From Clostridiaceae bacterium (GTDB taxonomy: Bacteria; Bacillota; Clostridia; Lachnospirales; Lachnospiraceae), in assembly GCA_910575585.1 (NCBI GenBank), contig CAJTGF010000050.1:1-39271 (forward strand): a stretch of DNA of 39,271 bases, in the 5' to 3' direction. A model generated the notes under the pieces. The model ran no database searches. It had not been told where the DNA came from and saw nothing but the letters and a program-made list of their open reading frames with translations. Made by a program: the position numbers and the translations under genes. Shown one piece after another: positions 1-39,271 of this stretch. Within the stretch, counting starts at the first letter, position 1. Every line of letters starts with the position of its first letter.

Positions 1-401
1 TACTGAATGACATAAACCTGGAGGAGCTGGCCAGGGCAGAGGTGGAAGTTATAGCGGAATTTTATGGCCTGAAAAAGTCGAAGAAATCCGGCTGGGTCCA
101 TGAGAACGGCGGAGAGAGATTTTATCTGGGGGATTCCGGACAGTATGTGGCTAATAACTGGTATAAGGACGGTGACAAATGGTACTGGTTTGATGGCAAC
201 GGCCATATGGTAGCGGACGTGTGGTACCAGTATAAGGGCTCTTGGTATTACTTAAGTCAAGATGGCTCTATGGCTAAGGGACTGCAGGCCGTGGATGGGA
301 AGTGGTATTATCTGGATCAGGATGGACGGATGGCTACTGATCCGGTGTTGTTAGTGCCTGATAAGGACGGGGCATTGCAGTGGCCGGGGATGGTAGAATA
401 G
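1..401 (+). CDS. C-terminal part of a cell-wall-binding (choline-binding-repeat) protein, probably a lysin/amidase
   Basis: The reading frame is open from the window edge (first full codon at base 3), so the gene starts upstream and only about 132 residues are visible. The first 20 or so residues (ending EFYGLKK) could be the end of a catalytic domain such as an amidase. They are followed by four to five aromatic-glycine repeats of the CW_binding/choline-binding type (GWVHENGGERFYL, WYKDGDKWYWFD, WYQYKGSWYYLSQDG, VDGKWYYLDQDGRMAT). Such repeats anchor secreted lysins and surface proteins to the cell wall. It is followed by a terminator. The internal GTG at 42 is only where the open frame regains a start codon. 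Together with the tRNA-Thr scar at 842 it may be the last cargo gene of a prophage or island, which is inference. Confidence 0.8.
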   Translation, partial: LNDINLEELARAEVEVIAEFYGLKKSKKSGWVHENGGERFYLGDSGQYVANNWYKDGDKWYWFDGNGHMVADVWYQYKGSWYYLSQDGSMAKGLQAVDGKWYYLDQDGRMATDPVLLVPDKDGALQWPGMVE

Positions 402-430
402 AAAGATGGACGGGATGCGGAGGATGTAAA

Positions 431-465
431 AAGGGCGGTAGGTGTTATCCTGCCGCCCTTTTTCA
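431..465 (+). terminator. Rho-independent terminator after the cell-wall-binding gene
   Basis: A GGGCGG-type stem pairs with CCGCCC around a 12-nt loop and is followed by TTTTTC. It lies 30 bp after the stop codon of the preceding plus-strand gene. The minus-strand gene at 473-760 converges on it, so it may serve both. Confidence 0.8.
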
Positions 466-472
466 TTTCTAT

Positions 473-760
473 TTATAATTGAATCAGATCCAGCCCGTCC
501 AAAATCAGAAGACAGTCCGCCATCCCTACCAGGTAAGCCAGGCTTACTTCACATTCCTCAATATCATCTAAGGCGTTCAGGAGACCATCTATGGCCGTCC
601 TATCCTCCGGACGAAGTTCTATCTCTTCATACTGCTGTTCAAATTCCACAACCCTGTCCATAGCTTGCTCATATTCGGGATCGAATTTTTTGATATCTAC
701 CAGAGAATTTTCCCATCGGTTCCATGACAATTTTTTTAATGTTTTAAGCAGTTCATTCAT
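473..760 (-). CDS. Small acidic hypothetical protein (95 aa)
   Basis: I do not recognise the family. The ATG at 760 is preceded by a strong GGAGGGG ribosome site about 9 bp upstream, which supports translation. The product is soluble and rich in Glu/Asp and Leu, with two likely amphipathic helices (residues 1-15 and 27-50) and a hydrophobic C-terminus (YLVGMADCLLILDGLDLIQL). It has no signal peptide. It converges on the cell-wall-binding gene and lies inside the stretch that ends at the tRNA-Thr 3' fragment, so it may be cargo of an integrated element. No function is proposed. Confidence 0.6.
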   Translation of the reverse strand: MNELLKTLKKLSWNRWENSLVDIKKFDPEYEQAMDRVVEFEQQYEEIELRPEDRTAIDGLLNALDDIEECEVSLAYLVGMADCLLILDGLDLIQL

Positions 761-783
761 TAATATATTTCCCCTCCAAAGTA

Positions 784-807
784 AAGTATCACACGAAGTA
801 TCACACG
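784..807. repeat. Tandem 12-bp direct repeat next to the tRNA-Thr fragment
   Basis: AAGTATCACACG occurs twice head to tail (784-795 and 796-807), between the small gene and the tRNA 3' fragment at 842. Short direct repeats beside an attachment site are common as recombinase arm sites. That role is inference here. Confidence 0.6.
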
Positions 808-841
808 ATTCTCCAAAGGTCTGGTTTTATCGGCTATATTC

Positions 842-866
842 ACGGGTCCGAGTCCCGTCATCAGCT
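842..866 (+). other. Orphan 3' end of a tRNA-Thr (T-arm plus acceptor strand); probable attachment-site scar
   Basis: The bases form a T-stem (ACGGG/CCCGT) around a TCCGAGT loop, then CATCAGC and a discriminator T, the usual 3' end of a tRNA-Thr whose 5' strand starts GCTGATG. No D-arm or anticodon arm precedes it, so it is not a gene. Such 3' tRNA fragments are the usual product of tyrosine-integrase insertion into a tRNA gene. The lysin-like gene to the left fits a prophage or island end. The intact partner tRNA would lie outside the window. Confidence 0.6.
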
Positions 867-877
867 CTTTAAAAATG

Positions 878-914
878 GTAGGAATCTGGGAGAATCCAGG
901 TTCCTACTTTTTTG
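878..914 (+). terminator. Rho-independent terminator following the tRNA-Thr fragment
   Basis: GTAGGAA-TCTGG pairs with CCAGG-TTCCTAC and is followed by seven T residues. It sits 11 bp after the tRNA 3' fragment, where the terminator of the original tRNA transcription unit would be. Confidence 0.8.
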
Positions 915-1150
915 TGTCAAATTAATATGCTTAACAAGACGGCTGTTTCTTATTTTTCAGATTCAGAATCCTTAGCTTAATGCGTCCAGGCGCCCTTTCA
1001 TTTTCCACTTTCCTTAAGAAAAAAAATATGGTATGATAGCCTAATATTGGGAATAGTACCATTATAGCAGCAAAAAACAGGAGGGAAGCGGCTGCGGCGG
1101 CAAAGCTCTCACGGCTGCTGTGGGGAGAAATTATGGATGGAGGAATATTT

Positions 1151-2827
1151 ATGGAAGAGAACAAAGATGCTTTGGAAGTTTCCAGAAACTTTATAGAGCA
1201 GGAGATTGACAAGGATTTGGCGGAGGGAGTCTATGACCATGTGCAGACCCGTTTTCCGCCGGAGCCCAACGGCTATCTCCACATCGGACATGCCAAGTCC
1301 ATTTTGCTGAACTACGGTCTGGCTCAAAAGTACGGCGGTAAGTTTAATATGCGGTTTGACGACACCAACCCCACTAAGGAGAAGGAGGAGTTTGTCCAGT
1401 CCATCATTGAGGATGTGAAATGGCTGGGGGCTGATTTTGAGGACAGGCTGTTTTTTGCGTCCAATTATTTTCAGCAGATGTACGAATGCGCCATCCTGCT
1501 GATCAAGAAGGGGAAAGCCTTTGTCTGCGATCTGAGCGCCGAGCAGATACGGGAGTACCGGGGCGACTTTAAGACTCCGGGAAAAGAGAGTCCTTACCGG
1601 GACCGCAGCGTTGAGGAGAACCTTAAGCTTTTTCAGGAGATGAAAGATGGCAAGTTCAAGGACGGGGAAAAGGTGCTGCGCGCCAAGATCGATATGGCTT
1701 CCGGCAACATCAATATGCGGGACCCGGTGATCTACAGAGTGGCCCGCATGAGCCATCACAATACGGGGGATCAGTGGTGCATTTATCCCATGTATGATTT
1801 TGCCCACCCCATCGAGGATGCCATTGAGCATATTACCCACTCCATCTGCACCCTGGAGTTTGAGGATCACAGGCCCCTTTACGACTGGGTAGTGCGGGAG
1901 TGCGAGTTTGAGAATCCCCCCAGGCAGATCGAGTTTGCCAAGCTTTACCTGACCAATGTGGTGACGGGAAAGCGGTATATCAAAAAGCTGGTGGAGGACG
2001 GCATCGTGGACGGCTGGGACGATCCGCGCCTTGTGTCCATCGCCGCCTTGCGCAGGAGAGGATACACGCCGGAATCCATCAAAAAGTTTGTGGATCTGGT
2101 GGGCGTGGCCAAGGGCAACAGCTCTGTGGATTACGCCATGCTGGAGTACTGCGTCAGAGAAGACTTAAAGCTGAAAAAACCCAGGATGATGGCTGTCCTT
2201 GATCCGGTGAAGCTGGTCATTGACAATTATCCCGAAGGGCAGACGGAGATGGTGTCCATCCCCAATAATCTGGAAAATGAGGCCCTGGGGGAGCGGCAGG
2301 TGCCATTTGGGAGAGAGCTTTACATTGAGCGGGAGGACTTTATGGAGAACCCGCCGAAGAAGTATTTCCGGCTTTACCCCGGCAATGAGGTGCGGCTTAT
2401 GGGAGCTTACTTTGTGACCTGTACCGGATGTGAGAAGGACAGCGACGGCAACGTCACGGTGGTGCATGTGACCTATGACCCGGAGACAAGGAGCGGTTCG
2501 GGCTTTACGGGCAGAAAGGTAAAAGGAACCATTCATTGGGTGGCAAAGGATACGGCCAGGAAAGCGGAGTGCCGTCTGTATGAGAATATCGTGGATGAGG
2601 AGAAGGGGAAGTTAAACGAGGACGGAACCCTTAACTTAAATCCCAACTCCCTTACGGTTTTGAAGGACTGCTATGTGGAGCCGCAGCTGGCGGAGGCTAA
2701 GGCGTATGACAGCTTCCAGTTTATGCGCAGCGGGTATTTCTGCGTGGACGCCAAGGACAGCAGACCGGAGCATCTGGTATTTAACAGGATCGTGTCCCTG
2801 AAAAGTTCCTTTAAGCTGAATTCATAA
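1151..2827 (+). CDS. glnS: Glutaminyl-tRNA synthetase
   Basis: Class I aminoacyl-tRNA synthetase charging tRNA-Gln with glutamine in the cytoplasm. The 558-aa product has the signature [14 protein letters not shown] (HIGH at residues 44-47), the Rossmann catalytic domain with the family motif MRFDDTNP (residues 67-74), and the [16 protein letters not shown] block followed by the two beta-barrel anticodon-binding domains. I chose ATG 1151 because GGAGG lies 9 bp upstream; an in-frame ATG at 1133 is possible but its site is weaker. The second ATP-binding signature, usually VMSKR in GlnRS, reads VTGKR at residues 271-275. The gene ends 6 bp before the MocR-type gene, so the two may be co-transcribed. 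Confidence 0.96.
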
Positions 2828-2833
2828 CCGCTG

Positions 2834-4240
2834 ATGGAGCTGATGATCCCTCTCAAAGCCGGCAGTCACAAGGCTTTGTATGAGCAGATTTATGAATATT
2901 TGAAAAAAGAGATCCGGGGCGGCAGTATTAAGGAGGGGACCCGTCTTCCCTCCACGCGGGTCCTGGCAGAGAATTTAAAGGTAAGCCGCTCCACCACCCA
3001 GATGGCTTATGACCAGCTGGTGGCAGAAGGGTATGTAAAGGCCATGCCCCATCGTGGGTATTTTGTGCTTCGGATGGAAGAGATCGTGGAGGTGGAGGCG
3101 AGATCGCCGGGAGGGTTTATCCGGGATCAGGAGCCGGACAGCTGTGGGACGGTTATTGACTTTTCGCCAAGAGGCATTGATCTTACCCATTTTCCCTACA
3201 ACATATGGAGAAAGGTCACAAAAAATACGCTGGTGGAGGACAATAAGGAGATGTTCCTCACCGGACCGCCTCAGGGAGAACCGGCCTTGCGGGAGGCCAT
3301 AAGAGGATATCTCCACTCTGCCCGGGGCGTTAACTGCGGCGCCGACCAGATCATCATCGGAGCGGGAAATGAGTATCTTCTGATGCTTTTATGCCAGATC
3401 CTGGGACCGGGGCGGACCATTGCCATGGAAAACCCAACTTACCGGCAGGCGTGCCGGGTATTTGAGAGTCTGGGGTACTGCATCGCTCCGGTGGATATGG
3501 ACGGTTCCGGGATGGACATAGAAGCCCTGAAAGCCGGTGAGGCAGATATTGCTTACGTCATGCCTTCCCACCAGTATCCCACAGGCGTTGTGATGCCCAT
3601 TGCCAGAAGGCAGGAGCTTTTAAAGTGGGCAGGAGGAAAAAAAGGCCGTTTTCTCATTGAAGACGACTATGACAGTGAATTTCGCTACAGGGGAAAGCCG
3701 ATCCCAGCCCTCCAGGGCCTTGACAAGGCGGGCAAAGTCATTTATATGGGGACCTTTTCCCAGTCCATCGCCCCGGCTATCCGCATCGGTTATATTGTGC
3801 TTCCCCAGCCCCTTTTGGAGATTTACCAGCAGCGGCTGGGGTTCTACGCATCCACGGTATCCAGGATTGACCAGAAGATCCTGTACCAGTTTTTGACCGA
3901 GGGGTATTATGAGCGGCATTTAAACCGCATGAGAGCCATTTACAGGGGAAAACATGATACGCTTTTGGGACAGCTGAAAAAGCTTGACAAAGACTTTGAA
4001 ATCACCGGGGAGAACGCCGGACTCCATATCCTTCTGACCAGTAAAAAGGGCAGGCAGGAGGATTGGCTCATAGGAAAGGCAAAAGACAAGGGGGTAACGG
4101 TTTACGGGCTGTCCTCCTATTTTATCCGCCCCCGTAGCAGCGGCTTTTCCTCCACCGTAATGCTGGGATATGCCAGAGTGAGCGAGGAGCAGATCGCGAG
4201 AGGGGTACAGCTTCTGTGGGAAGCCTGGAGGGAAAAATAG
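2834..4240 (+). CDS. MocR/PdxR-type transcription regulator (GntR wHTH plus aminotransferase-like domain) lacking the PLP lysine
   Basis: The N-terminal 75 or so residues are a GntR-type winged helix (LYEQIYEYLKKEIRGG, TRLPSTRVLAENLKVSRST). Residues 100-468 are a fold-type I aminotransferase-like domain, the architecture of MocR regulators such as PdxR and GabR. Family landmarks are present: NPTYRQACRVFESLG, EDDYDSEFRYRGKP (PLP-nitrogen Asp) and the GTFS...RIGY block. In family members that block reads GTFSK, and the Lys binds PLP. Here codon 3761-3763 is CAG, giving GTFSQSIAPAIRIGY with Gln at residue 310. The regulator therefore probably cannot form the internal aldimine. The ribosome site is weak and the gene starts 6 bp after glnS, which suggests coupling. 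Targets are unknown. Confidence 0.92.
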   Translation: MELMIPLKAGSHKALYEQIYEYLKKEIRGGSIKEGTRLPSTRVLAENLKVSRSTTQMAYDQLVAEGYVKAMPHRGYFVLRMEEIVEVEARSPGGFIRDQEPDSCGTVIDFSPRGIDLTHFPYNIWRKVTKNTLVEDNKEMFLTGPPQGEPALREAIRGYLHSARGVNCGADQIIIGAGNEYLLMLLCQILGPGRTIAMENPTYRQACRVFESLGYCIAPVDMDGSGMDIEALKAGEADIAYVMPSHQYPTGVVMPIARRQELLKWAGGKKGRFLIEDDYDSEFRYRGKPIPALQGLDKAGKVIYMGTFSQSIAPAIRIGYIVLPQPLLEIYQQRLGFYASTVSRIDQKILYQFLTEGYYERHLNRMRAIYRGKHDTLLGQLKKLDKDFEITGENAGLHILLTSKKGRQEDWLIGKAKDKGVTVYGLSSYFIRPRSSGFSSTVMLGYARVSEEQIARGVQLLWEAWREK

Positions 4241-4266
4241 ACGAAAGATCCGAGGCGGCCGTCAGC

Positions 4267-4304
4267 GCCCGTGAGGATGTCAAAGACCAGACATCCCTGC
4301 GGGC
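4267..4304. terminator. Strong hairpin between two convergent genes (possible bidirectional terminator)
   Basis: GCCCG and GGATGTC pair with GACATCC and CGGGC around an 8-nt loop, giving a long, nearly continuous stem. It lies between the convergent stops of the MocR gene (4240) and the membrane-anchored protein (4333). Neither side has a good T-run, so termination is only likely, not shown. Confidence 0.45.
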
Positions 4305-4332
4305 TTATCACAACGTCGCCTGGGCGGTATCA

Positions 4333-4710
4333 TCAAACAGAGGTATCTTCCTCAATGGTGGTGGAGGCTGTAGGTTTTTGTAATCCCTCCGGTTCTTTGG
4401 GAGTGTGTTCTTTAGCCGTTTGGGCCGCGTCATCCCCATCCTGGGAGGATGTTTCTTCTCCGGCCTGGGCTGCCTCTTTTGCGGAACTCTCATCTTTCTT
4501 CTCACCTAACGGCACATAGTTGCGCTTGGCCGTCTCTCCCTCGTGAGGAAGGGCGCCGTCAAAGTTCTCATCGTCCCCCTCAAAATCGTGAAAATCCTCG
4601 TCCAGCTCCGCATGGAAGGAACGATACTTTAAAAAATAGGAAACGCCGGCGGCGATCGCGGTGGAAATGGCTGTCAGAGCAAGGAATTTGCCCAAATTTT
4701 TCTTTGCCAT
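4333..4710 (-). CDS. Small membrane-anchored acidic protein (125 aa)
   Basis: The N-terminus (MAKKNLGKFLALTAISTAIA) runs into one transmembrane helix at about residues 8-27, with basic residues before it. The rest (residues 33-125) is strongly acidic and low in complexity, rich in Glu, Asp, Ala and Thr, and probably disordered. There is no lipobox. The layout resembles YtxH-like single-span proteins, but I cannot assign a family. The start is supported by AAAGGAG about 9 bp before the ATG. It converges with the MocR gene and diverges from groES. Confidence 0.75.
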   Translation of the reverse strand: MAKKNLGKFLALTAISTAIAAGVSYFLKYRSFHAELDEDFHDFEGDDENFDGALPHEGETAKRNYVPLGEKKDESSAKEAAQAGEETSSQDGDDAAQTAKEHTPKEPEGLQKPTASTTIEEDTSV

Positions 4711-4842
4711 GGTGGGATGCTCCTTTCTGATTCTCTTTCATCATAATAAATCTATTGTAATACCATTGTTCCAAAAAAGAAAGGTATATATTAAAAAAAT
4801 TTTTATAAAATAGAAAATGAGTTTGGAAAAATTTGAAAAAAA

Positions 4843-4869
4843 TTAGCACTCAACCCTTGACAGTGCTAA
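4843..4869. promoter_or_regulatory. CIRCE operator (HrcA binding site) of groES-groEL
   Basis: TTAGCACTC, a 9-bp spacer, then CAGTGCTAA. The CIRCE consensus is TTAGCACTC-N9-GAGTGCTAA, so only the first base of the right arm differs. It overlaps the -35 box of the groES promoter, as expected for HrcA repression of chaperonin genes. hrcA itself is not in the window. Confidence 0.95.
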
Positions 4870-4885
4870 CAAAGGGTGTTATAAC
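4857..4885 (+). promoter_or_regulatory. Sigma-A promoter of groES-groEL
   Basis: TTGACA (4857-4862), a 17-bp spacer, then TATAAC (4880-4885). The -35 box lies within the CIRCE operator. The groES ribosome site AAGGAGG follows about 30 bp downstream. Confidence 0.9.
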
Positions 4886-4929
4886 ATTGGTGTGAACAAA
4901 AGGAAATTATTCTTAAGGAGGAATTATAT

Positions 4930-5214
4930 ATGAAATTAGCGCCGTTATTTGACAGAGTTGTTTTAAAACAGCTGGTTGCAGAAGAGACTACAAAGTCCGG
5001 TATCGTGCTTCCGGGCCAGGCTAAGGAGAAACCGCAGCAGGCAGAGGTTGTTGCCGTAGGCCCAGGCGGTGTGGTAGAGGGCAAGGAAGTGACCATGCAG
5101 GTAAAGGTAGGCGACAAGGTGATCTTCTCCAAGTATTCTGGCACGGAAGTGGAAGTGGAAGACGAGAAGTACGTTATCGTAAAGCAGAATGACATTCTGG
5201 CTGTCATTGAATAG
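4930..5214 (+). CDS. groES: Co-chaperonin GroES (Hsp10)
   Basis: The 94-aa product is full length for the family. Heptameric GroES caps the GroEL folding chamber in the cytoplasm. Visible signatures are the N-terminal LAPLFDRVVLK, the mobile loop region around ETTKSGIVLPGQAKEKP (residues 19-35), the roof segment VAVGPGG, and the C-terminal EVEVEDEKYVIVKQNDILAV. The start follows AAGGAGGAATTATAT. It is the first gene of the CIRCE-controlled operon, 133 bp ahead of groEL. Confidence 0.98.
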   Translation: MKLAPLFDRVVLKQLVAEETTKSGIVLPGQAKEKPQQAEVVAVGPGGVVEGKEVTMQVKVGDKVIFSKYSGTEVEVEDEKYVIVKQNDILAVIE

Positions 5215-5317
5215 GCGGTAAGCAGAAGCGGGCATCCGGCGTCAGGCAAGAGGGCTTAGGAGCCGGGTGTGTACGTGTCCGGAGCAGATCCGGGCGGTCA
5301 CAGGTAAACTGGAATAA

Positions 5318-6970
<1,653 letters not shown>

Positions 6971-6990
6971 GCCAACGCGTAGCGAAGTAG

Positions 6991-7052
6991 GGAAGGTGGA
7001 CTGTGGGAGAGTGCCATGCTTGCATGAGCATTGTCCCACGGCCCGCCTTTCC
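6991..7052 (+). other. Imperfect stem-loop in the groEL 3' region
   Basis: GGAAGGTGG and GTGGGA pair with TCCCAC and CCGCCTTTCC, and the loop holds a CATGC/GCATG mini-stem. No T-run follows, so this is not a standard terminator. It may stabilise the mRNA end or slow read-through into the next gene. Confidence 0.4.
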
Positions 7053-7134
7053 TGTTTGGCGCGGCAGGCAATGCCCCAAGATAAAAGGCGACACCAACAA
7101 GCCGCCGTCTTTAAAAGAAAGGACTACACGCACC

Positions 7135-7632
7135 ATGAATGATTCCTACACAGAATGGCTGGTAAAGCGGAAAGCCCCGGCCAGCAGCATGATCATCAAA
7201 GCAGCTCTCGCAGCCCTCTGCGCTGTCAGTGTTTTTCTGGCTCTGACCACCATGTTCGGCATCATCATCATGACGGTGGCAGGCGCAGCCACCTATTTTA
7301 TGTTCCAGAATCTGAACCTGGAATTTGAATACCTGATCGTCAACGACCAGATCACCATTGACAAGATCATGGGCAAGGCCAGAAGAAAGAAAGCGTGGGA
7401 GGGAACCTTAGGCGAGGTGCAGATCGTGGCCCCCATAGATTCCTATCTGTTAAAGGACTATGAAAAGCCAGGTCTTAAGACCCTGGACTTTGCCTCCCAT
7501 GAGCCTGGCGCCAGAGTGTACGGCATGATCCATCAGGGCGATGGGGGACAGGTGACAAAGATCGTCTTTGAACCTAATGATAAGATCCTGCAGCATATCA
7601 GGCAGCGGGCTCCCAGAAAGGTGGTTTTGTAA
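7135..7632 (+). CDS. Two-TM membrane protein, probable DUF6106 family (165 aa)
   Basis: I chose ATG 7135 (MNDSYTEWLVKRKAP). The open frame extends to 7003, but that extra N-terminus is Cys/Pro-rich and overlaps a stem-loop, and a GAAAGGA site lies about 11 bp before 7135. The protein has a short N-terminal helix, two closely spaced hydrophobic segments (residues 21-39 and 41-58), then a soluble beta-rich domain of about 100 residues. The layout and the MNDSYTEWLVKRK opening match what I remember of the Clostridia DUF6106 family; function is unknown. It has its own strong terminator and probably shares read-through with groEL. Confidence 0.75.
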   Translation: MNDSYTEWLVKRKAPASSMIIKAALAALCAVSVFLALTTMFGIIIMTVAGAATYFMFQNLNLEFEYLIVNDQITIDKIMGKARRKKAWEGTLGEVQIVAPIDSYLLKDYEKPGLKTLDFASHEPGARVYGMIHQGDGGQVTKIVFEPNDKILQHIRQRAPRKVVL

Positions 7633-7638
7633 ATAGAG

Positions 7639-7672
7639 ACGCGGTCCAAAGCGCGGTGGGCCGCGTTTTTTT
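7639..7672 (+). terminator. Rho-independent terminator after the DUF6106-like gene
   Basis: ACGCGGTCC pairs with GGGCCGCGT around a 10-nt loop and runs into seven T residues. It starts 7 bp after the stop codon and separates the gene from guaB. Confidence 0.9.
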
Positions 7673-7722
7673 GCGGGTATCGGCAGACCGAATGGGGAGA
7701 ATTTGGCCCTGGAAAAATGTAT

Positions 7723-7751
7723 TTGACAACCTGTCTTAAATTTGATATATT
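7723..7751 (+). promoter_or_regulatory. Sigma-A promoter of guaB
   Basis: TTGACA (7723-7728), a 17-bp spacer, then TATATT (7746-7751). guaB starts 47 bp downstream. I see no purine riboswitch or PurR-type box in this short leader. Confidence 0.85.
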
Positions 7752-7764
7752 AGGTTACTAATAA

Positions 7765-9252
<1,488 letters not shown>

Positions 9253-9270
9253 ATAATGGTTGCGTATTTG

Positions 9271-9298
9271 GGGTGGCGGTTGCAGCGCCGCCCTTTTT
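9271..9298 (+). terminator. Rho-independent terminator of guaB
   Basis: GGGTGGCG pairs with CGCCGCCC around a GTTGCAG loop and is followed by TTTTT. Confidence 0.88.
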
Positions 9299-9331
9299 AG
9301 TCATCAGTGGGACTTCCGGAGGATATAGCAC

Positions 9332-9862
9332 ATGCCTAAAATAATGAAATTTATTACAGCTTTTTGTTTTATAACGGCGATTTTTACGACTATATTATAT
9401 CGTTCTTTTAACAGTGAACGATATAAAACACTGGCTATTACTTTTGGCACAAGTACTTACCATTTGGGAATGCGATTGCTTGTTGGAGTGCTTTACAATA
9501 TTGGAATGAAGAGGGCAAATTATAAAAAGAAATGGTATCAGATCCATTCATGGGAAAGCAGGCTGTATCAGTTTATAAAAGTGAAAAAGTGGAAAGCAAA
9601 GATGCCCACTTATGATCCAGATACGTTTTCAATCGAAAAACATACATGGGATGAAATTGCGCAAGCAATGTGTCAAGCTGAATTGATTCATGAAACAAAC
9701 ATTGTACTTAGCTTTGTTCCGCTTATAGCTTCAATACCATTTGGCTCGTTTAATGTGTTTTTCATAACATCTATATGCAGTGCAATATTTGATTTGTTGT
9801 TTGTTATTATACAGAGATACAACAGACCTCGTATAGTAAAACTGATTGTACGACAGAGATAG
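9332..9862 (+). CDS. CrtO-like acyltransferase (glycosyl-diaponeurosporenoate acyltransferase family)
   Basis: The 176-aa product has hydrophobic segments near residues 5-22 and 40-58 and another pair near 118-148. Its end, IIQRYNRPRIVKL, together with FIKVKKWKAKMP and AELIHE, matches staphylococcal CrtO as I remember it (RYNRPR near the C-terminus, a VRKWK segment, AELIHW). CrtO attaches a fatty acid to the sugar of staphyloxanthin. No carotenoid genes are visible, so the substrate here is unknown. ATG 9332 follows GGAGG by about 11 bp. Base composition is clearly more AT-rich than guaB, and it abuts the mobile-element remnant, which suggests transfer. Confidence 0.7.
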   Translation: MPKIMKFITAFCFITAIFTTILYRSFNSERYKTLAITFGTSTYHLGMRLLVGVLYNIGMKRANYKKKWYQIHSWESRLYQFIKVKKWKAKMPTYDPDTFSIEKHTWDEIAQAMCQAELIHETNIVLSFVPLIASIPFGSFNVFFITSICSAIFDLLFVIIQRYNRPRIVKLIVRQR

Positions 9863-9918
9863 GATTTTGGCCAGTGAGCTGGCGGAAAAATTACAGACCA
9901 ATTTTGATAAAATTTCCT

Positions 9919-9947
9919 TTTTCAATCCCAATGAAATCCGATATAAT
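9919..9947 (+). promoter_or_regulatory. Putative promoter of the small-peptide gene, copy 1
   Basis: TATAAT at 9942-9947 is a perfect -10 box. The -35 is weak (TTTTCA at 9919-9924, 17 bp away). The same elements occur in copy 2. A leader of roughly 115 nt would precede the small ORF. Confidence 0.6.
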
Positions 9948-10070
9948 ATGAGAGTCAGAGGCAGACAAGTGAGCACTCCTTATTTGGAGAATGCACACCT
10001 TTGGGACAGGCTTAATAAACTTAGGCTTGTGCCACAGGTGTGTAAACACCAGAGAAAGGAGGATGAGGTT

Positions 10071-10244
10071 GTGATTTTCCTTGAAATCCTTGGCCGTATT
10101 GTGAGTATCTTGGTAGGCATTGCTACATTAGCCGAAAAGTGTAAAGCTTACATACAGCACCAAAAGGGACGGACAGAAAAAGACCCATCAGCAAGCTTGG
10201 CGGCACCTGATGGGTCGAAAGACGATTGCATAAGCAATCGTTAA
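10071..10244 (+). CDS. Small hydrophobic peptide (57 aa), copy 1; candidate type I toxin-like peptide
   Basis: GTG 10071 is preceded by AAAGGAGG with an 8-bp gap. The peptide opens with one transmembrane segment (IFLEILGRIVSILVGIATLA), then a Lys-rich patch and a polar tail. The open frame continues upstream to 9846, but the strong ribosome site and the second copy fix the start here. In the leader, GGTGT (10037-10041) can pair either with ACACC just before the ribosome site (10046-10050) or, as part of AGGTGTG, with CACACCT at 9994-10000. The gene's end holds further hairpins and a terminator. A small membrane peptide behind a refolding leader resembles type I toxins, but no antisense RNA is identified and I recognise no family. 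Confidence 0.65.
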   Translation: MIFLEILGRIVSILVGIATLAEKCKAYIQHQKGRTEKDPSASLAAPDGSKDDCISNR

Positions 10245-10250
10245 TCGTCC

Positions 10251-10279
10251 AGGGTGGCAGCAATACCGCCACCCTTTTT
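10251..10279 (+). terminator. Terminator of small-peptide gene, copy 1
   Basis: AGGGTGGC pairs with GCCACCCT around a 9-nt loop and is followed by TTTTT. It is the counterpart of 12667-12695. Confidence 0.85.
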
Positions 10280-10411
10280 ACAACTTCATCTTAGCACGAT
10301 AAAAAACCAAAGTCAAGGAAAAGTTAAACCGCATTTTCAACGTTCTCTAACATAGTTCCCAACTGCTCAACATAAGGAAGTAACCGATTAAGATACTGCT
10401 CTGAGGCCACT

Positions 10412-10555
10412 CAGAGGAGAGCTGTCCCGTCCGGGTTCAGATATGCCAGACATTCCGATGAGCCCAAAGCGGAAAACACTCGGGGTGAGGCCCTCCTGTT
10501 TTCCTGGTCTCATCTCCATGGCATAGATTCACCCTGCCGGGACAGCTCTCCTCTG
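10412..10555 (+). repeat. Long palindromic repeat, copy A (covarying stems, conserved internal loops)
   Basis: A perfect 18-bp outer stem (10412-10429 with 10538-10555) encloses a conserved strand starting GTCCGGGTTCAGATATGCCA, an inner stem (GGAAAACA/TGTTTTCC, 10471-10478 with 10497-10504), and a conserved return strand containing CTCATCTCCATGGCATAG. Copies B and C keep these internal strands, while the outer stem has a different but still self-complementary sequence. About 100 bp after the stem (10556-10660) also match the flank of copy B. No coding potential is seen. It could be a MITE/REP-like element or a structured RNA. Confidence 0.85.
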
Positions 10556-10689
10556 CCTGGCAAAACCAGAATTCGCTGGCTAAGGTTTGCTCACTTAAGG
10601 TGGTTTCGGCAGGGGACGCTGCTTCGACTTTGCAGCGAAAAAACAGCTTCTTTTTACGGCCACAGGTATATTGTTGAGTAAGGTTAAGG

Positions 10690-10920
10690 TGGTGTTGCTG
10701 TGAATCTGATAGGATCTGCCGCCTTGCTATTGAAAGCAATAGCAAGATTCCGTTCTTCCGTGGATTCGAGTTTTTATGTTCCTATACACGCATGAATACT
10801 CCATACCTCGCTTTATAAAATACGGAAAATCCTAAAAAGACCATGTTTTCCGGTGTGTTTCCTCGTGTTATTAAAATATAAAGTTGGTCGGTAACTATAT
10901 TAGCTGCCATATTTCAACCG
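10690..10920. other. Spacer between palindromic repeats A and B
   Basis: No gene is seen here. It holds a perfect 10-bp hairpin (10723-10732 with 10737-10746, loop AAAG) and AT-rich DNA. A TIR-like stretch, AGGTATATTGTTGAGTA, lies just to its left (10664-10680). Confidence 0.4.
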
Positions 10921-11134
10921 TATGAAAAGATTATGTTTACGGCATTCGCGGACTCAAACAACATCATGTTTGACTAACATCCAAAACATAATAGGCAGGA
11001 TCTGTTCCGATAAATCCTATGCACAAACCTTTCTGTCGACAAAACAGATATCGTTCCGCCACAACGTTGAAACAGCGTCCCCTATCAAAAACACCTTAAG
11101 CGGGCAAATCCCGGCCAGTCAATATCTGCTTTTG

Positions 11135-11298
11135 CCAGGGAGGGAAGGCAGGCTGTGTGCCGGCAGGGTGAATCTATGCCATGGAGATGAGACCAGGGAA
11201 CCAGGAGGGCCTAACCCCTCCTGGTTCCCGTTTTGGGCTCATCGGAATGTCTGGCATATCTGAACCCGGACGGCACACAGCCTGCCTTCCCTCCCTGG
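11135..11298 (-). repeat. Long palindromic repeat, copy B (inverted relative to A)
   Basis: A perfect 28-bp outer stem (11135-11162 with 11271-11298) and a perfect 14-bp inner stem (11196-11209 with 11216-11229) surround the same internal strands as copy A. Both stems differ in sequence from copy A on both sides, so the changes are compensated. To the right, CTCAACAATACACCAAT (11327-11343) matches the right terminal repeat of copy C. Bases 11030-11134 match the flank after copy A in the same relative orientation. Confidence 0.85.
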
Positions 11299-11653
11299 CT
11301 CCGCGACTATCCCCGCCCATTGCTCACTCAACAATACACCAATTCCATTATTTTGCCATTTTGCGCAAGATATCGTTCTTAAGGGTCTAAGATGTCAAGC
11401 TGGTCTCGGTAGAAATGCCTTGGCATACCCAGAGTAAACCGTTTACAATCTCCATTTCTTTGAAGATAGCGGACCATATTTACACCAAAGGCATGATCAT
11501 CTATAAGATTCCCATTCCTGTCCACGATTATCATGTTCTCATTTCCAGCAGGAATTGATTTTTTCTGCTCCCATCCTCAACTAAGAATTTTTCTAAATTA
11601 TATATGTCTTTTTGACTATCTTTTTATATCTTCTTAAATGTCCGCAAAGCCTT

Positions 11654-12070
11654 AAGAGTGATACTAACCAGAAATCCTCCCTCCTGATTAGGAAGATTCG
11701 CCATATCTTAAAAACCCCTGCCCCCCCTTGAAATCGTTCTGGCCCAAATTCCGTCTAATCCGACAATCTGCCCATAAATCCATTCAGGCTGTAATGGTTT
11801 CCAATAAACCACAAACAGACAATAGTACTTTATAAAAATCCCCTATGCATCCCTCTTAAAATGAAAGCAGAGCGGAAGCGAATGAAAGCAGGCTGACAGA
11901 TGCAGAGAAAAGATAGAAAAGCTCAATCCGATAAAAACAAAAAGGGGGTAGAAGAAGATGTATATATAACACACAATTTAATATGAAGTAAGAGAAAACA
12001 CCAGAAAAACACGAAATAAAATCGAAATAGAACACAAAAAAACATCCGCTAACCAGCAGATGTTCCTTTT
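11654..12070. repeat. Element right-end repeat, copy 1 (partner at 23858-24347)
   Basis: This non-coding block matches 23858-24347 almost throughout. The partner has an extra stretch of about 60 bp of C-rich sequence near 23935-24000. It includes a cluster of AAGC motifs (11862-11891) and a hairpin (12041-12064) just before the tRNA 3' half. It marks the end of the remnant element. Confidence 0.9.
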
Positions 12071-12115
12071 TAGTAGCGGAAGGGAGATTTGAACTCTCGA
12101 CACTACGGGTATGAA
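12071..12115 (-). other. Attachment site: duplicated 3' half of tRNA-Met (left end of the intact element)
   Basis: These 45 bp are identical to 24348-24392, which cover the 3' half of the intact tRNA-Met gene from the anticodon loop to just past the discriminator. After the anticodon the sequence diverges, so no functional tRNA is present. The repeat defines the crossover region used by the element's tyrosine integrase. Confidence 0.92.
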
Positions 12116-12194
12116 GCGGTTTCGCCGGAATTATGAAAGCGCCCATTTTACCTATATAAAACCCCGTTTTCCCATATATGCTATTTTTTATTTG

Positions 12195-12287
12195 GAAGCG
12201 GACAGCTTGAAACTGTAAGCAGAAGTAATGGGAACTGAAGCAACAGCATCTCATTTTGAAGCAGAATTTTATGATCTGAAGCAGAAC
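12195..12287 (+). repeat. Five phased GAAGC-type repeats beside the left attachment site
   Basis: The motif (C/T)TGAAGCAGA or close variants starts at 12195, 12216, 12237, 12258 and 12278, with steps of 21, 21, 21 and 20 bp (two helical turns). Related AAGC motifs cluster at the right end (24135-24164). This pattern fits arm-type binding sites for the integrase or its directionality factor, which is inference. Confidence 0.65.
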
Positions 12288-12334
12288 ATTCTAAGACTAA
12301 ATTTTCTTTAAGAACAATTTTGATAAAATTTCCC

Positions 12335-12363
12335 TTTTCAATCCCAACAGAATCCGATATAAT
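12335..12363 (+). promoter_or_regulatory. Putative promoter of the small-peptide gene, copy 2
   Basis: TATAAT at 12358-12363 is a perfect -10 box, with a weak -35 17 bp upstream, as in copy 1. Confidence 0.6.
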
Positions 12364-12486
12364 AAGAGAGTCAGAGGCAGACAAGTGAGCACTCCTTATT
12401 TGGAAGATGCACACCTTTGGGACAGGCTTAATAAACTTAGGCTTGTGCCACAGGTGTGTAAACACCAGAGAAAGGAGGATGAGGTC

Positions 12487-12660
12487 ATGATTTTCCTTGA
12501 AATCCTTGGCCGTATCGTGAGTATCTTGGTAGGCATTGCTACATTAGCCGAAAAGTGTAAAGCTTACATACAGCACGAAAAAGGACGAACAGAAAAAGAC
12601 CCATCAGTAAGCTTGCCGGCGTCTGATGGGTCGAAAGACGATTGCATAAGCAATCGTTAA
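12487..12660 (+). CDS. Small hydrophobic peptide (57 aa), copy 2; candidate type I toxin-like peptide
   Basis: ATG 12487 follows AAAGGAGG with an 8-bp gap. The peptide is MIFLEILGRIVSILVGIATL followed by AEKCKAYIQ and a polar tail ending SKDDCISNR. It has one membrane span. The leader keeps both alternative pairings seen in copy 1 (CACACCT 12410-12416, AGGTGTG 12452-12458, ACACC 12462-12466). Differences between the copies in the coding region are few and mostly in the tail, so the membrane part and leader look conserved. It is convergent with the integrase gene and the only plus-strand gene of the element. I recognise no named family. Confidence 0.65.
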   Translation: MIFLEILGRIVSILVGIATLAEKCKAYIQHEKGRTEKDPSVSLPASDGSKDDCISNR

Positions 12661-12666
12661 TCGTCC

Positions 12667-12695
12667 AGGGTGGCAGCAATACCGCCACCCTTTTT
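12667..12695 (+). terminator. Terminator between the small-peptide gene and the integrase
   Basis: AGGGTGGC pairs with GCCACCCT and is followed by TTTTT. It lies between convergent genes. Confidence 0.85.
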
Positions 12696-12739
12696 ACAAC
12701 TTCATCTTAGCACGATAAAAAACCAAAGTCAAGGAAAAG

Positions 12740-14044
12740 TTAAACCGCATTTTCAGCATTTTCTAACATGGTTCCCAACTGCTCAATATAAGGAAGTAAC
12801 CGTTTAAGATACTGCTCATTGACTTTATAGTGCCTTTCCGCTACGGTATCAATGACATGACCAACTGCCTTTTCCACATCATTGACATTGGCCCCTAAGA
12901 TGTCAAGCTGGTCTTGGTAGAAATGCCTTGGCATACCCAGAGTAAACCTTTTACAATCTCCATTTCTTTGAAGATAGCGGACCATATTTACACCAAAGGC
13001 ATGTTCATTTATGAGATTCCCATTCCTGTCCACGATTATCATGTTCTCATTTCCAGCAGGAATTGATTTTTTTCTACTTCCATCCTCTACTAAGAATTTT
13101 TCTAATTCATTGATGTAATGGAATACCCTTGCCGTTGCCGGGACTTTTCTGCGTGAACCTTTGTTCTTTGTTGTACCAATGTCAAAAGTCCTTTCGGCTC
13201 CCTTTGTCTTGTCCTGTTTGACAAGGGCCTGCCTGATAATGATATAGCCTTTATCCGGTATGAGGTCTTTCTTTTCCAGAGCAAAAAACTCTTGTGGACG
13301 CATACCTGTTAGTAACAAAATCAATGAAACCAGATAATATCGTCTGTTTGATTTTAGGATTTCCAAAACTTCTCTGACTTCTGTGCGTGTCAGGGCTTTT
13401 TGTTCCCTGACTTTTTCTTCGTGGTCATTGTCAGTGATGTAAGTAGGGATTTTTACATCAGTGATAATCAGTTCCAAGTCATCTGCGGAAATCCATTTTT
13501 TCTTCCTGCAATATTTCATGATCCGTTTAAATGAAATAATATGGCTTTGCACAGTTTTAGGAGCCGCCTGTTTCCCATTTTTTCCTTTGGATATCCTATT
13601 GACAAGATTTTGAAAATCATCAAAGGAGATATCCTTAAGCATCCTATCCCCCATAATACGTGTGATATTGTTAGTATTGGTCTTTTCCCCCAGAAAAGTC
13701 TGATGGGAGACAGTAGGTTCATACTGTTGAAGAAATGCCTCAACTGCGTCCTTTACTGTCACTGTGCAAATAGGAGAGGGTGGAGCAGTGGCAGTAGCCG
13801 CCACAATAGGAACAGCCTTTTCCATTGTTACCTGTTCTGACTGGTAAATGCCTGTCAGAAAAGCACGTCTTTTTTGTTCAAGCTCTTCTCTCTGTCCAGT
13901 GATAACTTTTCGGGTCTTTTTCCCGTCCATGTTATCGTAATAAAAGGCAATGCCATAAACGTCCTGCCCATTTTTGTTTGTTCTTCCTGTGAGATATACA
14001 GAACTTCCGTATTTCTCTAACTGCTCTTTTACTGTAACTGCCAT
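12740..14044 (-). CDS. int: Tyrosine recombinase/integrase with a substituted catalytic Arg (434 aa)
   Basis: It catalyses element integration and excision at tRNA-Met. I chose ATG 14044 (MAVTVKEQLEKYG) because AAGGAG lies about 10 bp upstream; the open frame extends to 14119. Order: N-terminal arm-binding region (1-65), SAM-like core-binding domain (about 95-185), catalytic domain (215-434). Catalytic residues seen: Arg249 in LTGMRPQEF, His374 (PRHFYQ), His396 in VGHVID and Tyr406 in ERHYKV. The HxxR arginine is Gln377 (codon CAA, 12914-12916), while the broken neighbour copy has CGA (Arg) there. That arginine contacts the scissile phosphate in this family, so activity may be lost. The gene reads toward the left attachment site. 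Confidence 0.93.
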   Translation of the reverse strand: MAVTVKEQLEKYGSSVYLTGRTNKNGQDVYGIAFYYDNMDGKKTRKVITGQREELEQKRRAFLTGIYQSEQVTMEKAVPIVAATATAPPSPICTVTVKDAVEAFLQQYEPTVSHQTFLGEKTNTNNITRIMGDRMLKDISFDDFQNLVNRISKGKNGKQAAPKTVQSHIISFKRIMKYCRKKKWISADDLELIITDVKIPTYITDNDHEEKVREQKALTRTEVREVLEILKSNRRYYLVSLILLLTGMRPQEFFALEKKDLIPDKGYIIIRQALVKQDKTKGAERTFDIGTTKNKGSRRKVPATARVFHYINELEKFLVEDGSRKKSIPAGNENMIIVDRNGNLINEHAFGVNMVRYLQRNGDCKRFTLGMPRHFYQDQLDILGANVNDVEKAVGHVIDTVAERHYKVNEQYLKRLLPYIEQLGTMLENAENAV

Positions 14045-14259
14045 TTCTTTTTTCTCCTTTTCTCTTAAAATTTGGGGGAGGATAACGCTGAACTTATGAA
14101 AAGTCAAGCGGTTTTCCATCCCTGGATATATATTTAAAAATATATTTTTATATCTAAATGCTTGTTTACAAGCAAGTGAATATCAAAAGAATTATCGTTA
14201 AAATTGGTATTTTGGTATTTGATTCAGGGACAGCCCCAAACCAGATACCAAACAAAATT

Positions 14260-15156
14260 TTATTCTTTAATATCCACTTCCTTCAGCTCAGGCAATATGT
14301 AATTCGTCCAGACATACTCTGTACGTTTGGGCTTTGGCTGTCCATCCTTTGTAGAAACAGCATGCGCATAGGTATCCATCATTTTATAACAATGGAATCC
14401 TGCCTTAGCCAGATGGCGGTCATAGAGGTAAGAAAAGTTTCCCCTGTATCCGCACAACATGACAGGCCCTTTATACTGGCTCAAACTTTTCGCCAGCCGT
14501 TCATGCTGGTTATTAGACAACATGCCCTTGTAATACACATTGTCCTTGACCGTATCGTTCATATAAGGAGGGTCAGCAAAACAGAAAACATTTTCATCCT
14601 CTTTATACGTTTTCACCAGTTCCAATGCATCACCACAGATAAACTCTATCTGTTTTTCCGTAGCCGCTTTCCGCATTGGATACAGGCATTTTTCCAAAGA
14701 CCGCCTGTATTGCTCCGAAGTTTCATCACTTTGGACAAAACTCCTTCTGGCACTGCTATAACTCATAAAGCAGTCGGCAACCATATATTTGGCCCTGGTT
14801 AGTTCGGTCAAATATATGCAGCTATTTCTTAAAGCTTTATGAGCTTTTTTGAAATTCTCTTTCCCCCTTTTATAATTAAGAATTGTTTCCCAATTCTCAT
14901 TTTCTCGAAGGACTTTGTACAGGTTAATAATATTTCTGTCAAAATCATTCGATATGATTTTATCCGCTGGTGTACTGAATGTGATCGTCCCACCGCCAGT
15001 AAATGGGTCAACCAGAGTTTGGATATTCTTTGGAAAAAAAGAAGAATATACTTTGAACTTTTCTTTCTTTCCCCCTATCCAAGGAAGTCCAACAGGTGCC
15101 AATTGGTTGGAGGTCTCCCCCATAAGGGGAAAACCATTGGTTATGTTATTGCTCAT
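14260..15156 (-). CDS. D12-class (Dam-type) DNA N6-adenine methyltransferase
   Basis: The 298-aa product transfers methyl from AdoMet to adenine N6. Motifs in alpha-class order: LPWIGGKKEKF (motif X region, residues 24-34), DPFTGGGT (motif I, AdoMet binding, 50-57) and FADPPYMND (motif IV, DPPY at 195-198), with a target-recognition region between. I chose ATG 15156 because AAAGGAG lies 7 bp upstream; the frame is open to 15198. It overlaps the upstream unknown gene by 11 bp, so they are probably translated together. No restriction enzyme is recognised beside it. The target sequence cannot be read from the protein. Confidence 0.92.
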   Translation of the reverse strand: MSNNITNGFPLMGETSNQLAPVGLPWIGGKKEKFKVYSSFFPKNIQTLVDPFTGGGTITFSTPADKIISNDFDRNIINLYKVLRENENWETILNYKRGKENFKKAHKALRNSCIYLTELTRAKYMVADCFMSYSSARRSFVQSDETSEQYRRSLEKCLYPMRKAATEKQIEFICGDALELVKTYKEDENVFCFADPPYMNDTVKDNVYYKGMLSNNQHERLAKSLSQYKGPVMLCGYRGNFSYLYDRHLAKAGFHCYKMMDTYAHAVSTKDGQPKPKRTEYVWTNYILPELKEVDIKE

Positions 15157-15847
15157 TGTTTTTCTCTCCTTTCTTTGCGCTCTCCGTGGCCTTTTCAATA
15201 TCCTCTTTACTGAAAAAGCCCGTGGTCATTTTTATACGGATTGACCAGCCCTCATGTCTGCTGGGGCACTGGTAAAGGTTCCGATGGTTTTTATCCGTAC
15301 CTTTCCAAAGAGCGCATAAATCCCCGGCTTTCTCTCTGAAATCTCTTTTTGTCCAGCCACTGTTGACTCCATCCAGAAGGTCTTGTATTTCATTCCATGG
15401 CAGGCAGAAATACGGTTCGCCATTATCATTGAACTTTATTTGTGCTTCTGTGCAGAGGTCTCCGTCTTTCAGATCCCCCTGCCAATGGCTTGACTTATAA
15501 ACTTCAAACAGTGCCGAAATAAGCTGGTTGAAGCTCATTTTTGTATCCACATTGACACCTTTGGTTTTTAATCTTTTCCAGGCGCCATATATCTTTGTGG
15601 CATCTTCTTTGGAGAAAGAAAAGCGTGAATTGCTATTCATTATCTTTTCAATTTCTTTTATGCTTTTTCTCTCTTCCTGTATCAGCTTGGATTTTGGGAT
15701 TATTATTTCTTCATCATAATCCGGGCCGAATTTTGGATTCACACTTAATCTGGGCTTTGCCCCATTGTTGTGTTTGAATATAGCTAATGCAGTTAACCCA
15801 GGCCGCTCCATCTCCAATACAATTTTTTCTTTTGATAAAATTATCAT
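15146..15847 (-). CDS. Hypothetical protein coupled to the adenine methyltransferase (233 aa)
   Basis: I recognise no family. I chose ATG 15847 because an AGGAG site lies 8 bp before it and downstream of the alternative ATG at 15865. The protein is soluble, opens with a beta-rich segment (MIILSKEKIVLEME), has a charged helical region (residues 50-75), and then aromatic, Trp-rich stretches (SSHWQGDL, FCLPWNEIQDLL, SGWTKRDFREKAGDLCALWK). A pair of Cys in LCALW and YQCPS is visible, but no metal motif. Its end overlaps the methyltransferase start by 11 bp, which suggests related roles. Confidence 0.7.
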   Translation of the reverse strand: MIILSKEKIVLEMERPGLTALAIFKHNNGAKPRLSVNPKFGPDYDEEIIIPKSKLIQEERKSIKEIEKIMNSNSRFSFSKEDATKIYGAWKRLKTKGVNVDTKMSFNQLISALFEVYKSSHWQGDLKDGDLCTEAQIKFNDNGEPYFCLPWNEIQDLLDGVNSGWTKRDFREKAGDLCALWKGTDKNHRNLYQCPSRHEGWSIRIKMTTGFFSKEDIEKATESAKKGEKNNEQ

Positions 15848-16270
15848 CTTTTTTTCTCCTGTCATAATTAGATTTTTGTAACGAGCTAAAGCAAGCTCTT
15901 TACACCTCTAATACAAAAGAGATCCGATACCACTTTTGAAATCATAGTCCGTATGGAACGTATGGGGGCTTCAAATAAATTTCTTTCAATTTTTCAAAAA
16001 AACTTTCATTCTGTTCTGTGAAATTACAAGCGGGCCAAAAACTTACCATTAAATTTTCGAGTTCTCTCCGCCCTCATTTGTTTTAACATCCGTTGCAATT
16101 TCTCGAAACTTAATCGCTTGGGTTAAGGCACCCTTGCTTTTGGGGCAGACATAGTAAAATGGGGGTAATGCGTCTATAAGAAACGGGATATCTTCTATTG
16201 GAAATGAGTACCTATACCCACAAAACCGATAAACACTCTCAAGGCACCCCAAAACATTCTGGCATTTTAT

Positions 16271-16356
16271 CACCCTACACAATTAGAGGAAAAATGGAAA
16301 TGTATCCGAAACAGCGGCCCTTTTTGTCCACCCTACTCAAATAGAGCGAAAATAGA
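16271..16356. repeat. Two imperfect 28-bp direct repeats, 58 bp apart
   Basis: CACCCTACACAATTAGAG and CACCCTACTCAAATAGAG head the two copies (16271 and 16329), each followed by a related A-rich end. They could be protein-binding sites. No function is shown. Confidence 0.55.
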
Positions 16357-16401
16357 TTTGGATAGTCATTTTTTCCCTGTCCAAACCATCAAAAACTACT
16401 C

Positions 16402-16430
16402 AAAAACCTTATTTTGGCCAAAAAATAAGG
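16402..16430 (-). terminator. Rho-independent terminator after the 161-aa gene
   Basis: On the minus strand CCTTATTTT pairs with AAAATAAGG around TTGGCC and runs into TTTTTG. It ends the unit that starts with the serine recombinase. Confidence 0.75.
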
Positions 16431-16493
16431 CTATACCATAAAATGATACAACCTTATTGGTGCAGTAGAAGCTCCTATTTTTGACACAACAGG

Positions 16494-16979
16494 TTAATCC
16501 TGCCTTGGCCTGAAAGCTCCATAATCTTTTACTTTAGGATTTCTACCTATTTTATAACTGGTATTTTTGGTATTTTTCAACCGCTTGTTCATTGCCTTTA
16601 AGTAATCCTCAACAGCCGCCCCTATCTTGTTTTCAAGGGAGAGATTGTTGAGGGCGTCATTCCTATGGTACTCCTGTACCCTTGCCATAATACGGCCACC
16701 CTTTACCATGTGGACAGTTTTATGGACTGATGTAACGTTTACAATCGTTACCACCGTTAACGCCCTATGTGCCGCATTGACAGCGATAGAACGGTCAACC
16801 AGTTCCTCAATAAACTGTTCCACAGCCTCCGCCACACTGAAAATATAAGTGGTATTTTCCGTGTATGTGGCTCTTCGTGATAGCTCTATCATAGCAACAC
16901 AAAAACCATCCACTTTATTATAAAACTGGATAACTGTCCCTGACTGCTGGACGTATACAAGATTTAATTGCTTACCCAT
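16494..16979 (-). CDS. Hypothetical protein (161 aa)
   Basis: Family not recognised. Residues 1-85 look like a mixed alpha/beta domain; the middle (SLENKIGAAVEDYLKAMNKR) is probably helical; the C-terminus is very basic (RLKNTKNTSYKIGRNPKVKD) and could bind nucleic acid. GAAAGGGGA lies upstream of ATG 16979. Its start is 2 bp from the stop of the preceding small gene, so recombinase, small protein and this gene look like one operon. Part of the basic tail is encoded by the GGTATTTTT repeat that recurs elsewhere in the element. Confidence 0.65.
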   Translation of the reverse strand: MGKQLNLVYVQQSGTVIQFYNKVDGFCVAMIELSRRATYTENTTYIFSVAEAVEQFIEELVDRSIAVNAAHRALTVVTIVNVTSVHKTVHMVKGGRIMARVQEYHRNDALNNLSLENKIGAAVEDYLKAMNKRLKNTKNTSYKIGRNPKVKDYGAFRPRQD

Positions 16980-16981
16980 AT

Positions 16982-17161
16982 CTATTGAGTCCCCTTTCTA
17001 ATAAATTGACTTTCACAGGCCAGATGGGAGAGTATCTCCACAACTGGTTTTAGGTTTTCTGGTGTTATGGTCTTTAAATCTCTGATTACCATAACATTGG
17101 AAACCACTTCTCCCCCTGAATCATTGTTAAGATTTTCAATTAATAAGCTAATAGCATACAT
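16982..17161 (-). CDS. Small hypothetical protein (59 aa)
   Basis: I chose ATG 17161 (MYAISLLIENLNNDSGGEVV) because AAAGGGG lies 8 bp upstream; in-frame ATGs at 17167 and 17179 are too close to or upstream of that site. It is soluble and acidic, with no recognised motif. It sits between the serine recombinase stop (14 bp away) and the 161-aa gene (2 bp away), so it is part of a tight operon. Confidence 0.6.
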   Translation of the reverse strand: MYAISLLIENLNNDSGGEVVSNVMVIRDLKTITPENLKPVVEILSHLACESQFIRKGTQ

Positions 17162-17175
17162 AAACATATCCCCTT

Positions 17176-17838
17176 TCAAAAATCAATTTCTTCCTGCTTT
17201 TTACGTCGGTAGAACGTTGAGCGACTTATCTTTAATAGCTGGCAAGCCCGCTCTACAGACAATTTACCTTCAGCAACTTCCTTTGTAAGCTGCTCCCAGT
17301 CACTTAATTTTTTTAGTGGTCTGCCTTTATAGCGTCCCTCTCTTTTGGCAAGCTCAATTCCTTCTCGTTGTCTTTCATGGATAAACATTAATTCCATTTC
17401 AGACATAAGCGCCATGAAATTATAAAATAACTGCCCCATCTTGGAACTGGTATCAATCCCTTGATTGAGGGCAACTATATTCACCCCCATTTCTTTTAGT
17501 TTAGAGGACAGTTCCACCAGCTCTTTCAAATTGCGCCCTAATCGGTCAATGCTTATTACCATGACCGTATCGCCAGGGCGTAGTTGTTCCATCATCTTTT
17601 GGAACTCTGGCCGTTTCATGTTACGCCCGGACAGCTTGTCCTCAAAATAAACATTACATTTATCTTGAAGGGCTTCCTTTTGTCTGGCAGAGTTCTGCTC
17701 TTTGGTGGACACTCTGGCATACCCAAAAATCATCCCTTTTGGTTGTGTCAATATATCATTTGACTTACCAAAATTCGTGTCGTTATTCTGTGTCAATATT
17801 CCGTTATCTTGTCCCAATACTCCATAAGGTTCTGTCAT
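17176..17838 (-). CDS. Serine recombinase (resolvase/invertase family) with an N-terminal extension
   Basis: Small serine recombinase of 220 aa. The catalytic domain (about residues 36-170) has IFGYARVSTKEQN with Ser44 as nucleophile, and ISIDRLGRNLKELV, GVNIVALNQGIDTSS and FIHERQREGIELAK. A C-terminal helix-turn-helix (SVERACQLLKISRSTFYRRKK) follows. ATG 17838 has AAAGGAG 7 bp upstream. Family members normally start near the IFGYARVS strand; here 35 extra residues, repetitive in ILTQ/GQDNG, precede it. The DNA coding for them carries repeated GTCAATAT motifs that look like recombinase sites. A -10-like TATAAT lies at 17922-17927 (minus strand). It could resolve element dimers or invert DNA. 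Confidence 0.93.
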   Translation of the reverse strand: MTEPYGVLGQDNGILTQNNDTNFGKSNDILTQPKGMIFGYARVSTKEQNSARQKEALQDKCNVYFEDKLSGRNMKRPEFQKMMEQLRPGDTVMVISIDRLGRNLKELVELSSKLKEMGVNIVALNQGIDTSSKMGQLFYNFMALMSEMELMFIHERQREGIELAKREGRYKGRPLKKLSDWEQLTKEVAEGKLSVERACQLLKISRSTFYRRKKQEEIDF

Positions 17839-17981
17839 AAAATGCTCCTTTCTCTTTTTGATAAAGAATGTACTTTTTCAACTGGATACCTATAAACTTA
17901 TAAAATATTGAATCTCATTTAATTATACTTTTAGAGCAGTGTCATTTGAGTATATCAAAATACCTGGGGTCAATATTTGAC
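17747..17981. promoter_or_regulatory. Candidate res-type site: dyad GTCAA...TTGAC motifs over the recombinase 5' end
   Basis: A perfect dyad GTCAATATTTGAC lies at 17969-17981. A spaced dyad (GTCAA-N8-TTGAC) lies at 17747-17764, and related half sites lie at 17792 and 17811. Resolvases often bind such dyads next to their own gene, where they recombine and autoregulate. Which sites act as crossover or accessory sites cannot be told. Confidence 0.45.
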
Positions 17982-18123
17982 ATAACCCATTTACAGCAGT
18001 TTCATAAGCCTATATCAAAAATCAACCATTGTTGGCTTGGACTCATGAAATACTTGTTGACAGTGTTCCAATATTTCATAAATTTAATTTGACATACATT
18101 ATGGAGCATTTTTATTAGATAAA

Positions 18124-18170
18124 CATAAAAAATACAACATACACCTTATAAGCATATGTTGTATTTATGT
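18124..18170 (-). terminator. Rho-independent terminator after the downstream cell-wall-repeat gene
   Basis: On the minus strand AAATACAACATA pairs with TATGTTGTATTT (18155-18166 with 18130-18141), followed by a T-rich run. It lies about 85 bp beyond the stop of the gene at 18251. The remaining AT-rich stretch 17839-18123 holds only the recombinase leader. Confidence 0.75.
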
Positions 18171-18250
18171 ATCTTTATATTTTAGTGTTTATTTTGAAAA
18201 ACATAAACCTTTTAATTTCTTAATTTTAATTGATTGAAAATTATAATTAA

Positions 18251-18928
18251 TTAAAAACCCGGAAGCATTGGTCCTTTTGCCATCTCATCTGCTAAGTCTA
18301 AAAATTCTTGTGATGGGTTGAAATCACTACCTTCATTATCATAATTATAGTAATCTGAAACGTAATAAGTTTGTCCACCAATATTAATCGTTTCAGGCGT
18401 CTTTTCTTTATTGCCTACTTTATGACTATTCTTAAAACTACTTGTATATACGCAGTTACTATTGTCTATATTTACCTGTGTTAAACCATAAATACCTTGA
18501 AGTCCAGTTACGCCTTCTTGATTCTTGATCTTAGCAAAACTTCCTCCATGGGATGATTCTAAGTCTAAATAAACTCCGTCATAGGCACCACTCTTGTATC
18601 TTAACATACCATAGTAGCCATTGTGTGAGGTTTCTAAGCTATAGATATTTCCTGTCTGGTCTTGTACCAGACCAGTACTCACCATGTTTCCAGTTGCATC
18701 AATTAAATACCAGATATTTTGACCGTTAGATTCTACTGCATCATCACATAACCAGGCGTTTTTCACTACATTACCATTGTTGTCCCTTACCTTCCAGTTT
18801 CCTTGGGAGTCTTGGAACCAATATTCGCTGAAGGTTGGTGTGTTTGCATATGCTGGCATACAAAACATATAAACAAATGATAGTGTTATGATTGATGTTT
18901 TTAGTAACTTGTTTAGTAGTTTTCTCAT
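18251..18928 (-). CDS. Secreted cell-wall-repeat protein, paralogue 2 (225 aa)
   Basis: I chose ATG 18928 (MRKLLNKLLKTS) because AAAAGGAG lies about 11 bp upstream; the frame is open to 18955. There is a signal peptide (residues 1-28, likely cleavage after AYA). Next comes a CW_binding-type repeat segment (FSEYWFQDSQGNWKVRDNNG, WLCDDAV, IWYLIDATGNMVSTGLVQD), then a conserved domain ending CVYTSSF. The core is nearly the same as in the neighbour at 19000-19677. After CVYTSSF the two proteins diverge completely; this one ends in a Tyr/Asp-rich tail (VSDYYNYDNEGSDFNPS). No catalytic domain is recognised. It is probably an exported surface or secreted factor carried as cargo. Confidence 0.85.
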   Translation of the reverse strand: MRKLLNKLLKTSIITLSFVYMFCMPAYANTPTFSEYWFQDSQGNWKVRDNNGNVVKNAWLCDDAVESNGQNIWYLIDATGNMVSTGLVQDQTGNIYSLETSHNGYYGMLRYKSGAYDGVYLDLESSHGGSFAKIKNQEGVTGLQGIYGLTQVNIDNSNCVYTSSFKNSHKVGNKEKTPETINIGGQTYYVSDYYNYDNEGSDFNPSQEFLDLADEMAKGPMLPGF

Positions 18929-18999
18929 GTTTCTCTTTCTCCTTTTAAGTATCATACTTTAGACCTAAGCTGAAAATCAATTGAGTATATTAACTACTT

Positions 19000-19677
19000 T
19001 TAGTGCCAGTTCCATTCTTCCCCTGTGAGGTACCCCACTGGTCTACGTGTTGAATCATCCATGCTATCTAGTAATTTTTGCATTTCTTCTTGTTTCTTTC
19101 TTTCATAGTCCTGTTTCTCTTTTTCATAATCAGACATATTGCTAGAAGGTGTAGTATTATTCGTATTGTTCGACCCATTTACTGGGCTACTATTTCTAAA
19201 ACTGCTTGTATATACACAATTACTGTTATCAATGTTTACTTGGGTTAATCCATAAATAGCTTGAAGCCCGTCTACACCTTCTTGATTCTTAATCTTAGCA
19301 AAGCTTCCTCCATGAGATGATTCTAAATCCAAGTAAACTCCGTCATAGGCGCCACTCTTGTATCTTAACATTCCGTAGTATCCGTTATGACTTGTCTCTA
19401 GACTGTAAATGTTTCCTGTTTGGTCTTGGACTAAGCCTGCACTTACCATATTTCCATTGGAGTCTATGAGATACCAAATGTCTTGACCATTCGATCCAAC
19501 TGCATCATCACATAACCAAGCATTGGTAACCATATTACCATTTTGGTCTTGGATATGCCAATTACCTTGGTTATCTTGATACCAATATTCACTAAAAGTA
19601 GAAGCATAGGAGAGTAGTGACATGGATAAACTCATACCCATCGCCAGCCCTAAAACCTTTAAACCTTTCCTTCTCAT
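19000..19677 (-). CDS. Secreted cell-wall-repeat protein, paralogue 1 (225 aa)
   Basis: ATG 19677 follows AGGAGG by 10 bp. The signal peptide is MRRKGLKVLGLAMGMSLSMS with likely cleavage after SYA. The core (residues about 27-165) almost matches paralogue 2: repeats FSEYWYQDNQGNWHIQDQNG, WLCDDAVGSNGQDIWYLIDS, then GAYDGVYLDLESSHGGSFAK. The tail differs: an Asn/Thr/Ser linker (NGSNNTNNTTPSSN), a charged helix (YEKEKQDYERKKQEEMQKLL) and an aromatic end. It lies 72 bp upstream of paralogue 2, so the pair looks like a recent tandem duplication. A terminator-like hairpin in its leader suggests attenuation. Confidence 0.85.
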   Translation of the reverse strand: MRRKGLKVLGLAMGMSLSMSLLSYASTFSEYWYQDNQGNWHIQDQNGNMVTNAWLCDDAVGSNGQDIWYLIDSNGNMVSAGLVQDQTGNIYSLETSHNGYYGMLRYKSGAYDGVYLDLESSHGGSFAKIKNQEGVDGLQAIYGLTQVNIDNSNCVYTSSFRNSSPVNGSNNTNNTTPSSNMSDYEKEKQDYERKKQEEMQKLLDSMDDSTRRPVGYLTGEEWNWH

Positions 19678-19720
19678 TTCTTATATGTCCTCCTTGAACC
19701 ATATTTTCCCTTTTGATGTA

Positions 19721-19766
19721 GAAAATTAAAAAGCAAGGTGCCAGGTTCCCTCCCCTCACACCTTGC
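19721..19766 (-). terminator. Terminator hairpin in the leader of the cell-wall-repeat genes (possible attenuator)
   Basis: On the minus strand GCAAGGTG (19759-19766) pairs with CACCTTGC (19733-19740) and is followed by TTTTTAATTTT. It lies about 45 bp before the start of paralogue 1. A TATAAT-like box lies upstream at about 19829-19834, so transcripts from there would meet this terminator first. Confidence 0.6.
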
Positions 19767-19870
19767 CGACCTTTTAAGTACAACAAATAAACCCCTAGCC
19801 CTCAAATATCTCTTGTCTAAAACTCCAACATAGATTATAATGTAAGGGCATAGTAGTGGTAGCTGCCATT

Positions 19871-19933
19871 GTGAGAAGTGTTCGCCAAAACACTTTTCAC
19901 ACCTCTTTGAGTGCTGACACACTCTTAGAGGTG
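19871..19933. repeat. Two adjacent palindromes upstream of the cell-wall-repeat genes
   Basis: Palindrome 1 is GTGAGAAGTGTT (19871-19882) against AACACTTTTCAC (19889-19900). Palindrome 2 is CACCTCTTTGAGTG (19900-19913) against CACTCTTAGAGGTG (19920-19933). They abut and lie just upstream of the probable promoter. They may be regulator binding sites or structured RNA. Confidence 0.6.
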
Positions 19934-21309
19934 CTATGCTTTTCAATTTTCTATCCTTATCTTATCATGGAAAGCATTGTATTTCAAGATTTATCTTCCC
20001 ATAAATGCTATTTTACAATCATATGTACCATCATCTCCCCTCTTTTCTATCTGCTCATATCTTAACGCTGTGGGTCTGGTCTGTCAGTAGGGGGATTCAC
20101 CAGAAATAACCATAGGGATTTGGTGAGAGTGTAGAACAAAAGCTCTACTTTAACGAAATAAACAGTAACAGCATAATATATTCTAACTGTAATAGAATAT
20201 ATAACATAATAAAAACACAGTTTTTCTATCATGCTAGACCAATTCTTTCTATAATATAATGTCCCAAATTAACAGCTTTACATCTATCTTTGAAGGGGAC
20301 AGTTCTTTATATCAATTCTTTATCTCGACCTCATGCTCATAATAGTGACCGGATTTCCTCTTGTGATTTTATGCAAATATCGTTTTTCAGAGGTAAACAG
20401 AATCTTTTTGATTTTTCCATAAAAAAACCATGCAGTCAAACATGGCTTTTCTATCTGAAATCATATCCGCATCGCAACGTCCATCTGCTTTTGAGCATCC
20501 ACATTTCCGTAATCTATCTATAATCGAAAGCAGGTTCAAAATTGGTATTTTGGTATTTTATTAATCAGATCCCCATCGCAACGTCCATTTACCTTTGGGC
20601 ATCCATTCTTTTCATAAAAATATCCCCAATCACAAGACATGTTCAAAGCCGGTTTATGTCTATTTTTACTCCATATCCCTCTATTATCCCATATCATGCC
20701 CCCTTAGTCCTATTCTTCCCTCTTTTCCCCATCCATTCCCTTGGGGGTGGTCTCTCTTCTCTAGTGGGGTGGGGGTGGTCGCTTCCTCTAGTGTGTTGTG
20801 GGGGGAGAGGTGATACCTTTAAGAAAGAAAAAAGCCAAAAAAAAGAAAGAACACTTTATTACAACACCACGCTCTTTGGATAGGCACCATTAGTAAACCT
20901 GGTTTTTAAGTTTTTTTACACTTTTTACTATATTTTTTCGATTTCTTTCTCATACCGTCACAATCTTACCCTTTTTTATAAATCTTCCTTTCCAGCCCGC
21001 CATGTATCCCCTGAAACCAATCCCCTTGGACAACCTCAAAAGTTCTCACTGTACCCTTATTTTTTGCTCATGCCAGCCACTTTTAAAAACCCTTTAAAAT
21101 TGTCCGGCCCCACCACACATATTTTTTTTGAGCTGAAAACAGCCCCTCTGCACCCCATTTTTTCTGTCACTGTTCCTATAAAAATAGGACCAATGCTTAC
21201 CCTGATTTTCTACGTAAAAATCCCTTATCTTTTTCGGCCATTTTGAAAATCCAACACCCCAGCCACCAAAGAAAATCATCCTCCATCATATTAAACGGAT
21301 ACCACATAC
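19934..21309. other. Gene-less 1.4-kb stretch of the element
   Basis: No frame here has both a ribosome site and a plausible protein. It holds a perfect 10-bp hairpin (20176-20185 with 20193-20202), a 32-bp direct repeat (20470 and 20574), a GGTATTTTGGTATTTT motif (20541-20560) shared with other gene ends, and a G-rich tandem repeat (about 20742-20795). The plus strand is C/T-rich with many short homopolymers. It could be a decayed gene region or a cis-acting region such as an origin; nothing decides between these. Confidence 0.5.
20470..20605. repeat. 32-bp direct repeat, two copies 104 bp apart
   Basis: Copies at 20470-20501 and 20574-20605 begin CATCGCAACGTCCAT and differ at four positions, all transitions. 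They flank the GGTATTTTGGTATTTT motif. With only two copies and such long spacing, this is not a CRISPR array. Confidence 0.7.
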
Positions 21310-21362
21310 AAATAAGCAGAGGGACCAGACCCTTGCCTGATGTCTTTTCCCTCTGCTTATTT
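21310..21362 (-). terminator. Terminator of the DUF5688 operon
   Basis: AAATAAGCAGAGGGA (21310-21324) pairs perfectly with TCCCTCTGCTTATTT (21348-21362). T-rich sequence follows on both strands, so it may act both ways. It lies just beyond the stop of the gene at 21385. Confidence 0.8.
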
Positions 21363-21384
21363 TTGGTATTTTGGCATTTCTTAA

Positions 21385-21918
21385 TCAGATATCAAGGTAA
21401 ACCATTCCATTTTCTAACACACTTGGAATACTGGGAGTTAACTTCCCTTTTACCTGTGTTCTTAACAGGTCTCCATATCCAGCCCCTTCCAAAACCTCTT
21501 TCAGATAATGTACATATAAGTCAATCAGTTGCTCCACGTTCTTTACGTCCTGTATATTCTCTAAGGTTAAATCCGCCACGGTTTCATTATTCATAAGAAA
21601 CCTTTTACTAATACTGATTGTCAGACTGTTACCATATTGATTCATAAGTTTCACCGTCTCCGCCACCTTTAACAGCCACTCCATAGAGGGCCTTCCGTCA
21701 TCAAATGTCCAATGCATGTTTTTCTTATTGTCCAGCCCCACATAAGTACCGGTATTTGAAAAATCAAACAGGTCATTTTCATACATCGCATTGGTTAATT
21801 TTTCAAGCCCTTTCTCCGTATCTGCGTAAATATCAAATAAACCTGCATAAAGATATTTTCTGCCTGTCTCCCCTTCCCTGTTGATAGTCAGATCGCTTAT
21901 CATTAATTCACCCTTCAT
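21385..21918 (-). CDS. Hypothetical protein (177 aa)
   Basis: Family not recognised. ATG 21918 follows AAAAGGGG by about 8 bp; an internal ATG at 21903 is possible. The product is soluble, without signal peptide, mixed alpha/beta, with aromatic-acidic stretches (YLYAGLFDIYADTEKGLEKL, MHWTFDDGRPSMEWLLKVAE). It is the last gene of a minus-strand group with the winged-helix-like, DUF5688 and single-span genes. Confidence 0.7.
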   Translation of the reverse strand: MKGELMISDLTINREGETGRKYLYAGLFDIYADTEKGLEKLTNAMYENDLFDFSNTGTYVGLDNKKNMHWTFDDGRPSMEWLLKVAETVKLMNQYGNSLTISISKRFLMNNETVADLTLENIQDVKNVEQLIDLYVHYLKEVLEGAGYGDLLRTQVKGKLTPSIPSVLENGMVYLDI

Positions 21919-21976
21919 TTTCTTATCCCCTTTTCACTCTGTTTATTTTTGGTATTTTTGATATGAGGAGGCCGCT

Positions 21977-22534
21977 TTATGCGACCTCCGCCTTGTTATT
22001 CTCTTTTTCTTTCTGCTCCTTTTTCTCCTTTTTACCGCCAGCCTCTTTTTTCTCATTTACAGGTTCTTTTTCTACTTCTTCCCCTCTGGCCTCTGGTGCC
22101 TGTTCCGTACCAGAAACTTCCCTTTCCTTTCCAAAATCCTCCAATTCCCAGATAGACGCCTCCAGGCTGTTGCTTATCTCATTTAACTTACTGATAAACT
22201 GTAAATCGTTTTCCTTTAATTGAAGGGCGTTTACCATGCACATTTTATCTAAATCCGTCTTAAACTTATGAAATAATGCCGTTACCCTTTCCTGCATGTT
22301 CTGGTCTTTTCCAGCAATCCCTTTCTTATATTTCCCCCTTGTCACTACCTCCATTTCGCCAGAAGCCGTCAGCATTTTGATTGCCCCCGCAATCACACCA
22401 TCGGTCATTTCTTCCTTTCTCTCTGCCTTTTCCTTAATTTCGGCAACCAGTTCCTTTCTGTCGTACTCCCTGCCATTCTCCATGTAACCTCTGATAACGT
22501 CCTTTGCGATCTCACTTAATGATTTCATACACAT
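21977..22534 (-). CDS. Probable winged-helix protein with a charged tail (185 aa)
   Basis: ATG 22534 has AAGGAG about 9 bp upstream. Residues 3-70 (SLSEIAKDVIRGYMENGREY, MTDGVIAGAIKMLTASGEME, VVTRGKYKKG) have the helix-helix-helix-strand pattern and 'new helix then strand with basic turn' of a small winged-helix domain (HARE-HTH-like); this is a pattern call, not a family match. Residues 75-125 are helical. The last 50 residues are almost all Glu and Lys and probably disordered. It could be a DNA-binding regulator of the element. Confidence 0.65.
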   Translation of the reverse strand: MCMKSLSEIAKDVIRGYMENGREYDRKELVAEIKEKAERKEEMTDGVIAGAIKMLTASGEMEVVTRGKYKKGIAGKDQNMQERVTALFHKFKTDLDKMCMVNALQLKENDLQFISKLNEISNSLEASIWELEDFGKEREVSGTEQAPEARGEEVEKEPVNEKKEAGGKKEKKEQKEKENNKAEVA

Positions 22535-22625
22535 ACTGTTTTTCTCCTTTTTTATATTATTTCTTAACTCTATGCCTATATCATAACGCTGGGATTTCTT
22601 CCCGTCTGTGGTGTAATCGCCGGAA

Positions 22626-22674
22626 AAGGCATAGCTGAAATGTACGGATTAGACAGTATTTTCAGCTATGCCTT
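22626..22674 (-). terminator. Perfect 15-bp hairpin between the DUF5688 and winged-helix genes
   Basis: AAGGCATAGCTGAAA (22626-22640) pairs with TTTCAGCTATGCCTT (22660-22674). On the minus strand TTCC follows, a weak T-run. It may cause partial termination or protect the mRNA end. Confidence 0.55.
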
Positions 22675-22700
22675 GTTTCCCTATTATAGAATCCTGTTTT

Positions 22701-23627
22701 TTAAATCATTGTCATAAGATTTTTTTCTCTGCTGTACAGATAAACATTGTCAGATAAAATATCCGTTTTTGAAACTTCCGTCCGGTTTATATGTTCCACC
22801 ATTGCTTTCATTTCTTCTATATCATGTACCTTACTATTGGGAACCAGCAGAACCTCATGGATACTGGAGGGCAGGATTATAATATCTTCCTTTATCCGCT
22901 CCGCAAAATCTTTTAATATATCTTCATATAAGACAACCGCCGCTCCATAGACTCCACAGGTATTCCCCAATATATACAAAGAGGGATCCAGGCCACAGGA
23001 AAGAAAATCTTCCAAAATCCCCTTTACCTTTTTCTTTTTACTCCTTTCGTAATCTTTTATAATCTCTATCATAACTTCCTCCATAGTGCGTAGAGAAGCA
23101 GGAAACAGTCTTTTCGTATTTTCTCTGGCCAGCTCATAGAACTGATCCACACCCTTTTCCCATACCTTTGTATGTTCATGAAGGATTGGGCATGTTGACT
23201 GTCCCTTTTCATTTCTTTCTACCATCACATGAAACGTAATAGCTAAATCCAGATAGGGGATATGTGGGATATCTTTAAGCAGTTCCAGATTTTTTTCATA
23301 GTTCACCAGCTTATAAAATATCTTGTCTTTTGCCTGTTCCCAATCCCCCAGTCCATCCAAGGGGTAATTTGGATTTTCAAGCGTATTAAACATATCATAG
23401 ATATCATCCGCCAACTGTTTCAATGGCATTCCCTCCCGATAGGCCATATAATAAGAATCCAAACCGATTGTTACCCACTCCTGGCTGTCTGGACGTCTCC
23501 CCTGTAAAGAAGTCATAAACACCCCATTATTTATCTTTACTTTCTCCACATTTACAGTAAGCCTTCCCTCAAACCGGCTCACCTGTTCTTTTTTCATATA
23601 CGCTACAAATTGACGAAAACGAATCAT
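22701..23627 (-). CDS. DUF5688 family protein (308 aa)
   Basis: The N-terminal third has the layout I remember for DUF5688: VNVEKVKINNGV, then GLDSYYMAYREGMPLKQLAD followed by DIYDMF, then alternating helices and strands to a C-terminal domain with IIILPSSIHEVLLVP and SDNVYLYSREKNLM. The family is common in Lachnospiraceae accessory DNA and has no known function. ATG 23627 starts 4 bp after the stop of the single-span peptide gene, so they are translationally coupled. It is probably soluble, with no signal peptide or membrane span. Confidence 0.82.
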   Translation of the reverse strand: MIRFRQFVAYMKKEQVSRFEGRLTVNVEKVKINNGVFMTSLQGRRPDSQEWVTIGLDSYYMAYREGMPLKQLADDIYDMFNTLENPNYPLDGLGDWEQAKDKIFYKLVNYEKNLELLKDIPHIPYLDLAITFHVMVERNEKGQSTCPILHEHTKVWEKGVDQFYELARENTKRLFPASLRTMEEVMIEIIKDYERSKKKKVKGILEDFLSCGLDPSLYILGNTCGVYGAAVVLYEDILKDFAERIKEDIIILPSSIHEVLLVPNSKVHDIEEMKAMVEHINRTEVSKTDILSDNVYLYSREKNLMTMI

Positions 23628-23631
23628 ACAC

Positions 23632-23793
23632 TCACCCTTTCTCTTCTTCTTTTACCGCCAGCTCCGCAAAATAATTGATTTTATCAATCGTTGCTTTCGT
23701 AATCTCTTTCATGCACTTGACAACAAACACGGAACACAAGCAGTTAACCGCTATTATGACAACTGCTCCCATATCTTTTATGACCTCATACAT
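23632..23793 (-). CDS. Small single-span membrane protein (53 aa)
   Basis: AGGAGG lies about 10 bp before ATG 23793. The frame reads MYEVIKDMGAVVIIAVNCLC then SVFVVKCMKEITKATIDKIN and ends in EEEKG. Residues 9-26 form one transmembrane helix, with a Lys/Glu-rich cytoplasmic helix after it. It ends 4 bp before the DUF5688 gene, so it is the first gene of that operon. Function is unknown. Confidence 0.7.
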   Translation of the reverse strand: MYEVIKDMGAVVIIAVNCLCSVFVVKCMKEITKATIDKINYFAELAVKEEEKG

Positions 23794-23857
23794 AAAATTT
23801 TTTCCCTCCTTTCTACTTTAATGAGGTGCCATTGTAACGCTATAAAGTAAAAAAGAA

Positions 23858-24347
23858 AAGAGTGATACTAACCAGAAATCCTCCCTCCTGATTAGGAAGA
23901 TTCGCCATATCTTAAAAACCCCTGAAATCCCCTTTAAACCCATTTCCCCCTCAAACCTAACATTTCCCCACCCAATCCAATAAAACCCCTTTAAATCCCC
24001 TTAAAGTCGTTCTGGCCCCAATTCCGTCTAATCCGACAATCTGCCCGTAAATCCATTCAGGCTGTAATGGTTTCCAATAAACCACGAACAGACTACAATA
24101 CTTTATAAAAATCCCCTATGTATCCCTCTTAAAATGAAAGCAGAGCGGAAGCGAATGAAAGCAGGCTGACAGATGCAGAGAAAAGATACAAAAGCTCAAT
24201 CCAATAAAAAACAAAAAAGGGGTAGAAGAAGATGTATATAGAACGCACACAATTCAACAAGAAGTAAGAGAAAACACCAGAAAAACACTAAATAAAATCG
24301 AAACAGCACACAAAAAAACATCTGCCAACCAGCAGATGTTCCTTTTT
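23858..24347. repeat. Element right-end repeat, copy 2 (partner at 11654-12070)
   Basis: A non-coding block matching the end of the remnant element. It contains a C-rich stretch (23935-24005) absent from the partner, three AAGC-type motifs (24135-24164) resembling the phased repeats at the left end, and the terminator hairpin for the tRNA genes at its right edge. Confidence 0.9.
24310..24340 (-). terminator. Terminator of the tRNA-Val/tRNA-Met unit
   Basis: On the minus strand AACATCTGC pairs with GCAGATGTT around TGGTTG and runs into a string of T. The element itself supplies this terminator, because it lies inside the right-end repeat. Confidence 0.85.
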
Positions 24348-24392
24348 TAGTAGCGGAAGGGAGATTTGAACTCTCGACACTACGGGTATGAA
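24348..24392 (-). other. Attachment site within tRNA-Met (right end of the element)
   Basis: Identical over 45 bp to 12071-12115. It covers the tRNA from the anticodon loop to just past the discriminator base. The element end restores the tRNA, so the gene stays functional. Confidence 0.92.
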
Positions 24393-24424
24393 CCGTATGC
24401 TCTAGCCAACTGAGCTATTCCGCC
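24351..24424 (-). tRNA. tRNA-Met (anticodon CAT)
   Basis: A full cloverleaf: acceptor GGCGGAA/TTCCGCT, D-arm GCTC...GAGC, anticodon arm TACGG-TTCATAC-CCGTA, and T-arm GAGAG-TTCAAAT-CTCCC. CCA is not encoded (CTA follows). It lacks the initiator features, so it is elongator Met; a lysidine-modified tRNA-Ile read through CAT cannot be excluded. Its 3' half is the element's integration site. Confidence 0.93.
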
Positions 24425-24442
24425 ATATGATATTTTGTGGTA

Positions 24443-24515
24443 TGGGGCCTATAGGGCTCGAACCTATGACCCTCTGCTTGTAAGGCAGATGCTCTCCCAG
24501 CTGAGCTAAGACCCC
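24443..24515 (-). tRNA. tRNA-Val (anticodon TAC)
   Basis: Acceptor GGGGTCT/AGGCCCC, D-arm GCTC...GAGC, anticodon arm TCTGC-CTTACAA-GCAGA, T-arm ATAGG-TTCGAGC-CCTAT. CCA is only partly encoded. It is transcribed ahead of tRNA-Met from a shared promoter. Confidence 0.95.
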
Positions 24516-24557
24516 GTATACCTTGTCTGCATCCGCCGTACTTGCGACTGCTTTGTT

Positions 24558-24586
24558 AGTATAAATGATATTGTGTTAATTGTCAA
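24558..24586 (-). promoter_or_regulatory. Sigma-A promoter of the tRNA-Val/tRNA-Met unit
   Basis: On the minus strand TTGACA (24581-24586) and TATACT (24558-24563) are separated by 17 bp, about 42 bp upstream of tRNA-Val. On the other strand, TATAAT at 24645-24650 and TATACT near 24673 are possible -10 boxes for the lipid kinase gene, without clear -35 partners. Confidence 0.9.
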
Positions 24587-24706
24587 CACTTTTTTGACAT
24601 TTTTTTGAAGTTTTTTTGAAACTATTTTTCGTCTATTTTTGGGGTATAATTTCTTTTTTGTTTAAAGTATGGTATACTGTAGGATAATGAAAGAGAGGAG
24701 GCTGTC

Positions 24707-25630
24707 ATGTACCATTTTATTGTAAATCCAAATGCCAGCGGCGGCCGAAGCAATAAGATATGGAAGCGGATGGAACGACAGCTGAATCATTTGGAGATTC
24801 CCTATGAGGTTTTTGTGACGGAGAAGCCTCTGGACGCCGCGGTTTTTGCGGCGGGACTGACGGAAGGATGCAGGGAACCCAGGGTGATCGTGGCTGTAGG
24901 AGGCGACGGGACTATGAACGAGGTGCTGGACGGGGTAGCGTTCTGCGGGCCGGTCACTTTGGGCTATATTCCCACGGGGGCGGGCAATGATCTGGCAAGG
25001 AGTTTACGGCTGCCCGGAAGACCGTCCAGATGTTTAAGAAAGATCCTCAATCCAAAGTATTATCAGCTTCTGGACTATGGGGTGATCTCTTATGGGGAGA
25101 AGATGGAGCACAGAAGATTTATGATCAGCGCCGGTATCGGGATGGACGGGGCGGTGTGCCACAATCTGGCCTGTTCCAGGATTAAGCAGACCTTAAACCG
25201 GCTTCATGCGGGAAAGCTAAGCTATTGGGTCATGGGGATCCGGCAGCTGGCTGCATCCTATCCTGTGAAGGGGTATCTTTTGCTGGACGGGACCCAGAGG
25301 GTGGAATTGAACCACATCTATTTTATATCGGCTCACATCCACGCCTACGAGGGAGGCGGATTTAAGTTTGCCCCGTCGGCGGATCCCTGTGACGGAAAAT
25401 TGACTTTGTGCGTGGTCCATCACAGCGGTAAGCTGAAGCTTATCCCTTTTTTAGTCAGCTCTTTATTGGGACATCAGAAGAAATACCGGGGAGTCCGCAG
25501 CTATCAGTGCAGGGAGGTGGAGATCCATACGGAGCGCCCCATGCCGGTCCATGTGGACGGGGAGAGCTGCATGAACCAGAAAGACATCCATTTACGGTGT
25601 ATTCAGGGTAAGGTGCGGATGATCGTATAG
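24707..25630 (+). CDS. Diacylglycerol/lipid kinase (DagK/YegS family)
   Basis: The 307-aa protein phosphorylates a lipid substrate such as diacylglycerol, feeding phosphatidic acid back to phospholipid synthesis. Domains: the N-terminal nucleotide-binding domain with FIVNPNASGGR (residues 4-14), the family signature VAVGGDGTMNEVLDG (GGDGT at 65-69) and YIPTGAGNDLARSL; then the C-terminal beta-sandwich with GIGMDG, GGGFKFAPSADPCDGKL and the ending VHVDGE. GAGAGGAGG precedes ATG 24707. It is followed 47 bp later by ispF and may head that operon. Confidence 0.92.
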   Translation: MYHFIVNPNASGGRSNKIWKRMERQLNHLEIPYEVFVTEKPLDAAVFAAGLTEGCREPRVIVAVGGDGTMNEVLDGVAFCGPVTLGYIPTGAGNDLARSLRLPGRPSRCLRKILNPKYYQLLDYGVISYGEKMEHRRFMISAGIGMDGAVCHNLACSRIKQTLNRLHAGKLSYWVMGIRQLAASYPVKGYLLLDGTQRVELNHIYFISAHIHAYEGGGFKFAPSADPCDGKLTLCVVHHSGKLKLIPFLVSSLLGHQKKYRGVRSYQCREVEIHTERPMPVHVDGESCMNQKDIHLRCIQGKVRMIV

Positions 25631-25677
25631 AAGATATCAAAGAGGATATTTGAGAGAGCAGGGACAGGAGGAGAACT

Positions 25678-26265
25678 ATGAGGATAGGACAGGGATATGA
25701 TGTGCATCGTTTGGCACAGGGAAGGAAACTGATCCTGGGCGGGGTGGAGATCCCTTATGAGAAAGGGCTTTTGGGTCACTCGGACGCGGACGTGTTGATC
25801 CATGCGGTGATGGACGCGCTTTTGGGAGCGGCGGCGCTGGGGGATATCGGGCAGCATTTTCCCGATACGGACCCAAAGTACGAGGGGATTTCCAGCATAG
25901 AGCTTTTGCGTCAGGTGGGAGGGCTTCTGGAGGAGAACGGGTATGTGATCGAGAATATTGACGCTACGATCATTGCCCAGAGACCTAAGCTGGCGGCTTA
26001 CCGGCCGCTGATGGCAGAACGCATTGCCGCGGCCTTAAAGCTTGAGAAGGACCGGGTCAGCGTGAAAGCGACCACGGAGGAGGGGCTTGGTTTTACGGGG
26101 AGCGGGGAAGGGATATCCTGCCAGGCCATTACCTTATTGACAGCTGCGGCTGATTACTGTTATGATGACAGAATGGGAATAAGCGGGTGCGGAGCCTGCC
26201 CCGGATGCGGGCACAGGGGAGCGTCCCCGGAATCAGTCAAGGAGGAGTCTAATGAAGATCTTTAA
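25678..26265 (+). CDS. ispF: 2-C-methyl-D-erythritol 2,4-cyclodiphosphate synthase with a Cys-rich C-terminal tail
   Basis: Enzyme of the MEP isoprenoid pathway that cyclises CDP-ME-2-phosphate to MEcPP. The normal enzyme is covered by residues 1-158: GYDVHRL (metal ligands Asp8 and His10), [11 protein letters not shown] (His42), [10 protein letters not shown], and the signature [17 protein letters not shown]. After residue 158, where the family usually ends, there are about 37 extra residues including CGACPGCGH (Cys171, Cys174, Cys177, His179), which looks like a metal-binding cluster. The tail also holds the cysS ribosome site, and the gene overlaps cysS by 14 bp, so the two are coupled. 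Confidence 0.95.
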
Positions 26266-27661
26266 TACCTTAAGCGGCAGGAAAGAGGAGTTTGTTCCCC
26301 TGGAGCCGGGAAAAGTAAAGATGTATGTGTGCGGTCCTACAGTGTACAATTTTATCCACATCGGCAACGCGCGGCCGATGATCGTGTTTGACACGGTCCG
26401 CCGTTACCTGGAATATAAAGGGTATGACGTGAATTTTGTGTCTAATTTTACGGATGTGGATGACAAGATCATCAAGAAGGCCATAGAGGAAGGCGTAGAT
26501 TCGGCAGTGATATCGGAGCGGTATATTGAGGAGTGTAAGAAGGATATGGCTGCCATGAACGTAAGGCCGGCCACAGTCCACCCGAAAGCGACCCAGGAGA
26601 TCGGCGGGATGCTGGAATTGATCGAGACCCTGGTGGAGAAGGGCCATGGGTACAAGGCGGAGGACGGGACCGTGTATTTTCGGACTTCTTCTTTTCAAGA
26701 GTACGGCAAATTGTCCCACAAAAACCTGGATGATCTGCAGTCCGGGTTCCGGGAATTGAAGGTGACAGGGGAGGACGGCAAGGAGGACCCTACGGATTTT
26801 GTGCTGTGGAAGCCTAAAAAAGAGGGGGAGCCTTACTGGGAGTCTCCCTGGTGCAAGGGGCGTCCGGGGTGGCATATTGAGTGTTCGGCTATGTCCAGGA
26901 AGTATCTGGGGGAGCAGATCGATATCCACGGCGGCGGCGAGGATCTGATCTTCCCCCACCACGAGAATGAGATCGCCCAAAGCGAGGCGGCAAGCGGCAA
27001 GGAATTTGCCAAATACTGGATGCACAACGGATTTTTAAATATTGACAATAAAAAGATGTCTAAATCTTTGGGAAATTTTTTTACGGTGCGGGAGATCAGC
27101 GAGAAGTTCGATCTGCAGGTGCTGCGGTTTTTCATGCTCAGCGCCCACTACCGCAGTCCTTTAAATTTCAGCGAAGAGCTTATGGAAGCGTCGAAAAATG
27201 GTTTGGAGCGGATCTACAATGGTCTGGATAAGTTGCGTCAGCTGGAGTCTAAGGCAGCGGAGGAGGGACTTTTGGACCGCGAAAAGGCGCAGTGTCAGGA
27301 GGCCCGTCAGCTGGTGGCCAAGTTTGAGGCCGCTATGGAGGATGATTTTAACACGGCGGACGGGGTGTCGGCGGTGTTTGAGCTGGTAAAGCTGGGCAAT
27401 TCCACCACAGATGGCGAAAGCAGCCGGGAGTATGTGGCTTTTCTGCGGACGACCGTGGAGACGCTCTGCGGTGTTTTGGGCATCAGGACAGAGCGCAAGG
27501 CGGAGGTTTTGGACCAGGAAGTGGAGGCCATGATTGCTGCCAGAGGGCAGGCCAGAAAGGAAAAGAATTTTGCCCTTGCGGATGAGATCCGTCAGAAGCT
27601 CCTTGATATGGGGATCGTTCTGGAGGACACAAGAGAAGGAGTTAAATGGAAGAGAGCGTAA
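26252..27661 (+). CDS. cysS: Cysteinyl-tRNA synthetase
   Basis: Class I synthetase charging tRNA-Cys; 469 aa, full length. Signatures: [19 protein letters not shown] (zinc ligand Cys27, HIGN at 36-39), WHIECSAM and [20 protein letters not shown] (remaining zinc ligands), and [10 protein letters not shown] (KMSKS at 268-272). A DALR-type anticodon-binding helical region follows. GGAGGAG precedes ATG 26252 inside the ispF tail, and the end overlaps mrnC by 16 bp. There is no T-box leader, as expected inside an operon. Confidence 0.98.
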
Positions 27662-28095
27662 AGGCTGCCGTGGGATTTACGGAGGCGTACCAGGAGGTAC
27701 TTGGCATTGGGAAGACAGACCCGGCCATGTATTCTCCGCTGGCCCTGGCCTATGTGGGGGACGGGGTCTATGAACTGATGATCCGGGCCAAGGTCATCAG
27801 CCAGGGCAATAGGCAGGTAAATAAAATGCACAAAAAGAGTACGTCCCTGGTGAAGGCCCAGACGCAGGCCAGTATGATGCGGCTTCTGGAGCCGGAGCTG
27901 ACAGAGGATGAGCGGGCGGTTTTTAAGCGGGGCAGGAACGCCAAGTCCATGACAGCGGCCAAGAATGCCACGATCATTGATTACCGCATGGCCACCGGGT
28001 TTGAGGCGCTGGTGGGGTATCTGTATCTGTCGGAGCGGTTTGAGCGGCTGGCGCAGCTTATCAGCCGCGGATTAGAGAAGATAGGAGAAGCTTAA
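27646..28095 (+). CDS. mrnC: Mini-ribonuclease 3 (23S rRNA maturation)
   Basis: Dimeric RNase III-like nuclease without a dsRNA-binding domain; trims 23S rRNA precursors in Firmicutes. The 149-aa length fits. Key motif LALAYVGDGVYELMIRAKVI (residues 26-45, catalytic Asp in GDGVYE), then the central helices with RGRNAK, and MATGFEALVGYLYL (FEALVGYLYL, the second acidic site). AAGGAG lies before ATG 27646. It overlaps cysS by 16 bp and is followed 6 bp later by rlmB, the usual Firmicutes order. Confidence 0.96.
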   Translation: MEESVKAAVGFTEAYQEVLGIGKTDPAMYSPLALAYVGDGVYELMIRAKVISQGNRQVNKMHKKSTSLVKAQTQASMMRLLEPELTEDERAVFKRGRNAKSMTAAKNATIIDYRMATGFEALVGYLYLSERFERLAQLISRGLEKIGEA

Positions 28096-28101
28096 AGGAC
28101 C

Positions 28102-28842
28102 ATGAACGAGGACAATTTACTGATAGAGGGCAGGAACGCGGTGCTGGAGGCGTTTCGGTCGGGAAGGACCATTGACAGGCTGTATGTGCTGGACGGGTGC
28201 AAGGACGGGCCGATACAGAGTATCGTCAGGGAGGCCAGGAAGCAGGATACCATCATCACCTTTGTGGCCAGGGAAAGGCTGGACCAGCTGTCACAGACCA
28301 GGAGCCATCAGGGAGTCATTGCCCAGGGAGCGGCCTACGGGTATGTGGAGGTGGAGGATATCCTTGAGCGGGCAAGGCAGAAGGGGGAGCCGCCTTTTGT
28401 CATCCTGCTGGACGGCATTGAGGACCCTCACAATCTGGGGGCTATCATCAGAACGGCAAACCTGGCAGGGGCTCATGGCGTCATCATCCCCAAGCGCAGA
28501 GCGGTAGGGCTGACGGCCACGGTGGCCAAGACGTCGGCGGGCGCGCTGAATTACACGGGCGTGGCCAAGGTTACGAACTTGTCGGCAACCATTGAACAGC
28601 TGAAAAAGGAAGGGCTTTGGTTTGTATGCGCGGATATGGGCGGCGAGTTGATGTACCGGCTGGATCTGAAGGGTCCCATAGGGCTTGTGGTGGGCAATGA
28701 AGGGGACGGAGTCGGCAAACTGGTGAGAGAAAAGTGTGATATGGCGGCGGCGATCCCTATGAAGGGGGAGATTGACTCTCTTAACGCGTCAGTGGCTGCC
28801 GGTGTGCTGGCCTATGAGATCGTGAGGCAGAGACTGCTGTAG
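28102..28842 (+). CDS. rlmB: 23S rRNA (guanosine-2'-O)-methyltransferase RlmB (TrmH/SPOUT family)
   Basis: Methylates the ribose of G2251 in 23S rRNA with AdoMet. The N-terminal substrate-binding domain (residues 1-78: LIEGRNAVLEAFRSGRTIDR) precedes the SPOUT knot domain with the three TrmH motifs: LLDGIEDPHNLGAIIRTANL (motif 1), LVVGNEGDGV (motif 2) and IPMKGEIDSLNASVAAGVLA (motif 3). Length 246 aa is normal. It starts 6 bp after mrnC. It is the last gene of the ispF-cysS-mrnC-rlmB run; the next gene in many relatives (yacP-like) is absent here. Confidence 0.95.
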   Translation: MNEDNLLIEGRNAVLEAFRSGRTIDRLYVLDGCKDGPIQSIVREARKQDTIITFVARERLDQLSQTRSHQGVIAQGAAYGYVEVEDILERARQKGEPPFVILLDGIEDPHNLGAIIRTANLAGAHGVIIPKRRAVGLTATVAKTSAGALNYTGVAKVTNLSATIEQLKKEGLWFVCADMGGELMYRLDLKGPIGLVVGNEGDGVGKLVREKCDMAAAIPMKGEIDSLNASVAAGVLAYEIVRQRLL

Positions 28843-28917
28843 GGCGGTCTCTGTTTTTGGTTTTGGGTTGTGTTGGGGAATTGGGGAATTTTTGTGGCAG
28901 GGGCCTTTTTTGCATAA

Positions 28918-28952
28918 GCAGATTGGCAGATTGGCAGATTGGTGGATTGGTT
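28918..28952. repeat. Short tandem repeat, 8-bp unit GCAGATTG
   Basis: Three exact units followed by a GTGGATTG variant, in the T/G-rich stretch after rlmB. Slipped-strand variation is possible; no function is known. Confidence 0.7.
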
Positions 28953-28977
28953 CAGCCGCTTGAAACCATGAAGGAAT

Positions 28978-29013
28978 AAAAAAGCTAAGATATTCCGTGA
29001 GGAAAATCTTAGC
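28978..29013 (-). terminator. Terminator of tRNA-Trp
   Basis: On the minus strand GCTAAGAT pairs with ATCTTAGC around a 14-nt loop and is followed by TTTTTT. It lies 17 bp past the tRNA 3' end. Confidence 0.88.
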
Positions 29014-29030
29014 CTTATGTTACAGATCAA

Positions 29031-29101
29031 CAGGGGAAGAGGGGCTCGAACCCCCATCTACGGTTTTGGAGACCGCTGCTCTACCATTGAACTATTCCCC
29101 T
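29031..29101 (-). tRNA. tRNA-Trp (anticodon CCA)
   Basis: Acceptor AGGGGAA/TTCCCCT with discriminator G, D-arm around AATGGTA, anticodon arm GCGGT-CTCCAAA-ACCGT, T-arm GGGGG-TTCGAGC-CCCTC. CCA is not encoded. Confidence 0.95.
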
Positions 29102-29130
29102 TTATGAATAGCTTGCTGAACGCAAGAATT

Positions 29131-29159
29131 AATATATCATAGAAGCAGGGATATGTCAA
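29131..29159 (-). promoter_or_regulatory. Sigma-A promoter of tRNA-Trp
   Basis: On the minus strand TTGACA (29154-29159) and TATATT (29131-29136) are separated by 17 bp, 30 bp before the tRNA. Confidence 0.92.
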
Positions 29160-29245
29160 CTTATTTTTTGGATTTTTTATCGAATTTTCGGGGCTGCAGT
29201 AGGGCATCAGAGCAGGGAAACAGCGAATGCAGGAGGCAAAGGACA

Positions 29246-29818
29246 GTGAGTGAAGTGAAGAGATGGAAAGCATCTATCAGGAAGCAGATGCTGACAAGGC
29301 GTGCAGGTCTGGAGAAGGACTACTGCGTGCATGCCGATGGGGCTATTTTAGAGCGGATTTTGGAGATGGAGGCTTACAAGAGGGCCGGTGTGATCTTTAC
29401 CTATGTAAGCATGATGGGGGAGGTGGACACCAGAGGGCTCATAAGACGCGCTTTGGCGGACGGAAAAATAGTGGCGGTTCCAAAGTGCGGGAAAAGGGGG
29501 AGTATGAGCGCCTATGGCATTGGAGGTTTGGAAGAGTTAGAGCCGGGGGCTTTTGGCATATTGGAGCCTGCAAAAGGGTGTGACCAGGTGCGGCCAGAGG
29601 CCATCGGGCTGGCGGTGGTTCCCTGTGTGTGCTGCGGTGAGTCGGGGGTGAGATTGGGATACGGAGGCGGTTATTATGATCGGTATCTGCCGGGAGTATG
29701 GGCTCCCAAAGCGGCGCTGTGCAGGGAGCCCATGATCGTTGGGGATATCCCAAAGGAAGAACACGACTGTGTTATGGATTTTGTGGTTACGGAGGAGCGG
29801 GTCATTGTGTGTGGTTGA
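29246..29818 (+). CDS. 5-formyltetrahydrofolate cyclo-ligase family protein
   Basis: Converts 5-formyl-THF to 5,10-methenyl-THF with ATP, returning folate to the one-carbon pool. I chose GTG 29246 (VSEVKRWKASIRKQMLTRR) because AGGAGG lies 9 bp upstream and the basic start fits the family; the open frame runs back to 29153 through the tRNA-Trp promoter. Family marks: the basic N-terminal KxxxRKxM...RR, VIFTYVSMMGEVDTRGLIRR, and the signature VRLGYGGGYYDRYL (residues about 137-150). At 190 aa the length is normal. Confidence 0.93.
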   Translation: MSEVKRWKASIRKQMLTRRAGLEKDYCVHADGAILERILEMEAYKRAGVIFTYVSMMGEVDTRGLIRRALADGKIVAVPKCGKRGSMSAYGIGGLEELEPGAFGILEPAKGCDQVRPEAIGLAVVPCVCCGESGVRLGYGGGYYDRYLPGVWAPKAALCREPMIVGDIPKEEHDCVMDFVVTEERVIVCG

Positions 29819-30090
29819 ACTGTCATATGGCGCGTCATAGGGGGATGGGAATGGATTATCAGACACACTTTACGATTCCGAAGATGGAAAAATGCGTACA
29901 GTAAAGGAATTTTTACCAAAATTGGAGAAATTCTTCTGCATTGTTCAGGGAAAACAGGCGGAGGCGGCCGGGAAATGCCCAAGGACCCGCAAACAGTTAA
30001 GCGTTTGTTTGCATAAAATATAGTGGAGATAAAATTTAGAAAGCGTTTTTTTGCACAAGAAATCGGGGGAAACTGCCAGAGAGGTAGAAT

Positions 30091-30119
30091 TTGACAATTT
30101 GTGGGAAAAATGTTATAAC
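30091..30119 (+). promoter_or_regulatory. Sigma-A promoter of the HPr-like gene
   Basis: TTGACA (30091-30096), a 17-bp spacer, TATAAC (30114-30119). It lies about 55 bp before the start codon. The gene-less stretch between the cyclo-ligase and this promoter (29819-30090) shows nothing else I can name. Confidence 0.88.
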
Positions 30120-30174
30120 GTGGATAACGGCAAAATGGTTTGCTGTACGTCATAGCCATAAGGAGATGAAGTTC

Positions 30175-30417
30175 ATGAAACAGAAAAGAATATTTTTACC
30201 GACTATCGAAGATGCAAAGAAGTTTGTAGCGGCGGCTTCCCAGTGTGATTTTGAGATTGATATTTTTTATAATCGCATTATTATTGATGCGAAATCGATT
30301 CTGGGGGTGTTGAGCCTGGATCTGACCCGTGTTCTGACTGTGGAATATGACGGGGAGAATGAGGAGTTTGAGGCATTTTTAGAGGAGAAGTCCGCAACCA
30401 GGCCCTCTGCGGCTTAA
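30175..30417 (+). CDS. HPr-like protein without the phosphohistidine (80 aa)
   Basis: I chose ATG 30175 (MKQKRIFLPTIEDAKKFVAA) because AAGGAG lies 8 bp upstream; the frame is open to 30091 but that codon is the promoter -35. The size and the segment IDAKSILGVLSLDLTR match the HPr fold of PTS phosphocarriers (compare KSIMGVMSLG around Ser46). The active-site loop GLHARPA is absent: LPTIEDAKKFV takes its place, with Thr where His15 would be. Ser41 in AKSILG matches the regulatory Ser46. It therefore probably does not carry PTS phosphate. Small HPr-like proteins of this kind are common in Clostridia; their role is unknown. Confidence 0.82.
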   Translation: MKQKRIFLPTIEDAKKFVAAASQCDFEIDIFYNRIIIDAKSILGVLSLDLTRVLTVEYDGENEEFEAFLEEKSATRPSAA

Positions 30418-30464
30418 GGGGCCGGAATGTATACAGGGTTGCTTTTTTGATCAGGAAAGAGACG

Positions 30465-30503
30465 AGAGACCGAGACGCCAGGGATGTGTTTCGGTCTCTT
30501 TTT
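30465..30503 (+). terminator. Terminator of the HPr-like gene
   Basis: AGAGACCGA pairs with TCGGTCTCT across a 17-nt loop, followed by TTTTT. It lies between this gene and the convergent AraC gene. Confidence 0.82.
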
Positions 30504-30559
30504 GGTTAGGCGGAAATGCTAACCTTGCTATCTGGTATACCTGACTGCGTCATCGCCCC

Positions 30560-31441
30560 TCATCCCCCATCTCGAAACTGTCTCGGCGTCACCCCATACA
30601 TCTTCTTAAAACTCCTGTTAAAATACGACAGGTTATCAAACCCTGTCTCCTGGGCGATGGTCAAAACGGAGCCGGAGGAGGACACTAAGAGCCTGGCGGC
30701 CTTTGTCAGGCGGTATTCTTTTAAATAGGAGACAAAGGAAGTGCCAAAAGAAGACTTAAAAAATTTCATAAAATGAGACTGGCTGAACCCGCAGGTTTCA
30801 GCCATTTCTTTTATGGTCAGGTTTTCCGCGTAGTGGTTCTCAATATACTGAAAGATCAGCTTTGCCTTGTGGATTGATCTGTTTTTCAACGGTGGAGCAG
30901 GCTTGGGGACTGGCGTACCGTGGGAAAACAGGATGTAAAAAAACTGGAAAAGCTGAGCCTTTACCGACAGCTCATAGGCAGGGGGGCGCAAACTGCACAG
31001 ATTGTCGGCCTCATCCAGGCAGGCGGCGGCAGCTTCGTAAAATTCCAGGCCGCTGCAGAGAAATACGGGGATCTCCAGCTGGCGCTGCAAAAGAGGGAGG
31101 AAATACTCACTGACACACAAATCTTCCTGGCGGGGAAAGAGCATGTCCAGCTGGAAGATGATATTTTCGTATTCCATGGACAGATCCATCTGCTGTTCAA
31201 TGGAATGGAGCTGGCCTGGGAGTATGACTACGATGTCCCCGGCGTTTACCTTGTAGGTGATAAAATCCACGGTGACAATGCCGTTTCCCTTTTTCACGTA
31301 CACAAGCTCCATGTCGTCGTGCCAGTGCAGGGGGACTTTTGAGCGGTCCAAGGGGATGGAGCAGGGATAGGTGACATAAGGGAAGGAGGCAGTGGTGTGG
31401 ATCCGTTTCTCTTGATAGTTTTCGTATTCATTAATTTTCAT
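30560..31441 (-). CDS. AraC family transcription regulator (cupin sensor domain)
   Basis: I chose ATG 31441 (MKINEYENYQEKRI) with a GAGGTG site just upstream; the frame is open to 31504. The N-terminal cupin (residues about 15-110) shows VPLHWHDDMELVYVKKGNG and VNAGDIVVILPGQLHSIE, typical of sugar-sensing AraC regulators. The C-terminal DNA-binding domain has two helix-turn-helices (LTIKEMAETCGFSQSHFMKF and LTIAQETGFDNLSYFNRSF) and ends with the family's YGVTPRQFR. It is divergent from glgP across about 150 bp, so glgP is a likely target; that is inference. Confidence 0.93.
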   Translation of the reverse strand: MKINEYENYQEKRIHTTASFPYVTYPCSIPLDRSKVPLHWHDDMELVYVKKGNGIVTVDFITYKVNAGDIVVILPGQLHSIEQQMDLSMEYENIIFQLDMLFPRQEDLCVSEYFLPLLQRQLEIPVFLCSGLEFYEAAAACLDEADNLCSLRPPAYELSVKAQLFQFFYILFSHGTPVPKPAPPLKNRSIHKAKLIFQYIENHYAENLTIKEMAETCGFSQSHFMKFFKSSFGTSFVSYLKEYRLTKAARLLVSSSGSVLTIAQETGFDNLSYFNRSFKKMYGVTPRQFRDGG

Positions 31442-31529
31442 AGACACCTCATTTTTCTGGTAGTTTGGAGATGAAATCCTAATAAATTGATAGGATTGTA
31501 CCATATTTTGCTATGATATGACAAGAAAA

Positions 31530-31548
31530 AAGCGTAAAATTAAGCGTA
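31530..31548. promoter_or_regulatory. Possible AraC-type operator: direct repeat AAGCGTA in the glgP leader
   Basis: AAGCGTA occurs at 31530-31536 and 31542-31548, a 12-bp step. No good -35 box is seen upstream of glgP, which fits an activator-dependent promoter. The repeat lies between the divergent AraC and glgP genes. Confidence 0.35.
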
Positions 31549-31592
31549 TACTTAGCATACTATTACTAATCAAAGTATAAAAGGAGTTAGTT

Positions 31593-33881
31593 ATGATTTC
31601 CGTAAAAGAATATGTGAAAAAATTATATAATAAGGATATAAGCCAGTGTACGGACCGTCAGCTTTACGACGCGCTTTTGGATATGACCCAGGAGGCGGCC
31701 AGGGAAAAGGAAAGCAGTCAGGGAAAGAAGAAGCTGTACTATATTTCGGCAGAGTTTTTGATCGGAAAATTATTGTCCAATAACCTGATCAACCTGGGGA
31801 TGTATGATCAGGTTAAAAAGGAGCTGGAGGAGGCCGGAAAGCATCTGGAGAAGATCGAGGAGGCGGAGCCGGAGCCGTCTCTCGGAAACGGCGGCCTGGG
31901 GCGTCTGGCGGCCTGCTTTTTGGATTCCATCGCCACACTGGGGTTAAATGGGGACGGGATCGGCTTAAACTATCATCTGGGGCTTTTTAAGCAGGAGTTT
32001 GCGGATAACCTGCAAAAAGAAACAATAAATCCGTGGATGGAACAGCACAGCTGGCTGACCCGCAGGGACGTAAGCTATCCGGTGACGTTCGGCGGTCTGA
32101 CGGTCCGTTCCTGTCTGTATGATATTGCGGTGACAGGTTACCGCAACCGAACCAACCAGCTGCATCTTTTTGACATTGACACTGTGGACGAGGGGATTGT
32201 GACAGAGGGGATCTCCTTTGACAAGGAGGATATTGAGAAAAATCTGACCCTGTTTTTGTACCCGGATGACAGCGACGAGAAAGGCCGCCTGCTGCGCATT
32301 TTCCAGCAGTATTTTATGGTCAGCAACGCGGCGCAGTATATCCTGGACGAGTGCGTATTTAAAGGGTGTGATCTCCATGACCTGCCGGAGTATGCGGTGA
32401 TCCAGATCAATGACACCCATCCCACATTGGTGATCCCGGAACTGATCCGCCTTTTGACGGAAAAAGGCATTGACATGGACGAGGCCATAGAGATCGTGTC
32501 CAGGACCTGCGCCTATACAAACCATACGATCCTGGCGGAGGCTTTGGAGAAATGGCCGGTTTCCTATCTGAAAAAAGTGGTTCCCCAGCTGATGCCAATC
32601 ATCGAGATCCTGGATGATCGGGCCAGGAGAAAGGTGGAAAGGTGGCAGCTGGATACCAACAGACCCGTTGATAACAGCCTTGCCGTCATTGACCCTTATG
32701 ACAATGTTCACATGGCTCATATTGACATCCATTATGGATTCAGCGTCAACGGGGTGGCTTATCTGCACACGGAGATCTTGAAAAAGAATGAGCTGCACAA
32801 ATTTTATGAGATTTACCCGGATAAGTTTAATAATAAGACCAATGGCATCACCTTCAGACGGTGGCTTTTGCACTGCAACCATCCCCTGGCTGACTGGATC
32901 ACATCAAGGATCGGAAATGGCTACAAACTGGATGCGGCCGAATTGGAGAAACTGGGAGAACTGGTAGATGACGAGGAAGCTTTGAGGCAGGTTCAGGCCA
33001 TCAAACATGAGAACAAGAAGATCTTAAAAGACTATCTTCTGCGGACCCAGGGCATTGAGATTGACGACCACTCGATCCTGGATATCCAGGTAAAACGGCT
33101 TCATGAGTATAAGAGGCAGCAGATGAACGCCCTGTATGTGATCCACAAGTATTTGGAGATCAAGGGCGGAAAACTGCCGAAGAGGCCCATCACCATTATG
33201 TTTGGGGCAAAGGCGGCTCCGGCCTATGTGATCGCCAAGGACATCATCCACCTGATCTTGTGCCTGCAGCAGCTGGTGAACAGCGACCCGGATGTAAGTC
33301 CTTACCTGAAAGTGGTCATGGTGGAGAATTACAATGTGACTTTGGCAGAGAAGCTGATCCCGGCCTGCGATATTTCCGAGCAGATCTCCTTAGCCTCCAA
33401 GGAGGCCAGTGGTACGGGCAACATGAAGTTTATGTTAAACGGAGCCGTGACTCTGGGCACCATGGACGGGGCCAATGTGGAGATCGCCCAACTGGTGGGC
33501 AAGGACAATATCTATATCTTCGGGGTTCACAGCGATACGGTGATTGAGCATTATAAGAAGTCGGATTACTGTTCCCGGGATTATTATGAGAAGAATGAGG
33601 ATATTAAGGCAGCCGTGGACTTTATCACAGGGCCTCAGCTGATGGAGATTGGACAGAAAGAAAATCTGGAAAGACTGGCAGGGGAATTGCTCAATAAGGA
33701 CTGGTTTATGACCCTTCTGGATTTTGAGGATTATGTGAAGGTGAAGGAGCAGGCTTACGCGGACTTTGAGGACCGGGATGCCTGGATGCGGAAAATGCTT
33801 GTGAATATCAGCAAGGCCGGATTTTTCTCCTCGGACAGGACCATTATGCAGTACAATGAGGACATCTGGAAACTGAAATAA
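31593..33881 (+). CDS. glgP: Glycogen/maltodextrin phosphorylase
   Basis: PLP-dependent GT35 enzyme releasing glucose-1-phosphate from alpha-1,4-glucans. It is 762 aa, somewhat short for the family (about 800) but with all main blocks: [71 protein letters not shown], and the PLP site [20 protein letters not shown] with Lys612. AAAAGGAG precedes ATG 31593. It has its own terminator. The divergent AraC regulator is the likely controller. Confidence 0.95.
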
Positions 33882-33889
33882 ACGGATAA

Positions 33890-33929
33890 AAAGAAAGCTG
33901 AACCGGACTAGCCGGGGCAGCTTTCTTTT
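33890..33929. terminator. Bidirectional terminator between glgP and the HAD gene
   Basis: AAAGAAAGCTG pairs with CAGCTTTCTTT around a loop of about 18 nt, with A-rich sequence on one side and T-rich on the other. The genes converge here. Confidence 0.85.
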
Positions 33930-33935
33930 AACGTT

Positions 33936-34718
33936 CTAGATAAGATATTCCACGGCATGGAGAAGGCCGTCCTGGTCAATGGGATCGGTGACAAAGTCAG
34001 CGGCCTCTTTCACCTTGGCGTTTCCGTTGCCCATGGCGATGCCCACTCCTGCGTAGCGGATCATGGGGATGTCGTTGAAGCCGTCCCCGATGGCGGCGAT
34101 CTCCTCCCTGGAGCAGCCGTAATGGCGGATGACCTTTTCGATGCCCAGCCGTTTGCTGCCGCCTTTTGGCGTGATGTCATAAGCGCCGCCGTCGTGCCAC
34201 TGGGTAATGTCGCACAGAGGCAGGCGGGAGGCCAATAAGTCGCGGGAAAGCCTGTCAGAATAGGGGATCATCTGGTAGACAGGCCGCGTCAGTCCCCGCT
34301 CCATGGAAGGCTCCACTGGAGGAAGGGAGGTGCCGATCTGGGCCTGTATCTTTTCTAACTGGGGGGTGATCCGGCTGACATACATGGCGTCTTTTTCCAT
34401 GAAGATCAGGGCGAATCCCAATTCCCGCTCCAGGGTCAGCATAGCTTTTTTCTGGGACAGGGGAATAGGGTTTTCGTACAGTGCCCGGCCGCTGCTGTCC
34501 AGGCACAAGCTTCCATTAAGAAGGACGTATCCGTCAAAGGTAAGCTTGTCCAGAAGATTTTCTTCCTGGATCTCTAACAGATGCCTTCCGGTGGCGATAA
34601 AGCAAAGGATGCCATGTTTCCTGGCCAGTTCAATGGCTTTGTAGGTTCCGGGGCGGATGCCTTTTTCTGTAAAATCTCTTAAAGTTCCGTCGATATCGAA
34701 GAAGATAGCTTTTATCAT
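33936..34718 (-). CDS. Cof-type HAD-superfamily phosphatase
   Basis: The 260-aa protein has the HAD motifs: IFFDIDGTLRD (motif I, Asp8 nucleophile and Asp10), FIATGRH (motif II), a type IIB cap domain between, the Lys of GSKRLGIEKV (motif III) and AAIGDGFNDIPMI (motif IV). Such enzymes hydrolyse sugar phosphates or flavin/PLP phosphates; the substrate cannot be read from sequence. It converges with glgP and starts 16 bp after the end of the WYL gene upstream, so it may be co-transcribed with the WYL genes. Confidence 0.94.
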   Translation of the reverse strand: MIKAIFFDIDGTLRDFTEKGIRPGTYKAIELARKHGILCFIATGRHLLEIQEENLLDKLTFDGYVLLNGSLCLDSSGRALYENPIPLSQKKAMLTLERELGFALIFMEKDAMYVSRITPQLEKIQAQIGTSLPPVEPSMERGLTRPVYQMIPYSDRLSRDLLASRLPLCDITQWHDGGAYDITPKGGSKRLGIEKVIRHYGCSREEIAAIGDGFNDIPMIRYAGVGIAMGNGNAKVKEAADFVTDPIDQDGLLHAVEYLI

Positions 34719-34734
34719 GAAGATTCCTTTCCAA

Positions 34735-35760
34735 CTATGGTGTAGTTTGGCTGTGGCGGTCTTGGTCCATAAGGAGCGCCTGTTTTCTGACCCGCTCCTT
34801 TATCTGATCAAGGAAGACCTTTGGTCCCAGGACCTTTACCACCGGGCCGAAGGACAGCACCTGGATCAGCAGTTCGGTTTCCCACCGCTTGTCGTAGTAA
34901 ATGGTGCAGCGGTAGGTGTTGGAGTCCTTTAGCCGCTCCACTTTTTTCTGGTAGCAGGAGAAGTGGAGCATGGCCCGTTCCAGGGCATTGCGTTTGGTGG
35001 TGATATCAAGGACTAAAGGTTCCTGACAGAAGGCATTGTCTAAAAATCGGTCCACGTCAACGGGGAAGGGGAAATAGGAATTGGTCTTTTTTACGGACAG
35101 GATCCTTGCTGCATTGAGGATATCCATCCGCTGCCTGCCGGTTTTGGTCAGCGACATGGCGTAAAGACGGAATTTTCCGTCCCGCTGTCCGTACTCCAGG
35201 CGGCAGGGAAGGAAGGTCCGGGTCAGGATGCGGTCTTTGCGGGATAGGTAGTCTATGGATAGGAAACGCCTTTGGGGAAGCGCTTCCAGGATGGTATGCA
35301 TGTGCTGGCGGTACATGACAGAGGAAAAGGGGTCGTGGTCCTTGTACTGGTCAAACAGACAGAAGTCTGACATGCGAAAGAGCGGGGCGGTATCCGACAG
35401 GTATCCCTCCAGTGTTGTCAGCTGCTCATCGGTGAAAAACAGGCGGATGCGGGGATCGGACAACAGGGCTTTCAGCCACGATCTCTGCAGGCGGGTCAGG
35501 GGCTGGGGGAAGAGAGGGTGTTTCAGGGCGCAGGCGTATGTGGGGGGAACGGTGTTTTTTCGGCACAGAAACGGCCACTCTCCTTCAATGAGCCGGGGAA
35601 CGATAGAAAGGGCGCTTTCGCCGTAGCCGTGTTTCTGGGCCAGGTCTTCGATCTGGCGGCGGGTTAGTACCTGGCGGGAAGCCTCATCAAGGATCTTGGC
35701 CACTACCTGGTAGTAGCAGGTATAGAGTTCGGAAAACAGAGGAAGGTCGGTTGTATTCAT
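34735..35760 (-). CDS. WYL-domain protein 1 (341 aa)
   Basis: The N-terminal third is helical (LFSELYTCYYQVVAKILDEA, RRQIEDLAQKHG) and may be a winged-helix-type segment. Residues about 155-240 have the beta-rich WYL layout (RRFLSIDYLSRKD, TFLPCRLEYGQRDGKFRLYA, RQRMDILNAARILSVKKT). The last 70 residues match the WYL C-terminal extension (YRCTIYYDKRWETELLIQVL, PVVKVLGPKVFLDQIKERV). WYL domains bind nucleotides or nucleic acids and often control RNA-repair, CRISPR or DNA-damage genes. It lies 33 bp after the other WYL gene, as one operon. Confidence 0.85.
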   Translation of the reverse strand: MNTTDLPLFSELYTCYYQVVAKILDEASRQVLTRRQIEDLAQKHGYGESALSIVPRLIEGEWPFLCRKNTVPPTYACALKHPLFPQPLTRLQRSWLKALLSDPRIRLFFTDEQLTTLEGYLSDTAPLFRMSDFCLFDQYKDHDPFSSVMYRQHMHTILEALPQRRFLSIDYLSRKDRILTRTFLPCRLEYGQRDGKFRLYAMSLTKTGRQRMDILNAARILSVKKTNSYFPFPVDVDRFLDNAFCQEPLVLDITTKRNALERAMLHFSCYQKKVERLKDSNTYRCTIYYDKRWETELLIQVLSFGPVVKVLGPKVFLDQIKERVRKQALLMDQDRHSQTTP

Positions 35761-35793
35761 GGCAATAAGTTCTCCTGTAGGGTGGCAGACGCG

Positions 35794-37041
35794 TTAGTCT
35801 TCCCGGGGATCCATATAATAAGCCTGCATCATCTTCATGTCATCCCAAAACCGATTTTTTACAGCGGCATTGGAGCAATGAAAGGCGCGGATCCTGCCGG
35901 TAAAGCTTTTGATCCAGGGAAGAAGCTCCATTGCGTCAAGGCAAAGGCATTGATATTCATAGACGCCGGGCTCCAGCCGTTTCAGCCAGCCGCCACGGCC
36001 TTCCCGCTCTAAGCGTGTCAGAATATAGTCCTCCTCGGTCTCGTCCAACAGGATCTCCATGGATACTTTTTCCGGTTCTTTCGTTTGAACGTTTCCCAAC
36101 GAGACTCCCCATATATAGGGCGATGCGGCATCCAATGATTCCATGTGCTTGTCATAGGCTTCATCCGTTTGGAGAAGTTCCACATTCTGAATGGAGTCCA
36201 GGCGGACAGAGGAGATCCGGCAGTTTTTTTCCTGCGTGACACAGACGTACCGGCGGCCGGTCTGGGCGCTGGTAAGGATCTTGAGAGGGGTAACGGTCTG
36301 GGTCTGCGCCCGGCCTGTTTTGGTGCTCTTTACGGTGATGAGGATTTGGCGTTTCTGCTCTATGGCGGTCAGGATGGGAAGAAGAATCTCATCTTCCAGG
36401 GTATGGATCAGGTAATCGCTGCGGAAGCGGAAATACTTGTTTTTTTGATCCCAGAAATCCAGGATGGCGCTGCCGATGAATCCAAAGGGAGCGACGCCCT
36501 GGAAAAAGCTGACACCCAGGGTCAGCGCCGGAAAAAGGGAGGGGTGGGTAAAGGACACAGGGGAAGGCATGCGGTAGAGATACTGCTTTCCCTGTTTTTC
36601 CTTTGCAATCAATCCCTCTTTTTCATACAGAGCCAGCTTCCGCCGGATGGTCTGGGTGTCAAAAAGCTGCTTATAGTTTTCCTGGATCTGGTCGGCAATG
36701 GTCTCCAGGCTCCGTGGCTTTTGATCGGAGAGCAGGTCTGAAAGAAGGAAGCGCAGGGTGATGTCGTTGTCCGTAAATGTTTTTGACCGCCAGGCTTGGT
36801 ACAGAGGATTAACGGCCATGCGGCTGGAATCCAGGGTGAGGAACACGGACTTTTTGTGGCCGTTTTGGTCACAGCGGATATAGTCCCCAAACCAGCTTTC
36901 CATGCGGCGGCGCTGATTGTCGTAGGTTCTGCCGCTTTTTTCCTGAAAGTCGCTGCGGGTCTTAAAGCCATAGATATAGAAGTCACGGACATAAGAGCGG
37001 ATCTTATCAAACTGTTTGATGAGTTCTTTGTATTGAGACAT
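35794..37041 (-). CDS. WYL-domain protein 2 (415 aa)
   Basis: I chose ATG 37041 (MSQYKELIKQFDKIRSYVRD), with AAGGA about 11 bp upstream; the frame is open to 37197 but that would run through the promoter. The N-terminus has a segment (RSDFQEKSGRTYDNQRRRME) typical of large paired WYL regulators, then a winged-helix region (SLETIADQIQENYKQLFDTQ, RRKLALYEKEGLIAKEKQ). Residues about 265-345 form the WYL domain (RQILITVKSTKTGRA, VTPLKILTSAQTGRRYVCVT), with a WYL C-terminal extension after it. It is divergent from the structured-RNA/SPFH region. Confidence 0.85.
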   Translation of the reverse strand: MSQYKELIKQFDKIRSYVRDFYIYGFKTRSDFQEKSGRTYDNQRRRMESWFGDYIRCDQNGHKKSVFLTLDSSRMAVNPLYQAWRSKTFTDNDITLRFLLSDLLSDQKPRSLETIADQIQENYKQLFDTQTIRRKLALYEKEGLIAKEKQGKQYLYRMPSPVSFTHPSLFPALTLGVSFFQGVAPFGFIGSAILDFWDQKNKYFRFRSDYLIHTLEDEILLPILTAIEQKRQILITVKSTKTGRAQTQTVTPLKILTSAQTGRRYVCVTQEKNCRISSVRLDSIQNVELLQTDEAYDKHMESLDAASPYIWGVSLGNVQTKEPEKVSMEILLDETEEDYILTRLEREGRGGWLKRLEPGVYEYQCLCLDAMELLPWIKSFTGRIRAFHCSNAAVKNRFWDDMKMMQAYYMDPRED

Positions 37042-37087
37042 AGGTTGTGGTTCCTTCTGCGGATAATAAAAATAAGGGTATGGTTTT

Positions 37088-37116
37088 AGGATAATCGAAT
37101 CTTCGCCGGCTGTCAA
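37088..37116 (-). promoter_or_regulatory. Sigma-A promoter of the WYL operon
   Basis: On the minus strand TTGACA (37111-37116) and TATCCT (37088-37093) are separated by 17 bp, 47 bp before WYL gene 2. Confidence 0.7.
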
Positions 37117-37199
37117 CAGGGCGGCTGCCACAACCTGGAAAACTTCGCAGAGTTTTTGAAATGATAAGCATTCTGGTGTGTGGTAGTATAAAGACACCG

Positions 37200-37720
37200 A
37201 AGAGGTGATGGTTCCGGCTTACAGTTAAGGCATTTTCGCCTGACGGTGCCGCTGCGATGCAGTACGGTATGCCGCCGGAGGCATGAAAAGACGTTCAGTT
37301 TGGGACTGAAAATGTCAAAGGCTTGATTTACGTGGGTTCGAATCCCACCGGTGAAAACCGTTGCTTAGTGGTAAAGCAATCAAAAGGCGCCTGTCACGCG
37401 TCCACAGGAAAGAGGAAGACGTGGAGACCGCCAGTTAAGTTTTCCTTTTGGCGAAAGGGGATGGATCAAGCGGGACATCTGCTTTCACACAAAAGGAGAC
37501 AAAACAGCAGAAAATGTGCCAGCGCCGCCTAAAAGGGCAGAGAAAAAGGCATCCCATGTCCCATGGTGGGGAGAGAAAACGATCCACGGGAAGCCGGATG
37601 CCGGACGCCTGGCTGGAGGGATGGCCCGCAGCGTTTTTTGCGGCGGTTTCCAGGTTGGAATCGCAAAGAAAGAGCAGTCAGACCATTGATAGGAGAAGGC
37701 TCATGTGAAGGAGGGATATC
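37200..37720 (+). other. Structured non-coding region between the WYL operon and the SPFH gene
   Basis: No convincing gene in 520 bp. Apart from the permuted tRNA-like fold, hairpins are seen at 37294-37310 (TTCAGT/ACTGAA), 37390-37408 (CCTGT/ACAGG) and 37429-37454 (CGCCA/TGGCG). The phrase CAGTTAAG occurs near 37222 and 37433, each followed by a short hairpin, so a second related RNA is possible. The region would be transcribed toward the SPFH gene. Confidence 0.55.
37294..37408 (+). ncRNA. Y RNA (YrlA)-like RNA with a circularly permuted tRNA fold
   Basis: Read 5' to 3': TTGATT (37323-37328); T-arm GTGGG-TTCGAAT-CCCAC (37332-37348); CGGT-GAAA-ACCG (37349-37360), a short acceptor-like stem closed by a GNRA-type tetraloop; TT; D-arm GCTT-AGTGGTA-AAGC (37363-37377); then AATCAA (37378-37383), which pairs with TTGATT. 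The order is 3' half then 5' half of a tRNA, joined through the acceptor end, with the anticodon stem open. That is how I remember the tRNA-mimicking module of bacterial Y RNAs (YrlA), partners of Ro/Rsr. AGGC (37319-37322) and GCCT (37389-37392) may extend the basal stem. The ends are not determined. Confidence 0.72.
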
Positions 37721-38815
37721 ATGAAATATCAGATCAACCAGAATCAGTGCGGATTTTTGATGAAGAACGGGCGTTTTGTGGGAACGCTTGCCAGCGGAAC
37801 TTACCATTTTATGAAGGCTCTGGGCTACGAAGTGGCGGTGGAGGATATGGAGGGGACCGTGAAGTTTGGCGCAGCGCCTAAGGAGATTTTGCTGCGGGAA
37901 GATAAGGCATTTGCGGAGAAAGCGCTTCACGTCTTGATCCCTGAGGGGCATATCGGTATCTTGAAGGAGAACGGAGTGGTAAGAAAGGTCCTGACGGAAG
38001 CGGAGTATCTGTACTGGAATGTGTGGAACCGATACAGCGTGGAACTTCTGGACATGAGGGAGCCGGAGGCGGCGGGGAAAGTGAACAAAGCCTATCTGGC
38101 GCAGATTCCTTTGAAATATTATAAAAAAGTTGAGATACAGCCGGGGGAGCTGGGCATCCTGTACTACGACAACCAGGTGGTAAAGGAGCTGCAGACGGGA
38201 ACATACTACTACTGGGTATACGCAAAGGATGTGGTGTGCAGGATTGTGGACTTGAAGATCCGGCCTTTGGAGATTTCCGGTCAGGAGATCTTGACGGCGG
38301 ACAGAATCGGGGTGCGGGTGAACCTGATGTGTACATACAAGGTGGTAAAGCCGCGGATCATGATCGAGACCATCAAGAACCTGGAAAATCAGGTTTACGC
38401 CTGCGTGCAGCTGGCCATCCGGGAGTATATCGGGAGATACCGGCTGGATGAGCTTCTGGAGCAGAAGGAGGAGATCTCCCAGTTTATCTTTGGCAGGCTT
38501 AAGGAGGTCCAGGACGATTACTGCGTTGAGTTTTGCAGCGCAGGGATCAAGGACATCATTTTGCCGGGGGAGATCCGGGATATCATGAACACGGTGCTGG
38601 TGGCCGAGAGAAGAGCCCAGGCCAACGTGATCACCAGAAGGGAGGAGGTGGCTTCCACCAGGTCGCTTTTGAATACGGCGAAATTGATGGATGAGAATAA
38701 GACGCTGTATAAACTGAAGGAAATGGAGTACCTGGAGAGGATATGCGCCCAGGTGGGAAGCATCCAGGTAGGGGGCGGAGCGTTGTTGGAGCAGCTGCGG
38801 GAGTTGGTCAGGTGA
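37721..38815 (+). CDS. SPFH/band-7 (slipin-type) protein without a membrane span (364 aa)
   Basis: The start has GAAGGAGGG about 6 bp before ATG 37721. Slipin-like core: residues about 130-280 with VEIQPGELGILYYDNQVVKE, TYYYWVYAKDVVCRIVDLKI, VRVNLMCTYKVV, and YIGRYRLDELLEQKEEISQF, then the helical AGIKDIILPGEIRDIMNTVL, ERRAQANVITRREEVASTRS region that assembles SPFH oligomers. Residues 1-110 repeat a similar strand pattern (IPEGHIGILKENGVV). Most slipins have an N-terminal membrane hairpin, but none is seen here. Soluble slipins of this kind are described in bacterial RNA-repair gene sets with RtcB, Ro and Y RNA, which fits the RNA upstream. Confidence 0.88.
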   Translation: MKYQINQNQCGFLMKNGRFVGTLASGTYHFMKALGYEVAVEDMEGTVKFGAAPKEILLREDKAFAEKALHVLIPEGHIGILKENGVVRKVLTEAEYLYWNVWNRYSVELLDMREPEAAGKVNKAYLAQIPLKYYKKVEIQPGELGILYYDNQVVKELQTGTYYYWVYAKDVVCRIVDLKIRPLEISGQEILTADRIGVRVNLMCTYKVVKPRIMIETIKNLENQVYACVQLAIREYIGRYRLDELLEQKEEISQFIFGRLKEVQDDYCVEFCSAGIKDIILPGEIRDIMNTVLVAERRAQANVITRREEVASTRSLLNTAKLMDENKTLYKLKEMEYLERICAQVGSIQVGGGALLEQLRELVR

Positions 38816-38848
38816 AGGTGAAGGGGGTTTTTTGTGCAAAATAATTCA

Positions 38849-39068
38849 ATTGGTGTATAGTTGAGGCGGCGTAGTGGCAGGCCGAAGAGAGAGGCGGTCC
38901 CGTCCGGGTTCAGATATGCCAAACATTGCGATGAGCCCAGTAAAGCAGAAAACACTCGGGGTTAGGCCCTCCTGTTTTCTATGGTCTCATCTCCATGGCA
39001 TATATTCACCCGGACAGCAGACGGATTCTCCCGGGCTCACCACAACTTCGACTTAACAATACACCAAT
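38849..39068 (+). repeat. Palindromic repeat, copy C, with terminal inverted repeats (MITE-like, about 220 bp)
   Basis: Ends are ATTGGTGTATAGTTGAG (38849-38865) and CTTAACAATACACCAAT (39052-39068), inverted repeats matching at 14 of 17 positions. Inside, GTCCGGGTTCAGATATGCC (38902-38920) pairs with GGCATATATTCACCCGGAC (38997-39015). The internal strands match copies A and B. The outer stem of A and B is not kept here. It lies after the SPFH gene in a stretch without genes. Confidence 0.8.
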
Positions 39069-39182
39069 ACACCACAATTTTTACTAAGTTTCGTACAACT
39101 ATAAACCTTATAATCCCCTATCTAATCACAGTCATAATACTGAGCCTGTGCATGCCAAAGTTCATAGTATTTTCCCTCGTAT

Positions 39183-39224
39183 AATAAGTGTATAGCCAGT
39201 AGAAATGATGGTTATGCACTTATT
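39183..39224. other. Long imperfect hairpin near the window end
   Basis: AATAAGTGTATAGCCA pairs with TGGTTATGCACTTATT (two G-T type mismatches) around a 10-nt loop. T-rich sequence follows on the plus strand, so it may be a terminator. Apart from this and copy C, no gene is seen in 38816-39271. Confidence 0.5.
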
Positions 39225-39271
39225 CTTTCTATAGATTTATAGATGATCTGAGACACCTGGGATAAACCCTT

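Follow-up and report, generated by a model that had tools for sequence, protein, structure and literature searches.

The window, by which we mean the whole 39,271-nucleotide stretch of DNA analyzed here, is one entire contig of a source genome of 6.1 Mb (253 contigs, 96.9% complete). It contains a putative RNA in the intergenic region between a divergent gene for a WYL-domain regulator and a gene for an SPFH/Band_7 protein (table 1); the companion gene of the regulator has no Pfam match of its own. The locus is common to relatives labeled Hungatella, Lachnospiraceae and Clostridiaceae, among others. Among the eight relatives with a homolog of the intergenic region, seven keep the gene order WYL-RNA-SPFH and have a WYL ortholog at the locus, the eighth being a contig edge just upstream of the RNA. 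Elsewhere in the window, integrase-like, Dam-like methylase and resolvase-like genes in the open reading frame list (12740-23627) suggest an integrated mobile element, close to the tRNA genes at 24351-24515.

Table 1. Genes and RNA elements of the WYL-SPFH locus, in window positions.
Feature	Positions	Strand	Remarks
Companion gene of the WYL regulator	34735-35760	-	341 aa; adjoins the WYL gene in relatives
WYL-domain regulator, divergent	35794-37041	-	415 aa counted from ATG; Pfam WYL 21.8 bits, exactly the cut-off
Conserved block TTCGCAGAGTTTTTGAAATGATA...GGTAGTATAAAG, candidate promoter and regulator site	37144-37193	+	in the gap separating the WYL gene from the RNA
Whole structured RNA or leader	37194-37660	+	conserved in 9 genomes of the genus; predicted ends
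5' domain GGTTCCGGC...GCCGGAG	37210-37280	+	conserved motif GGTGC-N-GTATGCC at 37245-37273
Optional hairpin GACGTTCAGT/ACTGAAAATGTC	37290-37316	+	in 8 of 9 aligned genomes; absent from G006
Permuted tRNA core, closing stem TTGATT/AATCAA	37323-37328 / 37378-37383	+	seen directly, folded and aligned
T-arm GTGGG-TTCGAAT-CCCAC	37332-37348	+	inside closing stem
Acceptor hairpin CGGT-GAAA-ACCG	37349-37360	+	4 bp, GAAA-capped; inside closing stem
D-arm GCTT-AGTGGTA-AAGC	37363-37377	+	inside closing stem
Anticodon-arm mimic GGCGC-CTGTCAC-GCGTC	37386-37402	+	loop equals the tRNA-Asp(GUC) loop of the source genome
Long-range stem, 5' strand GGAGACCGCC	37423-37432	+	pairs with 37642-37651
Long-range stem, 3' strand GGCGGTTTCC	37642-37651	+	pairs with 37423-37432
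SPFH/Band_7 protein gene	37721-38815	+	364 aa; Pfam Band_7 1.4e-27

A permuted tRNA core within a longer structured RNA

An earlier note on this DNA had described a T-arm, a GAAA-capped stem of four base pairs and a D-arm, all closed by TTGATT/AATCAA, and had read them as a tRNA split at the anticodon, with its acceptor ends joined. Every one of these elements is found at 37323-37383, in the order T-acceptor-D within one closing stem, in agreement with that reading, and folding of 37319-37404 with RNAfold returns the same structure plus a fifth hairpin, the anticodon-arm mimic of table 1. The arm pairings are kept in relatives: across 18 clostridial sequences, 95.1% of cells are paired, compared with 31-47% when the partners are slid, and 11 of the 24 pairs are altered on both sides. 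In a shuffle test using five measures, the observed value was reached by 0 of 500 shuffles on four, and the fifth, further pair types, did not rise above the shuffles (286/500). The weakest helix is the closing stem (82% of cells paired), part of whose loss is explained by misalignment, as one relative (L042) carries GATTGA/TCAATC in its place. The folding energy of 37319-37404 is ordinary (z -0.66; an equal or better fold is seen in 49 of 200 shuffles), so that stability alone proves nothing, and it is the comparative conservation that carries the case and that establishes, at the level of sequence, both the fold and its retention.

When both strands of the 39-kb window were scanned, the module pattern matched exactly once; when upstream regions of relatives were base-shuffled, it matched 6 times in 1560. 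At 37270-37359, overlapping the T-arm and acceptor hairpin, ARAGORN predicts a tRNA-Pro, and the Rfam tRNA model does not pass there. In 68 of 115 modules, the acceptor hairpin is followed by a UA linker, corresponding to U8-A9 in tRNA. We considered whether the element might be a functionless remnant of a tRNA locus or mobile element, as its tRNA-derived parts and the nearby tRNA arrays of some Bacteroidota could suggest; the compensatory changes, kept gene order and invariant loops speak against this reading, the probability of which we regard as close to negligible.

The limits 37294-37408 proposed earlier do enclose the structure, but the conserved stretch is far longer, beginning at 37144 and reaching about 37660 in an alignment of nine genomes, and the segment 37191-37680 folds better than its shuffles (z -4.38, 0/100). 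The module is thus part of a conserved stretch with predicted structure, about 450 nt long, which ends approximately 60 nt 5' of the SPFH gene. A DNA search of 60 relatives (E below 1e-10) returned homologs of the region in 8 of 25 genomes of the same genus and in 0 of the other 35, and the motif of the 5' domain recurs in 19 of 20 module-bearing clostridial loci (0.35% in base shuffles). The long-range stem is paired in 89 of 90 cells in nine sequences, with two positions changed on both sides. We found no Rfam family for this RNA: nothing but ordinary tRNAs exceeds the gathering score in the window, and a scan of eight relatives returned only tRNA (in three of them over parts of the units) and a lysine riboswitch.

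Occurrence beside SPFH genes, copied anticodon loops and the Y RNA question

Species genomes were scanned with an alignment of the SPFH protein, which yielded 182 stretches encoding a relative, and the best 80 were taken, representing 78 distinct loci. In 68 of these 78 loci, which span several phyla, a permuted module lies on the strand of the SPFH gene and no more than 1.5 kb ahead of it, compared with 27 matches of the same pattern in 1.75 Mb elsewhere in the loci, several of which carry tRNA arrays. The ten misses are contig edges (L045, L110), loci in which upstream T-arms are present and the module pattern is incomplete (L054-L056, L064, L092, L098), and loci with no T-arm on the scanned upstream strand (L052, L058). 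Clostridial loci (L033-L057) have a single module in 20 cases and none in 5; of the 49 loci labeled Bacteroidota among the best 80 of 182, 37 have at least two modules within 900 nt, eight have one and four have none. Single modules also occur in a Spirochaetes record (L060) and a Sebaldella record (L063). In several Flavobacteriia (L062:3514-4937, L105:2350-4374, L065, L067, L073, L091, L108), the permuted RNA is preceded on its own strand by 11-16 ordinary tRNA genes; the 3' ends of these array tRNAs are mostly CAA, as are those of other tRNAs in three of the genomes.

Proteobacteria encode the same SPFH family at 30-33% identity over nearly the full length. Upstream of the SPFH gene in E. 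coli and Citrobacter, a T-arm and a capped hairpin can be read by eye together with a degenerate D-arm; in Photobacterium (L195:3662-3799), two tRNA-like units of normal order (54 and 46 bits) precede the gene; and in Burkholderia (L194:3636-3740), a GAAA-capped stem, also read by eye, replaces the anticodon arm of a normal-order unit. These sequences suggest that the permutation belongs to some lineages only and that tRNA mimicry is present in nearly all that we looked at. Of 5426 complete E. coli genomes, 1621 contain no less than 80% of the sequence that precedes the relative SPFH gene.

Within 299 Lachnospiraceae genomes, a covariance model of the module matches 23 and an SPFH profile matches 16, with 13 genomes having both, three SPFH alone and ten the RNA alone (Fisher p 3e-14). 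The ten genomes with the RNA and without an SPFH gene at the cut-off used include some with other downstream genes. In L153, L156 and L157 (minus strand), the module precedes a conserved protein of at least 435-477 aa, clipped by the end of the locus; a Pfam scan of the L153 protein gave no hit at E up to 1, and RtcB (L153, L157) or WYL genes (L156) lie upstream of the RNA. In L158, a YrlA-like permuted module (1487-1582, 45.7 bits) is followed from 1772 by a gene for a DUF2828/DUF7788 protein, which we take to be Ro-like and which may be an alternative partner for the same RNA module.

The fifth hairpin of the window RNA, GGCGC-CUGUCAC-GCGUC, begins two bases 3' of the closing stem and hence lies outside it. 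With five pairs and a loop of seven bases that includes U33 and A37, it has the hallmarks of an anticodon arm; the loop of the tRNA-Asp gene is kept and the stem differs. The form GACAC-loop-GUGUC is present in 14 of 17 clostridial relatives. Among relatives, the loops CUUCCAA and CUUAAAA equal the Gly(UCC) and Leu(UAA) loops of the source genome. An anticodon-like hairpin lies within 60 nt of the last D-arm in 43 of the 68 loci with a module (base shuffles, 4.8%), the other 25 having none by the same test. As judged from sequence, the loop is identical to a tRNA loop of the source genome or of three flavobacterial genomes in 28 of the 68 loci (shuffles, 0.07%), or in 29 of 68 with a wider tRNA reference list, the types being Asp, Met, Lys, Leu, Phe, Gly, Ser, Tyr and Asn. 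In L144, L146 and L148, the anticodon-like hairpin 3' of the permuted module is directly followed by a second T-arm, a further shuffling of tRNA parts.

The hairpin follows the D-arm after 1 nt, the spacing of a real tRNA, in 22 loci, so that the final unit of these loci resembles an entire circularly permuted tRNA whose acceptor end is sealed. Permuted tRNA genes are known in some algae and archaea, and the order of the arms and the true anticodon loops would fit a gene of this kind that is processed into a working tRNA. We nevertheless consider such a gene extremely unlikely given that in the window the acceptor stem has four pairs rather than seven, the GAAA loop seals the end with no 3' CCA, the anticodon arm of the window RNA lies outside the closing stem rather than in a cloverleaf, and the source genome has ordinary tRNA-Asp genes.

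The earlier note had taken the RNA to be probably a Y RNA, that is, a bacterial RNA of the YrlA type working with a Ro/Rsr protein. The two do share a design, since in the Rfam alignment of YrlA (RF02553) the T-arm, capped acceptor and D-arm follow in the same order within one closing stem, and weak YrlA matches (28-54 bits) occur in 11 of the 12 relatives scanned for them, L053 having none; the Ro-like DUF2828/DUF7788 protein behind the RNA of L158 would also fit. However, the YrlA covariance model gives the window 32.1 bits, and all scores of the window and its relatives fall below the gathering score of 69 bits. The model aligns poorly outside the tRNA-like module, reaches nearly the same score (31.5 bits) at a cluster of tRNAs in the source genome, matches weakly in 13 of the 14 control genomes (E up to 1) and has no match at E up to 0.1 in five plasmid-record loci. 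The window RNA further differs in that its conserved stretch is roughly four times as long as the YrlA model, with an extra anticodon arm and other domains, and in the lack of a detectable Ro protein: TROVE (PF05731) was not found in the source genome, in a search that was positive in 1 of 14 controls, nor in the other eight searched genomes that carry the RNA. TROVE was found in 1 of 61 genomes, which had no RNA match, and a DUF2828 search returned no match in the source genome and none in any control genome either. We conclude that a Y RNA is very unlikely, and that the second reading offered by the earlier note, a related permuted tRNA mimic, is the better supported.

Neighboring RtcB and WYL genes

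RtcB was detected by tblastn in 27 of the 78 loci (from the best 80 of 182), many of which are cut short. It is also found in 13 of 20 fetched Lachnospiraceae RNA loci, ten of them with the order RtcB-RNA-SPFH; the same 20 loci, covering about 1.5 kb on each side of the RNA, contain SPFH in 13 cases, one of them partial, and three (L151, L158, L160) have none of SPFH, RtcB and WYL in this interval. No RtcB or other ligase gene lies beside the window locus, the sole RtcB match of the source genome being elsewhere and of another type; in two close relatives, an RtcB-like gene, recognized by its sequence and by tblastn, lies behind SPFH at a distance of about 5 kb (L029) and about 9 kb (L031). 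The Citrobacter gene of this SPFH family is divergent from rtcR, the activator of RNA repair, and a nucleotidyltransferase gene also adjoins; in E. coli, SPFH likewise adjoins a nucleotidyltransferase gene. The E. coli neighbors were inspected in one chromosome and one plasmid-labeled record. In one E. coli locus (L212:4530-7416), genes for slipin and a nucleotidyltransferase lie between yjbD and lysC and are followed by a zeta-toxin family gene, and this locus is possibly a variable defense island.

The block between the WYL gene and the RNA has no consensus sigma-70 site on the plus strand. Its pattern, [TC]TCGCAN1-3TTTTT, is joined by a promoter-like stretch and is tied to WYL: among loci with a WYL gene, 15 of 20 have the pattern no more than 1.1 kb ahead of SPFH, as against 2 of 58 loci without one (base shuffles, 0.1%). 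Among the remaining WYL loci, three (L047, L048, L050) have the block upstream of RtcB instead, one (L056) has it just beyond 1.1 kb, and only L038 lacks it; the block thus shifts to the front of RtcB where RtcB comes first. We infer that the WYL protein may act on it. By genome comparison, then, SPFH is the usual neighbor of the RNA and RtcB a frequent one, with a promoter-like block linked to WYL. The earlier note, which was correct on the core structure, had missed the anticodon-arm mimic, the long-range stem and the link to SPFH and RtcB. The RNA belongs to a widespread group encoded beside SPFH genes and often RtcB; its probable role lies in the response to damaged RNA and is not that of a Y RNA.

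Proposed function and relation to known systems

We hypothesize, with somewhat better than even confidence, that the locus produces a tRNA-mimicking RNA of about 450 nt, which functions together with the SPFH protein encoded directly downstream, in a system that handles cut tRNA by RNA repair of the RtcB type. The RNA would present the tRNA elbow, formed by the T and D loops, and an anticodon hairpin. Having no free acceptor end, it would be neither charged nor used in translation, a use that the sealed end should rule out by any known route. The SPFH protein would bind the RNA, probably as a ring; toward enzymes that cleave, modify or repair tRNA, the RNA would act as a scaffold, bait, competitor or docking partner; RtcB would reseal cut RNA; and the WYL regulator would turn the operon on under stress. 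The copied anticodon loops on changed stems, the tRNA elbow and the company of RtcB together point to enzymes that handle cut tRNA. Counting against the proposal are the window locus, which has no RtcB, the ten of 23 RNA-bearing genomes without SPFH at the cut-off used, and the 25 of 68 loci in which the test returned no anticodon-like hairpin.

Three published observations bear on this proposal. Hughes and others suggest that YrlA, through its tRNA-like domain, may competitively inhibit an anticodon nuclease (PMC7790460); in Anabaena, rtcB, a slipin gene and an operon of 26 tRNAs are repressed by TrcR, and antibiotics that block translation lift this repression (PMC10272220); and in Pseudomonas aeruginosa, an SPFH gene lies inside the rtc locus (PMC13086221). 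In light of these, we favor a trans-acting tRNA mimic held by SPFH, the main rival being a cis-acting leader in which the tRNA mimic is the 5' untranslated region of the SPFH mRNA and controls SPFH, for example by binding an enzyme that modifies or cuts tRNA or by being cut or processed itself. The same-strand position of the module upstream of SPFH in the sampled loci would suit a leader, as would the long-range stem, which stops about 57 nt short of the SPFH ribosome-binding site, and the lack of any terminator-like site on the plus strand between the RNA and the SPFH gene, which makes a purely cis role possible. However, the tandem modules and anticodon arms of many Bacteroidota exceed the needs of a leader, and in some Lachnospiraceae the RNA precedes unrelated proteins, namely the DUF2828 type of L158 and the other family of L153, L156 and L157; on balance, we judge the leader rather unlikely.

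Predicted models of the SPFH protein show three beta repeats, then the SPFH domain, then a long helix. Band_7 matches all 29 of the SPFH proteins tested, and no vault model is among the families listed for these 29 proteins at E up to 1. We also raise a broader possibility, which we hold tentatively and expect to be wrong sooner than right: a widespread bacterial ribonucleoprotein resembling a small vault, in which a repeat-bearing SPFH cage would surround a mosaic RNA of permuted tRNA units with genuine anticodon loops. The RNA would be bait or a docking site for tRNA-cutting enzymes, and RtcB would mend both this RNA and real tRNAs; the RNA would form a large, new class that no Rfam 15 family covers, occurring in gut clostridia, in Bacteroidota and, with the order altered or normal, in Proteobacteria including many E. 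coli.

A literature search, thin on subscription journals, returned no description of the permuted order, the tandem modules, the true anticodon loops, the WYL-linked promoter block or the vault-like build of the SPFH protein. If true, our interpretation would link the role of SPFH proteins without an evident membrane anchor, the tRNA-mimic RNAs in RNA-repair operons and the bacterial sensing of cut tRNA. The sealed acceptor and copied anticodon loops are a direct, testable sign of use as a decoy or scaffold, and RNAs of this kind are overlooked or misread by tRNA finders and Rfam.

Among known systems, modules of SPFH/Band-7 proteins with a "novel tRNA-like molecule" were reportedly named by Burroughs and Aravind, writing in NAR in 2016. 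The window locus likewise has a tRNA-like RNA beside an SPFH gene, and the two have in common an SPFH/Band-7 protein, a tRNA-like noncoding RNA and an RNA-repair setting; an RNA ligase, RtcB, is present in 27 of the 78 loci, and the window locus itself has no ligase gene. The vault particle is composed of MVP, vault RNA and TEP1. Taken as a whole, the predicted model of the SPFH protein may share with MVP the beta repeats, an SPFH-like shoulder and the long helix, and the putative partner RNA would be a further parallel; however, MVP has a long row of repeats and the SPFH protein only three, and the N-terminal repeats alone match MVP weakly. The TrcR regulon of Anabaena differs in that TrcR is a ribbon-helix-helix repressor, whereas the window locus has a WYL protein, and in that the accessible text of PMC10272220 mentions no such RNA; it resembles the proposed system in placing a slipin gene, RtcB and tRNA genes under one stress-linked control.
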